A stretch of DNA of 64,000 nucleotides, taken from Reinekea blandensis MED297. Its GTDB lineage: Bacteria > Pseudomonadota > Gammaproteobacteria > Pseudomonadales > Natronospirillaceae. The notes beneath the pieces were generated by a model. The model searched no databases. It was given only the letters and a program-made list of their open reading frames with translations, and was not told where the DNA came from. The stretch covers positions 510,789 to 574,788 of the forward strand of contig NZ_CH724149.1 in NCBI RefSeq assembly GCF_000153185.1. Direction: 5' to 3'. The translations under genes were made by a program, and so were the position numbers. Each line of letters opens with the position of its first letter. The first letter of the stretch is position 1. This document shows, piece by piece, positions 1 to 64,000 of the stretch.

Positions 1-89
1 CGCTGTGCCTGTTGAGGTGCAATCAGGGCGGTCTGTTCGGCCTCGTCCCGCGTACCTGTTTGCTATTAAGTTGTTAGGAAAATAGACCC

Positions 90-752
90 ATGCCGCCGTA
101 TGTCCTGTTGAGTTTGATCCTGATGTTCTTGCCATCGTTGGCTTTGGCCCAATCGCTTGTTCTGGTTGATCAGGCGGGGTCACCCGTCCCGGATGCCGCC
201 GTTGAGTTGACGGGCCCGGAGGTCGAATCGGTGCAATGGGGAGCCTCTGCTTACCTGATGGATCAAAAGGATTTTCAGTTTGTTCCGCGCGTGTTGGTAG
301 TGCCCAAAGGGGCGTCGGTCAGTTTCCCAAATAACGATGAATCCCGACATCACGTTTATTCGTTTTCCAATACCAAGACGTTCGAGCTCCAGCTGTATGC
401 CGGTAATCAGGCCGACCCGGTCACCTTTCCAACAGCGGGCATTGTCGCGGTTGGCTGTAATATTCATGACCGTATGAGCGCACATATCGTGGTGACGGAT
501 GCCGATTGGGCGGGGGTATCGAACGCAGACGGCGCTCTGATGCTGCCGTCAGCGGTTTCAGAGAGCGTGCAGGTGCGCGTTTGGCATCGGGACCTGCCGA
601 CCACGGTGACGCAATCGGTAAGCGATCTTCAACTCAGCGCGGAGGGCTGGACCTTAACGTTGCCCTTTACGCTGACGGAAGAAGAAACCGACGATGCTCC
701 TGAAAATTCACTGCGCGACCGACTGAAGAGTTTTAAACGCAATGACGGTTAG
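90..752 (+). CDS. Periplasmic cupredoxin-like protein (methylamine-utilization-type)
   Basis: 220 aa with a signal peptide (hydrophobic residues 3-20, cleavage near ALA/Q21). The cupredoxin fold is indicated by a conserved copper-site pattern: His87/His88 in NDESRHH, then CNIHDRM giving Cys123, His126 and Met129, the usual type-1 copper ligand set. Proteins of this family are often labelled methylamine utilization protein, but no methylamine dehydrogenase genes are nearby, so that function is not implied. An AGGA Shine-Dalgarno at 76-79 supports this start. The stop overlaps the following EAL gene by 11 bases. It is the first gene of a cluster ending in a truncated hemoglobin. The residues after about 135 form a second, less recognisable domain. 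The family is clear; the electron-transfer partner is unknown. Confidence 0.8.
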   Translation: MPPYVLLSLILMFLPSLALAQSLVLVDQAGSPVPDAAVELTGPEVESVQWGASAYLMDQKDFQFVPRVLVVPKGASVSFPNNDESRHHVYSFSNTKTFELQLYAGNQADPVTFPTAGIVAVGCNIHDRMSAHIVVTDADWAGVSNADGALMLPSAVSESVQVRVWHRDLPTTVTQSVSDLQLSAEGWTLTLPFTLTEEETDDAPENSLRDRLKSFKRNDG

Positions 753-3084
753 TTTTCGCAACCGACTTCTGATTGTTTTTACGATTCTGCTCGGCACCGC
801 GCTGTTTGTGTCGACCTGGGCGGTGCTCAGAGCCGTCGACAGTAACGCCCGCAGTAATGCTGCCCGGGAACTGGAAGTGGCGGAGCGCGTGTTTGAGACC
901 TTGCTGGAGGATAACCGTCGTCAACTGACGGACCGCACCACGTTACTGGCCGAAGACTTCGGCTTTCGGCAGGCCATTGCCACCAATGAAGAAGACACCA
1001 TCATCAGTGTGCTGGCAAATCACGGGGAACGTATTGCAGCAGATATGATTCTGTTGATGAATCCGGAAGGCGATATTCAGATCAGTACTCACGATCTGGG
1101 CGTGGCCGGCCCCGAACTGTCGACTGAAGTCAGTCAGCAACCCCGTGCTTTTGCGCAGCTGGCGGTAGCGGAAAACACACCCTTTCAGTTGGTGATGGTA
1201 CCTGTGTTGGCCCCGGAATTGATTGCCTGGGTGGGCGTCGGTTTTGCGATCGATGATGAACTGATTCAGCGGTTTCGTGACATCACGACCACAGACGTGA
1301 GTATGCTTTACCAGGAATCGGCACAGGGGCCGATGCAGGTGCTAAGCACGTTGTCGAATGCTAATGCGCGAATGGACGGCGACGCAACAACCTTTACTTC
1401 AATGGTGCCGGCGTTTGAATCCTCGCTGGTGGACGATGAGTGGCTGAACCGGGAGCTGGTTCTGCTCGATCGTGCGACACAGCATGTCACGTTGGTGCTC
1501 TCGGTCAGTTTGAAAGACGCGATGGCCGCGTACAGCAGTTTGCAGAACCAGATGTTGATCATTGCGGTGGTCGTGTTGCTGTTGGTTGTACTGGCGTCAA
1601 CGGTCGTCGCCAGTACCATTACCCGACCTATTAATGTATTGGTTCGCGCCGCCCGGCGTATCTCGAAAGGGAACTATCGACAGCAGCTCTCCATACCCGG
1701 GCGCACGGAGTTTGCCGAACTGGGAGAAACGCTGAACCAAATGCAGGCCGATATTCAGGTGCGCGAAGCACGCATCACCTATCAGGCACAACATGACATG
1801 CTGACCGAGCTGCCCAATCGGCAGTACCTGTCGGATCTGTTTCATCAGCGGATTGCACAACCCCCCGGCGCGCATCATTGCCGTGCGATTCTGGTGAAAA
1901 TTGCCAACTTCGATAACCTCAGCGACGTTTACGGAACGCAAATGCTGGATCGTGGTTTAAGGCAAGTGGCGAGTCGCCTATCGCAGATGCTTCCTGACGA
2001 TGATGCGGTCGGCCGGATTGCAACCGACGAACTGTTACTCTTTAACCAAGGCGCTCGCGATGATGGGTTGTCTCAGGTCATCGATGACATTCTGGATCTG
2101 ATGACGCAACCGATACATGAAAGTAATGTTGAGTTTCGGCTCTCAGTCCGACTGGGCGTACTGTACTGTCCGGACCATGCCGCTGACTTTGAAACGGTGC
2201 ACCGGCGCAGCCACATTGCGTTGAGTGAAGGGCGAGCCGCCGGGGAGCGCTGGTGTGTATTTGAGCCGGATATGGAGTCGCGGCACTTACGCAAACTGCA
2301 GGTCACGGAACGGTTGCAGAGTGCGATCAGTGAGCGTCAGTTCAGTCTGTTGTTTCAGCCACAGTACGATTTACAGGCTCAGCGCGTGCACTCAGCGGAA
2401 GCCCTGATTCGCTGGCACGATGATGTCCTTGGTCCCATTTACCCGGATGAGTTCATTCCGCTGGCGGAAAGTTCCGGCATGATTACCCAGATTACCGATT
2501 GGGTGTTTGATGAGTCGTTGGCGCAACTGGCGCGATGGCACCGCGCAGGCCATTCGTTGGGGGTGAGCATTAATCTGTCGGCCCGGGACATTCTGAAGGA
2601 CGATTTTATCGATCGGGTGATTGCCCGCATCGACCAGGGTGATGTCGACCCGAAATGGTTGATGTTGGAAGTCACAGAGAGTGCCGTGGTTGAAGAGCTG
2701 GATCATGCCGTTGCCAACCTTCAGCGCCTGTATGATGCGGGCGTGTCACTGGCGATCGATGACTTCGGCACCGGGTTTTCATCTTTGGCGCAATTGAAAG
2801 TGTTACCCGTACATGAGTTGAAGATTGATAAATCCTTTGTTCTGAACCTGAGCATGGATTTGGATGATCAGAAGATTGTCCGTTCGACCATTGAAATGGC
2901 GCATCACCTGGGGCTGTCTGTGATAGCAGAGGGCGTCGAAAATGAGGCGTCGATGCAGCTGCTGTCTTCGATGCACTGCAATGCCATTCAGGGTTACTTT
3001 CTCAGTAAGCCGATCGCATCCGATGACATCATGACCTGGTTGTCAGACTTCCGGATGCCACAAACGGAGGTTCAACATGGTTAA
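742..3084 (+). CDS. Membrane c-di-GMP phosphodiesterase with degenerate GGDEF (HAMP-GGDEF-EAL)
   Basis: 780 aa. TM1 is at about residues 7-27, followed by a periplasmic sensor region to about 265, TM2 at about 271-296, HAMP, GGDEF at about 345-500 and EAL at about 530-770. The GGDEF signature is replaced by RIATDELL near residue 426, so cyclase activity is unlikely. The EAL domain keeps EALIRW near 553, the NLS, EVTES, IDDFGTG, LKIDK, AEGVE and QGY segments, so it should be an active phosphodiesterase. The start overlaps the cupredoxin gene and the end overlaps the DUF3034 gene by 8 bases, which indicates translational coupling. The periplasmic domain probably senses a signal delivered by the cupredoxin or hemoglobin encoded beside it; this is inference from gene order. 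Confidence 0.9.
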   Translation: MTVSFRNRLLIVFTILLGTALFVSTWAVLRAVDSNARSNAARELEVAERVFETLLEDNRRQLTDRTTLLAEDFGFRQAIATNEEDTIISVLANHGERIAADMILLMNPEGDIQISTHDLGVAGPELSTEVSQQPRAFAQLAVAENTPFQLVMVPVLAPELIAWVGVGFAIDDELIQRFRDITTTDVSMLYQESAQGPMQVLSTLSNANARMDGDATTFTSMVPAFESSLVDDEWLNRELVLLDRATQHVTLVLSVSLKDAMAAYSSLQNQMLIIAVVVLLLVVLASTVVASTITRPINVLVRAARRISKGNYRQQLSIPGRTEFAELGETLNQMQADIQVREARITYQAQHDMLTELPNRQYLSDLFHQRIAQPPGAHHCRAILVKIANFDNLSDVYGTQMLDRGLRQVASRLSQMLPDDDAVGRIATDELLLFNQGARDDGLSQVIDDILDLMTQPIHESNVEFRLSVRLGVLYCPDHAADFETVHRRSHIALSEGRAAGERWCVFEPDMESRHLRKLQVTERLQSAISERQFSLLFQPQYDLQAQRVHSAEALIRWHDDVLGPIYPDEFIPLAESSGMITQITDWVFDESLAQLARWHRAGHSLGVSINLSARDILKDDFIDRVIARIDQGDVDPKWLMLEVTESAVVEELDHAVANLQRLYDAGVSLAIDDFGTGFSSLAQLKVLPVHELKIDKSFVLNLSMDLDDQKIVRSTIEMAHHLGLSVIAEGVENEASMQLLSSMHCNAIQGYFLSKPIASDDIMTWLSDFRMPQTEVQHG

Positions 3085-3934
3085 ACCGATGCTTTGTTTT
3101 CTGTCTCTGCTGTGCCTGGGCTCGGCGGCGCTGGCGGAGAGTACCAGTAAAATCCTGGGGACATCGGCGTTATCACAGCTCGAAGGCGCATCCGGCGGCG
3201 GTATAGTGCCTTGGGCGACGATTGGAGGATATGGCAGTGAAGGCGAGTGGGGTGCAGCCGCCAGCATCAGTGGCGTGCAGGTGGATGATTTTATTCTCGA
3301 CACCGGAACGGTCTTAGTGGGTGTTAATAATCGACTGGAGTTGAGTTATGCCCAGCAGACCTTGCAAGTTGAAGAACTCGCCAGCGGACCGTTTGATGCC
3401 GTCATTCAGCAGCAGGTGTATGGCCTGAAAGTCCGTGCGTTTGGTCACTTGATATACGAGCGTTGGCCACAGGTCAGTGTCGGTCTGCAGCAGAAATACA
3501 ACCAAAACCCGAACATTGCGAAGGACGTTCTCGGCGCCGACAGCGACCAGGGGACCGATGTCTATGTCAGTGCCAGTAAACTCTGGCTGCATGCTTTGGG
3601 TGGTCGTAACGTTCTGGTGAATGCGACGGCCCGTTACACCAATGCCAATCAAATCGGTCTGCTGGGGTTTGGCAATGCTGACGGCTCCGATTACCAGTTG
3701 GTTGCTGAGGGCAGTGCAGCACTCTTTTTAAATCCGCATTGGGCCGTCGGCGGTGAGTATCGTCAAAAGCCGGATCGTTTGTCGTCCGTTGATGAAAGCG
3801 CTTGGTGGGATGCCTTTGTTGCCTGGTTCCCAAACCCGCGCATTGCCGTGGTCGCTGCGTATGTCGACTTAGGGACGGTCGCGCTCTGGGACGAGCAGCG
3901 CGGCGGCTACGTATCCATTCAGATCACCAATTGA
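3077..3934 (+). CDS. DUF3034 family outer-membrane-type protein
   Basis: 285 aa with an N-terminal signal peptide (cleavage near ALA/E21). The mature part is rich in alternating hydrophobic and aromatic residues and in Gly/Asp turns, as expected for a beta-barrel, and matches the DUF3034 family by overall sequence. A GGAGG ribosome-binding site at about 3066-3070 precedes the ATG, which lies inside the end of the EAL gene. Function is unknown. Its fixed place between a c-di-GMP enzyme and a truncated hemoglobin suggests an envelope role in the same pathway. Confidence 0.75.
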   Translation: MVKPMLCFLSLLCLGSAALAESTSKILGTSALSQLEGASGGGIVPWATIGGYGSEGEWGAAASISGVQVDDFILDTGTVLVGVNNRLELSYAQQTLQVEELASGPFDAVIQQQVYGLKVRAFGHLIYERWPQVSVGLQQKYNQNPNIAKDVLGADSDQGTDVYVSASKLWLHALGGRNVLVNATARYTNANQIGLLGFGNADGSDYQLVAEGSAALFLNPHWAVGGEYRQKPDRLSSVDESAWWDAFVAWFPNPRIAVVAAYVDLGTVALWDEQRGGYVSIQITN

Positions 3935-3944
3935 GACAACGACT

Positions 3945-4415
3945 ATGCCTGAACTGAAACGAACGCTATCGCATCTGTGTCTGGTGAGCGTCTTAATGCT
4001 AACGGCCTGTGCTGGCCAAACTAAGCCGGACGAAACACTCTACCAGAGACTAGGCGGCCTGCAGGGCGTCACGACCATCGTTGATAACCTGCTTTACGAA
4101 CTGGGCAGCAACGAGAAGCTGATAGGATTTTTTGCCGAAACGGACATTGATCGTTTCCGCAGTAAACTGATTGAGCAGCTGTGTCAGGTCAGTGATGGGG
4201 GGTGTGAATACACCGGCGACTCTATGGCACAAGCGCACTCAACGATGTCGCTCGATCAATCACATTTTGATTCGCTGGTGAATGACCTGATCGCGGCGAT
4301 GGACGCTGCCGGAACACCGGTGACCGCTCAGAACGATCTGCTGTCCCGGTTGGTCCCGATGTATGACGAGGTGATGCATCCGCAACGGTATCTGGAGACA
4401 GACTCACCCAGCTAA
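3945..4415 (+). CDS. Lipoprotein group 1 truncated hemoglobin
   Basis: 156 aa. The first 22 residues form a lipoprotein signal with lipobox LTAC (Cys22). The rest is a truncated globin: YQRLGGL near 33-39, FF at 62-63 and the proximal heme His98 in the MAQAHSTM segment. Group 1 truncated hemoglobins bind O2 and NO and are normally cytoplasmic; this one should be anchored to a membrane outside the cytoplasm. It follows the DUF3034 gene by 10 bases and is the last gene of the cluster. A role in detecting or detoxifying NO or O2 for the adjacent c-di-GMP enzyme is a reasonable but untested inference. Confidence 0.85.
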   Translation: MPELKRTLSHLCLVSVLMLTACAGQTKPDETLYQRLGGLQGVTTIVDNLLYELGSNEKLIGFFAETDIDRFRSKLIEQLCQVSDGGCEYTGDSMAQAHSTMSLDQSHFDSLVNDLIAAMDAAGTPVTAQNDLLSRLVPMYDEVMHPQRYLETDSPS

Positions 4416-4453
4416 GGCCCGTTTGTTGTAAGAAAGCTGGGAAATAGCGGCCC

Positions 4454-5413
4454 TTAACTGATGCCGCGCAGGCCGGTTTTTGCCTGCACTTCGCGAATCA
4501 GTTTTTGCAACGCCGCCGCGATGTCATGCAATTCGCGCGTTTCGGTTTCACTGAAGGGGTGCTCCAGAACTTTGTGTGCCCCGCGGGCGTTCACAATGGT
4601 TGGCAGGCTGAGCACGACATCACTTAAGCCGTAATGACCGGAAAGCAATGTCCCGACGGGAAGAATGGAATACTCATCAATGGTGATGGCCTGAATCATC
4701 CGAAACACGCTGGCGGCAATGCCGTGTGTGGTGTTGTGTTTGCGCTTAAAAATTTCGAAACCGGCTTGTTTGACTTCTTCCAGCAACGTCTGCGGATCGA
4801 TGGCATCAAACCCGTTGTGCTGGCAATAGTAATCAATCGGCTGACCGGCCACACCGACTAATCCCCACGGCATAAAGCAATGGCTGCCATGCTCGCCCAG
4901 AATGTAACCAGACACATTTTTGGGGTCGACATCGACCTTTTCACTGACCAGCTTCATCAGCCGGGCGGTATCAATAATGCAGCCTGCGCTGATGACCCGA
5001 TCCGCTGGGAAACCGGTGTTCTGCGTAATGAAGTACGTGGCAATGTCACACGGATTGGTCACGACCAGCAGGATCGCATTCGGGGCCACCGTTTCGATTT
5101 TTTGTGCAATGTCGACCGTGATGCGGCTGTTGATTTCCGCTAGGTCGTCACGCGTTTGGCCTTCTTTAATCTGGGCGCCGGCCGTAATGACCACAATGTC
5201 CGCATCGGTCAGCAACGAATAATCATCACCGGCGCGCAGACGAATGTTTTTTGAAAACGTTAATGAGTTTGCATGACCGAAGTCCATCATTTCGCCTTCG
5301 GCCTTGCCAATCTGTTGATCGATCAGCACCAGCTCTGAACAGGAGCCGAAGGCCAGCGTGTAATGACAGACGCCGACACCTACCGCGCCAGCGCCGATGA
5401 CACCAATTTTCAT
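4454..5413 (-). CDS. L-lactate/malate dehydrogenase family 2-hydroxyacid dehydrogenase
   Basis: 319 aa, NAD-dependent. The Rossmann motif GAGAVG is at 7-12, and Asp32 ends beta-2, which favours NAD over NADP. Catalytic residues are present: Arg88 in QTRDDL, Asp148 and Arg151 in IDTAR, His175 in GEHG. The substrate-specificity position (Gln102 in lactate, Arg in malate dehydrogenases) aligns with Ile82 in GAQIKEG. The substrate is therefore probably neither standard lactate nor malate, and a larger 2-oxo acid is possible. The AAAGGGGG Shine-Dalgarno lies directly upstream. It is divergent from the DUF4832 lipoprotein gene and convergent with the hemoglobin gene. Confidence 0.85.
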   Translation of the reverse strand: MKIGVIGAGAVGVGVCHYTLAFGSCSELVLIDQQIGKAEGEMMDFGHANSLTFSKNIRLRAGDDYSLLTDADIVVITAGAQIKEGQTRDDLAEINSRITVDIAQKIETVAPNAILLVVTNPCDIATYFITQNTGFPADRVISAGCIIDTARLMKLVSEKVDVDPKNVSGYILGEHGSHCFMPWGLVGVAGQPIDYYCQHNGFDAIDPQTLLEEVKQAGFEIFKRKHNTTHGIAASVFRMIQAITIDEYSILPVGTLLSGHYGLSDVVLSLPTIVNARGAHKVLEHPFSETETRELHDIAAALQKLIREVQAKTGLRGIS

Positions 5414-5694
5414 AATGTCCCCCTTTTGTGAATCAAACCGTTTGCATCATAGCCGCACTATTGAGGTTTCGAAGGGGACGGAGGCGAATGCCTGTCAATA
5501 AAATGATACAAACGATGGTGCGCGGTGAACCGTAACAGTGCGTTTTTCTTTGTGACCGGCGTCACTCTGGTTTCGTCAACGAGCTCTAATCGTTCACGGT
5601 TGAATAATATGGCACTCTTTTTTCGTGCGTGAGTTCCCACTCGCAAAGACGGTTGTGCCGTATGGTGCTGACTTATTTCTTGAGGGAGCGTTTC

Positions 5695-7164
5695 ATGAGT
5701 AAAAGGGTATTCTTTGTTGCTTGTCTGGCGGGGGCGATTCTGTCGGCCTGTCAGATTGATATTAATCTCGACGACGGCATTACGATTGATCTGCCGGAAG
5801 ATGATGTTTCAGGCGATCAGCCGGGCGACGGTGTTTTCGAACTCGCGCCGAATGGTCCGGTCAGCTTTCAGGACGCGATCACCGACAACGTAAACCCTGA
5901 ACGTGGTTTCTACGCTTACGTAGATCTGGTGAGTGAACGTGATTTCGATTACGTCCGCGAAGAAGGTTATACCTTGGCCTACAGTTACATTCGTTTAGAT
6001 GATTACCGGTCGCAACGTCTACCGGAATCATTACTCGACAGTGTTCAGGCCGGGTTCGACGCTGCCCGAGACAGCGGCATTAAAATTATTCCTCGGTTCG
6101 CATACAACTTTGGTCCTTATCCAAACTCTGAACCGGATGCCTCTTATGAATGGGTCAGCCGACACATCGAACAGGTTGCCCCCTTATTACAGGCAAATGC
6201 CGATGTCATTGCCGTGGTACAGGCCGGATTTATCGGCGCTTGGGGCGAGTGGCATACTTCAACCAATGGCTTGCTGGATGACCCGGCGACCTGGCAAGGC
6301 ATAATTGATAAGCTCATGGCGGCGGTGCCTGAGCAGCGCGCCATTCAGCTGCGCTACCCAGCACATAAAGGAGAGATGTACAGTGAACCACTGACGGTGA
6401 CTGAGGCATTTGGCGACACTCGCCAGGCACGTCTTGGTCATCACAACGATTGTTTCCTCGCCAGCGACACCGACATGGGAACTTACCCAAGCGACGAAGT
6501 GGCCCAATGGAAAGCTTACCTGGACGACGATACCCGCTATGTCCCCATGGGTGGCGAAACCTGTGCGGTCAGCGCCCGGTCGGGGTGCGACATTGCATTG
6601 GACGAAATGTCGCGCTTTCATTACAGCTTCCTGAACAGCGATTATCATCCAGAAGTGTTGAGCGGATGGGAAGCGAACGGTTGTTACGCTGAAATCGAAG
6701 AACGTCTTGGCTATCGTTTCGAGTTGGAAGAAAGTTCGCTGCCTTCGGGGATTGTTCCGGGTGGACGATTTGAGTTTGATATCCGGATTGAGAACACCGG
6801 TTTTGCTGCGCCGTTTAATGAACGTCCGGTTTATCTGGTGTTGTATAACGAGGGTGATCGATATCAGGTGCGGCTGGCTGATGAAGATGTACGCCTTTGG
6901 CAATCGGGAACCGTGACAGCGCTGACTGGTGCGGTCCAGGTTCCTGCATCGATCACCGAAGGCACTTATGACTTGGGGCTTTGGTTGCCTGATGCCGCCG
7001 CGTCGCTACAGCAGGACAGTCAGTATGCGATTCGTATCCCGAATGCGATGCAATGGCACGAGCAGACCGGTATTAATGATTTGGTCAGTGTGACCATTGA
7101 CGACAGCGAAGATGGTTCGTCAGACGAGTCTGCCGAATCGTTTGAACTGCTTGTAAGTGAGTAA
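5695..7164 (+). CDS. DUF4874/DUF4832 domain lipoprotein
   Basis: 489 aa. The start at 5695 is chosen over an upstream in-frame ATG because a GAGGGAG Shine-Dalgarno sits 8 bases before it and a clean lipoprotein signal follows (lipobox LSAC, Cys19). An acidic linker leads into a DUF4874-type TIM-barrel-like half (NPERGFYAY near 83, then GAWGEWH) and a DUF4832 C-terminal half with a beta-sandwich-like end. Such proteins occur in carbohydrate-active contexts and may bind or cleave a surface polysaccharide, but no activity is established. It stands alone, followed by a strong terminator. Confidence 0.8.
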   Translation: MSKRVFFVACLAGAILSACQIDINLDDGITIDLPEDDVSGDQPGDGVFELAPNGPVSFQDAITDNVNPERGFYAYVDLVSERDFDYVREEGYTLAYSYIRLDDYRSQRLPESLLDSVQAGFDAARDSGIKIIPRFAYNFGPYPNSEPDASYEWVSRHIEQVAPLLQANADVIAVVQAGFIGAWGEWHTSTNGLLDDPATWQGIIDKLMAAVPEQRAIQLRYPAHKGEMYSEPLTVTEAFGDTRQARLGHHNDCFLASDTDMGTYPSDEVAQWKAYLDDDTRYVPMGGETCAVSARSGCDIALDEMSRFHYSFLNSDYHPEVLSGWEANGCYAEIEERLGYRFELEESSLPSGIVPGGRFEFDIRIENTGFAAPFNERPVYLVLYNEGDRYQVRLADEDVRLWQSGTVTALTGAVQVPASITEGTYDLGLWLPDAAASLQQDSQYAIRIPNAMQWHEQTGINDLVSVTIDDSEDGSSDESAESFELLVSE

Positions 7165-7200
7165 TTAAGGCGCAGTGTTCAACAGAGCTTAAATGTGAAA

Positions 7201-7236
7201 AGCATCGCTCCCTGATTTGGGAGCGATGCTTTTTTG
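7201..7236 (+). terminator. Rho-independent terminator after the DUF4832 gene
   Basis: A 12-bp perfect stem (AGCATCGCTCCC and its complement) with a six-base loop TGATTT, followed by a run of five or more T. It lies 37 bases after the lipoprotein stop codon. Confidence 0.92.
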
Positions 7237-7321
7237 TTGAGCGACAGTTCAGCCATTTTTAGATGGAAGTAGCCGTCACAGTCTGTTAACTCAGGCTCAT
7301 GCTGTGGCGCTCCGACCTTGG

Positions 7322-8152
7322 CTATGGTTTTGGCGTTTGAGCCTCATGGGCCAGTGCCAGTCGCGCATACAGATACTCGGTAAATAATCCATGCATAAAG
7401 AACCGATGGGTCAGATTCCATGGGCCGACCAGATAGTGCGGGTATTTATTGTAGGCATACTCGACCACGCTTGGGTCATCGATGAGCTTGCCTACTCGAA
7501 TGGCAATGCTCTGGTCGAGTTGAAAGCCATTGATTGCGTCCCGGTATTCATCTCGTGTTAACAGTAAGCAGAACAAACACATAAACAGGACGTGAGCGGT
7601 TTCAAAATCAATAATTTGTGTGCGTTTACGTGTTACCTCAAACTCAATGTTTTCGATAGGTTGCCAGTTCGTCCAACGCAGCGGCTCGGTTTTTTTCGGG
7701 CCCTGTGCCGACTCAAAACCTCCGACGAGTCTGAACAATTCCTGATCGTGTTCAACAAACGAGTCGCGCAGCATATCGCTGATTTTGGTCGGGTAGAGTT
7801 TGATTGGCTCGCCAGGGTCGACGTCGTTGTCATTGAGAAAGTTAAGAATGTTTGATTCAGTCGCAAAGTGCCGCAAAATTAAAATGTTGGCCTCGTATGT
7901 GACCCAGTGTTTGCAAAACCAACAGATCAGGCGTTGCAGTAAACTGTGTGCACGGAACTGCGGCAGCGGCAGACGCTTTACAAACCAGATAAGGTGCAAC
8001 AGTACACCAAAAAAGAATTGCAGCAGTGGTCGGAGGATCCAGCGTCCGGGATTGTGCAAATCTTTCAACCAGAGTTGTGCGGCTTGTTTGTCGATCGGTA
8101 AGGCGTCGTCGTTGGCAACGGCCTGTATGAACGCACTATAACGTGTCGTCAT
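7322..8152 (-). CDS. Unknown protein, last gene of ketosynthase/diiron-enzyme operon
   Basis: 276 aa, not assigned to a family. It has a strongly hydrophobic stretch at about residues 38-62, rich in Leu, Phe and Trp, and a second at about 185-200, with a His/Trp/Tyr-rich C-terminal third. It may be membrane-associated. Its start overlaps the end of the diiron-enzyme gene by 17 bases, so it is translated from the same mRNA as the three upstream genes. Conservation of that order would make it an accessory or catalytic partner of the pathway. No metal-binding or nucleotide-binding motif is evident. Confidence 0.7.
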   Translation of the reverse strand: MTTRYSAFIQAVANDDALPIDKQAAQLWLKDLHNPGRWILRPLLQFFFGVLLHLIWFVKRLPLPQFRAHSLLQRLICWFCKHWVTYEANILILRHFATESNILNFLNDNDVDPGEPIKLYPTKISDMLRDSFVEHDQELFRLVGGFESAQGPKKTEPLRWTNWQPIENIEFEVTRKRTQIIDFETAHVLFMCLFCLLLTRDEYRDAINGFQLDQSIAIRVGKLIDDPSVVEYAYNKYPHYLVGPWNLTHRFFMHGLFTEYLYARLALAHEAQTPKP

Positions 8153-8846
8153 GATCGACCTCTTCCAGTTGTAATGCGTACAGCCGACCCACGACGCGAG
8201 CCGTTTTTACAATGCGCAGGCCATCGGCGTCTGTGCGGCAAACCCGGTCAAGCATCGCGTAAAGCTTGTTCATGTGCTGCTCATCGTTCTCGGCATGATA
8301 GCGCATAAACTGCGTGCACGGTGGCGTCGTTGGTACCGCCTCATCAATCCGATCAGCCCAGCTGCCGGCCATCTTCTGACCCAGCCCTTCAATCATCCAC
8401 ATGGCGCCGATCATATCGATTGGGTTCGGTAGGCTGGCCCGATGCATCAGGAAACTGTGCAGGGCTTCGGTCCCGAGGTTCGCCACCTGCGTTTGAATGG
8501 TGTCTTCAGAGCCGCCGGCGCGGAGGTAATCCTGTTCGAGCATTTGATAATCCTGATGCTCGTCTTTGGCATGTCCAATCACCAGGCTGCGCACATCCAG
8601 ATAGTCGCGTTCAAAACTTGAGGCACTGCGGCTGATCCAGCGTCCGCCTTCAATAACCTGCTGGCGCAAATGACACAGCAGCCGCTGATAGTCGTCTTGC
8701 GTAAAGGTGCCACGTTCCAGGCGTTGAATGATCGGTACCCGACCCACTTGGCGTTCAAAATCGAACCAGACCCGCATCAGTTTTTGCAAACATTGTTGCG
8801 CCTGTTCGTTCATATCAGGTGTTGTGAGTGTTGCAGGGGCGTTCAT
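8136..8846 (-). CDS. Heme-oxygenase-like diiron oxidase (iron-containing redox enzyme family)
   Basis: 236 aa, all-helical, resembling the TenA/PqqC/heme-oxygenase-like fold. Candidate iron ligands are His92 (with Glu96 and His97 in GHAKDEH), Glu153 in MIEGLG, and His184, Asp188 and His191 in an HxxxDxxH motif. This pattern is typical of heme-oxygenase-like diiron oxidases such as UndA, which converts medium-chain fatty acids to terminal alkenes, and SznF-type N-oxygenases. The start shares ATGA with the stop of the ketosynthase gene. With a ketosynthase III next to it, a fatty-acyl or beta-keto-acyl substrate is the best guess. Confidence 0.75.
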   Translation of the reverse strand: MNAPATLTTPDMNEQAQQCLQKLMRVWFDFERQVGRVPIIQRLERGTFTQDDYQRLLCHLRQQVIEGGRWISRSASSFERDYLDVRSLVIGHAKDEHQDYQMLEQDYLRAGGSEDTIQTQVANLGTEALHSFLMHRASLPNPIDMIGAMWMIEGLGQKMAGSWADRIDEAVPTTPPCTQFMRYHAENDEQHMNKLYAMLDRVCRTDADGLRIVKTARVVGRLYALQLEEVDHDDTL

Positions 8847-9949
8847 GCGTTTACCACCGTCAGTTGCATATACACATTATTAAAACGACCGCTTTCAGGC
8901 ACCATGCACAGCAGCGTATCGCCCTCGTTGTAGGTTTGGGTGTTCAGAAACTCATCCAGCATGATGAACAATGACGCGCAGCCGGTATTGCCGCGATCAT
9001 AAAGATTGGTGTACCAGCGTTCTTCCGGCACCATCATGCCCGCCGCGTTGAGCAGGTCGAAAATTTTGCTGCGGAAGTGGTCGGACGAATAATGGCACAG
9101 GACATGGTCAATCGAATCCGGTGTTAACCGGTGTTTATCCATGACTCGCAGAAACCCATCGACGCCCAGTTTCACCACATTTTCAAGCAGGCGAACGTCT
9201 TGGCGGATCAACAGGGCACCCGCCGCTTCGGCGTCAGCGTATGTAGGGTAGTCCTGCCAGCTAAGGTCTTGGTTCTCAGTGCGCGGCTGTCCTACCGTCA
9301 TACACACCGGGTAAGCATCGGCATGAGAGTACCCCTGTATCCAGTCGATGCGCAGGCTGCGCTTGCCGGGGGTGTTTTCCAACAGTAAGGCACCGGCGCC
9401 ATCGGAGAGCATCCAGCGCAGAAACTCTGCATTGAAATCCGGTTGATCACCGGCCGCTTCGTAACGACTGGCTTTAAACAACCGAGACGACAGTTCACTG
9501 GCAACTACGAGTGCCGCTTCATGCTCTCCGGCCTTTACTGACAGGTAAGCATGTTTCAGAGCCATCATGCTGCTTGAGCAGATGCCATGACTGGTATGCA
9601 GCTCCACATCAGAAAGGCCGAGTTCAGCCTGAACCATACTGCCAAAACCGGGCAAAACCAGGTCGCCCTGACTGGTGGCGGCACTGAGTAATCCCAGTCG
9701 CTGTCGACGAAGTCCAATGGCATCGACACAAGCATTCGCAGCTTTGGCGGCCATTTGCGCATTGCTTTCCAGTGTTTTGTGTTCAGCGTCCATCGCATAA
9801 TGGCGGGTGCGGATACCGTTACTTTTCAGTATACGATTTTTAAGTCGGCTGGGTTTGCCATGCACTTTGCCGAGAATACGTTCGATGCTGTCGTTGTCTA
9901 TGGCCGATCCGGGCAAGTAGTGTCCGGTGCTGTTGATGTAGACGCTCAT
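8843..9949 (-). CDS. Beta-ketoacyl-ACP synthase III (FabH-like)
   Basis: 368 aa, thiolase fold. The ketosynthase III triad is visible as Cys124 in GICSSS, His286 in LCHYSSDH and Asn321 in RGNTGCAS. The segments around the His and Asn differ from housekeeping FabH (usually PHQAN and GNTSAAS), which suggests a specialised enzyme such as those in secondary metabolism rather than fatty-acid initiation. It overlaps both neighbours by ATGA (8843-8846 and 9946-9949). It likely condenses an acyl-CoA or acyl-ACP with malonyl-ACP; substrates are unknown. Confidence 0.87.
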   Translation of the reverse strand: MSVYINSTGHYLPGSAIDNDSIERILGKVHGKPSRLKNRILKSNGIRTRHYAMDAEHKTLESNAQMAAKAANACVDAIGLRRQRLGLLSAATSQGDLVLPGFGSMVQAELGLSDVELHTSHGICSSSMMALKHAYLSVKAGEHEAALVVASELSSRLFKASRYEAAGDQPDFNAEFLRWMLSDGAGALLLENTPGKRSLRIDWIQGYSHADAYPVCMTVGQPRTENQDLSWQDYPTYADAEAAGALLIRQDVRLLENVVKLGVDGFLRVMDKHRLTPDSIDHVLCHYSSDHFRSKIFDLLNAAGMMVPEERWYTNLYDRGNTGCASLFIMLDEFLNTQTYNEGDTLLCMVPESGRFNNVYMQLTVVNA

Positions 9950-10515
9950 GCTGACACCGCTCGGTTGGCAAGGGCCGCCCGCAGACAGCGCAGGTTTTCC
10001 TCGAGGTAAGGGAAGACACAGGCCACTGCCATAAACGTCAGGTACCAGAACAGGTAGCCATCAAAGCCGTGCGCGTACTCCATCGGTACCAGACGCAGTT
10101 GGCCAGTCCAGTTCAAGGTGACCAGATCAACCACGACCGGCCAGTTAATGACTGCAATGATCGACAGCATGTACAGCGGCAACGTCGCCAGATAACTGTG
10201 GGCGTGCATTTCCCAGATACTGATCTTACGGCGCGGTGAAGCGAACTTGACATCCATGTGTGCAACGAACTCATGTAATGCCCAGGCCGCCAGGCACAAA
10301 AGCAGGATGAGAACATTTACGCGGAAGGTCAGGCACAACAGAATCGGAATACCGACTTGAATGCCCATTAAGGTGTGCATGAGCGATTCTTTCAGTCCTG
10401 ACGTGGTTTCGATCTGAGTCGCGCGATGGCATAGCCAATCGACAAAACCTGCAATCCCCCACAGAGGTAAAAAGAGATAGAGCAAGATATTAATTAACAG
10501 TAACCCGGTATCCAT
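9946..10515 (-). CDS. His-rich integral membrane protein, putative lipid desaturase/hydroxylase-like
   Basis: 189 aa with about four hydrophobic segments. Histidines sit in spaced, conserved-looking motifs: DWLCHR (His30), ESLMH (His47), HEFVAHMD (His81 and His86) and EMHAHS (His104 and His106). The arrangement resembles membrane diiron desaturases and hydroxylases, in which clustered His residues bind two irons at the membrane face, but it does not match a named family exactly. It is the first gene of the four-gene operon, and its stop overlaps the ketosynthase start by four bases. A role in modifying the acyl chain is an inference. Confidence 0.68.
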   Translation of the reverse strand: MDTGLLLINILLYLFLPLWGIAGFVDWLCHRATQIETTSGLKESLMHTLMGIQVGIPILLCLTFRVNVLILLLCLAAWALHEFVAHMDVKFASPRRKISIWEMHAHSYLATLPLYMLSIIAVINWPVVVDLVTLNWTGQLRLVPMEYAHGFDGYLFWYLTFMAVACVFPYLEENLRCLRAALANRAVSA

Positions 10516-10537
10516 ACAGCCTGTCCTGAATTAATTG

Positions 10538-10566
10538 GATGATAGTGAGAATAATTATTGTTGTTT
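10538..10566. promoter_or_regulatory. AT-rich palindromic site upstream of ketosynthase operon (possible Fur-like box)
   Basis: The segment contains the 10-bp palindrome AATAATTATT within GAGAATAATTATTGTT, 30-60 bases before the first operon gene. The spaced hexamers GAGAAT and AATTAT loosely fit the Fur hexamer NATWAT. The operon encodes at least one iron enzyme, which would make iron control sensible. The match is weak. Confidence 0.25.
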
Positions 10567-10670
10567 GCAAGAGTAGTTTTATTGCCAAGGTTGCATATGG
10601 CGCACCTAAGGGTAGCGTTATGGTAGCCTTTGTTTGATATTGGTTTATTTTGGTGATTTATAGTGTGCTG

Positions 10671-11075
10671 TCAGGCACCAAGGTTTGGCAGGTGTTTGAT
10701 GGACTGATAAGTCATCGCCAATGACAGGCAGTGGGCGACTTCTGCTTCGGGTACGGGTTTGCTCAGGGGCAATACAATGGTCCGGTTACCCTCGAAGGTG
10801 AGTTTGTCGCGATACAGTTCCCGGAAGGTCGCCACCAGAGGGGTCGTACAGATAAAATACAGGCAGACGTGGTCCGGGTGTTTTGCCTTCCAGGCCATTC
10901 GCACCGGGCTGCCGCCTTTCACGGTGTAGCTGGGTTCACCCCATTTCAGCGATTCCTCGACTTCACCCAGCCCAAGTTCATCGCGAAGATTGAGGAAAAG
11001 ACTGCGCAGGTGCTCGAGCCGAAGTCTGGCTTCGGGCGGGTATTGATTGAAAATGGCACTAATCTCAGAGTTCAT
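10671..11075 (-). CDS. DUF1801 domain protein
   Basis: 134 aa, matching the YdhG/DUF1801 family: an N-terminal helical segment, the SLKWGEPSY motif near residue 43, a GGSPVRMAWK segment and a C-terminal helix. Members are small cytoplasmic proteins of unknown function in many bacteria. It is a single gene, separated from the ketosynthase operon by 155 bases that contain that operon's promoter region. An AAGGAGCGCAC Shine-Dalgarno precedes the start. Confidence 0.8.
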   Translation of the reverse strand: MNSEISAIFNQYPPEARLRLEHLRSLFLNLRDELGLGEVEESLKWGEPSYTVKGGSPVRMAWKAKHPDHVCLYFICTTPLVATFRELYRDKLTFEGNRTIVLPLSKPVPEAEVAHCLSLAMTYQSIKHLPNLGA

Positions 11076-11250
11076 GTGCGCTCCTTGCGTTCTCCAGCAG
11101 ACGTCATGGTTCGTGAGGGGTAGGGTAACGGACTTTGACCCGTGAACACCAGCTGGCGTTTTTAAAAGTTGTAACCAGAAAGCAAAGAACAGCGTGGTGC
11201 AAATTTCCTGTGTTACTGTTGCAAACTGCTGAACTCAAAGGAATTGAATT

Positions 11251-11868
11251 ATGGTCTCCATCGAATTTTTACTGACCTCGCTGGTTGTTGTGTTAATCCC
11301 CGGAACGGGTGTGTTGTTCACCGTTGCCACCGGTCTTTTTCAGGGCAAGCGAGCGAGCGTGTTTGCGGCCGTTGGTTGCACACTGGGGATCATTCCCAGC
11401 CTGCTAGCCAGTGTGTTTGGCTTGGCGGCTATTTTTCACACCAGTGCGCTGGCGTTTCAGATAGTGAAATATGTCGGGGCCGCTTACCTGCTGTTTTTGG
11501 CTTGGCAGATTTGGCGCTCATCAACGCCCTTATCGGTTCAGGAAGAGCAGACCGACAACCGGTTGTCCGGTTTGGTACTGAAAGGGTTTCTGCTGAACAT
11601 TCTTAACCCTAAACTGTCGATTTTCTTTCTGGCGTTTCTGCCTCAGTTCATTCCGGCTGCAACGGATAGCGCCTTGCTGAACATGCTGACGTTGGGTGGC
11701 GTGTTTATGCTGATGACTCTCGCGGTATTTTTGGTTTACGGCTTTCTGTCCAGTGTGTTCAGTGCGTTCATTGTGCAATCTCAACGGGCAAGCATTGTCA
11801 TGCAAAAGGCGTTTTCGGCAAGCTTTGCGGCCTTAGGCGTTAAGTTGGCTTTGACAGAGCGCGTGTAG
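11251..11868 (+). CDS. LysE/RhtB family amino-acid exporter
   Basis: 205 aa with about six hydrophobic segments. The N-terminal PGTGVLFTVATG segment corresponds to the family PGP motif, and KGFLLNILNPKLSIFFLAFLPQF is the conserved mid-protein motif. These proteins export amino acids or homoserine lactone-like compounds across the inner membrane; the substrate cannot be told from sequence. An AAAGGAATT Shine-Dalgarno precedes the ATG. A second, diverged LysE-family gene lies at 33193-33807. Confidence 0.88.
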   Translation: MVSIEFLLTSLVVVLIPGTGVLFTVATGLFQGKRASVFAAVGCTLGIIPSLLASVFGLAAIFHTSALAFQIVKYVGAAYLLFLAWQIWRSSTPLSVQEEQTDNRLSGLVLKGFLLNILNPKLSIFFLAFLPQFIPAATDSALLNMLTLGGVFMLMTLAVFLVYGFLSSVFSAFIVQSQRASIVMQKAFSASFAALGVKLALTERV

Positions 11869-12085
11869 TCGCGGCCGTTATAATACCTCCTGTCCCGGTC
11901 ATCCGTTCTCAGAGCGAATGTCGGGACTCGGTGGCCTTCTCATCGGTAGCTGTGATCTTCGGCAATCATTGCGATAAGTCATTTCGCTTACGCCATAAAG
12001 CGTTACTTTTATGCGGCTTACTTCGGTTCGATTTTTTCTGGCAGGTCGTTAGCCAGCATCCTTTCTTAGTCAGGAGGTAATCTTA

Positions 12086-13264
12086 ATGTCTCAACTTCTG
12101 ATTTATCGTGTTCAGTTCATCAGTGCAGCGTTGTTCAACGGGCTTAGTATTTCGCTGGTCATGCCGTTGATGGGGTTGTTCTTAATTGACGAAGTGGGCG
12201 CCAGTCCATTGCAGATGGGGATTTTTTTGGCCATTCAGGCGATGGCCGGCGTGTTTGTCGCGACCCGGGTAGCGAAGTGGTCTGATAAAGGATTATCACG
12301 AAAGAAAATCATCATCGTCGGCCAGCAATTTCTAACCGCCACGCTTGTTGTCTTTGCGCTTTCCAATAATTACTGGGTTGTACTGGCGGCCGCGGTACTT
12401 TTGTTCAGCGGCAATGCACCGGCGATGTCGCAGATTTACAGTCTGGGTCGAGAATATTGTGATCAGAATGGGATTAAAGATACCGAAGTCTTTATTTCCT
12501 CTATGCGCGCGGGCTTTGCGGTGTCCTTTGTGATTGGTCCGCCAGTGGCGTTCATGGTAAAAGCCGGGTATGGATTTTCAATGACCTTTATGATTGCCAT
12601 CGTGATGTCGCAGTTGTTAGCGCTGATGACCTGGCGTTTGCCAGAACAGAGTCATCAAACCGAAAGTGATACCGGCCATATTGCCCCGATGGCCTGGTAT
12701 CGTAATGTCTCGATCGTCCTCTTACTGGGCAGTTTTCTATTTGCATTTATGGCGAATACTCTGTTTGTCACCGCCATTCCTCTCTACCTCACCAAGGAAC
12801 TGATGATCGCCGATCAGTGGGCTGGTTACCTGTTAGGATTAGCCGCTTTACTGGAAATTCCGTTGATGATTTTAGCAGGGATGTGGGGCGCTCGATTGGG
12901 CTATCGCCGCGTTCTGTTGGTTGGAATGACTTCCGGGCTGCTTTTATTCCTCGGCATGCTGACTTTTACGCAAACTCCGGCATTGATGGGGCTTCAATTT
13001 TTTAATGCGCTCTTCGTCGCGACAACGCAGACTCTGGGGATGTTGCTCATGCAAAAGCTCATGCGCGATCAGTTGGGGTTAGCCAATACGCTGTTCAACA
13101 ATGTCTTTATCTGTGCCATGTTATTGAGCAATGTGTTCATCGGCGTCATTGCTCAGTGGTTCAGCTATTACCATGTGTTTGTTGCGGGTGGCGCCATGAT
13201 GGGCCTGGCGATTGTTGCTCTTTGGCTGATGCGAGCGCCTGAGAGCGATCAAGTGGCTGCGTGA
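12086..13264 (+). CDS. SetA/SetB-type sugar efflux MFS transporter
   Basis: 392 aa with 12 predicted TM segments. The N-terminal pattern, the GNAPAMSQIYSLGREY segment and the FISSMRAGFAVSFVIGPP segment match sugar efflux transporters of the SetA/SetB group in the major facilitator superfamily. A strong AGGAGG ribosome-binding site sits eight bases before the ATG. It is separated by 217 bases from the LysE gene and is probably transcribed alone. Likely substrates are sugars or sugar analogues; specificity is unknown. Confidence 0.85.
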   Translation: MSQLLIYRVQFISAALFNGLSISLVMPLMGLFLIDEVGASPLQMGIFLAIQAMAGVFVATRVAKWSDKGLSRKKIIIVGQQFLTATLVVFALSNNYWVVLAAAVLLFSGNAPAMSQIYSLGREYCDQNGIKDTEVFISSMRAGFAVSFVIGPPVAFMVKAGYGFSMTFMIAIVMSQLLALMTWRLPEQSHQTESDTGHIAPMAWYRNVSIVLLLGSFLFAFMANTLFVTAIPLYLTKELMIADQWAGYLLGLAALLEIPLMILAGMWGARLGYRRVLLVGMTSGLLLFLGMLTFTQTPALMGLQFFNALFVATTQTLGMLLMQKLMRDQLGLANTLFNNVFICAMLLSNVFIGVIAQWFSYYHVFVAGGAMMGLAIVALWLMRAPESDQVAA

Positions 13265-13650
13265 GCCAAGATCGGAAAGCCCTCACCTGATCACTGTGGA
13301 TATCACTGCCGTTGCCACAGTCATAAACACCGATCCTCAGACCTTTCATCATTGTTAGCTTTTGCCCTTGTTGACGTTCGTCGTCGAATCGACCATGCAT
13401 GATCTGCAAAGTCCTCCAGGTCGAGTCTTCGATACATACGTTCAGCAGAGGGGGCTCTTCCTATGCATGTCGATATTGCCGAAATTCATCCTCAACAACC
13501 CTGGCAAAAAGTATCTTATTTCTGACTATCTTTGATTTTTTTGAAATGAATCAATATTTTAATTTAAAACGCTATTTTAAATAAATCAAAAAAGTGTTTT
13601 TATGTTTCTCCGAAAGCGTAGAACAACAACAAAAACATTTGGAGAAAACC
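13265..13650. other. Intergenic region upstream of pectate lyase
   Basis: 386 bases with no credible gene. The first part has ordinary composition. The part from about 13520 to 13600 is very AT-rich (runs of T and A), as expected of a promoter or regulator-binding region for the secreted pectate lyase. No clear KdgR-type operator or riboswitch could be recognised. Confidence 0.5.
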
Positions 13651-15129
13651 ATGAGTAAACGTACTTATCTCGCAACGTGCCTGTTGCCGTTTATGCTGTT
13701 CGGCTGTTCCAGCCTGGGCCTGCAAGCGACGGCCGATTCGGCCCGAGAAGTTTTGCCCGAGCAGGACGGCTGGGCAGCGGCTGAAGGGCCTGTTACGGGA
13801 GGCGCCTTAGCCCTGGAAGAGAACGTTTTTACGGTTTCCAGCCGTAAAGCCTTCGTCGATGCCCTGTCTCAGGCGGGCGATGAACCCAAAATCATTCAGA
13901 TCAAGGGCACGATTAACTTGTCCAGCGATGACGACGGTCAGGAGCTGACCGAAGAGGATTATCGAGTTGCGCCGTACAATTTTGAAGATTATAAAAACGC
14001 TTATTCTCCAGCCGTCTGGAACATTAAGCCGCTGATCAAAGGGCGCCCTAACCGTAACCTGGATGGTCCATTGGAAGAAGCGCGTCAGGCCTCTGCCGAT
14101 GCTCAGAAAGCTCAGATTGTCATTCATGTTCCATCCAATACTACGCTGATTGGACTTGGCGATGATGCCACCATAGAAAAAGGTATGCTGTTACTCGGAG
14201 ACAATGTCGAAAATGTCATTATCCGTAACATTGCTTTTGAAGACGCGTTTGACTACTTCCCAGCTTGGGATCCGGGTGACAGCTTCAAATTGGATGCCAG
14301 CTATCCCGGATGTCAGGACACGTATGTCGATGCTTCGCATGGCCCGCAGATGTGTCGCGGCGGCCGTTGGAACGCTGAATATGACCTGATTTCAATTAAC
14401 GGCGCGAAGCGTATCTGGATTGATCATTGCACATTCTCCGATGGCGATCGTCCCGATTCCATGTTTCCACCGGTGTATCCTTTTCCACAAAATGAGATCA
14501 CACAGAAGGTGCAACATCATGATGGTCTGATCGATATCACCAATCAGGCGGACTTGATTACCATCTCAAATAGCTATTTTCATGATCACGACAAAGCAAT
14601 GTTAATCGGTAACAGCGATAAGAAAACAGCCGATACTGGCCACCTGCGTGTGACGCTGCATGATAATTACTTCAACAATGTTGGACAGCGAATGCCTCGG
14701 GTACGTTATGGTCAAGTGCATTCTTACAACAATTATTTTGTCGGAAATGCACAGGGTGCCGGCAATGGCCGTAATGCTTATGAAGCCCATTTAGATTCGC
14801 TTGCCAATAAGCCACAGCACAATGTCCTGCGTCAGGCGCTGGGTGCCGGTAAACATTCAGCTATCTACTCCGAAGCGAATGTTTTTGAGATAGCAAACGG
14901 CAATGCGTCTCATGCGGCGGGTAACATGAAAGGCGATGTGTTCTTTGATACAGGGTCGATGTTCAATGGCGAGATGATTGATCTGCTGGACGCTGCCAAT
15001 GCCGCCAGCGGCAAGCCTATGTCTCCGGACGTTGGCTGGAAGCCTGAGCTGTATGGGGTTAATCCCGCAAAGCCAGCCAGCGACGTTGTCGAGTATGTTA
15101 AAGCGAATGCCGGTGCCGGAAAGCTTTGA
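13651..15129 (+). CDS. Pectate lyase, polysaccharide lyase family 1, lipoprotein
   Basis: 492 aa. The start at 13651 follows GGAG with a seven-base gap and gives a lipoprotein signal with lipobox LFGC (Cys19). The body is a parallel beta-helix of the Pel family: the IWIDHCTF motif (vWiDH), Ca-binding Asp positions around it, and the RMPRVRYG motif that carries the catalytic Arg. It cleaves alpha-1,4-polygalacturonate by beta-elimination at the cell surface. A Cys-containing insert (YPGCQDTY to MCRGG) may add a disulfide. Lipid anchoring suggests it degrades pectin-like algal or plant polymer next to the outer membrane. It converges on the chitinase gene. Confidence 0.92.
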   Translation: MSKRTYLATCLLPFMLFGCSSLGLQATADSAREVLPEQDGWAAAEGPVTGGALALEENVFTVSSRKAFVDALSQAGDEPKIIQIKGTINLSSDDDGQELTEEDYRVAPYNFEDYKNAYSPAVWNIKPLIKGRPNRNLDGPLEEARQASADAQKAQIVIHVPSNTTLIGLGDDATIEKGMLLLGDNVENVIIRNIAFEDAFDYFPAWDPGDSFKLDASYPGCQDTYVDASHGPQMCRGGRWNAEYDLISINGAKRIWIDHCTFSDGDRPDSMFPPVYPFPQNEITQKVQHHDGLIDITNQADLITISNSYFHDHDKAMLIGNSDKKTADTGHLRVTLHDNYFNNVGQRMPRVRYGQVHSYNNYFVGNAQGAGNGRNAYEAHLDSLANKPQHNVLRQALGAGKHSAIYSEANVFEIANGNASHAAGNMKGDVFFDTGSMFNGEMIDLLDAANAASGKPMSPDVGWKPELYGVNPAKPASDVVEYVKANAGAGKL

Positions 15130-15151
15130 TTGCTTGATGAATGTTCGAAAC

Positions 15152-15183
15152 AAAAAAACGGCCGGATTCTCCGGCCGTTTGCG
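15152..15183. terminator. Bidirectional terminator between pectate lyase and chitinase
   Basis: A perfect 11-bp stem (15156-15166 with 15170-15180, core CGGCCGGA) and a three-base loop TTC. A seven-A tract on the left gives a T-tract for the minus-strand chitinase transcript; the plus strand has only TTT. It is therefore strongest for the chitinase gene. Confidence 0.88.
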
Positions 15184-15199
15184 TACTGTCTAACCGTAA

Positions 15200-18100
15200 T
15201 TACAGATTACACACCAACGCCCAGGAACTGTCGGAACCAGGCTCTGTACTGGTATACCACTTGGCTTCCCAGATGGCATTGTTATGTACCATCAGGTCAG
15301 AACCACTGGCATGACTGGGATTGCCCTGCCAATCGGTCTGTGGCCAGTTGGGGTAAACCGGAACGTTCGTGGCATCGCAGCTGCCATCGTTGCCACCGTC
15401 ACCGTTGTCGCCACCATCATTGCCATCCGTTGAAAGGTCGGCAATTGGCAAGTTGGCGTATTCCTGCGTCACGCCGTAGCTGTTCGAACCGATGACTACG
15501 CGGAAGCCGCTGGGCAAAGAGACTGGCAGGTAATAGTTCATGGTGACTTCGACTTCCTCACCCGGTGCCAGTGTTTGCCAGGCCGGCAGTGTCATCGCAA
15601 CGCGGTGGAAGGTATTCTCCAGACCGCCGACATTGTTTCCTGCGGTGTTGCTGCCGTCGCTGATGACGGACAAACCAACGCCGGACTGATCATTGATGAT
15701 GCTCGACGTGGCGGTCGACATGTTGAACTCAATGACGGTGCCGCCGGGTATTTCCTGATCGCCTGTGTTGGTCAGTCGCAACGTTGGGTTGATCGGGAAG
15801 TTGTTGTCACCGGTTTTAAAGCCGTCGAAGTCGTAGTTCAGCTCCAGTACTTCGGTCGGTGCCGGAATGTTGTCCGCGGTGACAATGTCATAAGGGGAGG
15901 CATTGGCAAAGGCGTTGTACGCGATGCTGGTCAGCGTATCACCAATGTAATATTCGCCTTCGCTGGCGTTCCAATCATAGTCGCCCGCCAGTTCCCAGAA
16001 CATGATTCCGCCAACACCCTGATCGATGACGTAATTGACTTTGGCCGTCATCGATTGTTCGTCTTCGGTTGACAGGAAGACGCCACCCGTCGCATTCCAC
16101 AGCCAGGGGGCCTGCGCCACGCTGTCGTAGTGGCGTACGTAGTCACCGCTTAGCGTGGTGTTGGCCGGGAAGCCGTATTGCGTCACGTAAGAGCCCACAA
16201 TGCCTTCTTCGAGGTTTTTCGCATGCCACAATGGGTTTGAACCGGCGCCCAGTTCGTTGCCATTGTCGTCTTTGTCGTGCCACAGATTGTTAATGCCAAA
16301 GGCACCAAAACCACAGGGGACGGTCAAGCCGGTACCATCGGGACAGTCGGTTTGGTTCGGCAGTGCGGCTTTACCCCACAGTCCGTTGTTGCCACCGCTG
16401 ACGTTTTCCCAGCCGCGAGTGTAGTAGGGCACCCCGATGTTCACCCGACCCGCTGGCAGTGCCCCGCGGAAATAATGAACCGCCCAGTCGGTGTTCAGGT
16501 AACCGATGTTGCCGTACTGAGCGGTGCCGTAAATGTCACCTTCTTCCAGCTCGAGGTCTTCACCCGTGTCGTACAGTGCCGCGTTGTGGCCGACGTAGGC
16601 GTTCCAGGCGCCGTGCAGGTCGTAAGACATGATGTTGACGTAATCGAGGTACGGCGTGACATCAAAATCTTCCATGCCGCGCAGCAGATACGCTGACGAC
16701 GGTGACGCAATGGTCAGCAGATAATGTTGGCCGTCTTCCGCCGAAGCGGCATCGAGTTTTTCACGCAGGGTTTTCATCAGCACCTGATACGATGCCCACA
16801 GATCGCCCCGCAGGTTATCCGCAACCCAATAATCTTTTGGGTTACCGGCACCATTCATTGAGGTCGGATATTCGTAGTCAATATCAACGCCGTCAAAGCC
16901 GTAGGTACGGATGAAGTCGACCGCCGAATCGGCAAAGGTGTTGATGCCTTGCGTGTTCACAGACCCGTCGGGGTTGGTGGTCATGGTATAGAAACCACCG
17001 TTGTTGATGCGTTCTCCGGTGTCATCAAAGAAGCCCCCGGTTTCCGCCCAGCCGCCGACCGAGATCAGCGTTTTCACGTGCGGGTATTGCTGTTTGTATT
17101 TGTTCAGCAGGTTGAAGTGCCCGTTGTACGGCAGGCTTGGGTCCATCTCTGCGCCCGGCTCATTCGGCCAGGTCATCTGAGTCGCGGGGTTTTCCGGATT
17201 GGTCGGATCACCAACCGACAGACGGTATTGGTCGTCGATGTGGGCAAAGGCGTAGTTGATGTGGGTGAGCTTTTCCCAGGGAATGTCACTGGCGAGGTAT
17301 TGGGCCTGCCCGTTGGTGCCATTTCGCCAACTGGTGAAGTAACCGATGATGCGGCGATTGTGGTGGTCACCCAGTTGTTCCCGGCCATTTTCATCATAGA
17401 TGGAGCAGTAAGGCACATCGATGCCGGTGGTCTGATACAGCCCCTGCGGTCGGCAGTCGGAAACCGGTGGGGTGGTGTCACCGGTCACCGTCACCGAAAC
17501 CGAATCGACGGGGCTGTTGGCACCATCGTCATCGGTCGCGATGGCGGACAGTGAGTGGTTACCCACGGTAGCCGTCCATTGGCTGGCGAATGGAGCAGTG
17601 GTATCAATGGCGATGGAGGTGCCATCAACAAAAAACTCAACCGAGCTAACGCTACCATCGGCGTCGGCAGCGCTGGCCGTGAGAGCGAGGACATCTCCAA
17701 CGGACACTTCGGCGTTATCAGCTGGCGCCGTCAGGGAAACGCTGGGTACCACATTCGGGTCCGTGACGTCGCGACCGGACACATTGACTGATGCGGTACT
17801 GATCTGATTGTCGTTGTCCGTCGCTTCCACGGTCAGTGTGTGGCTGCCGGTGGTCACCGTCCAGTCGGCGGTATAGGGCGCGCTGTTACGGGTCGCGATG
17901 ACGGATCCATCGACCAGAAACACCACGGACGTGATACTGCCATCGTTGTCTGCTGCGTTTGCGGACAGGGTGAGCTGGGTGCCAGCGTCGTAAGTACCGG
18001 CGGCTGGAGAGGTCAAGGAAACCGTGGGTGGAATCGGATCGATCGTACCGTCGCATTGGCCGAGCAGGCGCCATTCCTGATCGGTTCCGCTGTGCTGATC

Positions 18101-18280
18101 CGGGGCGCTGCCGCGTGACCACCACTTGGCTTCATAAGCACTGTCGAGGTGTTTAACCTGATCTTTGCCGAGGTAGGCCACCGTTGGCTCCCAGGGCGTC
18201 AGCGGAGCGCAGTCGACGGCAAACGCTCCGGTAGACAGGACAGCACTGGCCAGTGCTGTCATGAGTAAAGGTTGTTTCAT
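15200..18280 (-). CDS. Multidomain GH18 chitinase with CBM5/12 modules at both ends
   Basis: 1026 aa, secreted (signal peptide to about residue 22). Order: CBM5/12 at about 24-73 (AKWW motif), two bacterial Ig-like domains at about 79-165 and 176-265, the GH18 catalytic barrel at about 306-785 with the catalytic motif DGVDIDYE near 461-468, a chitinase-associated beta-sandwich at about 810-933, an Asp/Gly linker, and a second CBM5/12 at about 965-1026 (AKWYT). It hydrolyses chitin outside the cell. The mid-catalytic insert and SYDLHGAW segment are typical of processive Serratia ChiA-like enzymes. Upstream lies a 611-base region with a candidate leader or ncRNA. Confidence 0.95.
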   Translation of the reverse strand: MKQPLLMTALASAVLSTGAFAVDCAPLTPWEPTVAYLGKDQVKHLDSAYEAKWWSRGSAPDQHSGTDQEWRLLGQCDGTIDPIPPTVSLTSPAAGTYDAGTQLTLSANAADNDGSITSVVFLVDGSVIATRNSAPYTADWTVTTGSHTLTVEATDNDNQISTASVNVSGRDVTDPNVVPSVSLTAPADNAEVSVGDVLALTASAADADGSVSSVEFFVDGTSIAIDTTAPFASQWTATVGNHSLSAIATDDDGANSPVDSVSVTVTGDTTPPVSDCRPQGLYQTTGIDVPYCSIYDENGREQLGDHHNRRIIGYFTSWRNGTNGQAQYLASDIPWEKLTHINYAFAHIDDQYRLSVGDPTNPENPATQMTWPNEPGAEMDPSLPYNGHFNLLNKYKQQYPHVKTLISVGGWAETGGFFDDTGERINNGGFYTMTTNPDGSVNTQGINTFADSAVDFIRTYGFDGVDIDYEYPTSMNGAGNPKDYWVADNLRGDLWASYQVLMKTLREKLDAASAEDGQHYLLTIASPSSAYLLRGMEDFDVTPYLDYVNIMSYDLHGAWNAYVGHNAALYDTGEDLELEEGDIYGTAQYGNIGYLNTDWAVHYFRGALPAGRVNIGVPYYTRGWENVSGGNNGLWGKAALPNQTDCPDGTGLTVPCGFGAFGINNLWHDKDDNGNELGAGSNPLWHAKNLEEGIVGSYVTQYGFPANTTLSGDYVRHYDSVAQAPWLWNATGGVFLSTEDEQSMTAKVNYVIDQGVGGIMFWELAGDYDWNASEGEYYIGDTLTSIAYNAFANASPYDIVTADNIPAPTEVLELNYDFDGFKTGDNNFPINPTLRLTNTGDQEIPGGTVIEFNMSTATSSIINDQSGVGLSVISDGSNTAGNNVGGLENTFHRVAMTLPAWQTLAPGEEVEVTMNYYLPVSLPSGFRVVIGSNSYGVTQEYANLPIADLSTDGNDGGDNGDGGNDGSCDATNVPVYPNWPQTDWQGNPSHASGSDLMVHNNAIWEAKWYTSTEPGSDSSWALVCNL

Positions 18281-18586
18281 GATGTTGTCCTTTTCGGGCG
18301 TGTTATTTTTTTAAATACCAATTAAATACCTTTTGGCACTAAAGTCGGATATTTGCACAGTGAAAAGGCGGCTTAGAAGTTAGAACCATTCATCGAGTGT
18401 GACGGCTGTCTAAACAACGCTGTTACCTGATTCCGGATAGTGGTCTAACTGACTGTTTTCTATAAAGATCTTATTTTGATGAATTTTTAATAAAACTGTC
18501 ATGAATAATAGGATGGTATGGTACCAATGTGGCCAAAATGACGGGGTTAAAAAAGAGAGCGGGGATAAGACAGGCATTCGACAGGC

Positions 18587-18612
18587 AAAAAAAAAGCCCG
18601 CTAACAGCGGGC
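18587..18612 (-). terminator. Rho-independent terminator upstream of the chitinase gene
   Basis: On the minus strand a seven-bp GC-rich stem (GCCCGCT with AGCGGGC, loop GTT) is followed by nine T. It sits about 310 bases before the chitinase start and in the same direction, so it terminates either a separate small RNA or an attenuated leader. No protein-coding gene ends here. Confidence 0.8.
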
Positions 18613-18804
18613 GACTAAACGAGTTTTGAAAAACGGTGGGGAAGAGCGTTTCAGCTCCCGACAGATCGGTAACACCGGGCTGTCGTCTGAATCGAGAGAG
18701 CCCTGCTAGGGGATAACTGACAAGGCGCGGATGCGGCAATGCTCAGTCTCTGATTCAGTAAATTCCTGTTCTGACAGGTCACAAACACAGTAAATCTTCA
18801 GAAC
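18587..18804 (-). ncRNA. Candidate small RNA or attenuator leader upstream of chitinase
   Basis: A minus-strand promoter-like pair (TTGTGA at 18834-18839, 17-base spacer, TACTAT at 18811-18816) would start a transcript near 18804 that ends at the terminator at 18587, about 218 nt. The predicted RNA begins with half of a perfect 10-bp inverted repeat (18798-18807 with 18765-18774), and other short stems follow (CGACAG/CTGTCG around 18662-18686). No significant coding frame fits. It does not match a riboswitch class I could recognise. Confidence 0.35.
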
Positions 18805-18891
18805 AGGGCCATAGTAGGCAGTTGACCGCATGGTCACAAACGATTAATTTTAACGCTATGGTTGAATTAAATTCACTTGTTAGGGTAATGC

Positions 18892-19782
18892 ATGCGACTG
18901 CCACCACTTAAGTCTCTGCAAGCGTTTGAAGCTGCAGGCCGCACCGAGAGCTTTCAGGAAGCTGCAAATGAACTGAATGTTACGCCTTCAGCGATCAGTC
19001 ATCAGGTTAAGTCACTTGAGGAATATTTAGGTATACAGCTGTTTGAGCGCAAAACCCGGAAAGTGACTCTGACGTTGACGGGTGAGGTCTATCTGGAGTC
19101 AATAGCCGGTGCGTTTCAAACCATGGAATCGGCCACCCGACGGCTGATGGTTGGTCAGGGCGGGGATGAACTGAAGCTTGCTGTGGCTCCGGCGTTTCTG
19201 GAGCGCTGGTTGTTGCCCCGGTTTCAGGATTTCACCGAGCGTTATCCTGACATTGAAATGGACATTCATAGCTCCATTGGTGAGATCGATTTTGCACAAT
19301 CGGATATCGACATGGCGGTGTATTTCGGGGATGGCCAGTGGTCGGGTATCGACTGTCAGTTCCTGCGTTCTTCCTATCTGGTGCCGGTGTGTTCTCCCTA
19401 CCTGCTCGAACAGGAGCGGGTGATGGAGCCGGAAGATCTGTTGAAGTTCCGCCTGCTGTCCGTGCGAAAGCGTCCGGAAGAATGGCCGCAGTGGTTCCAG
19501 TTAACCGACACGCCCTACCAACCTTCGCAAGGGACGATCAGTTTTTCCAATGGGATGAACACGGCCAATGCCGCCACCCGGGGGTTGGGCGTGGCGCTGA
19601 CCGATCCGTCGTTGGTCAGTGAGGAAATTGAAAACGGTGATCTCATGGTGCCGATCGATATCATGATGCAACAATCGAAGTCTTTTTATCTGGTGACTCA
19701 GAAAAACCGACCATTTTCATCAGCGATGTCGGCCTTTCAGCAATGGATTACGCAACGAATGGCCATGGATGTCTCAATGTGA
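18892..19782 (+). CDS. LysR-family regulator, GcvA-like
   Basis: 296 aa. The N-terminal winged helix-turn-helix (RLPPLKSLQAFEAAGRTESF, then SAISHQVKSLE near 37-47) and the periplasmic-binding-like effector domain follow the GcvA pattern, including the final aromatic-rich region. Relatives control glycine cleavage, beta-lactamase or amino-acid genes; no gcv genes are here. It is divergent from the chitinase and candidate ncRNA, about 90 bases from the latter's promoter, so it may regulate them. AGGG precedes the ATG by seven bases. Confidence 0.87.
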   Translation: MRLPPLKSLQAFEAAGRTESFQEAANELNVTPSAISHQVKSLEEYLGIQLFERKTRKVTLTLTGEVYLESIAGAFQTMESATRRLMVGQGGDELKLAVAPAFLERWLLPRFQDFTERYPDIEMDIHSSIGEIDFAQSDIDMAVYFGDGQWSGIDCQFLRSSYLVPVCSPYLLEQERVMEPEDLLKFRLLSVRKRPEEWPQWFQLTDTPYQPSQGTISFSNGMNTANAATRGLGVALTDPSLVSEEIENGDLMVPIDIMMQQSKSFYLVTQKNRPFSSAMSAFQQWITQRMAMDVSM

Positions 19783-19876
19783 ACCGCCGCTAAATCATTC
19801 GTTTGGCTTTGTTATCAAACAGACATGTTCGGAAACTACACTATACTGAGGTCAGGCGATTAACCTTTGAACTCAG

Positions 19877-20341
19877 ATGAGTCTTAAAACTGTTTCTTGG
19901 AAACTCTATAACCGTGCGCAATGGAGTTTGGCGCAACACATTTCCCGTTTGTCCAAGCTGCTGTTGCGGAACAGCCCGGATGAGTACGTCATTCTTAAAA
20001 TTATCTGTACGTTTACCAATGGCGATGTTCAAACTTACGACGTGAATCGACGACTCGATCCGGAGCGAAGCCGGGAGATCGTTCGGTTTCTGAAAAAGCA
20101 CGAAGCAGAGTTGAGCTTTTTTTACGTGCAGTTTATTAACTTTTCCCGACGTGAAAACATCCGCATGTCACTGTCTGGTTTGGCCCCATTCGAGACGCTC
20201 GATCTGATCAGTGAAAATACGCCGAACTGGTTGCATGAGCTGGTGAACCGACGCTTTGAACGGGAGATCAGCTGGCGGCATAAAGCCTGGAGCTATCTGT
20301 ATAATCACCGGCCGTTCCGGCACAGCCTGAGCCGACACTGA
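19877..20341 (+). CDS. Hypothetical protein
   Basis: 154 aa, not recognised. It is basic, without signal peptide or TM segment, and has an alternating strand/helix pattern in the middle (YVILKIICTFTNGDVQTYDV) followed by charged helices and an Arg/His-rich end. It starts 94 bases after the LysR gene and is followed after 72 bases by a BASS transporter in the same direction. Composition matches the surrounding chromosome, so it is probably a real lineage-specific gene. Confidence 0.65.
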   Translation: MSLKTVSWKLYNRAQWSLAQHISRLSKLLLRNSPDEYVILKIICTFTNGDVQTYDVNRRLDPERSREIVRFLKKHEAELSFFYVQFINFSRRENIRMSLSGLAPFETLDLISENTPNWLHELVNRRFEREISWRHKAWSYLYNHRPFRHSLSRH

Positions 20342-20413
20342 CCGCCGGGCTGGCGTTGCAAAACCCCGGTTTGCTGTTACCCTGCAAAATAAAAACGAGA
20401 AAGGTTGTACGTT

Positions 20414-21316
20414 TTGCTCGATACCGTTCAAATCCATTTCAATCCGGATTCATTTGCGCTGCTTAACGGGCTGTTGGCGTTAATGATGTTCGGCGCCTCC
20501 TTGTCTGTCCGGGTGGATGACTTCCGTTACCTGTTGCGCGCACCTAAAGCGCCGTTGATCGGACTGGTCAGTCAGTTTGTTTTGCTGCCTGCGATTACCT
20601 TTGTTGTTACCCAATGGCTCAATGTCGATCCATCTATGGCCCTGGGGATGATTCTAGTGGCCTCGTGTCCGGGTGGCAGTTTTTCGAACATCATGACTTG
20701 GCTTTCGCGGGGACACCTGGCGACCTCTGTATCCATGACCGGCATCTCCACGGTGGCCGCGCTCATCATGACGCCGTTTAACTTTGCGTTTTACGCAGGT
20801 CTTGATCCGCAAACCGCACAGCTATTGGCCAACATCTCGGTCGCGCCGCTGGATATCATGAAGCTGATTCTGGTGGTATTGGTGTTGCCTTTGGCTGGTG
20901 GCATGTTCGTGGGGCGAGCTTTTCCGACGGTGTCGTCTCGCCTGGACACGCCGTTCCGCTGGCTCTCGATGTTGCTGTTTTTTGGGTTTGTCGGTATTGC
21001 CTTCAGCTCAAACGGGGAAATTTTTCTTGAGCACGCGCATAAGTTCATCGGGTTGGTGATATTGCATAACGCTTTGGCATTGGGGTTAGGTTATCTGAGC
21101 AGTCGCCTGATGAAATTACCCGAAGACCAGACCCGGGCCGTTACCCTGGAAGTCGGGATTCAGAACTCCGGCTTGGGTCTGATCATTCTGTTTAACTTCT
21201 ATCCGGACCTCGGGGGTATGTTGATCATTACTGCCTTTTGGGGTGTCTGGCACCTGGTGTCGGGTCTGAGCCTGTCACTGTTCTGGTCACGTCGTCCGGC
21301 GTTGACGGCCAGTTGA
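20414..21316 (+). CDS. Bile acid:sodium symporter (BASS) family transporter, copy 1
   Basis: 300 aa with about ten TM segments. The start is placed at a TTG at 20414, nine bases after GAGAAAGG. This aligns exactly with the ATG start of the paralog at 54659-55576 (both begin ML, two residues, then VQI). Family segments ASCPGGSFSNIMTWLSRGHLATSVSMT and TLEVGIQNSGLGL are conserved. It likely imports an organic anion with Na+. Its 3' end overlaps the convergent acyltransferase gene by 30 bases. Confidence 0.85.
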   Translation: MLDTVQIHFNPDSFALLNGLLALMMFGASLSVRVDDFRYLLRAPKAPLIGLVSQFVLLPAITFVVTQWLNVDPSMALGMILVASCPGGSFSNIMTWLSRGHLATSVSMTGISTVAALIMTPFNFAFYAGLDPQTAQLLANISVAPLDIMKLILVVLVLPLAGGMFVGRAFPTVSSRLDTPFRWLSMLLFFGFVGIAFSSNGEIFLEHAHKFIGLVILHNALALGLGYLSSRLMKLPEDQTRAVTLEVGIQNSGLGLIILFNFYPDLGGMLIITAFWGVWHLVSGLSLSLFWSRRPALTAS

Positions 21317-22102
21317 AATATCGGCGCTGAGTTTATCGAAATGCGCCTGCAGCCATTGCGTCTGTTCTCGAACATCGCCTTGCGGTAACTGATCCGGGTG
21401 GACGACATCGAGGATGTGCATGTGCAGCTTTTGGGTGCGGAAAAACCGATAGCTCCATACCTGGGCCAGAGCCCGAACGACCGGATGAATCCGCTGGCCG
21501 ATCTGCCGCCATGTGGAATGACGTACATCGACATAGACCAGCACAATCGGTGCCTCCGCTGCCGTGGCAATGCGCACGGTACCGGTTTTCCAGGGCAGGT
21601 CTTCCGCTGGTTTCCAGACCGGATTGGACAGGCTCAATCGTCCAGCCGACGAGATGCCCAGTCGACCGCCATTACGGACAAACTCAGACGATTGTTCGGT
21701 AATTTGTGCACCCTGATCAGAACGCCGTTCCGCGTCAATTTTAATAAACAGAAACAGTCGCCGAATGGGCTTGAACACCGAGATGAAATGCCGACCGATA
21801 ATCCGGCAATCGTTGCCGTGTTTGCTGCCCAGCCATACCGCGCCCAGCCCATCGAAAAAGCCATGCGGGTGGTTGATGGCAATCACACAGCCGCCTTCTT
21901 TCGGCAAGCGTTCTTCGTTGAACACGCGAACATCGAATTGATTGCGGTTGAATATCCGATTCAGCAACTCGTGCGTGGAGGGGTGATCTTTCTGCATGTG
22001 CGCCAGCAGGTTCAGAATCCAGGTCAGACCGAGAATCCGAAACAGAATGACGCGTACCGATTTGGGCCAGTTTTCCAACAACATAATAAAAGCGTAGACC
22101 AA
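21287..22102 (-). CDS. PlsC-type acyltransferase
   Basis: 271 aa. The motif INHPHGFFDG near residue 55 is the acyltransferase HxxxxD-type motif in the spaced form NHPxGxxD seen in OlsB/hemolysin-like members. A second block (RHFISVF to FIKID) and a third (ISSAGRLS, where the family has EGTRS) are recognisable. It probably transfers an acyl chain to a glycerol-phosphate or amino-lipid acceptor at the inner membrane. It precedes nothing on the same strand and follows the PadR gene by 63 bases, so it may belong to that operon. Confidence 0.72.
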   Translation of the reverse strand: MVYAFIMLLENWPKSVRVILFRILGLTWILNLLAHMQKDHPSTHELLNRIFNRNQFDVRVFNEERLPKEGGCVIAINHPHGFFDGLGAVWLGSKHGNDCRIIGRHFISVFKPIRRLFLFIKIDAERRSDQGAQITEQSSEFVRNGGRLGISSAGRLSLSNPVWKPAEDLPWKTGTVRIATAAEAPIVLVYVDVRHSTWRQIGQRIHPVVRALAQVWSYRFFRTQKLHMHILDVVHPDQLPQGDVREQTQWLQAHFDKLSADISTGRQRRTT

Positions 22103-22165
22103 GTGCGTTCAAAAGCCGGCCACTATAGCAGAGGCGACGAACACGATCAGCCGTCATCTGACCGA

Positions 22166-22708
22166 TCAGATTGGAAAGTGAGCTTGGTAATCGTCGAGTG
22201 TTTCCTGCATCCATCCGATACAGAAGCGTGTGTAATCGAGTCCGAACTTCAGCGTGCGCAGTTGAAACCAGGCTTGGTGTTGCCAGGCTTCGGGGACCGT
22301 TTCCTGTTCGAGCCGGGTTTGCAGGTTTGCCATCACGCTCGCCTGCCGCGTCAGTTCTTCGATGTAATCCTGCAGTTGAGTGGACACATCCTGCGGCTGG
22401 TGGCCGAGAAAAAACAGTCGCAGGATGGCTTCATCTTTAATTGTGGACAGCTTGAGCGGTTCGCTGATCCACGCCTGGAACGTCTGGGCGCCAGCCTCGG
22501 TTCGGGCATAGAGTTTCTTCTCCCGTTTGCCCTGAGAGACCGTCCGCACGGTCACCCAGCCGTTTTTTTCCAGTTTTTTCAGGGCCGGGTGAATGCTGCC
22601 CGTGCTGGCGTTATAAAAGAAGGCCGTACTCTGTTCCATCGCCTTTCGCAGATCGTAGAGCGACAGTTCAGAAAAGCTCAGCAGTCCCAGTATGATTTTG
22701 TCTTGCAC
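22166..22708 (-). CDS. PadR-family transcriptional regulator
   Basis: 180 aa. An N-terminal PadR winged helix (residues 1-75: LGLLSFSELSLYDLRKAME, then GSIHPALKKLEKNGWV and REKKLYARTEAG) is followed by the Vir_act_alpha_C helical dimerisation region. It overlaps the 3' end of the lipoprotein hydrolase gene by 41 bases and is translated with it. PadR proteins usually repress their own operon; palindromic sequences upstream of the hydrolase gene are candidate operators. Confidence 0.88.
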   Translation of the reverse strand: MQDKIILGLLSFSELSLYDLRKAMEQSTAFFYNASTGSIHPALKKLEKNGWVTVRTVSQGKREKKLYARTEAGAQTFQAWISEPLKLSTIKDEAILRLFFLGHQPQDVSTQLQDYIEELTRQASVMANLQTRLEQETVPEAWQHQAWFQLRTLKFGLDYTRFCIGWMQETLDDYQAHFPI

Positions 22709-23855
22709 AGAGGGTGTCGGGTTCCGTGATGGTGGACAGGTGCTGACGATAATAGGTCAGGATGTCCTGGTTCAGTTCGTTCCAGAACACTTTACCGTCG
22801 ACCGACCCTAAAAGGCCAGCCCATTTCAGTGGCGGGACATGATTGAGGTCGGTGAAGTTCATGTGCGCGGCACCGGTAAAGGTTCGCTCGCTCGCGTTGG
22901 GATTGTTTTGTATCCAGCCAGCATTCATGCCCTCACCGGAAACAGTGGTCTTACCGTAGCGGGTGTCGGTGCCGTTGAGATAGCGAATCGTGGGTGTGTC
23001 GTGGATCAGCTCAAGGCCATAGGTAAACTGCGGCACGTCCATCACTATGGTGGGCCGGTGCTGTTCCGTTCGATGTGTAACGACGCCGGACACGGCACCG
23101 CCGAAGCTGTGTCCGAGCAGACCGATGTTCGTGGTGTCGAGGTGGCTGATCAGGCTTGCGGGTAATTGCTCACTACTGCTGTCGAGCAGCGTTAACAGGT
23201 GTTCGGTGTCCGCCACCCAACGTTGAAAGTTATCCTGCAACGGTTGGTAATCCGGACGAGCTTCCAGGGCCGCAACAGCGTCGCGAAACGCAGCCGGTGT
23301 TTGGCTGTCGCGAATAGAGGTCAGTTGCCGGGCGATGGCGGCGAGGTCTTCCTCGGTGGGCTCCGGTGTGTTGAGCACATCGTCACTTTGTCGGTGAAGC
23401 TGGCCGGAGGCGTCCTGAACGATGGCGCTGTCGCCGGGATGATTCAAACTCAACACAACGAATCCGGCTTCCGCCAGTGTTTGCATCTGCGTCATGTTGG
23501 AGCGGGCAAAGGCCCCCCAGCCGTGGTTAAAAATCAGAACCGGATAGGCTCCCGGCGCGGGCGGGGCGTTGAGCCAGGAATCCGAAGGCGATTCTCCGCC
23601 CATCAGGAAGGCGGGAATGCCGTACTGTTGTGCCAGCACATCGTTCAACCAGTCCTCAGAGTAAGGCAGTGGTTGAGTGTCGAGGGTGTTACAGGTCGGA
23701 TACCAGGCATACACCTGATACCAATCGGTTTCGGTACGCTGAACATCAAAGCGTTGTACGCCGATCTGCGGCGATGATTGACTGATGTCGGGTTTGGGCT
23801 GGCTGGCACAGGCCGATAACAGCAGGGCGATGCTCAAGAGCAAGGGCAGGCGCAT
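22668..23855 (-). CDS. Alpha/beta-hydrolase lipoprotein (PAF-acetylhydrolase-like)
   Basis: 395 aa. The lipoprotein signal has lipobox LSAC (Cys16). The alpha/beta-hydrolase core shows FNHGWGAF (oxyanion region) and the nucleophile elbow GHSFGG near residue 245. A plausible Asp lies at VMDVPQ and a His at GAAHMNF. The layout resembles the platelet-activating factor acetylhydrolase/chlorophyllase-like esterases. It is presumably anchored in the outer membrane or on its inner face, where it cleaves an ester or lipid. It is the first gene of the operon with the PadR regulator. Confidence 0.8.
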   Translation of the reverse strand: MRLPLLLSIALLLSACASQPKPDISQSSPQIGVQRFDVQRTETDWYQVYAWYPTCNTLDTQPLPYSEDWLNDVLAQQYGIPAFLMGGESPSDSWLNAPPAPGAYPVLIFNHGWGAFARSNMTQMQTLAEAGFVVLSLNHPGDSAIVQDASGQLHRQSDDVLNTPEPTEEDLAAIARQLTSIRDSQTPAAFRDAVAALEARPDYQPLQDNFQRWVADTEHLLTLLDSSSEQLPASLISHLDTTNIGLLGHSFGGAVSGVVTHRTEQHRPTIVMDVPQFTYGLELIHDTPTIRYLNGTDTRYGKTTVSGEGMNAGWIQNNPNASERTFTGAAHMNFTDLNHVPPLKWAGLLGSVDGKVFWNELNQDILTYYRQHLSTITEPDTLCARQNHTGTAELF

Positions 23856-23873
23856 GGGTATATCCTATTTAAT

Positions 23874-23900
23874 TATCTTTTAGATATGTCTATTAGATAC
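23874..23900. promoter_or_regulatory. Candidate PadR operator upstream of hydrolase-padR operon
   Basis: Two adjacent palindromes are present: TATCTTTTAGATA (23874-23886, perfect arms TATCT/AGATA) and TCTATTAGA (23889-23897). They lie 19-45 bases before the hydrolase ATG, where a repressor would cover the promoter. Confidence 0.5.
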
Positions 23901-23949
23901 AAATAGCTTGTAAGGATCGACTGCCATTGGTCATGATTGAACGCTCAGT

Positions 23950-24801
23950 TTAGTGAGCGCGGAACTGCGCGCGGAACTGACGGGGCGTCAGGCCCTTCAG
24001 GGATTTAAACGTTTTGTTGAACTGAGCCAGGCTCTGATAGCCGACCTGTTGCGCGATGATGGCAATCTGGGTTTGGCTGGAAATCAGTTGTGAGCAGGCC
24101 TGCCCGATCCGTAAACGGGCAATGTATTGGCTCGGAGACAACCGGGTGTGGCGCTGAAACTGTCGCTGAAATGACGACACGCTCAGGTGCGTCATCGCCG
24201 CCAGTTCGGCCGCTGTCGGTGGGTTGGCATATTCGCGGTTAAGCCGATCAATGACCGGTTGCAGACGATCATCAGGCGGGGTGTGCAGAAAATGGCGACA
24301 CAGGGGCTGTGCCTCGGTATCTGTGTTCAGCATCTGGAGAATCTGCACAAAGGTCAGTAATCGCCGTTCCGGTTCAGCCTCGATCAGTTCCTGCAGGTCT
24401 GATCGGATGGCGGCACCGGTTTGGTTACTGAAGCGTAACGCCCCCCGGGCCCGATCGATCAGGTGTTGCAGATTCGACCATTCCGGGCACAGCGTGACCA
24501 GTTGCCGGAGCCAGGCTTCCGAAAACCAGACAACAAGGGCGGTGTGCGGTTTTGATGACGTCGGAGCACTGTCGGAATGCCAGGTGTGCGGCGTGTTAGG
24601 CCCGACCAGCACCAGATCGTCGTCCTGATAGGGCGCAATGCTGTCGCCGACGTATCTGTGCCCCTGACTGTTCAGTGTCAGGGTCAGCTCGTACTCCGGG
24701 TGCTGATGCCACTCAAACGGAATGCCGTCATCGAGCCGGCGATCCAGCACCGTGAGGCTTTGTTGCGGTGCTTTGCTGATGGTCTCTAGAAACGGTTTCA
24801 T
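23950..24801 (-). CDS. AraC-family regulator with N-terminal cupin
   Basis: 283 aa. The N-terminal cupin domain (WHQHPEYELTL near 31-41 and PNTPHTWHSD near 69-78) is followed by two helix-turn-helix motifs at the C-terminus (AAMTHLSVSSFQRQFQRH and IAIIAQQVGYQSLAQFNKTFKSLKG). Such regulators respond to a small organic ligand. The gene is divergent from the PhyH-family dioxygenase with a 128-base shared promoter region that contains a perfect 13-base inverted repeat, so control of that gene is likely. Confidence 0.88.
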   Translation of the reverse strand: MKPFLETISKAPQQSLTVLDRRLDDGIPFEWHQHPEYELTLTLNSQGHRYVGDSIAPYQDDDLVLVGPNTPHTWHSDSAPTSSKPHTALVVWFSEAWLRQLVTLCPEWSNLQHLIDRARGALRFSNQTGAAIRSDLQELIEAEPERRLLTFVQILQMLNTDTEAQPLCRHFLHTPPDDRLQPVIDRLNREYANPPTAAELAAMTHLSVSSFQRQFQRHTRLSPSQYIARLRIGQACSQLISSQTQIAIIAQQVGYQSLAQFNKTFKSLKGLTPRQFRAQFRAH

Positions 24802-24817
24802 CGTTCGTTATAAATAA

Positions 24818-24830
24818 TGCGATATTCGCA
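24818..24830. promoter_or_regulatory. Inverted repeat in araC/phyH divergent promoter
   Basis: The sequence TGCGATATTCGCA is a perfect TGCGA/TCGCA inverted repeat with a TAT centre. It is 17 bases from the AraC-type start and about 100 from the dioxygenase start, a position fitting an operator. Confidence 0.4.
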
Positions 24831-24929
24831 AGTATAGACGTACTTTTTGCGGTAATTACATCACTTTTGGTTGTTCAGCGCCATACACTGTCAGTTCTCA
24901 CGCATCGGAACCACGACTGGAGGCGACTG

Positions 24930-25865
24930 ATGACCGCGCAACCCAAACATCCCGGCGCCGTAGGGCCAGCCAAGCCCTTACACCAAATTATTAAAACGCA
25001 CCCGTTGCGGGTCATGACTGAGGATGACTGGCAACAGTGGATTACCCACGGTTATGTGGTTATCCGTAATCTGATACCAGCTTCGTTGATCGAACAGGTG
25101 CGACAGGCGGTGTGGGCCTTCGAAGAGATGGACCCGGATGATCCGACAACCTGGTCGAAACGCCAGCGCCGAGATCACAAAATGACCGAGCTGAACAACA
25201 CCGGTATGGTTGAGATGTATCATCACCCGGCGATGTGGCAGGTGCGTCAGCACCGCGCGATGTACGATCTGTTTGTTGATATCTGGGATCGGGAAGACCT
25301 TTGGGTGTCCATCGACCGGGCCAATCTGAACACGCCGAATCGAGGCCCCCGGGCGTTGACTGATGACCAGGGTTTCATTCATTTTGATGTCGACAGTTCC
25401 GCAACGCCGTTGCCGGTGTCGGTACAGGGGGTGTTGGCGTTGTCCGATCAGGATGCCGAAACCGGGGGCTTCCAGTGCGTGCCGGGGATTTTTCGTGATT
25501 TCGACTGGTGGCGCTCACATCAGCCAGCGGGCGTCGACCCTTACCATCCGGATGTGTCCGGTTATGACATTGCCCCGGTTCCGTTAAATGCCGGTGACAT
25601 GCTGGTGTTCAATGCACTGTTGCCTCATGGTGTGCGACCCAACGGTTCGATGAATCGAGCACGGATGGCGCAATATGTCTCGATGTTTCCGGCACAACCG
25701 GAAGATAGACGGTTGGTTGACGAGAGGATTCACCTTTGGGCTCACCGCCAGGCACCAGCCGGGGATGCGTTTCCGGGCGATCCGCGCGGCAAGGAAACCT
25801 TTGAGTATGGACCAGCCGAACTCTCCGCTTTAGGTCGCCGCTTGCTGGGCTTGGACGAGTGGTGA
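24930..25865 (+). CDS. Phytanoyl-CoA dioxygenase (PhyH) family protein
   Basis: 311 aa. The start at 24930 is preferred because GGAGG lies seven bases upstream; the in-frame codons before it lack a ribosome-binding site. Fe(II)/2-oxoglutarate ligands appear as HFD in FIHFDVD (near residue 151), the distal His in LLPHGVRPN (near 232) and an Arg in NRARMAQ. Family members hydroxylate CoA thioesters or small metabolites such as ectoine. The substrate here is unknown; the cupin-AraC regulator beside it suggests a catabolic inducer. Confidence 0.83.
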   Translation: MTAQPKHPGAVGPAKPLHQIIKTHPLRVMTEDDWQQWITHGYVVIRNLIPASLIEQVRQAVWAFEEMDPDDPTTWSKRQRRDHKMTELNNTGMVEMYHHPAMWQVRQHRAMYDLFVDIWDREDLWVSIDRANLNTPNRGPRALTDDQGFIHFDVDSSATPLPVSVQGVLALSDQDAETGGFQCVPGIFRDFDWWRSHQPAGVDPYHPDVSGYDIAPVPLNAGDMLVFNALLPHGVRPNGSMNRARMAQYVSMFPAQPEDRRLVDERIHLWAHRQAPAGDAFPGDPRGKETFEYGPAELSALGRRLLGLDEW

Positions 25866-25866
25866 C

Positions 25867-26721
25867 TTAAGAGGGGTCGGCCGGTGCATCGTTGACCAAT
25901 GAGACCGGCAGTGGACGGCTGTCCGAGCCGGTATAGAAACTGACATGCGGGAAGGGGATTTCGATGCCTTCCTGATCGAAGCGGATCTTAATGGCCTGCA
26001 GCATGTTGTTTTTCAGAGTCAGGAAGTTTTCCCGTTGGGCCCAGACGGAAAACTGAATGTCGATGGATGAGTTACCGAACCCGGAAAAGATAAACAGTGG
26101 TTTGGGTTCTTCCAAACACAGCGGTTCCTTTGCCGCGATGTCCATCAGGATGTCACGCACCCGTTCAATGTCTTCTCGGTAGGCCACACCCACTAAAAGA
26201 TCGGCTCGCCGGATCGGGTATTTGGTTAAGGTGGTGACTTCGGTTTTCAGCATGGTTTCGTTCGGAATGCGGACAAACAGGTTATCGAAGGTGCGCAGTT
26301 TGACCGACAGTAAATCGATGCTAATGACTTCGCCGGAAGTGGCATTTACGCGAATGATGTCGCCAATGGAAAAGGGGCGCTCCAGCATCAGAAACAAACC
26401 GCTGATCAGGTTCGACGCGGACGTCTGCGAGGCAAAACCCAGCGCGACCGTCAGGATACCGGCCGCACCGAGAATGACGTTCAGATCAAACCCGAGCTGA
26501 CTGAGCGCCGAAACACTGAGCAGTCCGAAAATGACATAAAATACCGCGCGTTTCAGAATCAAACGGCTGTGGGGGCTCAGCGCGGTCCCGGAAATTTTAA
26601 CCGCGGCGGTGCTCGCCAGTTTGCCGAGCACATAACCGGCCGTCAGCAACAGTATCGCCTGCAGTATTGAATACAGATGCGTGGACTCGATTAACTCATT
26701 CAAACGGGTCAGTACGTCCAT
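25867..26721 (-). CDS. MscS-family mechanosensitive channel
   Basis: 284 aa. Three N-terminal TM segments are followed by the conserved pore helix and beta domain: AAGILTVALGFASQTSASNLISGLFLMLERPFSIGDIIRV near 85-125 is typical MscS, and the cytoplasmic alpha/beta domain ends with PFPHVSFYTG. It protects against hypo-osmotic shock. It lies 33 bases after the DUF432 gene in the same direction, a common pairing. Confidence 0.92.
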   Translation of the reverse strand: MDVLTRLNELIESTHLYSILQAILLLTAGYVLGKLASTAAVKISGTALSPHSRLILKRAVFYVIFGLLSVSALSQLGFDLNVILGAAGILTVALGFASQTSASNLISGLFLMLERPFSIGDIIRVNATSGEVISIDLLSVKLRTFDNLFVRIPNETMLKTEVTTLTKYPIRRADLLVGVAYREDIERVRDILMDIAAKEPLCLEEPKPLFIFSGFGNSSIDIQFSVWAQRENFLTLKNNMLQAIKIRFDQEGIEIPFPHVSFYTGSDSRPLPVSLVNDAPADPS

Positions 26722-26754
26722 GGGTTCAGACTCCTCGGGAGGTCGGGGCGACGA

Positions 26755-27576
26755 TCATGCAAACAGACTGCTGAGATTACGCATCAGGGTGCGTCGTTCA
26801 CTGGGCAGTCGTGCGGTGTTGACCGGGGTGGGGTTTAAGTGGTCAAAGGGTGCACTCTGGGCAATGTCCACTTCAATGTCCCGGTCGTCGTTGCGGGTCA
26901 GCGTCAGTTGGTTGGTCCACAACTGGGCATTCTCGCCGGAATATAAGGTCAGCAGCGGAACGGGAATGTTAATACGCTCGAATGTCAGCACATCTTTCGC
27001 TTTGTTGATTACGTGAACCGGTGTGACAGCGCGGTGCTGACGCTGCTCGAGTAAGCTCAGATCCAGTCGCGCATCGGTGTATTTGGCGTAACACATTTCG
27101 CCTTCGCGGGTGCTGGGTCCGAACCAGGAGTCTGACGGTCGCCAGAACGGCAAGTCCAAAACCAGTGTTTGATTGGTGGTGGTCTTGGCGGTAAACCACA
27201 ATGGCGTACTGACGAAGAGCGTGGCGCTTTCACCGGGTAGCAGGTGCAACGTCGCTGATGGACTCACCACCATAAAGCGATCGGCCAGTGCTGGCAGAAT
27301 GTTCAGTTCGGTATGGCTGCGGTCCTGAATCAGACGAGTCAGGGTAAAGTGCGGCGAATACACTTCCTCGGGCTCATCGACTGACTCCGCCGGTCGCTTG
27401 TGGATGTACGCGGCCGACGATTCTTCCTGCTGTGGCCGGTCCCAGACTTTCCATTCGTTTGGATCCCGGCGGATGGTGATCGTGCGGTTTTCTAAGGCCC
27501 AGGTCCAGCCGGGCTGCTCCGCAAAGGTGTGAATGCCCCACCAGGGTAGGGCGGATCGGTTTTCCGTTGAACTCAA
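26755..27576 (-). CDS. DUF432 domain protein
   Basis: 273 aa. The open frame extends further upstream, but that part is antisense to the FAD oxidase start and reads as low-quality sequence. A TTG at 27576, eight bases after GGAG, gives a protein beginning just before the conserved WWGIHTFAEQPGWTW segment with NEWKVWDRP after it, as in DUF432 proteins. No TM or signal is seen. It is co-directional with and just upstream of the MscS channel gene, so it may assist channel function or osmotic adaptation; this is a gene-context inference. Confidence 0.68.
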   Translation of the reverse strand: MSSTENRSALPWWGIHTFAEQPGWTWALENRTITIRRDPNEWKVWDRPQQEESSAAYIHKRPAESVDEPEEVYSPHFTLTRLIQDRSHTELNILPALADRFMVVSPSATLHLLPGESATLFVSTPLWFTAKTTTNQTLVLDLPFWRPSDSWFGPSTREGEMCYAKYTDARLDLSLLEQRQHRAVTPVHVINKAKDVLTFERINIPVPLLTLYSGENAQLWTNQLTLTRNDDRDIEVDIAQSAPFDHLNPTPVNTARLPSERRTLMRNLSSLFA

Positions 27577-27754
27577 CGTACCGTCTCCATCGCAATAAAC
27601 TAAGACATAGCTGGTACTTTCGCACCCGGACCGGAGCAGTTCAAGTGTTGCTTTGGCTTCCCCGTGCATTTGGTTTGCCGTTCCAAGGTCGTAGGGACAG
27701 CTGGTTGAGTAATCAGTAAGCTGGAGACGAAACGTGATTGTCCGGAGCCTGAGA

Positions 27755-29134
27755 ATGCATGAACTACTACAAAAACTAACCGTTCTGGTCGGAGAGAACA
27801 ACGTGCTGACCGGCGATGCCGTGCGACAGCGAGCGACGAGTTGGTTCGATAACACACCGATGTCGGCTGCGGCCATTGTACGACCCGGTACGACAGCGGA
27901 GGTGACGGCCGTCATACAATGCTGTGCTGAACATGGCGTCGCACTGATCCCGATGGGTGGGTTGACCGGGTTTGTCGAGGGTGCTGTAGCCGGGGATCAG
28001 CAAATCGGGTTATCGCTCGAGCGCCTGACACGGATTGAATCCTTTGATGTGGAGAACCGCAGTGTCGTTGTTGAGGCTGGCGTTCCGTTACAGGCATTGC
28101 AGGAGGCTGCCGAAGCGCATGGATTACATTTCCCGGTCGATCTGGGCGCGCGCGGTAGCTGCACAATAGGTGGCATGACGGCGACGAATGCCGGTGGCAA
28201 CGAAGTGCTGCGCCGCGGCATGATGCGTGAACAGATTCTGGGCATGGAGGTCGTGTTGGCCAACGGTGAGGTGTTAACGAACTTACGCCCGCTCATTAAA
28301 AACAATACCGGATACGATCTGAAGCAGTTGTTTATCGGGAGTGAAGGCTCCCTAGGCGTGGTGACGCGCTTGTGTCTGCGTCTGCGGCCAAAACATCTGA
28401 GTCATTCAACCGCCCTCGTAGCGACCGACAGTTTCGACAAGGTCGCGCATCTGCTGCGGCACCTGGAGGGCGCCTTGGGTGGACGCCTTTCTGCTTACGA
28501 AGTCATGTGGCAGAACCACTATGCCTTTATTATTGACGATGAACAAACACACAAAGCGCCGTTGCCGACCGACTATCCGTTTTATGTTCTGGTGCAGGCC
28601 GCTAACTACCACGAACTGGAAGCCGATATTTTTCAGTCGGCGCTGGAACAAGCCATGAGTGACGAGCTGCTGGTGGATGCCGCGGTGGCCAGCTCGTTGG
28701 CTCAGCAAGCGGATCTTTGGGCGATTCGTGACGATATTGAACGACTGACCGTTGGGCTTGCACCTTACATTGGGTACGACGTCAGTTTGCCCATTCAGGC
28801 GATGAACGCCTACGTGACCGACCTGACCGAGACGATCAACGCGAGATGGGCGGATGCGAAGATGGTGGTCTTCGGACACCTGGGCGATGGCAACTTACAT
28901 CTGTTTATTCATATCGGTCCTGAGTTGTCTGCTGAAGACAAGGAGGCGGTCAACCAGATGGTGTATGAACCCCTTGAAGCATTACAGGGTTCTATATCGG
29001 CTGAGCATGGCATCGGCCATCAGAAGAAACGCTATCTGAAGTACAGTCGTTCCGATACTGAGATTGCCTGGATGCGTCGGCTCAAACAGACGTTCGACCC
29101 GGAAAACCGGTTAAACCCGGGGGTGATTTTTTAG
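27755..29134 (+). CDS. FAD-linked oxidase (GlcD/D-2-hydroxyacid dehydrogenase family)
   Basis: 459 aa. ATG at 27755 with GGAG seven bases upstream. The N-terminal PCMH FAD-binding domain contains PMGGLTGFVEG, GARGSCTIGGMTATNAGGN and IGSEGSLGVVT. The C-terminal FAD-oxidase domain has FGHLGDGNLHLF and the SAEHGIGHQKK signature. It oxidises a D-2-hydroxy acid such as D-lactate, glycolate or D-2-hydroxyglutarate. It is a single-gene unit, divergent from the DUF432/MscS pair. Confidence 0.85.
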   Translation: MHELLQKLTVLVGENNVLTGDAVRQRATSWFDNTPMSAAAIVRPGTTAEVTAVIQCCAEHGVALIPMGGLTGFVEGAVAGDQQIGLSLERLTRIESFDVENRSVVVEAGVPLQALQEAAEAHGLHFPVDLGARGSCTIGGMTATNAGGNEVLRRGMMREQILGMEVVLANGEVLTNLRPLIKNNTGYDLKQLFIGSEGSLGVVTRLCLRLRPKHLSHSTALVATDSFDKVAHLLRHLEGALGGRLSAYEVMWQNHYAFIIDDEQTHKAPLPTDYPFYVLVQAANYHELEADIFQSALEQAMSDELLVDAAVASSLAQQADLWAIRDDIERLTVGLAPYIGYDVSLPIQAMNAYVTDLTETINARWADAKMVVFGHLGDGNLHLFIHIGPELSAEDKEAVNQMVYEPLEALQGSISAEHGIGHQKKRYLKYSRSDTEIAWMRRLKQTFDPENRLNPGVIF

Positions 29135-29235
29135 TGCGCCAACCGACAAGCCGGTGTAGTCTTCGCTCAATGGGCGCGCACTGCACCGAGCTTAACTGAG
29201 CGCCCTGACATCTAACGGTTTTACAGGGTCTGCCA

Positions 29236-30072
29236 TTGTTAAGTTATCGCCACTCGTACCATGCCGGCAATGTTGCCGACCTGATTAAACACATTGTTCT
29301 GGTTGAAATGCTCAGTCACCTTGTGAAAAAGGAGACGCCCTTTGATTATATCGATACCCATTCAGGGGCCGGACTTTATGATCTGAGAAGCGCTCAAGCG
29401 CAAAAGACTCAAGAGCACATCGATGGGATTCAACGGCTAAAGCCTGCCGACTACCCAGAGCTGAAAACCTATTTTGACATCATCCGTCATTTGAATAAGT
29501 CCTCGACCATCGACTTTTATCCGGGCTCTCCGTTGGTCGCTAAACATTTTATTCGGCCGCATGATCGTGGCTGGCTGTTTGAACTTCATCCTGACGATTC
29601 AAACCGACTGCAAAAAAACTTTGTCGATCAGAAAAACATTCGTGTTCAGCCGAAAGATGGCTATGAAGGTTTAAATGCCGTGTTCCCGCCAAAAAGTAAG
29701 CGGGGACTGGTGTTGATCGATCCTTCTTATGAAGTGAAAGCCGAGTACGAATGGGTCGCGCAAGCCGTGATGAAAGCGCATGGAAAGTTCCGGCAGGGTA
29801 TTTATGCGATCTGGTACCCCGTGGTGGATCGACCGACCATTCAGCGGCTGGAAAAAACACTCATGAAAAGTGGTATCCGGAACATTCAGCGGTTTGAGCT
29901 GGGCGTCGCTCCGGACTCAGATACGCGCGGCATGACCGCCTCCGGGATGATCGTGATTAACCCGCCCTGGACACTTTTTGAAACCATGTCGAACCTATTA
30001 CCCCGACTGGCAAAGGATGTGACTCAAACCGGTGGCGTATTTTATAAATGCGACACGCTGGTGGTTGAATAG
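29236..30072 (+). CDS. rlmJ: 23S rRNA (adenine(2030)-N6)-methyltransferase RlmJ
   Basis: 278 aa, matching RlmJ over its full length from MLSYRHSYHAGN, with the start at TTG 29236. SAM-binding and catalytic segments include YIDTHSGAGLYDL near 37-49 and the DPSY catalytic motif in VLIDPSYEVK near 160. It methylates A2030 of 23S rRNA. The pre-start region lacks a strong Shine-Dalgarno, so a weak initiation signal may keep expression low. Confidence 0.95.
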   Translation: MLSYRHSYHAGNVADLIKHIVLVEMLSHLVKKETPFDYIDTHSGAGLYDLRSAQAQKTQEHIDGIQRLKPADYPELKTYFDIIRHLNKSSTIDFYPGSPLVAKHFIRPHDRGWLFELHPDDSNRLQKNFVDQKNIRVQPKDGYEGLNAVFPPKSKRGLVLIDPSYEVKAEYEWVAQAVMKAHGKFRQGIYAIWYPVVDRPTIQRLEKTLMKSGIRNIQRFELGVAPDSDTRGMTASGMIVINPPWTLFETMSNLLPRLAKDVTQTGGVFYKCDTLVVE

Positions 30073-30245
30073 GTTTGTCGGTATAGCGACTGTTTTGAGT
30101 GGGTGACGGATGGATCGCCCCGGTGCGTTCAAAAAATGCTTGAGCATCGGTAACTGTTTAACGGTTAAACATCGTTTTGCAAACCTGATACTACGTTATG
30201 CTCTGTTCTCTAATGGCTGCCGACGCCATGACCATTGCCACGAAG

Positions 30246-30278
30246 AAAACTCAGGGAGTCAGTAACTCCCTGAGTTTT
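30246..30278. terminator. Bidirectional terminator between rlmJ and ABC operon
   Basis: A perfect 14-bp stem AAAACTCAGGGAGT/ACTCCCTGAGTTTT with loop CAGTA. A-rich and T-rich ends serve both convergent transcripts. Confidence 0.9.
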
Positions 30279-30284
30279 AGTTTA

Positions 30285-31055
30285 CTAATAAGTCGGTTCC
30301 CGTTCGGCCCAGCCAGCAAAGATTTTCTCTAGGATGACGACGGCGTAGTACAGCAATATTCCCAGTACCGCCAACGCGATGAGCACCGCAAACATGAGCG
30401 GGTAGTCAGCGTTAATTTTTCCGCTGTCGAACAGATGACCCAGGCCGCGCCCATGCGGTTCAACAATTTCCATGAGGTTGGTGCCGATAAAGGCCAGGGT
30501 CGATGCCACCTTAAGCGCTCCGAAAAACTCCGGCAGGGTTTTTGGTAACGCGATTTTCCAGAATACGGTCAGCTTTGATGCACCCAGTGCACGCAGAATG
30601 TCTCGATATTCCGGTTCTAAGGTCGACAGTCCAATGGAGACCGACACCGCAATCGGAAAAAACGAAATCATGAACGCAATCAGGACGGTATTAAAATCGT
30701 GTTGACCAACAAAAATCAGCGCCACGACCGGCACCACGGTTGCTTTGGGAACCGCATTGAAGCCAACCAGAAGTGGATACAAAGCCGTCCGCATGGTTTT
30801 TGAAAAACCCATCACCACACCGAACGCCACACCAACGACAACGGCCAGAGCAAGCCCGACCACGGTACGCCACAGCGTGTCCCAGGCATACATGGCAAAC
30901 AGGTCCCGGAACTTCCAGAATGCCGGCCAAAGATCGGAGGGCGAGGCCATTTTGTAGTTCGGCCAGTCGTTGTACCAGACCAACCATTCCCAAAACAGCA
31001 GGAACAATACGATGGCAATGATCGGCGACAGAATGCCTTTCATTCGCTCACTCAT
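30285..31055 (-). CDS. ABC transporter permease (NMT1/taurine-type importer)
   Basis: 256 aa with about six TM segments and the BPD_transp_1 EAA-loop segment (DILRALGASKLTVFWKIALPKTLPEFFGALKV near 168-200). It overlaps the ATPase gene by ATGA (31052-31055). It forms the inner-membrane channel of the importer encoded by the three-gene operon. Confidence 0.9.
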   Translation of the reverse strand: MSERMKGILSPIIAIVLFLLFWEWLVWYNDWPNYKMASPSDLWPAFWKFRDLFAMYAWDTLWRTVVGLALAVVVGVAFGVVMGFSKTMRTALYPLLVGFNAVPKATVVPVVALIFVGQHDFNTVLIAFMISFFPIAVSVSIGLSTLEPEYRDILRALGASKLTVFWKIALPKTLPEFFGALKVASTLAFIGTNLMEIVEPHGRGLGHLFDSGKINADYPLMFAVLIALAVLGILLYYAVVILEKIFAGWAEREPTY

Positions 31056-31843
31056 GCGGCGACCTCCTGTTTGCGACCCTGTGCAATTTCAATCTGTTCG
31101 CGCAACGTGGCCAGCATTTCCACGGCCTCGGGCGTGTACAGCGAATCGATACGCCGGTCTTCGGGTAAGGTCACGTCCAGCACATATTGGCAGGTGGCGG
31201 GACGACCCGAGAGCACGACCACCTGATCGGCTAGGAACACGCTTTCTCGCAGATCGTGCGTGATCAGTAAACCAGTAAAAGATTCCCGGCCCCGAAGTTC
31301 ACGCATGATTTGCCAAAGGTCTTCCCGGGTGAAGGCATCCAGTGCACCGAATGGTTCATCGAGGATCAGCAAGTCCGGTTTATGAACCAACGCGCGACAT
31401 AAAGAAGCCCTTTGCCGCATTCCTCCGGACAGTTCAGACGGTCGCTTATGTTTGAAGTCCGCCAGGCCTACCAGTTCCAGTAACTTGGCCGCGCGTTTCA
31501 GGCACTGGTTGCGCGTCAGATCGTGCTTGACGATTTCCATCGGCAACACCACGTTTTCTATGATGGTTCGCCATTCGAGCAGCACCGGATTCTGAAACGC
31601 CATCCCCACGGTGGAACGCGGTGACGTCACCCGTTCCTCATTCAGCGTCACGGCACCACTGTCCGGCGCCATCAGGCCGGAGGCCAGCCGGGTCAGTGTC
31701 GACTTGCCGCATCCCGAGGGACCGACCACGGCCGTAAACTGACCGGCCGGAATCGTCAGGTTAAGTTTGTCCAGCACGGGCAGCGACTGCTGCCCGGTGG
31801 TGTAAGCGTGGCTGACATTTTCAATGCCGACATCGACAGACAT
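31052..31843 (-). CDS. ABC transporter ATP-binding protein (NMT1/taurine-type importer)
   Basis: 263 aa. Walker A GPSGCGKST near 42-50, the Q-loop FQNPVLLEW, the ABC signature LSGGMRQRASL near 141, Walker B LLILDEPFGALD and the H-loop LITHD are all present. It powers the permease encoded next to it. The operon order is binding protein, ATPase, permease. Confidence 0.93.
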   Translation of the reverse strand: MSVDVGIENVSHAYTTGQQSLPVLDKLNLTIPAGQFTAVVGPSGCGKSTLTRLASGLMAPDSGAVTLNEERVTSPRSTVGMAFQNPVLLEWRTIIENVVLPMEIVKHDLTRNQCLKRAAKLLELVGLADFKHKRPSELSGGMRQRASLCRALVHKPDLLILDEPFGALDAFTREDLWQIMRELRGRESFTGLLITHDLRESVFLADQVVVLSGRPATCQYVLDVTLPEDRRIDSLYTPEAVEMLATLREQIEIAQGRKQEVAA

Positions 31844-31845
31844 AA

Positions 31846-32856
31846 TTACTTCACCATCAGCACACTGCTGTCCGGCAGGTAGGCATCGGTGAAGATCGCC
31901 TCCATGCTTGGCGAGCTGTTGAAGTCATAGGTAATCGCAATCTGTTCCAGCGCTTTTGCAAATCGGGCACTGTCGACATTACCCAGGCCGTTTTCACTGA
32001 CGTAGTCGGTCAGGATGTTGTCTCGTAATGCCAGGTTCAGGCGTCGAGTTTCCAACGCAACATCGCCGGCCGGGTTACGGTCGATCACGGCTTGAGCACC
32101 GGCTTCCGGATCGGCGGCGGCATCTTTCACACCCATGGCGACTGCGCTTAAAAACCCGGTGATGATCTCAGGGTTGGATTCGGCATAGTCGGTGTTGACG
32201 ATGATCGCGTTACCATAGAGCGCGACACCGTGATCAGCCATCAGCAGCGTGGTCAAGTCATCTTCCGGCACGCCCAGACGTACAAGGTTCAGGTACGACG
32301 AGAATGAAAAGCCAGTCACACTGTCAACCTTGCCTTCGGCCAACATAGGCTCACGGGTTGGGAAACCGACCGGTTCAACGGTGATCTTGTCCATGTCCAG
32401 ATCGTTTTCCAGTGCGAAGACCGGGAACTGTGCCCAGGCACCATCCGGTGGCGGCGCACCCAAGACGGAGCCTTCCAAATCGCTCACGCTGGAGATGCCC
32501 TGACTCTTACGCCCGACCACGGCGAATGGCGGTTTGTCGTAAATCATCATCACGGCTTTGACCGGAGCTTCCGGATTTTGGTCAAGGAACTTAACCAGCG
32601 AGTTAATGTCGGCAAAGCCGATGGGGTAGGCGCCGGTGGCTACTTTTGGAATGGCATCCAATGAGCCCTGGCCAGCTGTAATGCTGACATTCAGATCTTC
32701 CGCCGCAAAGTGTCCATTGTCGATGGCGAGAAAATAGGGCGCTGCCGGTCCTTCAAATTTCCAGTCCAGGGTAAAGGCAACATCGGTTTCGGCCATAGCC
32801 ATGGTGCTGATGGTCAGCAATGGAGCTGCCAGCAGTCGGGTGATTTTATTCAGCAT
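31846..32856 (-). CDS. ABC transporter substrate-binding protein, NMT1/THI5 type
   Basis: 336 aa from the ATG at 32856, which has AGAGAGGA upstream and gives a clean signal peptide (cleavage near AMA/E). The mature part starts DVAFTLDWKFEGPAAPYFLAIDNGHF and continues LNVSITAGQGSLDAIPKVATGA, typical of NMT1/THI5-like binding proteins for pyrimidine precursors, nitrate, sulfonates or riboflavin. The sequence alone does not decide which; hydroxymethylpyrimidine-like or taurine-like ligands are the usual alternatives. It is the first gene of the operon. Confidence 0.87.
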   Translation of the reverse strand: MLNKITRLLAAPLLTISTMAMAETDVAFTLDWKFEGPAAPYFLAIDNGHFAAEDLNVSITAGQGSLDAIPKVATGAYPIGFADINSLVKFLDQNPEAPVKAVMMIYDKPPFAVVGRKSQGISSVSDLEGSVLGAPPPDGAWAQFPVFALENDLDMDKITVEPVGFPTREPMLAEGKVDSVTGFSFSSYLNLVRLGVPEDDLTTLLMADHGVALYGNAIIVNTDYAESNPEIITGFLSAVAMGVKDAAADPEAGAQAVIDRNPAGDVALETRRLNLALRDNILTDYVSENGLGNVDSARFAKALEQIAITYDFNSSPSMEAIFTDAYLPDSSVLMVK

Positions 32857-33037
32857 GCGCTGTCCTCTCTTATCTGTTTTTTTGGTTATGCACCGGTGGA
32901 ATTGCAAAGCACGGGCCAGTGTTGACTGTCTGGTCGAAAATGAGCGGAATGACCCGCCGCAGTGCGGCAGATTGAAAATGAAAATGGGTTGGATTCAGCG
33001 GGCTGTCGGCTGGAGCGGACCAACCTGTGCGCCAAAA

Positions 33038-33075
33038 GTGCACTGGTTTTTTATTGGTGCACTGTGCCGTGCACC
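33038..33075. promoter_or_regulatory. Cluster of three GTGCAC palindromes in ABC/LysE divergent region
   Basis: GTGCAC occurs at 33038-33043, 33057-33062 and 33069-33074. The last two form the longer inverted repeat GGTGCAC, six bases, GTGCACC (33056-33075). The cluster lies in the 336-base gap between the divergent ABC operon and LysE gene, 118 bases before the latter. The rest of the gap shows nothing else recognisable. Confidence 0.4.
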
Positions 33076-33192
33076 GAAAAAGCTCAAAAGAAATGATGAA
33101 TTTTTCGGGTGAGCAACGTAGGCTTTCGCAGCGCTGAGAGAGGCCTGATCGGTCTTATTTTTTTGTTCCTCGAGGCAAGCAGGAGAACCCAA

Positions 33193-33807
33193 TTGGAGCT
33201 GTTGACGTTACTGTTTTTTATTCCGGCGTGTTTTGCTTTGAACATGACTCCCGGACCCAACAACCTACTCGCTATGAACAACGCGCGTTGCTATGGCTTT
33301 TCTGTGGCGTTAATGGCGGGGCTTGGACGGATTACGGCCTTTGCGCTGATGATTGCGCTGACTGCTTCCGGATTAGCGGTGATTTTATATGCCTCAGAGA
33401 CGCTCTTTTTTATCATCAAACTCTTTGGTGCGTTGTACTTGATGTGGATTGCCGTGTCGTTATGGCGCTCTAATGCAAGCCCGGTGGCCGATGTCGATCG
33501 TGAACAGAATCGATGGGGGTTAGCCAAACAAGAGTTCCTTCTGGCTGCCGGTAACCCAAAGGCCATTCTGATTTTCACGGCGTTTTTGCCGCAGTTTGTC
33601 GACGTGCAGGGCAACAGCGCAGAGCAATTTTTTGTCTTGGGTGTCACCTTTCTGATGTTGGAAATATCGGCGATCAGCCTTTATGCGTTGTTCGGAGTAT
33701 ACCTGCGAAGCTGGTTTGCCAAACCGGCGATGGCAAAACGGTTTAACCGGGCCTGTGCCACCTTCTTGGCTTGTTCGGGGGTGAACCTGTTGTTGAAACG
33801 CTCTTAA
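33193..33807 (+). CDS. LysE/RhtB family exporter, second copy
   Basis: 204 aa. The start is a TTG at 33193, eight bases after AGGAG; longer versions add a tail that is not part of the family. The protein begins MELLTLLFFIPACFALNMTPGPNNLLAMNNA, the family signature, and has about six TM segments, with the AAGNPKAILIFTAFLPQFVD motif in the middle. It exports an amino acid or related compound. It is not closely similar to the LysE gene at 11251, so it is a separate subfamily. Confidence 0.87.
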   Translation: MELLTLLFFIPACFALNMTPGPNNLLAMNNARCYGFSVALMAGLGRITAFALMIALTASGLAVILYASETLFFIIKLFGALYLMWIAVSLWRSNASPVADVDREQNRWGLAKQEFLLAAGNPKAILIFTAFLPQFVDVQGNSAEQFFVLGVTFLMLEISAISLYALFGVYLRSWFAKPAMAKRFNRACATFLACSGVNLLLKRS

Positions 33808-33854
33808 CATACGGGTTCAGTGCCGGCTGGCGACCAGCACTGAACCCGCCCACG

Positions 33855-36797
33855 TTAAAACCGGAAGGGCATCTCAAACACGGCTTGCTGATTGTCAGTC
33901 ACCAGCTGCACAGACGTCATGTTATTGCGAAACGGAATGGTGGCCGTCCAGTAACCGGCTTCTTGAAAGTTCTGAGTGATCGGGCTGACACGCTGACCGT
34001 ATTCATCCAGACCGTGGATCGCAATCAGGTTGTCTAAATCTCCCGCCAGTTTCAGATGATAGCCAGGGAACATGCCACGCTCGACAGACTCCAGCGTCAC
34101 GCGCACACCTTCTATGCTTTGCCCTTGCCAGAGATCGTTCAGGTTGAGCGCCGTATTGCTCAGCCGCCTTGGCATACGCAAGGTCAGTACACCATTGATG
34201 CCATCGAGCTCCGCACCGGCTTCGGTGCCGGTATCGAGTGTAAAGTTGGTTAAACCAAACGGTTGTCGTTGAACTTCACGAACCGGAATCAGGGTCAGAT
34301 CGGCCGCGTTATACGGAAAACTGGGCGCGACAAAGCGTTCAATCGGGTTTTCTGCGTCGGGCAAACGATAACTCAGCGCGGACATAGAGCCTGTCAGTTC
34401 TTTAAACAGCGGCATGTACAGGCGGGCCGTCGGGTTGCCAGACCAGCCGGACTCGCTGTGAGTGACCACCAACTTCATACCCGGCCAGGTCGCCTGACCG
34501 ACAATCCGTTCATCGTCATAAAAGCTTGTCCAATCATCGGCTAACGGTCGCAGCAGACGCATATCGACGAACTGATAGCGGTTCCATTTGGCATTGTCGA
34601 CAGGCGCATAGGACAGCGCAAAGGGTGATGCCGGTGTTTCATTGTCGAGATCCGGTTCGAACAGTCCGGTCAGTGACGCAGTGGCTGTGCGTTGGTCCGT
34701 ACTGCCAGCGATGATGACTTCCAGTTGGTGTATCTGGCCGCGGTAATGCTGATCCTTCACGCGACCGAATGACGAGCTCCAGCTCGTTTGCAAAACCTGG
34801 CCGGCCGCGTTTCGAGCACGAACCTCCAGCAGACGATCGATTTGGCCGCTTTGCCGATAGCGAATGCTGCGGTTGCCAATACTGACCAGGTCGATACTCA
34901 CGCCGGCATAGCTGACTTGCTCGCCGGCCTGCAACGGTACCGCAAAGGTTTGTATCTGAGTGGGGCGGCTCAGCGTGTAGGTCACGTCGATCTCATGGAT
35001 GTCTGCCACATGGGTGTCCGGTATCAAGCGGACCCGTTTATTGACGCTGGCTTTCTGAAAAAATACGGAACCTTGCGTGGCCGCCTCGTGGTTTTTGCCG
35101 CCGAAAACATTCTGCACATCGAGACAGTGTTCTTCGCGCAACAACGACTCGCCATCGCGGCTTTTCACGTCGGTTACCATCAACGACTGACCAACGAGCG
35201 CGCGCAGAGTGCTGTCGTTAATACCTTCGGGCATCGCCGCTTCGGCATCGATGATCAGCTCCATCACGTCGTCATCGGTCATACTCAGGCTGTCAACGTC
35301 GATCGCGATCGGGCCTTCATGGAAAGCCGGTGCCACCGTCGATGAGTTCAATGACAGAAGTGGCAGATTGGCCAGCTCAAAACGCGCCTGGTAGTCGGCG
35401 GGATCGTCGACAATCTGTTCCTCGTTGCTGTCACCACCGTTGAGCCGCCCACCAAAGGCTGATGCGATGGTGTTTTCGATCGACTGACGCAACTGAGTGA
35501 CCAGGTTCGCGGTGATGGGCCAATCCAGACGTACGCTTTGCGCGTCGTGCTGAATAGCGATTGCCGCCATTAAATCCGCCGCGACCGGTGAGGTGATTTG
35601 CGCGTTGTTTCGGGTTGAGTTCAGCCAGGTGGTGGCGGTCGTCGCGACTTGCTGATTCCAGCCGGCATTGTTGCTGCCAAGTTGCCCGTTCAGTCGCAGC
35701 CCTCTTGCCAGAAGATCGACTTCTGCTGACAAGGCGGCGATGTTGAGATCCGGCAGTGACGCAATGACCTGACTGCCAATCATGCCTGCCATCCCGGGCA
35801 GTGCAGCCGATCCGTCTTTGGGAGAAAAGACCATCAGGCTGGCGAGTTTGTTTGCCCGATAGGTTTGCCATGAATCCAGTGATGCCGAAGGTTGGGCGTT
35901 GCTGAGACGGACATTGAATCGCTGTAAGGCCGCCGTTGACGTAGCCAGGGCGAACCGGTTATCGGCCAGACTGACGTACAACACGGACTCTGAGGGCGCC
36001 TGATCGCCAGGGCAATGAAAGTCAGCGTCTACCGCAGCCGCTTTGGCCGACAGCTGCCACAGACCGGCCGGTGATGTGGTCTCCGTAAGTGCATAGTGAC
36101 GAGACAGTGCCTGACGCATGGCCGCCTCACCGAAGGTACCCGTGACCGCAACGATCGCATCAGGTTGCGTACCATCGTCATTTGCCAGCACCGCAGCAAA
36201 CGCCTGTGACAAACTGAGGCTGTTGTCGGCCAGAATATCCACCAGTGGCGGAGCATTGCCGACCGGGTCTGCGGCCAGGTCCGTGAGACTGGTGCGGCTC
36301 AGTTGCAGCAGCTTGTTAACCTGGTCGAGATTGATGTGCGTTACAGCCGCCGTACGCTCGGTGACCAGAGCGGATTCGACCGCCAAAGCCGGGTCGGCGA
36401 TGGGTTTGAACAACCAGAACCAACCTGCCGCTGCCAGGGCGGTTGTTAAGATCAACAGGCCGGCAAATCCGACGCCCAGTCTTTTCAGCCAACGTGGGCC
36501 TGACGACGGCTTGGCCGTTTGTGGCTCAGGTTGGGCGGGTTCCGGTGGTATTTCAGCAACGCTTACCAGCAGCCCTATGGCAGAAAACTTGCCTTTCAGC
36601 GATGCAAGACGGGTGACGTCGTCGGTGGTCAACAGGCTGGTTTTCTTGCCGGCCAGCAGCTTTTTCCGGACCTTCAGTTCGTCCAGCTTGGTTAATGCCT
36701 GAAGCTTCTTGACCGCTTCGGCTTCATTGGTGCCTGGCTTCAGTCGTCCAAGACTGATCAGACGATAACGGGTTTTTTGGGGGGCGTTGACCGGCAT
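33855..36797 (-). CDS. Large single-pass membrane protein of unknown function
   Basis: 980 aa. Residues 11-82 form a small domain (YRLISLGRLKPGTNEAEAVKKLQAL pattern) of the kind found at the N-terminus of several proteobacterial membrane proteins. A Pro-rich linker and one TM helix at 108-130 follow, and the remaining 850 residues appear periplasmic and beta-rich with Ser/Asn/Asp-rich repeats of a general extracellular type. No enzyme motif is visible. The cytosolic small domain plus a large external part suggests an envelope sensor or assembly factor. It forms a single-gene unit. Confidence 0.7.
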   Translation of the reverse strand: MPVNAPQKTRYRLISLGRLKPGTNEAEAVKKLQALTKLDELKVRKKLLAGKKTSLLTTDDVTRLASLKGKFSAIGLLVSVAEIPPEPAQPEPQTAKPSSGPRWLKRLGVGFAGLLILTTALAAAGWFWLFKPIADPALAVESALVTERTAAVTHINLDQVNKLLQLSRTSLTDLAADPVGNAPPLVDILADNSLSLSQAFAAVLANDDGTQPDAIVAVTGTFGEAAMRQALSRHYALTETTSPAGLWQLSAKAAAVDADFHCPGDQAPSESVLYVSLADNRFALATSTAALQRFNVRLSNAQPSASLDSWQTYRANKLASLMVFSPKDGSAALPGMAGMIGSQVIASLPDLNIAALSAEVDLLARGLRLNGQLGSNNAGWNQQVATTATTWLNSTRNNAQITSPVAADLMAAIAIQHDAQSVRLDWPITANLVTQLRQSIENTIASAFGGRLNGGDSNEEQIVDDPADYQARFELANLPLLSLNSSTVAPAFHEGPIAIDVDSLSMTDDDVMELIIDAEAAMPEGINDSTLRALVGQSLMVTDVKSRDGESLLREEHCLDVQNVFGGKNHEAATQGSVFFQKASVNKRVRLIPDTHVADIHEIDVTYTLSRPTQIQTFAVPLQAGEQVSYAGVSIDLVSIGNRSIRYRQSGQIDRLLEVRARNAAGQVLQTSWSSSFGRVKDQHYRGQIHQLEVIIAGSTDQRTATASLTGLFEPDLDNETPASPFALSYAPVDNAKWNRYQFVDMRLLRPLADDWTSFYDDERIVGQATWPGMKLVVTHSESGWSGNPTARLYMPLFKELTGSMSALSYRLPDAENPIERFVAPSFPYNAADLTLIPVREVQRQPFGLTNFTLDTGTEAGAELDGINGVLTLRMPRRLSNTALNLNDLWQGQSIEGVRVTLESVERGMFPGYHLKLAGDLDNLIAIHGLDEYGQRVSPITQNFQEAGYWTATIPFRNNMTSVQLVTDNQQAVFEMPFRF

Positions 36798-37011
36798 CCG
36801 TTCATCTTCTCATTAATACAACAGACCGCTCAGTTTACCCTGAACTTAACGACCAAAACTGTGAACTCGCACCGGGTGCGTCCTCGATGATCTGACCTTG
36901 CTGCGCACAGGCCGTTGATACGCAGAATGATAATCACCATCAGATGCATTCCGTTGCGATAAAACTCTGTTAGAGTTGGCGGCAAACCAGAAAGAGAAAA
37001 GGATATTTAGG

Positions 37012-37893
37012 GTGTTTCGGCAAGCGATGATTGGCGTCATAGTGTTGGTTGCTTTGGGCTCAGCACTGATGACATGGACAAGTACGTCTTCATTAATACA
37101 ACGCGGCCAAACGTCGCAACAGGAAACCTATCAGGCCTTGCAGGATCAGTTGGCGCCTTATCTGGAGATTGAACAGCCAACGGAAGCGGATTTGGCAACG
37201 ATTGAGCATCTGCAAACGATGATCAGCCGGTTCACTCCGGAGACCAGCGCCGGCTTGGCGACAAACCTGAGAGTAGGGTGGTTGTTGTGGGCGATTGCCT
37301 TCGCCTTTGTCATGGTGGGCTACGCATTGACCCGTCGGGTGTGCCATCAATGGCCTGCCCTGCGCGATCCCGCCTATGCTCATTCGCCGGTTGCCATAAC
37401 AGACGACCGTATGATGGCGATTAACGTAAACACGCATGTTGGTCAGCCCGTGGGTGACGATGCTTACCAGTTGATGCCCGTGAAAGGCATGGTCGGCATA
37501 CTGGTTGGGTTGGTTATTGCGGCCGGGGCGGCTTTAGTCAATGTGGGATTGCCAACGAGTCCGGCCTCCGTCAGCTCTGGACTGCTGATTCTCGTCCCTT
37601 TGATGCTCGCCGGCTATCTCGGTATGAGTTTAGTTCGGAGGACCTACGTTCATGCAGGGCCCGAGCCGCTGATCATAGCGGGTAAGCGGGTGACACTGGA
37701 AAACATAATGGGTGTGCGGTCTTTGACGCGCATTGCTGGCCGGAATCGCGTCTTTTTGTCCCATCAGGTACAGATAGTGATGACGGACGGTCGGTGTCGC
37801 ACGGTGTCGTTATCCACTGAATCGAAGGACGCTGACCGATTGACGGTGGCATTAGCGACACGATTACATCGACCGGTACTGATCACGAGCTGA
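37012..37893 (+). CDS. Polytopic membrane protein of unknown function
   Basis: 293 aa from a GTG at 37012 with AAGGA eight bases upstream; an earlier TTG start would lack a ribosome-binding site. TM segments are at about residues 5-23, 86-106, 153-174 and 185-207. The first loop is about 60 residues, and the C-terminal 80 residues are soluble and beta-rich. The family is not recognised. It diverges from the 980-aa gene by 214 bases. Confidence 0.65.
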   Translation: MFRQAMIGVIVLVALGSALMTWTSTSSLIQRGQTSQQETYQALQDQLAPYLEIEQPTEADLATIEHLQTMISRFTPETSAGLATNLRVGWLLWAIAFAFVMVGYALTRRVCHQWPALRDPAYAHSPVAITDDRMMAINVNTHVGQPVGDDAYQLMPVKGMVGILVGLVIAAGAALVNVGLPTSPASVSSGLLILVPLMLAGYLGMSLVRRTYVHAGPEPLIIAGKRVTLENIMGVRSLTRIAGRNRVFLSHQVQIVMTDGRCRTVSLSTESKDADRLTVALATRLHRPVLITS

Positions 37894-37914
37894 CACGCCA
37901 CCAGACAGATCAGG

Positions 37915-37940
37915 CAAAAAAAAGCGCCCGATTCGGGCGC
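37915..37940 (-). terminator. Terminator after the repeat-containing lipoprotein gene
   Basis: On the minus strand GCGCCCG/CGGGCGC with a three-base loop, followed by a run of nine T. It lies 33 bases beyond the lipoprotein stop. Confidence 0.85.
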
Positions 37941-37973
37941 AAAGTCTCACTGATGAATAATGCGTGTTGTGAC

Positions 37974-38483
37974 TTAGTTAGCCGTCGCAACCACAAAGTC
38001 ACTGTAGATGCCGTCGACGTCGAATACTGCGACTTCAAAGGTGTATGCGTCGACTTCAGCCAGATCGGTTACGCTGTACTGGTCCACATAGGGGTCGTTC
38101 AGGACAACGTTTGTGTATTCACTGTCAGCTTCGGACTTGTAACGGATCTCGTAACCGCCGATGTCCGTGACGGTCATGCTGTCGCCATTGACGCGCTCCA
38201 GCGGTGCTGACCAATAGAGCGTTACCGTAGACGGCTGTGGTTCGGTTGTACCGGTGTCACCGCCAGTGTCTGAGCCGCTGCCGGTGTCAGAACCTGAACC
38301 AGTGTCAGAACCTGAACCAGTGTCGCTGCCGGCATCACCGCCAGTGTCCGTACCGCCTGTGTCTCCCTGATCTTTTTCGGTGGTGTCCGACGATGTAGCA
38401 CCCTCCAATGGCGTAATCTCTATCTGGCAACCTGCTAACAGGAAAACCATGAAAAGAGCGGAGAAGAGTTGGATTGCTTTCAT
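37974..38483 (-). CDS. Lipoprotein with Ser/Asp/Thr/Gly repeats and an FN3-like domain
   Basis: 169 aa from the ATG at 38483 (AGGT upstream). The lipoprotein signal has lipobox LAGC (Cys19). A low-complexity linker at about residues 38-78 contains at least three copies of GSDTGS in tandem. The C-terminal 90 residues (TVTLYWSAPLERVNGDSM to FEVAVFDVDGIYSDF) look like a fibronectin type III module. It is probably a surface-anchored binding protein; ligand unknown. The repeat DNA encodes near-identical 18-base units, so the linker length may vary between strains. Confidence 0.72.
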   Translation of the reverse strand: MKAIQLFSALFMVFLLAGCQIEITPLEGATSSDTTEKDQGDTGGTDTGGDAGSDTGSGSDTGSGSDTGSGSDTGGDTGTTEPQPSTVTLYWSAPLERVNGDSMTVTDIGGYEIRYKSEADSEYTNVVLNDPYVDQYSVTDLAEVDAYTFEVAVFDVDGIYSDFVVATAN

Positions 38484-38919
38484 TGTCGTGTACCTAAGGT
38501 TTGTGTTGGTTAAAAGTTGAGCAAATGATACGAAAGCGCCCATTTTCGGGGTGTGACGAGCTTCAAGACGTACCTTTTCGTGACAAATCTGTGTCCAAAA
38601 CGAGGATTTTGACGCTCTGGGCGCATTCAATCGGTGATATTTTGGCGATTAAACGATGTTCGTCCGGGGTGATAGCTGACTGTCATTTCCGAGAATTTTT
38701 TTGACGGCCCTTGGCGGGCAAGCCTTGGGATTAGTGATCCGCGACCGCTAGAAAAACGGCGACATGTCGACGCCCTGGCGGAAGCCTGCCGACGTAGATT
38801 TGCACTTTTTTTTAAGCGGAATTTGCGCAGGGTTAATGAACGGTGGGTTAGTCTGAGTTGTTCTTGGTTTGGTCACATGCCATTGGTAGAGTGTGCGGGC
38901 TTTGAAGACAGGAGTAACC
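38484..38919. other. Intergenic region between lipoprotein and PHP phosphatase genes
   Basis: 436 bases between two divergent genes. The part nearest 38910 holds GGAG for the phosphatase gene. No gene, tRNA or clear operator is seen. Confidence 0.5.
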
Positions 38920-39693
38920 ATGAAGATTTTATGTGACACCCATTCGCACACCGTCGCCAGTACGCACGCTTTCAGCACGGTGAACGACTACATTCGTGAC
39001 GCGAAAGCCAAGGGCCTGCAGCTTTTTTCAGTGACCGATCATGCCCCTGCCATGCCGGACAGTCCGCATCCATGGCACTTTGGCAATATGAAAGTCATCC
39101 CGCGCGTCGTCGACAATATCGGCATTTTACGTGGCATAGAAGCCAACATTCTGCCGGAACCTTTTGAGCAGACCGGTAAGTGGGTAGACCTGCCCAGCGG
39201 CATGATGGCCTATCTGGATTTCGCTATCGCCAGTTTTCATGAACCGGTGATTGCACCGCGCAGTCGTCAGGAAAACACCCGGATGATGATCAACGCCATC
39301 GAAAGCGGACTGGTGCAGATTGTCGGGCACCCCGGCAACCCGAACTATCCCATCGACCAGGATGAAGTGGTTCGTGCGGCGAAAGACAACAACGTTCTGC
39401 TGGAGATTAACAACAGCTCCTTCTATATGTCCCGTACTGGGTCCAATGAGCACTGTACGTCGCTCCTGGAAGTGGTCGACCGGCACGACTGGAAAATCAG
39501 TGTCGGCAGTGACGCCCACATCAGTTTGGAAGTCGGGCATTTTGACTACGCCATCGAAGCGATTCGTAAAGTCGGCTTCCCGGAAGATCGCATTGCTACC
39601 TTAAACCCAGCACGTTTCCTGGCGTTTTTGGGTGAGCATGACAAGCCGGTCAGTGCTGAGCTCAATGAATGGGCCACTTCGCTCAGCGCTTGA
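38920..39693 (+). CDS. PHP-domain phosphatase, YcdX family
   Basis: 257 aa from the ATG at 38920 (GGAG upstream). The metal-binding motif CDTHSHTVAST near 5-15 and later His/Asp residues (TDHAPAMPD, ASFHEPV, VGHPGNP, VGSDAHI) match the YcdX trinuclear zinc phosphatase family. YcdX-type enzymes dephosphorylate small phosphorylated metabolites; the physiological substrate is unsettled. It is probably a single-gene unit. Confidence 0.92.
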   Translation: MKILCDTHSHTVASTHAFSTVNDYIRDAKAKGLQLFSVTDHAPAMPDSPHPWHFGNMKVIPRVVDNIGILRGIEANILPEPFEQTGKWVDLPSGMMAYLDFAIASFHEPVIAPRSRQENTRMMINAIESGLVQIVGHPGNPNYPIDQDEVVRAAKDNNVLLEINNSSFYMSRTGSNEHCTSLLEVVDRHDWKISVGSDAHISLEVGHFDYAIEAIRKVGFPEDRIATLNPARFLAFLGEHDKPVSAELNEWATSLSA

Positions 39694-39716
39694 GTTTGAG
39701 AGCTCGTGTCGTCGAT

Positions 39717-40646
39717 TTACGGAGCCGGGTACGGGCTTAAAATATTGATGTCTGAAATGCTGATTGCATAGCCATCGTCATCGTTGCGGGTAAACTTGCC
39801 GCCCAGCGCGACGCGGTAATAGTCGCCCGCACCATCCGGAATCATCGTCGTGGCCGTCGTAAAGGTGCAGCCTTCAAAGTCGGCCACTGCAGATACCGCG
39901 AGGCACTCCCATTGACCGCTCTGGGCGTCCTGTTCACAGGTTCCCAGATCGCGATTTCCGGGTTGATTGAATGTCTTAAGCAAATATTTGATTTGTTGAG
40001 TGTGGTCGCAATGGAGTGTGACCTCACTGTTCATGTTCTCCATTTCGGTATCAATAATCGATTGCGTACCGCCATTGTGGGATTTCGAATAGCGAACGTT
40101 TAATGCGGCCGACACCAGTTTACCTTCAGCGGTGGAAGGTTCGCCCGCCGCTCGCCATTGCTGAAGCGTGAGGTCGGTTCTCGGTGTGTACACAAAATCG
40201 AAGTCCGGATCGATATACACATAAGTGAGGTCTTCAAAAAAAGCCTCATTGCGCTCGCCTGACCATGGGACCAGGCCGAGGGAGCCGAAGGCTGACTTTA
40301 CCGCAGCGCAGGCCGCTAGGTTTTCTTGAGGAATGGTGGACCCACCGTTAAAGCCACCGCCATTGTCCCAGATATCCAGTCCAATGCCTTGTTTGGCCCG
40401 CCACTCGTAGACACCTGTATCGCTCCGTAGGTCCTTGGTCGACGCGCTGAAAATCGCAATGCTGTTTAAATCGCGGTGCAGGCGTGCGTTGCCACAATCG
40501 TTTTCGGTCACATCCTGCGGATCTCCGCCGTGACTGTCGTTGTCAAAGTCGTGTTCGGATTGAGCATTGCATGCGGTTAGCAGTGCCACGCATGCCGTAA
40601 GTGTTAATAAGCGTGAAGATAAAACGGGCTTCTTAGTCAATTGCAT
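39717..40646 (-). CDS. Hypothetical lipoprotein
   Basis: 309 aa. The lipoprotein signal has lipobox LTAC (Cys26). The mature part has several Cys (NDCGNA, LAACAAV, LHCDH, GTCEQ, WECLAV, EGCTF), probably disulfide-bonded, and no recognisable enzyme motif. Composition is typical of the chromosome. It converges with the YcdX gene at a 23-base interval. Confidence 0.7.
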   Translation of the reverse strand: MQLTKKPVLSSRLLTLTACVALLTACNAQSEHDFDNDSHGGDPQDVTENDCGNARLHRDLNSIAIFSASTKDLRSDTGVYEWRAKQGIGLDIWDNGGGFNGGSTIPQENLAACAAVKSAFGSLGLVPWSGERNEAFFEDLTYVYIDPDFDFVYTPRTDLTLQQWRAAGEPSTAEGKLVSAALNVRYSKSHNGGTQSIIDTEMENMNSEVTLHCDHTQQIKYLLKTFNQPGNRDLGTCEQDAQSGQWECLAVSAVADFEGCTFTTATTMIPDGAGDYYRVALGGKFTRNDDDGYAISISDINILSPYPAP

Positions 40647-40847
40647 GTTGTTTTCCCTAACATAGTTCGAGCGGCATTATAGCCAGCTTGACGGTTATTA
40701 GAGTGAAGCAATCAAAAAAAATCTGTCTCAGAGTTGTCAACCAGGGTGGGAGCGGGTTCAGCCCGCGGCTTTATCATGGAACATGAGGCTTGGTAAGTGA
40801 ACGGAACTCTGAGGTGAGTGTTCGATCACAAGGGTTGCAGTACCAGG

Positions 40848-41051
40848 TTACCCCTTAATCTGGTTCGTCACCGGGTCATAGTTAAGGTTCAGCTCCGACA
40901 GACGTTTCTGCAGCACGGTCAATGACAGATCATGGTATCGCGCCAGCCCTTCAAGACTCTTGAACTCATCCCTGAGTTGCTGGTTAAGCAATGACAGAAG
41001 CAGATCGCCCGGCCAGGTCAGTACTTTGTCTTCGCTGATTGGCATCGCCAT
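40848..41051 (-). CDS. DUF4250 domain protein
   Basis: 67 aa (start at MAMPISED). It resembles DUF4250 proteins: LTWPGDLLLSLLNQQLRDEFKSLEGLARYHDL followed by a conserved LSELNLNYDPVTNQI end. It directly follows the DUF2061 gene by one base, with GGCGG as a possible ribosome-binding site. Longer upstream frames overlap that gene and are not credible. Confidence 0.75.
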   Translation of the reverse strand: MAMPISEDKVLTWPGDLLLSLLNQQLRDEFKSLEGLARYHDLSLTVLQKRLSELNLNYDPVTNQIKG

Positions 41052-41052
41052 G

Positions 41053-41289
41053 TTACACCGCCATGCGGATGTGTGAATCCGTGTTATCGGTGGACGATTG
41101 GGGTTTGCGATTTTGACGTTTCTGCCAGAACGACTCGTGTATCGCGTACGCCACCGTGTTGACGGCAGGTTCAACAATCGCCAGCAGACTGCCCATGACA
41201 AAACTCCCGGTAATCGCCCAGCCCACCAAAAACGCCACACTGAAGTGCGTGATCGCAAAGGTGATGGTTTTAATGCCTGTGGTTTTCAT
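41053..41289 (-). CDS. DUF2061 membrane protein
   Basis: 78 aa with two TM helices at about residues 9-25 and 29-48 (ITHFSVAFLVGWAITGS and FVMGSLLAIVEPAVNTVAYAIHE), matching DUF2061. The function of this small inner-membrane family is unknown. It forms a two-gene operon with the DUF4250 gene and is divergent from the DUF3060 lipoprotein gene. Confidence 0.82.
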   Translation of the reverse strand: MKTTGIKTITFAITHFSVAFLVGWAITGSFVMGSLLAIVEPAVNTVAYAIHESFWQKRQNRKPQSSTDNTDSHIRMAV

Positions 41290-41318
41290 CGTGAGTTCCT
41301 GCTTACTGTTGAGTTCAT

Positions 41319-41350
41319 GCTGATAATTTAATTGAGATTAATTCTCATTA
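41319..41350. promoter_or_regulatory. Possible Fur-like operator in DUF2061/DUF3060 divergent region
   Basis: TGAGA, five bases, TCTCA (41333-41347) is a perfect inverted repeat and resembles the 7-1-7 Fur consensus TGATAAT-N-ATTATCA. A GATAAT lies just to the left at 41322. Confidence 0.4.
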
Positions 41351-41469
41351 ATAGTCAGAAAAATCGCAGCTTATGTTCGGTTTCACCGAAGACGTTCGTG
41401 AGACAGAGCAAATCCAGTCAGGTTTCAGGTATGCTGTTGCCGAACATCGATCAATCCAAGGAACGGCCC

Positions 41470-41844
41470 TTGCCTCTGCGCTCTCTCACATGCTCTTTAC
41501 TAGCGCTAATGCTATCCAGTTGTTTACCGGATGGTGAACGCCAGCGGCCGGAAATTCTCAAAGAGTCGGTCGCCGGTACGAACAACGTGGTCACCACAAA
41601 CTATTCCGGCACCACCGATCTGAGTATTTCCGGCATTGACAACACGGTTACGATTACAGCTCATACCAGGCGATTGACGGTTTCAGGGATCGACAATGTT
41701 GTGTTTGTGAATGATGGCGTGCACATCGAGCATGTGTCGATCAGTGGCATCGATAATCAGCTGAGTTTGCCCAAAGGATTTTTAGCGCCGGTGGATTGGT
41801 CTGGCATTGATGTGCAGGTGGTTTATCGGGAAGGGCAGAACTAA
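41470..41844 (+). CDS. DUF3060 domain lipoprotein
   Basis: 124 aa from a TTG at 41470, seven bases after AAGGA, giving a lipoprotein signal with lipobox LSSC (Cys18). The mature part repeats the motif SGIDN four times (LSISGIDNTV, LTVSGIDNVV, VSISGIDNQL, DWSGIDVQ), the DUF3060 beta-strand repeat. Function is unknown. An ATG further upstream lacks ribosome-binding spacing and gives a poor signal peptide. Confidence 0.75.
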   Translation: MPLRSLTCSLLALMLSSCLPDGERQRPEILKESVAGTNNVVTTNYSGTTDLSISGIDNTVTITAHTRRLTVSGIDNVVFVNDGVHIEHVSISGIDNQLSLPKGFLAPVDWSGIDVQVVYREGQN

Positions 41845-42019
41845 ACGTTCATCTCCATGAGCGGTGAACTATTGTGCTGCTAGCAATCCAGCAAAAGGTG
41901 GTGGCGCTTGTTGATTCAAGGGATGTGCTGTTAGCAGGTAGATTATGGGTATTCGTTGCCGCCTGGGCTGTATCGCCTATACCTATGATATGTTCAATAT
42001 TGCGCCAGAAGTTGAGTAC

Positions 42020-42478
42020 TCAGTCCTCGTAAAGCGCTCGCTCCCACGCCGGAAGTTCAGCCATTCGTTGCTTAAATTCTGCTTCCAGCTGCTTCAAGTT
42101 CACCTGTCTAAGATGCGTTAAAAACACATCGCTGGCGGCGGTCATCGCGGCCTGCACACTTCTATTGGCCACCTGTTCCACTAAACACGTCGGATGTTCG
42201 TCGCCAGCTGTCAAAGCAAACAACTGCGGTGTTTCCAGTGCCTCATACAGGTCGGCCAAGGTGATTTCATCTAAAGACTTTTGCAGTTGCCAACCACCAT
42301 TGTGGCCCTTACTGGACTGAACAATGTTCATGCGTCTTAAGCCTGCCATGGTTCGGCGCACCACCGCCGGGTTTGTTTGCAGCATCTGCGCGAGTCGTTC
42401 AGATGTGGCAGGTTTGTCCATAGCGGCCAAATGCAGCAAGGCGTGGATGACGCGCGAAAGTCGACCGTCGTTACGCAT
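42020..42478 (-). CDS. Rrf2-family transcriptional regulator
   Basis: 152 aa. The Rrf2 winged helix (RLSRVIHALLHLAAMDKPATSERLAQML, then VVRRTMAGLRRMNIVQSSKGHNGGWQL) is clear. Only one Cys is present (HPTCLVEQ), so it lacks the three-Cys Fe-S cluster of NsrR/IscR and is a non-iron-sulfur member such as YwnA-type. It is divergent from an MFS transporter gene, with a perfect palindrome between them, so it probably represses that gene. Confidence 0.88.
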   Translation of the reverse strand: MRNDGRLSRVIHALLHLAAMDKPATSERLAQMLQTNPAVVRRTMAGLRRMNIVQSSKGHNGGWQLQKSLDEITLADLYEALETPQLFALTAGDEHPTCLVEQVANRSVQAAMTAASDVFLTHLRQVNLKQLEAEFKQRMAELPAWERALYED

Positions 42479-42520
42479 TTTCAGACTCCGATAGACTAAA
42501 AACTTATGTTGCTTTAAAAG

Positions 42521-42565
42521 TTACATGAATGTAAGGTGAAAGTCATGAAACTTTTGATGTTACAT
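42521..42565. promoter_or_regulatory. Candidate Rrf2 operator in rrf2/MFS divergent promoter
   Basis: TTACAT, two bases, ATGTAA is a perfect 14-base palindrome (42521-42534), and a further TTACAT half-site lies at 42560-42565. The two are between the divergent regulator and the transporter start at 42577. Confidence 0.5.
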
Positions 42566-42576
42566 AAGAGGCGATA

Positions 42577-44022
42577 ATGACCGCAGTTTTGTCCGATACC
42601 CCACGTTATTGGCGAGCGTTTGCGTTTTTGATGTTGGCAAACATCATGAACTTACTGGATGTGACCATCGTGAACGTCTCCTTACCCATGATTCAGCAGC
42701 AACTGGGCGCCACAAATGCCCAGTTGCAGTGGATCTCGATTGTCTATGTGACGGCCTTTGCCTGTGGCTTATTACCCTTTGGTAAGCTCGGTGATGTTTT
42801 AGGCCGCAAACCTGTTTTTCTCATTGGTGTTTTGGGCTTTGTATTGGCATCCGCGCTCTGCGGTTTTGCGAACTCAATTGAGATGCTTATTGCTGCGCGC
42901 TTGCTGCAAGGCTTGGCCGCGGCGGTGATGACGCCACAGGTTATGGCCATTGCAAATGCCATTTTCCCCAGCTCCGAAAAAAGCCGCATGTTTGGTGTGA
43001 TCGGCATGCTGTCGAGTCTTGCGTCTGTTTTGGGGCCTTTTGTTGGCGGTTTATTGTTGGAATGGGATCCGTTGGCCTTGGATTGGCGATCGGTTTTTTT
43101 GATCAACCTGCCCATTGGGTTGGTGGCCTTAATCGGCGCTTGGCTATACGTACCTCATGCGCAAAATGACTTTAAAAGCGCGGCGGTTAGACACATCGAC
43201 CTGATTGGTAGTCTGTTGTTTGCTGTCTTTATGGCGGCGTTGCTGTATCCGCTTACAGAAGGTGCCGTATTGGGGTGGCCCTGGTGGATCGTCGCGTTGC
43301 TGGCGTTTGCTGTGCTGTGTTTCATTGTGTTGATGCGTTGGGAAATTCGCTTCGCTCAGCGTAGTCACGCAGCGTTATTGCCTTTGAGTCTGCAACAAAA
43401 CCGAAGCTTTTGGTTAGGCGTTGGGCTGATCATGAGTTTAGCCTCCGTCGCCCCAGGTTATTTTTTGATTCTGACGCTCTATTTGCAGCAGGGCTACCAG
43501 CTCAGTCCACTTATGTCAGCGTTGACAACAATGGCGTTCCCCGTGGGCGTGATGAGTGCGTCTTATTTGATGGGGCGATTATCGCCCCAGTGGCAGAGTT
43601 GGCGCGTTGTGATCGGGTTGTCTGCACTCATCATTGGCTTTGCATTGATGCTTATGTCACACCACTATTTTAAAGGCCCTGCGCAGCAGTGGTTATTCTG
43701 GGGGCCTTTGTTGATCGCAGGCTTTGGTATGGGCAGTGCGATCATTGCGTTGTTTCAATCCGTTATGGCATCGGTGCCCGTTGCCGATTCAGGCGCTGCT
43801 TCCGGTGCGATGCAATCCATTCAGCAAATGGGCATGGCATTAGGTATGGCGGTTATGGGACAGCTGTTTTTCCACTCACTGTCGATTGACGGAGACTATA
43901 ACGAGGCGTTGACGGCTGGTCTGCTTTACGGGCTCTGCGTCTACTTGGTAGCGCTTCTCGTGGCGATTCGTTTTTTAAAGGGTAAGTCGAGTTCTGATAG
44001 GGTCGTTGAAAAGGCAACTTAA
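42577..44022 (+). CDS. DHA2-type MFS drug/proton antiporter
   Basis: 481 aa, 14 predicted TM segments. The DHA2 motif LDVTIVNVSLPMIQQQLGA near residue 27-45 and LGDVLGRKPVFLIG near 68-80 (motif A) are present, with the motif C-like GPFVGGLL. It likely exports organic toxicants and is under the adjacent Rrf2 regulator. It resembles EmrB/LfrA-type transporters. Confidence 0.9.
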   Translation: MTAVLSDTPRYWRAFAFLMLANIMNLLDVTIVNVSLPMIQQQLGATNAQLQWISIVYVTAFACGLLPFGKLGDVLGRKPVFLIGVLGFVLASALCGFANSIEMLIAARLLQGLAAAVMTPQVMAIANAIFPSSEKSRMFGVIGMLSSLASVLGPFVGGLLLEWDPLALDWRSVFLINLPIGLVALIGAWLYVPHAQNDFKSAAVRHIDLIGSLLFAVFMAALLYPLTEGAVLGWPWWIVALLAFAVLCFIVLMRWEIRFAQRSHAALLPLSLQQNRSFWLGVGLIMSLASVAPGYFLILTLYLQQGYQLSPLMSALTTMAFPVGVMSASYLMGRLSPQWQSWRVVIGLSALIIGFALMLMSHHYFKGPAQQWLFWGPLLIAGFGMGSAIIALFQSVMASVPVADSGAASGAMQSIQQMGMALGMAVMGQLFFHSLSIDGDYNEALTAGLLYGLCVYLVALLVAIRFLKGKSSSDRVVEKAT

Positions 44023-44147
44023 TGCCGCCTCAGGGGAATCGTTGATTGCACTCCAATAACTGAAGTTAAGCGAAGCTTTCACTAAGTCAGACTTCTTCAA
44101 ACGCTTCTGCGACCATAAATTGCTGATATGACAGAAAGCTTCTTTGT

Positions 44148-44173
44148 GAAATTAGATGGTGCCCAGAGGCGGA
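44148..44173 (-). repeat. tRNA-Phe 3'-end remnant A (old attachment scar)
   Basis: 26 bases identical to 44448-44473, comprising the tRNA-Phe 3' end (GGTGCCCAGAGGCGGA on the plus strand) plus its left flank GAAATTAGAT. The tRNA similarity stops after 44173, where a hairpin-rich stretch follows. Confidence 0.7.
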
Positions 44174-44301
44174 CAAATTCGTCGGGAACGAATTTGCGTA
44201 ACCTTAGGGAAGCCGGAGGCTGAATCTCATGGATGAGGTGAGCAATCAACGAACTGGTCCGCATCCGGCGCCGACACGGTTTTAGTGTCGGTGGTAGATA
44301 T

Positions 44302-44331
44302 AAAAAAGCCCCGCAAATGCGAGGCTTCTTC
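44302..44331 (-). terminator. Terminator following tRNA-Phe remnant B
   Basis: On the minus strand GCCTCGC, four bases, GCGGGGC, then six T. It has the same position relative to remnant B as the terminator at 44415-44440 has to the intact-length scar. Confidence 0.75.
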
Positions 44332-44340
44332 GTAGAATAG

Positions 44341-44361
44341 GATGGTGCCTAGAGGCGGAAT
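44341..44361 (-). repeat. tRNA-Phe 3'-end remnant B (old attachment scar)
   Basis: 21 bases matching the tRNA-Phe 3' end with one change (GCCTAGAG for GCCCAGAG). Its flanks differ from the current element. Confidence 0.65.
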
Positions 44362-44414
44362 AACGCGGCCAGCTTGGTCACCGAGAGAGGATTGATAAAT
44401 CAATCCCCCGTAAC

Positions 44415-44440
44415 GAAAAAAGCCCGCTTTTCAGCAGGCT
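44415..44440 (-). terminator. Original tRNA-Phe terminator, displaced by the element
   Basis: On the minus strand AGCCTGCT, four bases, AGCGGGCT (one G-U pair), then six T. It lies 15 bases beyond the displaced tRNA 3' end, where the tRNA transcript would have ended before insertion. Confidence 0.75.
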
Positions 44441-44454
44441 TCTATCGGAAATTA

Positions 44455-44501
44455 GATGGTGCCCAGAGGCGGAATCGAACCACCGACACGGGGATTTTCA
44501 G
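44455..44501. repeat. Left 47-bp attachment repeat (displaced tRNA-Phe 3' half)
   Basis: Identical to 51078-51124. It covers the tRNA 3' end through the T-arm to the anticodon loop (ATTTTCAG), after which the sequence becomes element-specific (GTGAGGCTG). Confidence 0.95.
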
Positions 44502-44631
44502 GTGAGGCTGCTCCAAGTCACTGAATTCACTGGGTTTTCCCGTATCATCGGTTAGTGCGTTCTCTGTCAATCACCGTTCAATCAGGTCATTTGGTACAGG
44601 TCTGTAACATATGTTCGGCGGATTTGTATTC

Positions 44632-46224
44632 ATGCACCTTATAAAGCGTGGTCAGGTTTATTACTTCAATCGGTGGGTTGTTGGCAGGGTTCTTCGGTTT
44701 TCTCTTAAGACGAATGATAGGTACAGGGCAATCGCTGTATCCGCTCGTGTTGGAAAGAAAGTCAGTCGGTGGGAGTTGTACTTGGACTATAAAGAAATCA
44801 AGCAGAGAGCACTTCAGGAAGCCCAGAAGGCACATGCCGATTGGTTGACTGATCACTTCAATGGTGTTGATTTGGAAGTGGGTAACCATGACCTGCCTGA
44901 ATCACCTTACGATTCGGAGTATGAAGCCGACAGTGCAGCGATGGGTGTCGTTCAAGAGCGTTTAACTAAAGGAACGTTGTTGCCTGACGAGGTGGAAATC
45001 GCGTTGTCAGACCTGTTGTATTACGCTTTAAAAAGGCAAACGCTAGAAGGCTGGAACCAACCAAAGAATCTATTGGAAAGCATGAAGGGCGGCTCCTTTC
45101 GGGATGTAAGGACTTCTGACGAGCCGTTCAACGCACTGGTTGAGGATTTCATAGAAGGTCGACGTTTGAAGAATCCCGGCACCAAAGCCTCAACACACCA
45201 AGAGTATGTCGACCATGTCAACGAATTCTGGCTTCTGATGAACAAGCCTGCTTTGTCTGCCGTTGACAATGACCTTGCTGATCAGTATCTCAAGAACATT
45301 CAACAGCTACCGAAGCATTCAAATTCAGCGAAGTACAAAGGGAAAAGCCCTCTGCATTTGATCAGCATGGATTTACCGCAATCTGACCGGCTTTCCGGCA
45401 CTTCAATAAACAACCGTATTTCTCATCTGTCTTCATACTGCGAGTGGCTGATCAGGCAGGGCAAGATTTCGTCTGATCCCTTTAGCGGTATGACAGTCGT
45501 GTTAAAAGACAAACAACCCTATGCACCTTTCTCACATGAAGACATTAAACGGATATTGTCGTCTAAGCTGTACAACCATTCTCACCCGAAGTTTATTACA
45601 GGTAACCGACGCTCAAACTGGTGGTTGATTCTGATCGCTGTGTTTAGTGGTATGCGTCTGGCTGAGATAACCCAGTTGACCGTTGATGACCTGCGAGAAG
45701 AAGATGGCGTTTACTTCTTCAGCATTAACAGAGAAGAAGGGAAGACCGTAAAGAACAAGAATGCAGAAAGAGCCGTGCCAGTCCATAGCTTTCTGTTGGA
45801 CCTTGGCTTATTGGAATATGCCTCGTACCTCAGAAAAGAGAACATCGACATGCTGTTGCCAAATCTTCTGTCTGATCGAAAGAAGCCGGGGGACGGTTCA
45901 AGCCGGTGGTTCAACGAAAAGTACCGGTCATCCGAGTTTCCTGACTTTGTTGTAGAGAAAAAAGTATTCCATTCCTTCAGGAAAACCTTCTTTACTACTT
46001 GCTCGAACAAAGACCCGTCAGTGTCTTATCGGGCTGTTCTTCAGGAAGTTGTAGGGCATGAAAATCAAAAAGCCAAAGAACTAGGATCGTCAGCTACATA
46101 CATGGGCGGCTTTGAGTTACCGCTAAAAGCAAAGGCTGTTGAACTATTCACTTTCGATGGTATTGACCATGTCCGTGATCGTTTGAAAGGTAAAGCCAAC
46201 TGGCGGCAGTTGAAGCTTCCGTAA
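44632..46224 (+). CDS. int: Tyrosine-type site-specific integrase
   Basis: 530 aa from the ATG at 44632; an in-frame ATG at 44611 would add seven residues, but family members begin at MHLIKRGQVYYFNRW. The middle region has a core-binding SAM-like domain. Catalytic residues are Arg near 342 (SGMRLAEI), Lys in the KTVKNKN region, HSFRKTF near 447 (His and Arg), the GHEN His, and Tyr near 490 (SATYMGG). It catalyses integration into, and excision from, tRNA-Phe. It lies 130 bases from the left attachment repeat. Codon and base use are those of the element. Confidence 0.92.
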   Translation: MHLIKRGQVYYFNRWVVGRVLRFSLKTNDRYRAIAVSARVGKKVSRWELYLDYKEIKQRALQEAQKAHADWLTDHFNGVDLEVGNHDLPESPYDSEYEADSAAMGVVQERLTKGTLLPDEVEIALSDLLYYALKRQTLEGWNQPKNLLESMKGGSFRDVRTSDEPFNALVEDFIEGRRLKNPGTKASTHQEYVDHVNEFWLLMNKPALSAVDNDLADQYLKNIQQLPKHSNSAKYKGKSPLHLISMDLPQSDRLSGTSINNRISHLSSYCEWLIRQGKISSDPFSGMTVVLKDKQPYAPFSHEDIKRILSSKLYNHSHPKFITGNRRSNWWLILIAVFSGMRLAEITQLTVDDLREEDGVYFFSINREEGKTVKNKNAERAVPVHSFLLDLGLLEYASYLRKENIDMLLPNLLSDRKKPGDGSSRWFNEKYRSSEFPDFVVEKKVFHSFRKTFFTTCSNKDPSVSYRAVLQEVVGHENQKAKELGSSATYMGGFELPLKAKAVELFTFDGIDHVRDRLKGKANWRQLKLP

Positions 46225-46285
46225 AAAAAATAACCTCAAGTACAAGGGTATACAGGTACTCAAGGTTTATTCTGAAAGGTTGGTG

Positions 46286-46960
46286 CTACAGAGACAGTTC
46301 TAAGCGCTTCAAAGCCCGCTGAACGGTCGTTGGTTGGTAAGTTGAACCTCTACTGGTTCGTTGCCCGGAATCGTTCAGAGCGGCTGCTATGGCCCTCAAA
46401 GACAAGCCTTGTTTTACCATTGGCTCAAGGAGACCACGCAACGACTCGGCGTCAGTCTTTGCTTGTTCCTTTCTTGCTACGTTTCGCTTTGCTGTTTTGT
46501 CACGTAAACCGCCCAGCTTCACCCCTTTCGCTTTTACTTCAGCGAGGGCTTGTTTCGTTCTTATGCTGATAAACTCCCGTTCCTGTTCAGCTAACGCGGC
46601 GTAGATGTGAAGTTGGAACTTGTCAGCATGAGGCATCACCGCCACTTTCACGTCAATCCTTTTAATGACTCCGGCGATTGTTTCAACGTCTCTGCTGATC
46701 CGGTCCAACTTGGCTACCAGCAAGGTCGCTTTAGTCTTCTTTGCCAGTTCAACGGCCTCTAGGAAAGCAGGACGCCGTACCCCGTCCTTACCTGACAGAA
46801 CGTCTACGAAAGTGTCTATGACTTCGTGATCACCTGCGTAATTATCGAGGTACAGTTGAATGTCCCTTTCTTGCGCTTCAAGGCCCAGCCCACTGTCACC
46901 TTGTTTCTTTGTACTGACGCGTTTGTAAATCACGAACTGAACCATGACTGTGTCCACCAT
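46286..46960 (-). CDS. Serine recombinase (resolvase/invertase family)
   Basis: 224 aa. The N-terminal resolvase domain starts YKRVSTKKQGDSGLGLEAQ with the nucleophile Ser16. AKLDRISRD and FQLHIYAALAEQEREFISIRTKQAL are family motifs, and the C-terminus has a short helix-turn-helix-like end (SLRAIAAALNDSG). It could resolve element multimers or invert a segment. Having both a tyrosine and a serine recombinase in 6.6 kb suggests that the element replicates as a circle and needs a resolution step. It converges with the integrase gene 61 bases away. Confidence 0.88.
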   Translation of the reverse strand: MVDTVMVQFVIYKRVSTKKQGDSGLGLEAQERDIQLYLDNYAGDHEVIDTFVDVLSGKDGVRRPAFLEAVELAKKTKATLLVAKLDRISRDVETIAGVIKRIDVKVAVMPHADKFQLHIYAALAEQEREFISIRTKQALAEVKAKGVKLGGLRDKTAKRNVARKEQAKTDAESLRGLLEPMVKQGLSLRAIAAALNDSGQRTSRGSTYQPTTVQRALKRLELSL

Positions 46961-46989
46961 GCTGTGAGTATGTTTCTTTGCCTGACGGC

Positions 46990-47019
46990 AGTATCGTCTT
47001 CATGTGTTACATATGTCAA
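46990..47019 (-). promoter_or_regulatory. Promoter of the serine recombinase gene
   Basis: Minus strand TTGACA (47014-47019), 18-base spacer, GATACT (46990-46995), about 30 bases before the start. The -35 overlaps the palindrome ACATATGT, a possible autoregulatory site. Confidence 0.5.
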
Positions 47020-47097
47020 CGTTCGTTGTGGCTGTTACAGCGTCTATAAGGGATAACCAAGAAGCCCACTCTAATGGATTGTGGGTGGTGTTCTTGC

Positions 47098-47122
47098 GAG
47101 GGGGTAGGGGGTACGGGGGAAT
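47098..47122 (+). repeat. G-run motif, copy 1 (3' side of the polymerase-like gene)
   Basis: Three runs of five G separated by TA and TAC (GAGGGGGTAGGGGGTACG), preceded by GGG 14 bases before. It could fold as a G-quadruplex. A second copy lies at 48559-48576. Confidence 0.6.
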
Positions 47123-47192
47123 TCTATCTGGTCCGGATTATTAAATGGGCGCACAGATTTTTCGGCAAAAAATGCCGTAGACTATTTGACTC

Positions 47193-48530
47193 TCATTGGG
47201 TGTTTGTTGGGCAAGTGATGACGGCATTGAAACCATTCATTTCAGCGCTGTAAGCTTCAGACATGACTGCGTGCAACCACTCTGCATGACGTTGCTCGAC
47301 GATGAAGCTGTCATGGACCGGCATTATTGGAATGCCTTGTGTAAGCCCCGTATAAAGCACTTGGTCTGCTATTTTGCTGTCACTAAACTGCAACGACTTC
47401 CAGTTGTCTTTAAAGAACTGATTCGCAATACCTGAGTGTGCATGTAGAAATGAATCAATGACTTTTGATGCATGATCTATTGTGCATTTCAGTTCCCTCG
47501 CTGTCCCGACGATAGCTGTTCGTTTGTTCTTCCCATTGGCAACACGCATAAATGCCAGTTTTAGCTCATCTCGGCTAAAGCCAGGTATAGAATAGCAATC
47601 TTCAGATAAATGCTTTGGTACTTCGAGATTCGCTCGATGATACATCATACGTGGGTGGAGACTTTTAAAGTCAAGTTCAACAGTGGGCTGTCCGTTTACC
47701 TTAAGAGTGGCCCTTTCCTGTTTTCTCAGGTTTTGGGCTGTACAGTAAAACCTACCTTCTGAACGAAATTTATTCTTGAATATCCTTCTACAGGTTAGGC
47801 TCTGTTCATTCAGCTTGTTTTCGATGTGAGTGTTTTCTTTAGGCAAAATGTGGCTACAGGAGCTAACGAACGTCCAACATTGTTCCCGTCTTAGCTGATT
47901 CGTATGATCAAGACGGTTTCTCGTTTGCGTCGTATGAATACTTTCATCATATTCGAGTAATCTTTTGCTTTCATCGCATTTAAGCCATAACGGATCATGG
48001 TCATGCTCAAAGGAAACAACATTGAGGGAGGTGCAGTGGGTACGTAGCCATTCGTTCCATAATTCTGTAGGCCAGCAAAGCGTGGATAGCCCGAGAAAGT
48101 GATGTTCGCCTTTCGTACCAAGATGGTAGTTGACAAGGCCAAGTTTGTTAAGCCGTTTTATTGCGTCTGCGAACTGGTCCCTGTTATACGACCACGCTCT
48201 AAATCTTTTGCTGGCTTCTCCTTTTCTGTTGAAGCTATGCAAAAAGCCAATGAACTGCTTTTCATCTCCTTCGTTAGCTTCAGACGCCTGTGTCAGAGTG
48301 TAGAGTACGGCTGAAAATGCTTCCTTAGTCTGTTTGTTCATCCGCTTTCTATCTTGATAGGCGACGCTGAACAGGTCTTCAGCAGCTCTCCCCCATAAGC
48401 CTGACGTATAATCGGGGTAGAAGCTGTGTACGGCTGACGTTGGGCTGAAAGCGTAGTTCGGGCCGTCTCGTAGTGTTTTAAAGAATTCTGTGTATTTGTA
48501 ATTCAGTTCAATGTTGGGTCTGATAGTCAT
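47193..48530 (-). CDS. Putative replication protein with family-A DNA polymerase-like motifs
   Basis: 445 aa from the ATG at 48530, preceded by AAGGA; the longer frame has no ribosome-binding site. Residues near 284-292 read LDFKSLHPR, resembling polymerase motif A (DxSxxxxR, Asp285). RDELKLAF near 320 resembles the R-x3-K of the O-helix. PVHDSFIVE near 403-411 resembles motif C (VHDE, Asp405 or 406). The N-terminal 250 residues are unlike known domains and may bind the origin. Such proteins occur on small elements and may initiate their replication. Family assignment is moderate: no exonuclease or primase motif is seen, and no helicase is encoded beside it. Confidence 0.5.
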   Translation of the reverse strand: MTIRPNIELNYKYTEFFKTLRDGPNYAFSPTSAVHSFYPDYTSGLWGRAAEDLFSVAYQDRKRMNKQTKEAFSAVLYTLTQASEANEGDEKQFIGFLHSFNRKGEASKRFRAWSYNRDQFADAIKRLNKLGLVNYHLGTKGEHHFLGLSTLCWPTELWNEWLRTHCTSLNVVSFEHDHDPLWLKCDESKRLLEYDESIHTTQTRNRLDHTNQLRREQCWTFVSSCSHILPKENTHIENKLNEQSLTCRRIFKNKFRSEGRFYCTAQNLRKQERATLKVNGQPTVELDFKSLHPRMMYHRANLEVPKHLSEDCYSIPGFSRDELKLAFMRVANGKNKRTAIVGTARELKCTIDHASKVIDSFLHAHSGIANQFFKDNWKSLQFSDSKIADQVLYTGLTQGIPIMPVHDSFIVEQRHAEWLHAVMSEAYSAEMNGFNAVITCPTNTQ

Positions 48531-48981
48531 TGATTTCCTTATTTGTGGATATATAGGAGAGGGGGGTAGGGGGGAGTTAAAATGCGTGTTACTGTTACTC
48601 CTTCTTCTTATTGTTCCTATGTAGTTAATGAAAGAGAAAGAGCAGAAGAAGATGGACAAGAGTGTTTCCCTTGCTGTTCCTCTAAGGGTCGTAGTAATGC
48701 TATGACCGCTTCAGAACAGTTTTTTGTGAGGTTCTTCTCCTCTAAGGGGTACACTAATTGCCAGCCCAGTATTGGCGGGGCTTGAAGGAAGGTATGTGGG
48801 TGGTTGATTTTTCTGATCTGATCGTCCATGCACGAGCATTGAGAGACAATCAGTGGTGATAAGTAAATCTCTGCACCATTTTGACCCCGAATGTGTTGTT
48901 CAGGGCTACAACTGAAGTGTCAACCATCAGCTGACAGGCACTATGAAGTAATCCGTGTTCATGTCTGTCTGTTGATACCGG
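48531..48981. other. Intergenic region upstream of polymerase-like gene (possible origin)
   Basis: 451 bases without a credible gene. It contains the second G-run motif (48559-48576), a purine-rich tract at 48629-48660, two copies of CCTCTAAGGG (48679 and 48739) and otherwise AT-rich sequence. Lying beside the replication gene, it is a candidate replication origin. No iteron array is evident. Confidence 0.35.
48559..48576 (+). repeat. G-run motif, copy 2 (5' side of the polymerase-like gene)
   Basis: GAGAGGGGGGTAGGGGGG, nearly the same as the motif at 47098-47116 and on the same strand. The two copies flank the polymerase-like gene. Confidence 0.55.
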
Positions 48982-49557
48982 TCAGTCATCGTTAGTAGCG
49001 TCTTCAAAGAACGATTTGTCGTCTTCGATTACACTTCGTTTTTGATGGAAATCACTCAAGAAAAGAATGTTGCTTTTAATGACGTAAAAAAGCGCTTCTG
49101 ATTGAACAAAGCTGAGCATCACTACAAATGAGAAAGTGATTTGTTTAATGATAGATACTGTGGAATCTTCAAGATCAATGGCCTGACTAGTGAGGCCAGC
49201 TAAAAAAATAACCATAATAAAGAAAACAACGATGGCTGACTTCATCACCGTGGCTACGAGGCTTTCTAACCTTTTTGTGTCTGCACCTGTCTCACTGAAA
49301 TCTGCGGTTTCAACCTTGCGTGGGTTCGCTAAGCGATTTAGTGCGCTAGGGTATAAAATGGCAATCCATAAACCCATGATTGTGAATATGACCGTCGAAA
49401 TCAACAAAAGAACATTTAGGTATTCTTTTAGGCTGACCAAAGAATATTGAAAATCAGTCATTATGAACATGGTGCTTAAAGTGAGAAAAGCCAGTAAGTA
49501 GAATTTCCCTTTACTCATCATGAAACGTAGCACTTTAAACAAGGCCTGTATCTTCAT
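48982..49557 (-). CDS. Four-TM membrane protein, cargo gene
   Basis: 191 aa with four hydrophobic segments: about 18-33, 46-68, 108-125 and 138-158. A charged cytoplasmic loop lies between the second and third, and the C-terminus is acidic. It is not a recognised family; the general size and topology are those of membrane effectors in phage-defence operons and of holin-like proteins. It starts 12 bases after the 355-aa gene ends, and the two form one operon. Confidence 0.68.
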   Translation of the reverse strand: MKIQALFKVLRFMMSKGKFYLLAFLTLSTMFIMTDFQYSLVSLKEYLNVLLLISTVIFTIMGLWIAILYPSALNRLANPRKVETADFSETGADTKRLESLVATVMKSAIVVFFIMVIFLAGLTSQAIDLEDSTVSIIKQITFSFVVMLSFVQSEALFYVIKSNILFLSDFHQKRSVIEDDKSFFEDATNDD

Positions 49558-49569
49558 ATCTTTTTATCT

Positions 49570-50637
49570 CTAACTTGACTGACTGCTAGTGTTTTGGTCT
49601 TTCAGACCTCTTTTCAAAATCAGCAAATGTCGTTGCCGTTCACCTAACAGGTGTTGTTTTAAGTCATTAGCACTGAGTGTAACTCCAGGTGACTTTGGAA
49701 TAGAAAGTGATTCGGTCAAGCGGTATTTGGTAGCCCAAACAGGTTGGTTCATCTTACCTTCTAAAATGAAACCCGTATTGTCCCATTGGCGAGGGTCACG
49801 ATCATCCTTTGAATACTGCCTGAAAATACTCGCAATCTCTGTTTCAGTTGGGGAAGCCTCAATAAGTACTTCTATCTCTCGGTTTTTCTTTCCTTTTTTA
49901 ACCGAGACGTCAGAAAACATTTCGTCAAACATCTTAACCCACTCCGACCTGTGGTCTTTCCTTTCGACTGAAATGGTCTGACGTTTCACTACATGGGTGA
50001 TTTTGTTTGCCATTGCTCGAATTTCGAGTGTGTTTGAACTTGGCATGTACAGCTTTTTACGGAAGCGGTAGTTTAAATGCCGTCCTTGATCATCCTCGAA
50101 GTAGATTTTAACGCTTCCGTTCTCTTCATCAACGGTTTTCCTTTTACGGTCATGGCCGATGTGGTTGTTAATGCATGCTCGAACGAATTTCATGAATAAG
50201 GAGGAATCCGTCATTGAATGGTCAAATTTTAAAGAAACAACCGAGTTGTACTGAGGAATGATCCAGTAGTAGCAGGGACGCCCTAGAACTGTTCCCTTGC
50301 TCCCGCCTTGCTCTACAGCCGCAGGTGCTCCACGAGATTTGTCTATAGGAGCCGCATACAGCTTACCATTGGCATCTTCATCAGATTTCCACATCACCAT
50401 AAAGAAGTCGCCTGTAGGCTCATCTTTGACTAGGTCGTAACAATAGGCACTTGGGGTGTTGGAATTGGTATCTTTAGCCCATGGAAGCGTACTGGTCCAA
50501 GACGATTTTCCACCAGTCCATTGCAGAATCGCATCAAATGTTTCACTCAGATCATATCCGTCTGGTTTAGAACCATTACGTCGGTATAAACCGCATTCTG
50601 GTACTTCGAAGTAGCTGGCGTGACCATTGACTGCCAT
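49570..50637 (-). CDS. Unknown 355-aa protein, cargo gene paired with four-TM protein
   Basis: 355 aa from the ATG at 50637, which has AAGGTGA eight bases upstream; a longer frame would add 51 residues including a hydrophobic stretch but lacks a ribosome-binding site. It is not recognised. Regions of apparent structure include SSWTSTLPWA near 46-55, DFFMVMWKSD near 77-86, RPCYYWIIPQYNSVVSLKF near 115-133 and a C-terminal Lys-rich helix. It has no nuclease, NTPase or helicase signature. Its place as cargo of a small element, with a membrane partner downstream, is what defence or toxin-immunity pairs look like, but this is context only. Confidence 0.68.
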   Translation of the reverse strand: MAVNGHASYFEVPECGLYRRNGSKPDGYDLSETFDAILQWTGGKSSWTSTLPWAKDTNSNTPSAYCYDLVKDEPTGDFFMVMWKSDEDANGKLYAAPIDKSRGAPAAVEQGGSKGTVLGRPCYYWIIPQYNSVVSLKFDHSMTDSSLFMKFVRACINNHIGHDRKRKTVDEENGSVKIYFEDDQGRHLNYRFRKKLYMPSSNTLEIRAMANKITHVVKRQTISVERKDHRSEWVKMFDEMFSDVSVKKGKKNREIEVLIEASPTETEIASIFRQYSKDDRDPRQWDNTGFILEGKMNQPVWATKYRLTESLSIPKSPGVTLSANDLKQHLLGERQRHLLILKRGLKDQNTSSQSS

Positions 50638-51077
50638 GGATCTGTTCACCTTATTGTTCAAATTGGTGAGTGTGACCATAACCGAAATAGGCAGCCGTCG
50701 CCAGCATTCCCAAAAGCAAAGCAATAGCCCTAAACTCGACAGTGTAGAAAAAGTACCTAGGAGAAGAGTACATCCTTTAAACCAACCCATGCTTTAGGTG
50801 CTTTAAATTAAATATGGCTTACATCTTTGGTTCGTGCTGGACCTCAATATAGACTGGTTTTCACCTACACTTGTTGACTGTCACTAGACAAATCAGTGTC
50901 ATTGTTTGACTACGTTAAGATCACGAAATAGGTGTGTTTCTAAGGAATTTGCTGGTGGCTAAAATTACAAGTCACTAAAGGCAAGGCTTTATTAACATGT
51001 CAGCTGTGATACAGGGTGGTGTAACAGGAACTGCTCTTGTAGACTAGAAAGACTATATGTATCAAGGGCTTAGGAAG
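50638..51077. other. Right end of the element, non-coding
   Basis: 440 bases up to the right attachment repeat. It probably holds the cargo promoter and integrase arm sites: the imperfect pair GACTGTCACTAG and GTGTCATTGTTTGAC around 50877-50912 is a candidate. No terminator follows the tRNA on this side. Confidence 0.4.
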
Positions 51078-51124
51078 GATGGTGCCCAGAGGCGGAATCG
51101 AACCACCGACACGGGGATTTTCAG
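51078..51124. repeat. Right 47-bp attachment repeat (within intact tRNA-Phe)
   Basis: Identical to 44455-44501; the copy that reconstitutes the tRNA gene. Confidence 0.95.
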
Positions 51125-51155
51125 TCCCCTGCTCTACCGACTGAGCTATCTGGGC
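51080..51155 (-). tRNA. tRNA-Phe (GAA)
   Basis: 76 nt including the encoded CCA. Acceptor stem GCCCAGA/TCTGGGC, D-arm with AGCTCAGTCGGTAGAGC, anticodon arm GGGGACTGAAAATCCCC with anticodon GAA, T-arm TTCGATTC. The 3' half from the anticodon loop on is shared with the attachment repeat. Transcription runs leftwards into the element and the gene has no terminator of its own there. Confidence 0.97.
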
Positions 51156-51386
51156 TTTGACGTTCTAGGCTGTTGCCCCGTCAACGGATGCGTATTAAAC
51201 GGATTTTCATTTCACCCGTCAACACCTTTTTTGCTAAATCTTTGATTTTTTTAATAAAAACGTCCATTTACGGCTGTGCACTGGCCGTCCAGGCTACCTT
51301 TTTGGACATTGATTCAGCACGGTTTATTTAAAAACCAACGGTGTTAGAGTCTGTCTTCCTTTTCTGACATAAACGAGGGTGTGCTG

Positions 51387-52151
51387 ATGACTGTTGCGTC
51401 GTTTCAAATGTTCAGTGAGGCGTTAGGAACGCCTCAGTCGGTGAATGTGATTCTGCCGCCGCCCGAGCGGATTGCCGAGGCGTCCATCCTGTACCTGTTA
51501 CACGGTCTGCTGGACGATCAGACGACCTGGTTGCACCGTACCCGGCTGTTAGAGCACGCTCAGCAGTACAATCTGGTGGTGGTGATGCCCTTCGGTCAGC
51601 GCAGCTTTTATACCGACCAGAAGACCGGTTACGCCTGGCGGACATGGGTGGCCAAGGAACTGCCTGAAAAAATGGAAACCTGGTTGAACCTTCGCGGTGT
51701 CGGTTCACGACGTCACATCGCCGGTTTGTCGATGGGTGGCTACGGTGCGATGAAGTTGGGTTTGTCTGAACCCCAGCGGTTCCAGAGCATTGGCGCATTT
51801 TCTGGGGTGTTGGACCTGGCCGGGGCCGCTCAGCGCTCAGAGCGCAGCGATGCGATTGTGCCCGACCTGATCGCGTCTTTTGGGTCTCCCGAAGCCATTG
51901 CTGGCTCTGGCGACGATGTGCTGGCGTTACCGTTATCTGTTGATGGTCCCAGATTGTTTGTTACCTGTGGTCTGGAAGACAGTTTACTTGAGGGCAATCG
52001 GCGGTTCCGCGACCGGGTGCATCAGGCCGAGGTACCGCTGGTGTATGAAGAAATGCCGGGCGGGCATGAATGGTGGCTATGGGATCTCAATGTTGAGGCC
52101 TATCTGGCCTGGTTAGCCGAACTGGGGCTGCTGACTCGACTCGATCCCTGA
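51387..52151 (+). CDS. Esterase D family alpha/beta hydrolase
   Basis: 254 aa from the ATG at 51387 (GAGGG upstream; the GTG six bases earlier is too close to it). The HGLLDDQTTW oxyanion segment near 38-47, nucleophile Ser in AGLSMGGYGAMK near 115 and His in GGHEWW near 235 fit the PF00756 putative esterase family (tributyrin esterase, S-formylglutathione hydrolase-like). No signal peptide, so it is cytoplasmic. It converges with the TauE/SafE gene. Confidence 0.83.
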   Translation: MTVASFQMFSEALGTPQSVNVILPPPERIAEASILYLLHGLLDDQTTWLHRTRLLEHAQQYNLVVVMPFGQRSFYTDQKTGYAWRTWVAKELPEKMETWLNLRGVGSRRHIAGLSMGGYGAMKLGLSEPQRFQSIGAFSGVLDLAGAAQRSERSDAIVPDLIASFGSPEAIAGSGDDVLALPLSVDGPRLFVTCGLEDSLLEGNRRFRDRVHQAEVPLVYEEMPGGHEWWLWDLNVEAYLAWLAELGLLTRLDP

Positions 52152-52166
52152 TCGACACCAGGGCGG

Positions 52167-52892
52167 CTATTTCAGCAGCAACAGAATGCCGGCGATGAGC
52201 AGCAGAACCAGGACGACCTTGCGAAACCGGTCTTCGCTGACGCGGTGATGCAGCCATTCGCCGAACACGATGGCAGCTATCACCACCGGAACGTACCACA
52301 GAACTTTGTCGGCTTGCTCGAGCAACCGCTCGTTTTTCACAAACCACAGGGTCAACCCGCTGTTCAACAGAAACCAGACCAGCGATAGGGTGGCCCGAAA
52401 CTGCTGTTTCAGCAGGGTAACGCCGGTTAAGGCGTACACCAGTAACGGCCCACCGGAGGCAAACAGACCGTGGGTAATGCCCGCCGCAAACGTCAGCACT
52501 CGGGTGGTTAATGCTCTGTGTGCGTTTGGCTGCGCGTTTTTGTCGAAAGCCAGCCACAGGCTGCGCGCCGCAAACCAGACCACTATGGCCCCAAACAGCA
52601 AGCGGAGCTGGGTTTCGGGGACAAGGTCGGCCACGTAGAGGCCGACCAACGTGCCGATCACCATGAATGGCCCGATGGTTTTCAGCATCAGCGACCATTG
52701 AATCTGCCGCCGGTAGCGCACCGTCAGGTAGCCACTGAGCAGAATGTTCAGCGGCACCAGGATCGGCATGATCACCTCCAACGGCAACAGTAACGCCCCG
52801 ATGGCCAGGGCAATCACCAGACTGCCAAACCCGATGGCCGCATCGATGGTCCAGGCGGCAAAAATGGCGAGCCCGAGTAACGTCCATGTCAT
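52167..52892 (-). CDS. TauE/SafE family sulfite/anion exporter
   Basis: 241 aa with about eight hydrophobic segments. The two internally similar halves start with AIGFGSLVIALAIG and FAAGITHGLFASGGPLLVYA, as in TSUP/TauE proteins. It is the last gene of an overlapping operon (four-base overlap with the SDR gene). It may export sulfite or a small organic acid formed by the upstream enzymes. Confidence 0.85.
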   Translation of the reverse strand: MTWTLLGLAIFAAWTIDAAIGFGSLVIALAIGALLLPLEVIMPILVPLNILLSGYLTVRYRRQIQWSLMLKTIGPFMVIGTLVGLYVADLVPETQLRLLFGAIVVWFAARSLWLAFDKNAQPNAHRALTTRVLTFAAGITHGLFASGGPLLVYALTGVTLLKQQFRATLSLVWFLLNSGLTLWFVKNERLLEQADKVLWYVPVVIAAIVFGEWLHHRVSEDRFRKVVLVLLLIAGILLLLK

Positions 52893-53731
52893 GCCGTACG
52901 CTCCGGGTTCAGCTCGCTGCGGAACTTTCGCCGCATTAAGCGAATAAACAGGCTTGGCATTACGCGGTAAAACAGCGCCGCCAGCGCAATACTGCGGTTG
53001 GGAAACAGTCGGTCCTGGCGCTTACGATGGGCGTCGGCGATGCGCTGTACCATCCAGTCCACTGAATGAATCGAGCCAATGGTTGAGCGTTGGTGCTTAG
53101 CCGGCTGGCCGGTGCCACTGAGGGCATTGCGTTCGATGTCGGTTGCCAGAAAACTGGGGTAGACCATCAGAATGTGCAACGGCCTGTGGGCAGTTTCGGC
53201 GCGCAGCGTTTCAAAGTATTGATGCAGGGCGCCTTTGGCTGCGCAATAGCCGGACCGCCCCATGACCGGCAACCAACCCGCCATAGAACCGATGTTAATG
53301 ACGGTGCCCGGTGTTTGCCGATGTTGCTGGCTTTCCAGCAACGGCAGACATTGTTGGGTGAGCCGCACCGGCACCATAAAATCCAGCGTCATGACGCGCT
53401 CGGTGACAGCAATTTCTGTTTCATCGGCTAACGAACGATGAGTGATGCCGGCGTTATTCATCAGCACGTCCAGTCGGCCAAACGTTTGGCGAAGGGTTTG
53501 CAGGATCTGTTTGGTGGCCTGGTTGTCGGTGAGATCCACAGCCAGCCCTGCCAGTCGTTGGTCCGCTGCACATCCGTGTTGTTGCAGGTGTTGCAGGCGG
53601 CTTTCCAGCGTCATCTGGTCTCGGTCGACGAGCAACAGATCGTATCCCTGTCGTGCGTAGTGCTGCGCCAAACCCCAACCCAGCCCATTCGCCGCACCGG
53701 TAATCAGTGCCACCGCGTTTGAGGACATCAT
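52889..53731 (-). CDS. Short-chain dehydrogenase/reductase
   Basis: 280 aa, classical SDR. Cofactor motif TGAANGLG near 12-19, NNAG near 92, catalytic Ser in INIGSMAG near 148 and YCAAK near 162-166. The C-terminal 60 residues are longer than usual and basic. It interconverts an alcohol and a ketone. It overlaps the epimerase gene by four bases and the TauE/SafE gene by four bases. Confidence 0.9.
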   Translation of the reverse strand: MMSSNAVALITGAANGLGWGLAQHYARQGYDLLLVDRDQMTLESRLQHLQQHGCAADQRLAGLAVDLTDNQATKQILQTLRQTFGRLDVLMNNAGITHRSLADETEIAVTERVMTLDFMVPVRLTQQCLPLLESQQHRQTPGTVINIGSMAGWLPVMGRSGYCAAKGALHQYFETLRAETAHRPLHILMVYPSFLATDIERNALSGTGQPAKHQRSTIGSIHSVDWMVQRIADAHRKRQDRLFPNRSIALAALFYRVMPSLFIRLMRRKFRSELNPERTA

Positions 53732-54672
53732 CGGCTGTGCTCCTGCATTAACCCGGAACAGAACAGTTCAAACACTTCCGCCGAGGTTTTGTGCGGGGTA
53801 TAGCCAAACTCGGCTTTTAACCGGTCGTTTGCCAGAACCGGACGATAGCGGAGGAATTTGAGCTGTTCGGGTCCGTAGCGCGTCAGTTTAAGCCGCTTGC
53901 CGAGCCGCAGGGCACCACTGAGCAGAAGCGGAGACAGCGACAACGCCGGTTTGTTCAGCCGCCGGGCAATGTCGATGAGGGTCAGGGCGCCATCTCCGGC
54001 CAGATTGAAGATGCCGGTTTTATTCTCTGTCACACCAAGACAGATGATGTTCACCACGTCTTTGTCCCAGATGAACACAAAGGGCGAGTCAGCCCCTTTG
54101 ATGGTCAGAATCCGGGGTTTGAGGAACAGGTTGGTGATCAGGTTCCGGGTGTTTTGCCCCAGCACGGTTCCCGGCCGCAAAATAAGTTGCTGTAACTGCG
54201 GGTGGCTCTGGCGGTATTCGGCGAGCATGTCTTCAACTAAGCGTTTGTGCCACGAGTAGGCAAACTCATAGTTTCCGCGTAAAGGGTCGGCTTCACTTAG
54301 CCACTCGGCGTTATCGGCGTGGTAGCCATAGGCGGCGCCACTGCTGCTGACGGTCAGGTGCTCAACGCCAGCGGCCAGGCAGGCTTCGATGACATTGCGG
54401 GTACCGTCGACATCAATGCGATAGTCGCGGGCACGGTCTTCGCTGGCCTCCAGCACACTGGCCAAATGCACGACGTGTGTGATGCGATGTTCTCGCATGA
54501 GGTCAGCGAGCGTTTCGTCATTAATGTCCAGATGTTTGATCTCGAACTGTGCCGCCGAGCAAGCCCGGATGTCACAACCGAGTACCTGGTGTTCTTTAGC
54601 GAGCGCGTTACCGACCTGATGGCCGATGTAACCCGCCGCGCCGGTGATCAGAATGCGATTATCCTTGGACAT
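53728..54672 (-). CDS. NAD-dependent epimerase/dehydratase family protein
   Basis: 314 aa, extended SDR. The cofactor motif GAAGYIG near 12-18 and the YSWHK catalytic Tyr/Lys near 139-143 with SSSGAAYG before it are intact. The middle and C-terminus match epimerases of the GalE/3-beta-HSD type. It overlaps the BASS gene by 14 bases. With the SDR and monooxygenase in the operon, a steroid or terpenoid-like substrate is one option. Confidence 0.87.
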   Translation of the reverse strand: MSKDNRILITGAAGYIGHQVGNALAKEHQVLGCDIRACSAAQFEIKHLDINDETLADLMREHRITHVVHLASVLEASEDRARDYRIDVDGTRNVIEACLAAGVEHLTVSSSGAAYGYHADNAEWLSEADPLRGNYEFAYSWHKRLVEDMLAEYRQSHPQLQQLILRPGTVLGQNTRNLITNLFLKPRILTIKGADSPFVFIWDKDVVNIICLGVTENKTGIFNLAGDGALTLIDIARRLNKPALSLSPLLLSGALRLGKRLKLTRYGPEQLKFLRYRPVLANDRLKAEFGYTPHKTSAEVFELFCSGLMQEHSR

Positions 54673-55576
54673 AAGCCGTCTCCCTCAGTTGCGTGCGCCG
54701 ATGCCAGATCAACGCCAGGCTTAATCCACTGACCAGATGCCAGACGCCCCAAAACGCGGCGATGATCATCATGCTGCCGTACTCCGGGAAGAACGTGAAC
54801 AGAATGCCGAGCCCCAGGCCGGAGTTCTGGATGCCGACTTCCAAGGTGACCGCGCGACGGTCGGCCCGCGCCAGTTTTGCGCCGTAACCCGCCAAAGTGC
54901 CGATGCCCAACGCGAGGGCATTGTGCGCAATGACCAACAACGCAAAGCTCGCCATGTGTTCCATAAACACCGAGAAGTTGTTGCGCACGGCAATGACGAT
55001 GAAGGCAAAGAACACCAGCAGCGACAGGACCCGAAATGGCTTGTCAGAGCGTATGGCAAAGCGGGGAAAGCGCTGACCGACCACCATGCCGAGGATTAAC
55101 GGAATGGCCAGCACCAACGTGGTCAGCATCAGGATTTCGATTGGGCTGATGGCGATGTTCTGAATCAGTTCACGGGTGGCTGGATTCAACTGCCCGTAGA
55201 GCATGAAGTTAAACGGTGTCATGATGATCGCCGCCAGACTGGAAACCGCGGTCATGGAGACAGACACGGCCACATTGCCGCGCCCGATGTGGGTCATGAT
55301 GTTGCTGAACGACCCGCCGGGGCAGGAGGCCACCAGAATCATGCCCAGCGCCAGTTCCGGGTCGATGTCAAACGCCCAGGTAAACCAGGCGGTCAGCGCG
55401 GGTAAGACGATGAACTGTGCGATCAGCCCGATACCGGGTGCAATGGGGGCGCGCAGAATCTGACGGAAATCGTCGGGTTTCAGGGTGAGCGAGACGCCGA
55501 ACATCATGAAGGCGAGAATCCCGTTGAGCAGTATCAGGGCACCGGGATCAAACTGAATCTGTACGTCGGTCAGCAT
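54659..55576 (-). CDS. Bile acid:sodium symporter (BASS) family transporter, copy 2
   Basis: 305 aa, about ten TM segments, closely similar to the BASS gene at 20414 over its whole length (shared ASCPGGSFSNIMT, PFNF, TLEVGIQNSGLGL, AFWGVWHLVSGLSL). It overlaps the monooxygenase gene by seven bases. It presumably takes up the operon's substrate with Na+. Confidence 0.9.
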   Translation of the reverse strand: MLTDVQIQFDPGALILLNGILAFMMFGVSLTLKPDDFRQILRAPIAPGIGLIAQFIVLPALTAWFTWAFDIDPELALGMILVASCPGGSFSNIMTHIGRGNVAVSVSMTAVSSLAAIIMTPFNFMLYGQLNPATRELIQNIAISPIEILMLTTLVLAIPLILGMVVGQRFPRFAIRSDKPFRVLSLLVFFAFIVIAVRNNFSVFMEHMASFALLVIAHNALALGIGTLAGYGAKLARADRRAVTLEVGIQNSGLGLGILFTFFPEYGSMMIIAAFWGVWHLVSGLSLALIWHRRTQLRETAYVQG

Positions 55577-56907
55577 GCGTTAGCCTCCCGGATGCGAGTA
55601 GCCAGGTCGGCTTCAAGGTCGGCCGACAGCTCACGGATGTGTTGATGCAATTGGCTGAGATAAGTTTGCTTGTCGACGTAATAGGCCATGCGCTCCAGCG
55701 GCAGGTAATCCATGCCACCGACGGCGCGCTGCTGGAACTGCTGCTGAATGGTGTTGTCGAGCGCTCGGGCGGAGGCTTTGTCGTCCAGTTTCTGGCGCAG
55801 ATACAAAGCCACCAGATGGGCCTGATCGTCGCGCCCCTGCCAGCCCAGACCGGCAGCTTCTACCATACCCATCACGTAGATATCGTTGTGCATCGGGTTG
55901 AAAACGTTCAGGTAGAGTTGTGGTGCAAAACCCTGCCAGTTGAGTGCTTCCGGAGCAATGAACGGGTAGTTCAGCTTGTAACCGGTGGCTTCGAGAATCA
56001 GATCGTATTCACCGGTCTGACCATTACTGAACGTTACTGTCTGACCGTTTACCGCTTGAATGTCCGGTTGTGGGTTGATGTCGCCATGCCCGATGTAATG
56101 CAGAAAAATCGAGTTGATGACCGGATGGCTCTCATACAGCCGGTAGTCCGGGTCGGGCAGTCCATAATCGCTGGGTTTGCCGATGATCATGCGGATCAGC
56201 CAGCCGTCGACCAGCTGCTTTAAGCGTTTCGGAAGACGAATTTTACCACCCAGCGTATCGGTGGGTCGGCCTTTGATGAACTTCGGCAGAAAGTAGTAAC
56301 CACGGCGTACCGACATATCGACACTGGCGGCCTGATGGACGGCATCGACGGCAATGTCACAACCGCTGTTACCGCAGCCGATAATCAACACGCGCTTGTC
56401 TTTGAACTCCGACGGCGATTTATACTCGGCCGCATGCATTTGTTTGCCGGTGAACTCGCCCGGCAGTTCGACCCGGTTTGGGTGATGCAGCGTGCCGTTG
56501 GCCAGCAGAACGCCAGCAACGTCATGCGTTTGTGTCTCACCGTTGACTGAGGTCGTGATTCGCCAGTGATCGTCATGGCGCTGAATGTCGATGACGCTGT
56601 GATTAAACCGAAAATGCTCATACAACCCAAAGCGACGCGCATACGCCTGAAAATAGGCTTTCAGGTGATGATGCGCCGGGTAGGTGGGCACCTCGCTGTC
56701 CATCGGGAACTCGTGAAACTCGGTCATGGTTTTCGAGGAAATCAGATGCGCCGAGTGGTACATGGTGCTGGTGGGGTTGTCGATATCCCAAAGGCCGCCG
56801 ACATCCGTATGGCTTTCGAACCCGATCCAGAGAATCTGATATTGGCTCAGACGACGAGCCGTGCACAAGCCCATAGGACCTGCGCCGATAATGGCGTAAG
56901 GAAGCAT
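55570..56907 (-). CDS. Flavin-containing monooxygenase
   Basis: 445 aa from the ATG at 56907 (GGAGAG upstream; an upstream in-frame ATG lacks one). FAD motif GAGPMG near 8-13, NADPH motif GCGNSG near 176, and the monooxygenase fingerprint FTGKQMHAAEY (FxGxxxHxxxY) near 153-163 between them. It oxygenates a ketone, thioether or amine, or acts in the Baeyer-Villiger manner. First gene of the operon, divergent from the AraC regulator. Confidence 0.9.
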   Translation of the reverse strand: MLPYAIIGAGPMGLCTARRLSQYQILWIGFESHTDVGGLWDIDNPTSTMYHSAHLISSKTMTEFHEFPMDSEVPTYPAHHHLKAYFQAYARRFGLYEHFRFNHSVIDIQRHDDHWRITTSVNGETQTHDVAGVLLANGTLHHPNRVELPGEFTGKQMHAAEYKSPSEFKDKRVLIIGCGNSGCDIAVDAVHQAASVDMSVRRGYYFLPKFIKGRPTDTLGGKIRLPKRLKQLVDGWLIRMIIGKPSDYGLPDPDYRLYESHPVINSIFLHYIGHGDINPQPDIQAVNGQTVTFSNGQTGEYDLILEATGYKLNYPFIAPEALNWQGFAPQLYLNVFNPMHNDIYVMGMVEAAGLGWQGRDDQAHLVALYLRQKLDDKASARALDNTIQQQFQQRAVGGMDYLPLERMAYYVDKQTYLSQLHQHIRELSADLEADLATRIREANAC

Positions 56908-56975
56908 TGTTGTGTCTCTCCAGTTCATATCGCGTTGTTTTTTGTTGTGTGGGCGGACGGTAAAGACCGACTGTG

Positions 56976-57004
56976 TTGACGCCTTTCACGCGACTGGGAA
57001 CAAT
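56976..57004 (+). promoter_or_regulatory. Promoter of the OruR-type regulator
   Basis: TTGACG (56976-56981), 17-base spacer, AACAAT (56999-57004), 47 bases before the regulator start. Confidence 0.45.
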
Positions 57005-57050
57005 GTAAGCGGGCTTGGGGCATTTCGCCCTGACGATTCGGGACACATTT

Positions 57051-58040
57051 ATGGTTAATTTGGGACAGGCGACGGTCACTCAACAGTTCACCAAAGCCAT
57101 TGTGGCGGCGTTGGATGGGTCCGATCTGCCGCCCAATGACGAGTTGAACCAGTTACTGGCAAAAATCCGGCCTTATAAGCGTGTCCCCATGCCGCTCCAG
57201 GATGAGCTTTGGCGATTACTGGTACGGTTGTACCCCGATCCCGGGTTGGGGCTAAAACTGGGGTTGCAGGTGCAGCCTGGTCATCTGGATGTGGTCGGTT
57301 TTTTGTTGCTCAGTTGCGACACACTGGAAGACGCCATGGATGTGCTGCTGACTTACCATCCAATCGTCGGTGAAGGCGGCGAGTTTGTTTCCACGCAAGA
57401 CGATCACAGTTGCCGGCTGATTTATGCACCCTTTCATAACGTGGTTCGCGCGCAGCGGGTAGAGGCGGTGATGGCGACGTTGGTTCGGTTGACCCGGTAC
57501 TTAACGGGAGAAGCATTTAACCCCGGTTTTGTGACGTTTCAGCATGAACCGACGCTGTCGGTCGTTGAGTACGAGCAGGCACTTGGTTGTGAGGTTCGGT
57601 TTGGCCAGTTGGCCGATGCGCTGGTGTTTGATACCTCACAACTGTCGCTGCCATTGGTGCAGGCCAACAGCGATTTGTTTGATCAGATGCGGTCGTTGGC
57701 CGATGACCAGCTTTCCCAGTTACAGCAGTTCGATCTGCGCTCTCAAATCGCCAACCTCATTCGAGAGCATCCTAACTGGGGTAAAGAGCGCATCGCTGAA
57801 GCGTTAGGAATGAGCGGACGGCATCTGAACCGAAACCTGTCTCGTGAAGGGGTGACCTTTAAAATTCTGGCCGACCAAACCCGGTTGTCGATGGCCGAAG
57901 ACCTGCTGGCGCAACAGGTGTCAAAAGCGGACATTGCTGAGCGCCTCGGTTTTAATGACGAGAGTGCTTTTTTTAAAGCCTTTAAACGCTGGACGGGCCT
58001 GACACCGACCGAGTTCGAGCAACGCGGTACTCGCCGCTGA
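57051..58040 (+). CDS. AraC-family regulator with arabinose-binding-type N-terminal domain (OruR-like)
   Basis: 329 aa from the ATG at 57051. The N-terminal 190 residues match the Arabinose_bd domain of OruR/ArgR-type regulators. The C-terminal HTH_18 has two helix-turn-helices (IAEALGMSGRHLNRNLSREG and IAERLGFNDESAFFKAFKRWTG). It is divergent from the monooxygenase operon, with a 143-base shared promoter region, and probably activates it in response to its substrate. Confidence 0.9.
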   Translation: MVNLGQATVTQQFTKAIVAALDGSDLPPNDELNQLLAKIRPYKRVPMPLQDELWRLLVRLYPDPGLGLKLGLQVQPGHLDVVGFLLLSCDTLEDAMDVLLTYHPIVGEGGEFVSTQDDHSCRLIYAPFHNVVRAQRVEAVMATLVRLTRYLTGEAFNPGFVTFQHEPTLSVVEYEQALGCEVRFGQLADALVFDTSQLSLPLVQANSDLFDQMRSLADDQLSQLQQFDLRSQIANLIREHPNWGKERIAEALGMSGRHLNRNLSREGVTFKILADQTRLSMAEDLLAQQVSKADIAERLGFNDESAFFKAFKRWTGLTPTEFEQRGTRR

Positions 58041-58071
58041 CGGCTATTATGTCCAGAACGTGGACTGGGTA

Positions 58072-58356
58072 TCAGCTTTTTTGCTTACGTACCCAGTGTA
58101 CATGGCGTTGCAGCGAAGGGTCCTGCTTGAGCGCGTCGAGACTCGCGAACTGTTTCGCCAGCGTCATTTCATCGTACAGCCGGTGAATGCCATTGTGGCA
58201 TTTGCGGCAGACCCAGATCCCGCGATTTAACTCATCACGACCATATTGCTTTTGAAACCGGGTCCGACGATGCATCTTTTTCGGAATTAAATGGTGGTAT
58301 GTCAGGCGTGTCGGGCGTTCGCAGAGCTGACAATGGTCGGGTTTGCGTTCCGTCAT
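58072..58356 (-). CDS. HNH endonuclease-like small protein
   Basis: 94 aa. CxxC (CQLC near 9-12), HHLIPKKMHRRTRF near 21-34 and CRKCHNGIHRLYD near 51-63 form a zinc-bound HNH domain. Small proteins of this type are widespread in gammaproteobacteria; nuclease activity has not been shown for most. It overlaps the CPXCG gene by ATGA. Confidence 0.85.
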   Translation of the reverse strand: MTERKPDHCQLCERPTRLTYHHLIPKKMHRRTRFQKQYGRDELNRGIWVCRKCHNGIHRLYDEMTLAKQFASLDALKQDPSLQRHVHWVRKQKS

Positions 58357-58544
58357 GTATCGTCTTCGCGGAACACCTCGACCTGTTGGTCCGGACTGAC
58401 GTCGACAACCATCGGTCGGCAGCAGACTTCACAGTCCTCCGTGTATTGTTGAGGTTCATCCATCGGTTCGATGATCAGATGAATCGGGGAGCCGCAATAG
58501 GGGCAGTGCTGTTTGCTTTCTTGGGTGGTCAGGCGTTCGGTCAT
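58353..58544 (-). CDS. CPXCG-motif cysteine-rich protein
   Basis: 63 aa from the third of three tandem ATGs, the only one correctly spaced from AGGA. CPYC near 14-17 and CEVCC near 37-41 make a small zinc-ribbon. The protein family is of unknown function and is often co-encoded with HNH proteins. Confidence 0.82.
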   Translation of the reverse strand: MTERLTTQESKQHCPYCGSPIHLIIEPMDEPQQYTEDCEVCCRPMVVDVSPDQQVEVFREDDT

Positions 58545-58598
58545 CATCATCTTCCTGTCCTGAAGCGTACTGTCAGTATAGCTTATCCTGTCAAACGG

Positions 58599-59951
58599 TC
58601 AGCGACGTAAGGCGATTCGACCGGTCGAGACGGCATTTTTCCGGACTCTGCCCGGTCCGCTGATGACAAACAAATCGCCGTTTTGTCCGGTCAGTTGTTT
58701 GCGTACGCCGCTTGTTCGGGCGATGTTGGCATTCGCAAGCATGTGCTCAGCTTCACCGTGAACGGGAATGGCAATACGGGGCTGAACCCAGCGATACAGA
58801 TCGGCGACGTCGTCGGCACTCGGATGACCGCTGGCGTGTATCGGCGTTTCGCAATCGGCTGCCATCACCACCTCAACCTTTTTCAGCTTCAGCAGCCGCA
58901 CCAGGTTCTCGACGGAGGTTTCGTTACCGGGAATCACGATGGCACTGAAAATGACTCTATCACCGGCACTGATATCCAGTTCGTAGTGGCTATCGGTTGC
59001 CATTCGTTGCAAGGCTGTCCGAGGTTCGCCCTGGCTGCCGGTAGCAATCGCGAGTACTTCCCTCGGCGGCAGGTATGCCAGATGTCGGCTGTCGATGATG
59101 TCGCAGTCTGCAGGCCAGACACCGGTTGCCTTGGCCGTACTGACCATGGTTTGCAGGGAGCGTCCATACAGCCCGACGTAGCGGCCGGTTTCCTGAGCAA
59201 TGCGGCACAGCGTGATCAGGCGGGCAATGTTGCTGCCAAAACAACCGACAATGACGCGGCCTTCCGTGGTCTTCACCTGTTCATACAACCCTGCGAAACA
59301 GGCGCCTTCAGACAATGACCGGCCAGGCCGGTTGGCGTTGGTCGAATCACAGACCATGGCGTCAATCGAGCCGTCTCCCAGGGCCTGAAACGGGGTTGGG
59401 TCAAACGGTTCACCAATGACCGGTTGTGGGTCAATTTTCCAATCACCAGTATGAAAGACATTGCCGGCAGACGTGCGAATGACCAGCGCATGAGGTTCGG
59501 GCAGGGAATGGGTTAAGGGTAACCACTCGACATTGAACGGGCCGATATCAAGGGTCGCGCCACTGTCCACTTCGATGATCGGTACCCGATCGAGCAGGCT
59601 GTGTTGAGCCAGTTTGCGGCGCAGAAACTCGGCGGTAAAGCGGGTGGTGTAGACCGGGCACTGCAGGCGCGGCCACAGATCGGCAACGGCACCGACATGG
59701 TCCTCGTGCGCGTGGGTAAGGACCAGGCCGCACAGTTTGTCAGATTGAGCGGTAATGAACGCCGGGTCGGCACTGATGACATCGAACAGTTCGGTGGAGT
59801 CTGGTGTCAGGGTGTCTTTAAACGTGACGCCGCAATCGACCATCAGCCAGTGATCGTCGTGACCGTAGAGGTTCATGTTCATGCCGATTTCGCCAGTGCC
59901 TCCGAGTGGCAGGAAATAGAGGTCTTTTGAGCCGGGCAGAAGTGTGGACAT
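58599..59951 (-). CDS. RNase J-like metallo-beta-lactamase hydrolase, short form
   Basis: 450 aa. The metal motif HAHEDH near 81-86, HTGDWKID near 167-174 and DSTNANRPG near 202-210 are those of RNase J/beta-CASP hydrolases. The beta-CASP region follows (VGCFGSN, ATGSQGEP, IHASGHPS near 370, PVHGE near 395). Typical RNase J has about 100 further C-terminal residues, so this is a short form. It may act on RNA or on another substrate. Not part of an operon with its neighbours. Confidence 0.85.
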   Translation of the reverse strand: MSTLLPGSKDLYFLPLGGTGEIGMNMNLYGHDDHWLMVDCGVTFKDTLTPDSTELFDVISADPAFITAQSDKLCGLVLTHAHEDHVGAVADLWPRLQCPVYTTRFTAEFLRRKLAQHSLLDRVPIIEVDSGATLDIGPFNVEWLPLTHSLPEPHALVIRTSAGNVFHTGDWKIDPQPVIGEPFDPTPFQALGDGSIDAMVCDSTNANRPGRSLSEGACFAGLYEQVKTTEGRVIVGCFGSNIARLITLCRIAQETGRYVGLYGRSLQTMVSTAKATGVWPADCDIIDSRHLAYLPPREVLAIATGSQGEPRTALQRMATDSHYELDISAGDRVIFSAIVIPGNETSVENLVRLLKLKKVEVVMAADCETPIHASGHPSADDVADLYRWVQPRIAIPVHGEAEHMLANANIARTSGVRKQLTGQNGDLFVISGPGRVRKNAVSTGRIALRR

Positions 59952-60081
59952 GAACTCGCTTATCGTTGGATGGTTGGTGTCAGTTAAAGGGTAGAAGTAG
60001 CTTAAGGTTTTTGATGACAGCTGCCAAATTCTTTACCGGATCTGGTACATTGCGCAGACGGAATGAACCTGATAAGTACTC

Positions 60082-60414
60082 ATGGCTAAAAAACAGACAG
60101 TCTCACAACAGACCATCGATGACGCGTTAAAAATTGCCAAGGGCACCGCGCGTCCCGGTCAAACCAAAGAGCAGACCAAACAGATTGCTCAGGGCATTGA
60201 AAAAGGCATTGCTGAGTTTAAAAAACGCGAGAAAGCCAAAGCGCGTGAACGTGATAAAGCTCGGAAAAAAGCATCACCCGCTGAAGAACTGCCCACAACC
60301 AAAACAACAGAACCGACCGACCCATCTCCAAGTGCGTCCGCAGCGGTTTGGCTGCCTTGGGTATTGCTTGCCTTGAGTTGGATAGGCTTTGCGATTTATG
60401 TGGGACTGTTCTGA
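60082..60414 (+). CDS. DUF2956 membrane protein
   Basis: 110 aa. A highly charged, coiled-coil-like N-terminal region (Lys/Arg/Glu-rich, residues 1-75) is followed by one C-terminal TM helix at about 89-108 (VWLPWVLLALSWIGFAIYVGLF), as in DUF2956. Tail-anchored inner membrane protein of unknown function. Its end overlaps the convergent GNAT gene by 19 bases. Confidence 0.85.
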   Translation: MAKKQTVSQQTIDDALKIAKGTARPGQTKEQTKQIAQGIEKGIAEFKKREKAKARERDKARKKASPAEELPTTKTTEPTDPSPSASAAVWLPWVLLALSWIGFAIYVGLF

Positions 60415-61238
60415 TCCGGTCGATGCGGTTTACCGGGCCACCAGCACAGACTGCATTCACGTTCAGCGATATGAAACCCTAAACTCTGATACAACGCACT
60501 GGCGTGGTAATGTTCGTCGGCCACAATCACCAATTCCTGTACGGACGCCGGCAGTCGCTGCGTTAACTGCGTTAATATCGTTCGGGCGATGCCACGGTTT
60601 TGCGCCGATGGAATCACATGAACAATCTGGAATCGTGCCAGACCATCCAGATGGTACAGCCCGGCATAGCCGATCAAGCGTCCGTCCTGAAAGGCACCCA
60701 ATGTCTCGCCCAATCCTTTGTCTTCCAGCTGTTGATAATTATGGATGCGTGCTTGCAGATAAGGGCGCAGTTCCTCTTCGCGGTGATCGTCCAGGTTTTC
60801 GGCGATGTTCAGTGCGGTCCATTGCTGCCAGTCGCGGTCGGTTTGTAAGGCACGATACTCAGGCTCGGTGTTGAGGCGTTCGGGAACCCGGAAGTTTTCG
60901 CGATGCACCTTCAGTATGTGATTCTCATCGTATTCAAAGTTTAAGCGCTGAAAGTCGCGGACGTTTTCAGGCGTTGGCTCTTCACGTACCCAAACCAGTG
61001 TGCAGTGCTGAACATCCGGCAGGGAACGAAACAACTCTCGGAAACGGGTTTGCCATTGTGCCGGTGTGCGGCTGTCCAAGGGTATTTTCAGCGCTAATGA
61101 ATTGCCGTAATAGTAGTTCGGATCGTCGGGCGAGCGCAGAACGATAACGTCCTCTTCTTCCGAAAACGTTGATGACAGGTGGTTGATCACATACTCGCTG
61201 CGTAATCCGAGGGGGGCCGAAAATATGGGCATTGACAT
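60396..61238 (-). CDS. GNAT-family N-acetyltransferase
   Basis: 280 aa. The C-terminal half carries the acetyl-CoA-binding motif VIPSAQNRGIARTIL near 213-227, then SALYQSLGFHIAE. The N-terminal half looks like a divergent GNAT-like or substrate-recognition domain (DPNYYYGNSLAL). Substrate unknown. Confidence 0.85.
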   Translation of the reverse strand: MSMPIFSAPLGLRSEYVINHLSSTFSEEEDVIVLRSPDDPNYYYGNSLALKIPLDSRTPAQWQTRFRELFRSLPDVQHCTLVWVREEPTPENVRDFQRLNFEYDENHILKVHRENFRVPERLNTEPEYRALQTDRDWQQWTALNIAENLDDHREEELRPYLQARIHNYQQLEDKGLGETLGAFQDGRLIGYAGLYHLDGLARFQIVHVIPSAQNRGIARTILTQLTQRLPASVQELVIVADEHYHASALYQSLGFHIAERECSLCWWPGKPHRPDQNSPT

Positions 61239-61622
61239 ATGGACACCGTTAATAAGTCTGATGGAACTCTGCGGAGCCTGAATTGTTCAGGCCCGCCCGG
61301 AGGGTGGTGCGGCATCCCGACTTTCAGAAAAAGCGCCTATCGTTGTTCCGGTTTTTGCAAAGGTCCCGACATTCACTGCAAACCGCGCCTGGACAGCCAC
61401 TCTTTCTGAAAGGCCAGAGCCCCAACAGACTTATTAGTGGTGCCCATAAGTTGATTCACATGACGAAGCGGGTGGAAGGGGTATTCTACACAGTTTGGCC
61501 GGCAGAGCATCCATAACATACGGACTCATCCTAAGCGCTGATCGTCTATGCTGTAAGTAGGGAGGTCTGGATAAATCTCCATTTTACTTTGAACGGATTT
61601 CAACAGGAGTGCTTTAGCGTCT
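61239..61622. other. Intergenic region upstream of the Na/Pi cotransporter gene
   Basis: 384 bases. Holds one small palindrome (GCCTGAATTGTTCAGGC at 61276-61292) and no credible gene. Confidence 0.45.
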
Positions 61623-63476
61623 ATGGTTCGTCGCCTGTTTTTTCTGGTTGCGTTGGTGTTGCTGTTGGGCTCGGCATGGTGGAACCTGAATGTGCAACGG
61701 ATTGGCGCCGGTGTTGCGATTTTTCTGTTTGGCATGTTGTCGCTGGATAACGGGTTCCGGGTGTTTACCGGCGGTACACTTGAACGGCTTCTGCAACGCA
61801 GCACCGATCGCGTTTGGAAGTCGATTGGTTTCGGCATCGTAACCACATCTTTAGTGCAGTCATCTTCGCTGGTATCGGTCATTACCATTTCTTTTCTGAG
61901 TTCCGGATTAATGGGGCTGTTACAGGGCATCGGTGTGATTTTTGGTGCCAACATCGGGACCACCACCGGTGCCTGGCTGGTTTCTGCCATCGGTTTGAAA
62001 GTGAGCCTCAGCATTTACGCCATGCCCATGTTGATGACCGGCGTCGTGCTGATCATGCAATCAAACCAACACTGGCGGGGTCTTGGGCACGTACTGACCG
62101 GTTTGGGTTTTTTGTTCCTGGGAATCGACTACATGAAGGACGGCTTCAGCGCCTTTCAGTCGGTACTCGACCTGAGGCAGTTTGCAATAGCCGGGTTGCT
62201 GGGGTTGTTGGTGTATACACTGGCCGGGTTACTGGCGACGGTCATTATGCAGTCCAGTCACGCGACCCTGATCCTCACCATCACGGCGCTGGCCAGTGAC
62301 CAGATTACCTACGAAAACGCCATTGCATTGGCCATCGGCGCCAACATAGGGACGACGGTCACAGCGATCATCGGCGCGATTGGCGCGGCGTCTCCCGGTC
62401 GACAGTTGGCCGCCGCTCATTTTGTCTTCAACAGTGTGACAGCTCTGGTGGCCTTGCTGTTTCATCTGCCAATGATTCATCTGGTCGATTGGCTGTCGTC
62501 CGTTTTCGGCATTGCGGCTGACAACTACACACTCAAACTGAGTCTGTTCCATACCATTTTTAATGTCACCGGTGTCTTGTTGATGCTGCCGTTCATGCAA
62601 CGTTTGGCCGAGCAACTGAAGCAATGGTTTACCGATGAGCGTCAGAACCGGTTGTCGTTGCCGGCGCGTCAGGCGGATCGACGTCAGGACCCGGTAACGC
62701 CTCAGTACCTGACGTCATCGGTGATGACCCATCCGGACGTCGCACTCAGTGCGCTGTTACAGGAGATGCGCCGGTTATGGGACAACAGCGTCGCAGTGAT
62801 GGCGTATGCGTTGTTTCTCGATCGCGACGACATCGAATCCGAACAGCCTTTGGATTTACTGTTATTGCACAGCGCAGTGCATGAGCAGACCTCCGACATT
62901 GATGAGCTGTACGAACGCTACGTTCGCCCACTGAACACCGCGATTGTCACCGCCAGTCATCATCTTCCTGGCCAGCTGACCGATGCTCAGCAGGAAACGG
63001 TTTTTGCGTTGAAGGTGGCCTGTCGGGATTTGGTCAATGCAGTGAAAGACGTGAAGCATTTACAGAAAAATCTGAGGCGTTATCACAATCACCCCAGTGA
63101 AGAACTTAACCAACAGTACCGCGCGTTTCGCTTGCAGCTGGCCGAGTTGCTGCATCGACTGCAATCGATTCTGAACTACCCGGATGAGGAAGAAGCGCTG
63201 TTAGGGTTCAGTGAACAGCATCAGTGGGTTAAGAAGCAGGACATTTTGAAAAACGGCACGTTTGACCGTTTGGTGGCCTCTGGTCGCATTCCGGCCGAAG
63301 CCATAACGTCGCTGATGAACGACAGTGAGTATTGTCGTAATATCGGGTTTCGTCTGATTCATATGGCGCAAAAGCTGTACTGGGCGCAGACAGGCTCGGC
63401 GGTATCGGCGCTTCAATCACTGATTCTGGAAGACGAAGAGTTACAGGAGAATTCTGATGTCTCAGCCTCCGAATAA
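61623..63476 (+). CDS. Na+/phosphate cotransporter with PhoU-like C-terminus (NptA/YjbB type)
   Basis: 617 aa. The two inverted repeats of the Na/Pi family are visible as VQSSSLVSVITIS near 78-90 and MQSSHATLILTI near 210-221, with ANIGTT in each half. The C-terminal 250 residues are helical and PhoU-like. It moves phosphate with Na+. An AGGAG is present, but 13 bases upstream of the ATG, so the start may be off or weak. The end overlaps the next gene by 20 bases. Confidence 0.88.
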   Translation: MVRRLFFLVALVLLLGSAWWNLNVQRIGAGVAIFLFGMLSLDNGFRVFTGGTLERLLQRSTDRVWKSIGFGIVTTSLVQSSSLVSVITISFLSSGLMGLLQGIGVIFGANIGTTTGAWLVSAIGLKVSLSIYAMPMLMTGVVLIMQSNQHWRGLGHVLTGLGFLFLGIDYMKDGFSAFQSVLDLRQFAIAGLLGLLVYTLAGLLATVIMQSSHATLILTITALASDQITYENAIALAIGANIGTTVTAIIGAIGAASPGRQLAAAHFVFNSVTALVALLFHLPMIHLVDWLSSVFGIAADNYTLKLSLFHTIFNVTGVLLMLPFMQRLAEQLKQWFTDERQNRLSLPARQADRRQDPVTPQYLTSSVMTHPDVALSALLQEMRRLWDNSVAVMAYALFLDRDDIESEQPLDLLLLHSAVHEQTSDIDELYERYVRPLNTAIVTASHHLPGQLTDAQQETVFALKVACRDLVNAVKDVKHLQKNLRRYHNHPSEELNQQYRAFRLQLAELLHRLQSILNYPDEEEALLGFSEQHQWVKKQDILKNGTFDRLVASGRIPAEAITSLMNDSEYCRNIGFRLIHMAQKLYWAQTGSAVSALQSLILEDEELQENSDVSASE

Positions 63477-63723
63477 GCCGAAATGGCAAAAACATCTTCG
63501 TAAGCTGCTGAAGGGCAAAGCCGACACCGATCGTGAAGCGTTGCAAACGGCGCTGACCGATTTGAGACGCAAAGCCGTAGAGTTGGAAGCGCGCTTGGCA
63601 CAGGCGGAAAGTAACGATGAAGCGCAACGCCTGAAAGACAAGCTGGAACTTATTCAGCGACATTTGAAAAAGGGTGAAGCGCGGCTCGTGGAATGGGACG
63701 ACCAGAAATCCAAGGGAAAATGA
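63457..63723 (+). CDS. Small coiled-coil protein
   Basis: 88 aa, almost entirely Lys/Glu/Leu-rich helix (residues 20-80), with no signal or TM. Overlaps the Na/Pi cotransporter gene and shares its operon. Function unknown; not assigned to a family. Confidence 0.65.
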   Translation: MSQPPNKPKWQKHLRKLLKGKADTDREALQTALTDLRRKAVELEARLAQAESNDEAQRLKDKLELIQRHLKKGEARLVEWDDQKSKGK

Positions 63724-63738
63724 GCCGCAGCATTGGGC

Positions 63739-64000
63739 TCAGTCTTCCGGTACGTAGCCTTCGGCTTGATCGTAATCCTGTCCAGATAGAAACCGATCCA
63801 TCTGATCGAGTAAATATTTGCGCGACGCCGGATCGGTCATCACCAACTGTTTTTCGTTAATCAGCCGGGTCTGATGCGCCTGCCATTCCGCCCAGGCTTG
63901 GGCGGAAACATCCGCAAAAATGGCTTCACCTTTCGGACCGGGAAAAGGCGGCTTGTCCAATCCGGGCAGATCTTTCTGATATTTTCGACAATGGACGGTT
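63739..64000 (-). CDS. yggX: Fe(2+)-trafficking/oxidative damage protection protein YggX, 5' end beyond window
   Basis: Partial: 86 residues from the window edge. The visible frame runs into the edge and reads TVHCRKYQKDLPGLDKPPFPGPKG, the start of YggX just after its initiating residues, so the real start lies past 64000. The Cys in HCRKY is the conserved redox-active residue. It protects Fe-S proteins from oxidation. A start at 63960 would drop the conserved N-terminus. Confidence 0.93.
   Translation of the reverse strand, partial: TVHCRKYQKDLPGLDKPPFPGPKGEAIFADVSAQAWAEWQAHQTRLINEKQLVMTDPASRKYLLDQMDRFLSGQDYDQAEGYVPED

Follow-up and report, generated by a model that had tools for sequence, protein, structure and literature searches.

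A tRNA-Phe integrative element of five genes with a putative TV-Pol polymerase and a candidate defense pair

What kind of mobile element consists of five genes in a tRNA-Phe gene, two of them recombinases and one a polymerase, and what could the other two contribute? The question arises from a 6623-bp unit in the window, the whole 64-kb stretch of Reinekea blandensis MED297 DNA that we analyzed. We consider the unit likely to be an intact TV-Pol-type integrative element, with proposed excision, replication and RexAB-type defense. A 2008 paper predicted that TV-Pols serve mobile elements as primase-polymerases (PMC2579912), and the locus is a compact, well-bounded case of this predicted, little-tested type of self-copying element. 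Its features are as follows.

44416..44454, minus strand: native tRNA-Phe terminator, moved away from the tRNA by the element (judged by eye; in relatives, the counterpart of this segment plus the repeat lies immediately 3' of tRNA-Phe in the alignment)
44455..44501, minus strand: distal 47-bp att repeat, a copy of the tRNA-Phe 3' part (perfect repeat)
44611..46224, plus strand: tyrosine integrase, 537 aa (PF00589, E 2.5e-8; PHROG integrase, E 3.6e-26)
46286..46960, minus strand: small serine recombinase of the resolvase/invertase type, 224 aa (PF00239, E 3.7e-22; phrog_125, E 2.1e-29)
47100..47119, plus strand: G-tract GGGGGTAGGGGGTACGGGGG on the downstream side of the polymerase gene, proposed as an origin or polymerase site
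47193..48530, minus strand: ORF3, putative TV-Pol/divPolA2 family-A-fold polymerase, 445 aa from ATG 48530 (phrog_4756, E 2.8e-42; invariant residues; AF2 model; profile-profile match to PolA, E 7e-4)
48561..48574, plus strand: G-tract GGGGGGTAGGGGGG a short way upstream of the polymerase's start codon, proposed as an origin or polymerase site
48982..49557, minus strand: M18B (PDC-M18B), 191-aa membrane protein, proposed RexB-like effector (PADLOC PDC-M18B, E 1.5e-14; hydrophobic segments)
49570..50637, minus strand: M18A (PDC-M18A), about 355 aa, proposed RexA-like sensor (PADLOC PDC-M18A, E 2.3e-41); the frame is open from ATG 50790, and the start is probably ATG 50637, where homologues begin
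51078..51124, minus strand: proximal 47-bp att repeat, nearly all within the intact tRNA gene (perfect repeat)
51080..51155, minus strand: tRNA-Phe(gaa), left whole by the insertion (tRNA search; the sole tRNA found in the 64-kb window)

The perfect 47-bp repeat of the tRNA-Phe 3' part, which an earlier note on this DNA had drawn around five genes, is exact at 44455-44501 and 51078-51124, with a spacing of 6623 bp between copies. Elsewhere in the genome, only the tRNA itself matches the distal repeat in full, and the tRNA has, besides itself and the repeat, only two matches, both of 77%. GC content is 44.5% within the element versus 53.8% and 55.1% in the flanks. Of 12 relatives compared, 11 have an empty site, where the terminator directly follows tRNA-Phe; in the window this terminator sits past the far repeat. 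The twelfth relative carries another, different element of 10.3 kb at the same tRNA. The related genomes, whose comparison the earlier note had called for, thereby agree with its proposal of site-specific insertion in tRNA-Phe. Because the sequence left of 44455 resembles that directly after tRNA-Phe in relatives, the repeat is no simple artifact of assembly.

These ends also bear on the replicative transposons that Iyer et al. pictured for TV-Pol elements, in which TV-Pol copies would be inserted elsewhere and cointegrates resolved by the serine recombinase. That model came with duplicated copies in one genome (PMC2579912). Here, however, the polymerase has a single match in its own genome, and the element is bounded by tRNA att repeats such as conservative insertion by tyrosine integrases typically leaves. 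Six more elements with polymerase plus integrase likewise end in tRNA repeats, of 20-64 bp, and we regard replicative transposition as very unlikely for this locus.

All five genes are open: tyrosine integrase, serine recombinase, TV-Pol, M18B and M18A. Pfam, NCBIfam, PHROG and PADLOC profiles recognized no conjugation, capsid or packaging gene among them, in keeping with the gene content first described. An integrative mobilizable element was rejected on the absence of a relaxase among the five (Pfam and NCBIfam). Neither a helicase (Pfam and NCBIfam, five genes) nor iterons were recognized in the element, no small extra ORF (<60 aa) resembles an excisionase or AlpA by eye, and no res site or repeats were found around the serine recombinase gene. 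A promoter and terminator scan gave signal no better than shuffled sequence. When plasmids were searched with the element DNA, the matches listed covered only 1-2% of the query, at the att repeats. The coordinates confirm that the integrase occupies the end opposite the intact tRNA; this position was considered as a lineage mark and dropped, as the second-best integrase relative (L090) has its integrase beside the tRNA.

ORF3 fits the TV-Pol family as a family-A-fold polymerase, judging from sequence and model. Identity with ordinary PolA was rejected, as Pfam PF00476 gives no match. The previous description as family-A-polymerase-like is supported by the profile-profile match to PolA and by the AF2 model, for which Foldseek against the PDB returned family-A DNA polymerases as best matches (best E 2.1e-5); 58 chains matched at E ≤ 1e-3, and the titles of the 50 listed all name family A. 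In the TV-Pol subset neighbored by a resolvase or integrase, the N terminus forms a helical globular domain. The N-terminal half of ORF3 is poorly modeled: about 240 residues precede the palm, confidence is low over much of this stretch, and HTH regulators match it weakly (E 0.08-0.83). No nuclease domain was matched by Pfam or NCBIfam in the 445 aa. The palm aspartates D287 and D407, the fingers residue D311 and the RxxxK motif (R320, K324) are invariant in two alignments of homologues (14/14 and 7/7), as is R260, while R249 and R273 are invariant in 14/14. The smaller alignment comprises five phage proteins and the window and Marinomonas proteins, the last two being shared with the larger. 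R260 pairs with the GR of Pol I motif 1 in the profile-profile alignment; the protein has the arginine of the beta-hairpin preceding the palm, and we infer which of the arginines this is. H406-D407 is an invariant motif, and motif C reads HDS, a feature of T7-type RNA polymerases. The steric gate of Pol I is usually a glutamate, in place of which ORF3 presumably has a histidine. On a bolder, rather improbable reading set out below, the enzyme may, given this histidine and the HDS motif, start with ribonucleotides.

The gene arrangement matches a published one. Iyer, Abhiman and Aravind (2008, PMC2579912) described TV-Pols, minimal family-A-fold polymerases without nuclease domains, as neighbors of gamma-delta resolvases and lambda-type integrases, with marine gammaproteobacteria among the species covered. 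The earlier note's integrative plasmid-like reading was right about recombinases beside a polymerase and missed that this architecture had been described in 2008. Unlike the published elements, that of the window lacks a D5 helicase and a Bro/KilA gene. The TV-Pol architecture is already known; the ends, tRNA target, empty sites and defense pair are mapped here. Titles and abstract openings in the literature searched named no TV-Pol element in a tRNA gene with defense cargo.

Two further groups invite comparison. The divPolA2 proteins of Caudoviricetes are homologous, with a palm lacking an exonuclease and an N-terminal domain of their own; their genes are accessory ones in large phages equipped with a regular polymerase as well (PMC11348598), whereas ORF3 is the sole replication gene of its small element. 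The analysis joins three separate labels, TV-Pol, phage divPolA2 and phrog_4756. The PolA-SSB (CcPol-MP) primases of SCC elements are likewise family-A polymerases on small mobile elements with a recombinase and often restriction-modification cargo, and CcPol-MP was shown to prime DNA synthesis; these Bacillota systems pair the polymerase with an SSB and have a replicative helicase and, mostly, large serine recombinases, none of which was recognized in the window element (PMC10061031, PMC7581432). According to a 2020 paper, CCPol was, to its authors' knowledge, the only characterized TV-Pol member (PMC7581432). The window polymerase also differs in escaping the Pfam PolA model. An SCC-type PolA-SSB primase element was rejected, with no helicase among the five genes (Pfam and NCBIfam) and only small ORFs remaining that could supply an OB-fold partner.

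Of 390 genomes in the order, 31 have a polymerase of this family. Polymerase and recombinases form a recurring gene set: of the 30 other loci, 18 have an integrase no more than 5 kb from the polymerase, and only 6 have a serine recombinase. Both recombinases adjoin the polymerase in the window and lie within 5 kb of it in L085, L090 and L197. Defense-type genes are carried by four other tested members. A plasmid search with the polymerase protein found four replicons, one with downstream methyltransferase and helicase-family genes, and a bacterial-genome scan requiring exact short peptide matches found one relative, in Marinomonas. In several relatives the polymerase or integrase gene is broken (for example, L083, L094, L097 and L099), as would be expected of a dead or merely resident defense island in which replication genes are relics and the polymerase serves defense or repair. 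Two papers leave room for such roles: Rice 2023 raises a defense role of such polymerases as a possibility (PMC10061031), and for divPolA2 a function in repair or RNA synthesis was suggested in 2024 (PMC11348598). Yet the five genes of the window element are all open, the polymerase motifs are intact and the att repeats still identical, and we attach hardly any probability to this view.

Phages offer another comparison. By tblastn, polymerase relatives occur in large phages of Vibrio, Rheinheimera, Aeromonas and Pseudoalteromonas. Phages of Rheinheimera account for 114 of the 145 phage records matched, and the homologues include barbavirus proteins, of the group named divPolA2. The earlier note's word satellite would imply an element excised and copied only on helper infection and packaged in helper particles (PICMI-, PICI- or P4-like), with the M18 pair aimed at competing phages. 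The combination of integrase, replication gene and defense cargo would suit this, as would the size, near the 6.7-kb average of the PICMIs of Vibrionaceae, which share the minimal integrase and replication set and defense cargo and likewise lack capsid-remodeling genes (PMC10803314). Against it, no helper and no packaging or capsid gene was found, no packaging-redirecting gene was recognized among the five genes, and the PICMI hallmarks alpA, prim and a fis site are missing (PMC10803314). In a viral-contig scan requiring exact short peptide matches, neither the window protein nor four other queries, including a four-sequence alignment, retrieved a polymerase relative; a Vibrio phage homologue as query retrieved one. 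The term satellite was therefore not retained, and we judge this explanation unlikely. A PICMI proper was rejected: of int, alpA and prim only int was recognized (ORFs <60 aa by eye only), and the site is tRNA-Phe, not fis.

For the integrative TV-Pol element that we favor, a life cycle can be proposed. The integrase would recombine the 47-bp repeats into an excised circle, which TV-Pol would prime and copy, perhaps at the flanking G-tracts, aided by host helicase and replisome; the serine recombinase would resolve multimers, and the circle would go back into tRNA-Phe genes. A replicating stage with multimer resolution, as the earlier note suggested, is plausible. Passage between cells may occur by transformation or by phage packaging, accidental or helped. 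A bolder version, tentative and rather improbable in our estimation, would make TV-Pol alone the replication module of a replicon, finding the origin at the flanking GGGGGTA(G/C)GGGGG tracts, priming, perhaps with ribonucleotides, and extending without a helicase or SSB of its own, with cargo from an unrecognized, widely scattered RexAB superfamily. With exact ends, empty sites, five open genes and a natural Marinomonas relative, the element is a small system for testing the TV-Pol prediction.

The remaining two genes had been noted simply as cargo; both are indeed open, and the role missed is that of the PADLOC candidate defense pair PDC-M18A/B. M18A and M18B are separated by 12 bp, and M18B adjoins M18A in each of the 10 genomes that have M18A, as it does in 22 of 23 IMG/VR loci. 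The first 20 polymerase loci examined all lack the pair, which in 9 of 10 M18 genomes of the order stands away from any polymerase of the window element's family; pair and element therefore appear only loosely linked. The name PDC-M18 was not found in the literature searched, one limited collection. We propose a RexAB-type abortive-infection system, a testable reading for this unnamed candidate, because the M18A model has lambda RexA as its best PDB match, M18B is a membrane protein and the pair directly follows CI in some phages. M18A would bind DNA and sense an infecting phage, and M18B would then harm the membrane and halt infection, as in lambda RexAB; such defense would benefit the host, and the element would therefore be kept.

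The M18A model (pLDDT 76.7) has lambda RexA (8twq) as its best PDB match (E 1e-3, probability 0.92, with a TM-score of only 0.24-0.29). For RexABpp of Pseudomonas putida, 8twq is also the reported best match of RexApp, and RexAB of lambda and RexABpp are two-gene units whose second protein is a small membrane protein; a 2026 count gives only five described RexAB-type cases (PMC12894663). The M18 pair differs in lacking a sequence-level match: by hhalign, M18A against RexA gave E 0.29, a value also reached by unrelated proteins (0.049-0.77 in seven control pairs), and M18B against RexB gave 0.71, inside the range of unrelated controls. It also differs in sitting on a TV-Pol element, not behind a CI gene. 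On one scale, the window M18B has three hydrophobic segments, nine homologues three to five and RexB four. The gene order is CI-M18A-M18B in a Vibrio phage and CI-RexA-RexB in Hafnia phage yong1.

The element is a new and clean example of the TV-Pol elements, named for a family of family-A-fold polymerases, and carries a candidate RexAB-type system; the type of insertion is ordinary, and the replication gene is uncommon. It spans 6623 bp and has the following ends:

44455-44501: perfect 47-bp copy of the tRNA-Phe 3′ part, distal end
51078-51124: the same 47 bp at the tRNA end
51080-51155, minus strand: tRNA-Phe(gaa), the sole tRNA gene in the window

The earlier note had described this bounding repeat, which we confirm. 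Elsewhere in the genome, tRNA-Phe is matched only by two sequences at 77% identity. The element has a GC content of 44.5%, against 53.8% and 55.1% in its flanks.

We compared the tRNA-Phe site in 12 of the 21 other family genomes, comprising all six congeners and six of the 15 others. Unoccupied sites, which the earlier note had proposed looking for in relatives, were found in 11 of the 12; at these, a rho-independent terminator, recognized by eye, directly follows the tRNA. In ten of these 11 terminator sites, the window sequence adjoining the distal repeat on its left aligns, together with the repeat, just 3′ of tRNA-Phe (starting at window position 44416, except in L067 at 44436 and L068 at 44302). 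The tRNA side of the window (51078-51260) aligns to the same place in those ten sites, with both alignments overlapping in the repeat; in L074, the alignment is limited to the repeat itself. Because this left-hand sequence aligns directly 3′ of the tRNA in relatives, it is the tRNA's own terminator, displaced by 6.6 kb. Excision of the element would form part of the proposed mechanism. Left of the element, at 44132-44173 and 44318-44359, the 3′ end of tRNA-Phe recurs in two degenerate copies, each behind a terminator-like stretch; the empty sites of G005 (L068) and G021 (L074) have similar tandem tails. Such copies may have been left as scars when earlier elements inserted, or the tRNA tail may have been duplicated in tandem. 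The twelfth site, in congener G001, holds another, distinct element of 10.3 kb, whose tRNA-Phe repeat measures 49 bp (L069, 5673-15980). Six of its proteins were scanned, among them a G2P-type replication protein (PF23343), a packaging-type protein (phrog_2666) and a major head protein (phrog_8536), which mark it as a small prophage.

All five genes of the element are open. The first encodes an integrase matching PF00589 and the PHROG integrase, the second a small serine recombinase (PF00239) that would serve in multimer resolution. Searches with Pfam, NCBIfam, PHROG and PADLOC recognized no relaxase, capsid, terminase or helicase among the five, in line with the earlier claim that conjugation and structural genes are missing. 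The same note had proposed a satellite. As no phage structural or packaging function is apparent in the element, this was not borne out, and we keep a phage satellite as a rival reading only; any route of transfer between cells is hypothetical. The integrase does lie, as previously stated, at the end away from the intact tRNA, pointing inward. This layout recurs in L142 (G002, 8800-15180), which has the best match to the window integrase (37% identity) in a 6.3-kb unit lacking the polymerase between two whole, identical tRNA-Leu copies, and in L146 and L147 (29%). The integrase lies beside the tRNA in L090 (34%, the second-best match), L143, L086 and L092. Since both arrangements occur, integrase position is mixed among relatives.

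The third gene, ORF3, had no significant Pfam or NCBIfam match and matched phrog_4756 (‘unknown function’; E = 2.8e-42). An alignment of 14 homologues has 11 invariant columns (R249, G259, R260, Q266, R273, D287, D311, R320, K324, H406 and D407), which fall in the Pol I motifs GR...QN...R, ELDFxxLH, RxxxK and HDS, in that order. An AlphaFold2 model built from three sequences had a mean pLDDT of 67, with ~88 at residues 271-440 and low confidence across much of the N-terminal half. Foldseek returned 58 PDB matches at E ≤ 1e-3, and the 50 listed were all family-A DNA polymerases by title. Profile-profile comparison with Pol I from 11 genomes gave E = 7e-4, and a second, phage-rich alignment gave E = 4e-4 against the Pol I profile, compared with 0.049-0.77 for seven unrelated control pairs. 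At the position of the Pol I steric-gate glutamate, 11 of 14 and six of seven homologues have histidine, and serine follows HD in ten of 14 and seven of seven (the two alignments share two proteins). The polymerase might support self-primed replication.

The definition of TV-Pol rests on an arginine from a hairpin, a pair of aspartates in the palm, another aspartate in the fingers, and RxxxK; a subset adjoins a gamma-delta resolvase, lambda-type integrase or transposase, and the species covered include Reinekea and further marine gammaproteobacteria (Iyer 2008, PMC2579912). In a tblastn search, ORF3 matched 145 phage records, of which 114 came from Rheinheimera phages. Searching viral structures gave 11 close models (E ≤ 1e-13), of which one, from a barbavirus, was named as a DNA polymerase. 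The barbavirus polymerase divPolA2, according to its 2024 description (PMC11348598), lacks an exonuclease and has an N-terminal domain of unknown type. On the basis of the phage matches and the TV-Pol definition, we therefore file ORF3 as TV-Pol and in the same family as divPolA2, a link that neither Iyer 2008 nor PMC11348598 draws in the parts consulted.

Of 390 genomes in the order, 31, including our own, contain phrog_4756, and all 14 control genomes lack it; with the window protein as query, two of 57 genomes matched, again including our own. Polymerase surroundings were compared in all 30 other genomes, and a gene set recurs. A whole or partial integrase lies within 5 kb in 18 of 30 loci, detected with a profile built partly from integrases of these same loci, and at 15.6 kb in G145; six of the remaining loci end at a contig edge within ~2.3 kb of the polymerase. 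The same profile matched none of 17 control loci, a weak control consisting of empty tRNA sites and M18 loci chosen once the integrase-bearing loci were known. Six of the 30 have a serine recombinase (G054, G187, G174, G118, G386 and, via L147, G145), and in 14 the integrase or polymerase has a tRNA or tmRNA gene no more than 700 bp away. Besides the window, six polymerase-plus-integrase elements have a tRNA repeat at the far end:

L086: 31 bp
L090: 64 bp at 98%
L092: 48 bp, tRNA-Phe again
L083: 24 bp
L147: at least 38 bp
L087: 20 bp

This check, run on part of the polymerase loci, found no such repeat in L081, L093, L094, L095, L096 and L099, and a 16-bp tRNA match of doubtful meaning in L098.

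In L197 (G386, 6507-13037), integrase, polymerase and serine recombinase genes stand directly behind a tmRNA gene, and tmRNA may thus also be a target of the family. A single ORF of L091 (G105, 10475-11485) matches both the integrase and polymerase profiles, as if a deletion had joined the two genes. In the element's closest relative, from Marinomonas (G187), an RNase H gene adjoins the polymerase (L085, 7704-8234) and could remove or make RNA primers.

Both sites of the motif GGGGGTA(G/C)GGGGG in our genome (window 47100-47119 and 48561-48574) flank the polymerase gene, and the sole site in G068 (L083, 10015) lies ~320 bp from a broken polymerase gene. The motif, with 31 sites in 25 of the 390 genomes searched, is not enriched as such, and a reversed-pattern control also occurs in many of them. 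In the other 29 polymerase genomes, it was found only in G054 and G118, on other contigs or far off. The G-tract is a possible origin, a lead common to the window and one relative rather than a family-wide feature.

The fourth and fifth genes match PDC-M18B (E = 1.5e-14) and PDC-M18A (E = 2.3e-41), a PADLOC candidate defence pair. M18A occurs in ten of the 390 genomes, including our own, with M18B beside it every time. Both genes were present in 22 of 23 IMG/VR loci found with M18A, a set with several near-duplicates, in which M18A is broken in L176 and the 23rd locus is a 2.3-kb fragment. Matches also came from five phage records, and contexts judged by eye include a prophage and apparent integron cassettes; in L154 (G181), the pair sits amid repeated short segments resembling such cassettes. 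There is no fixed link between the pair and TV-Pol elements: the 20 polymerase loci examined all lack the pair, and the 23 IMG/VR loci all lack the polymerase.

The M18A model (16 sequences; pLDDT 76.7) had lambda RexA as its best PDB match (E = 1e-3, probability 0.92, low TM-score), followed by a match at E = 0.017. Hydrophobic segments, counted on a single scale, number three in M18B, three to five in its homologues and four in RexB. A Vibrio phage has the order CI repressor, M18A, M18B, with Septu genes, as annotated, next door, and Hafnia phage yong1 has CI, RexA, RexB. Among 32 M18 loci, a CI-type gene stands ahead of the pair in L160 and L172 (by Pfam) and, with the same protein, in L162, L173, L174 and L176. 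An HTH gene takes this place in L150 and, as a weak case, also in L170 and L149; none was seen in the rest, including the window. Sequence profiles did not link M18A to RexA (E = 0.29, within the 0.049-0.77 of the seven control pairs). In P. putida, defence by RexAB requires both genes, RexApp likewise has lambda RexA as its best fold match and RexBpp has four helices, according to PMC12894663. We consider it fairly probable that M18A/M18B is a RexAB-type system, which would act by abortive infection.

Defence-type genes were also seen in related elements, on the basis of ten proteins picked by eye from four elements, a selection that yields no rate. L086 encodes an HNH-HIT protein with weak PADLOC matches and a second protein without any match; L092 has a type III system, its third protein being a transposase; L083 has a PDC-S42 match; and L090 combines an EcoRV-type enzyme, a cytosine methylase, an HNH protein and a KAP protein.
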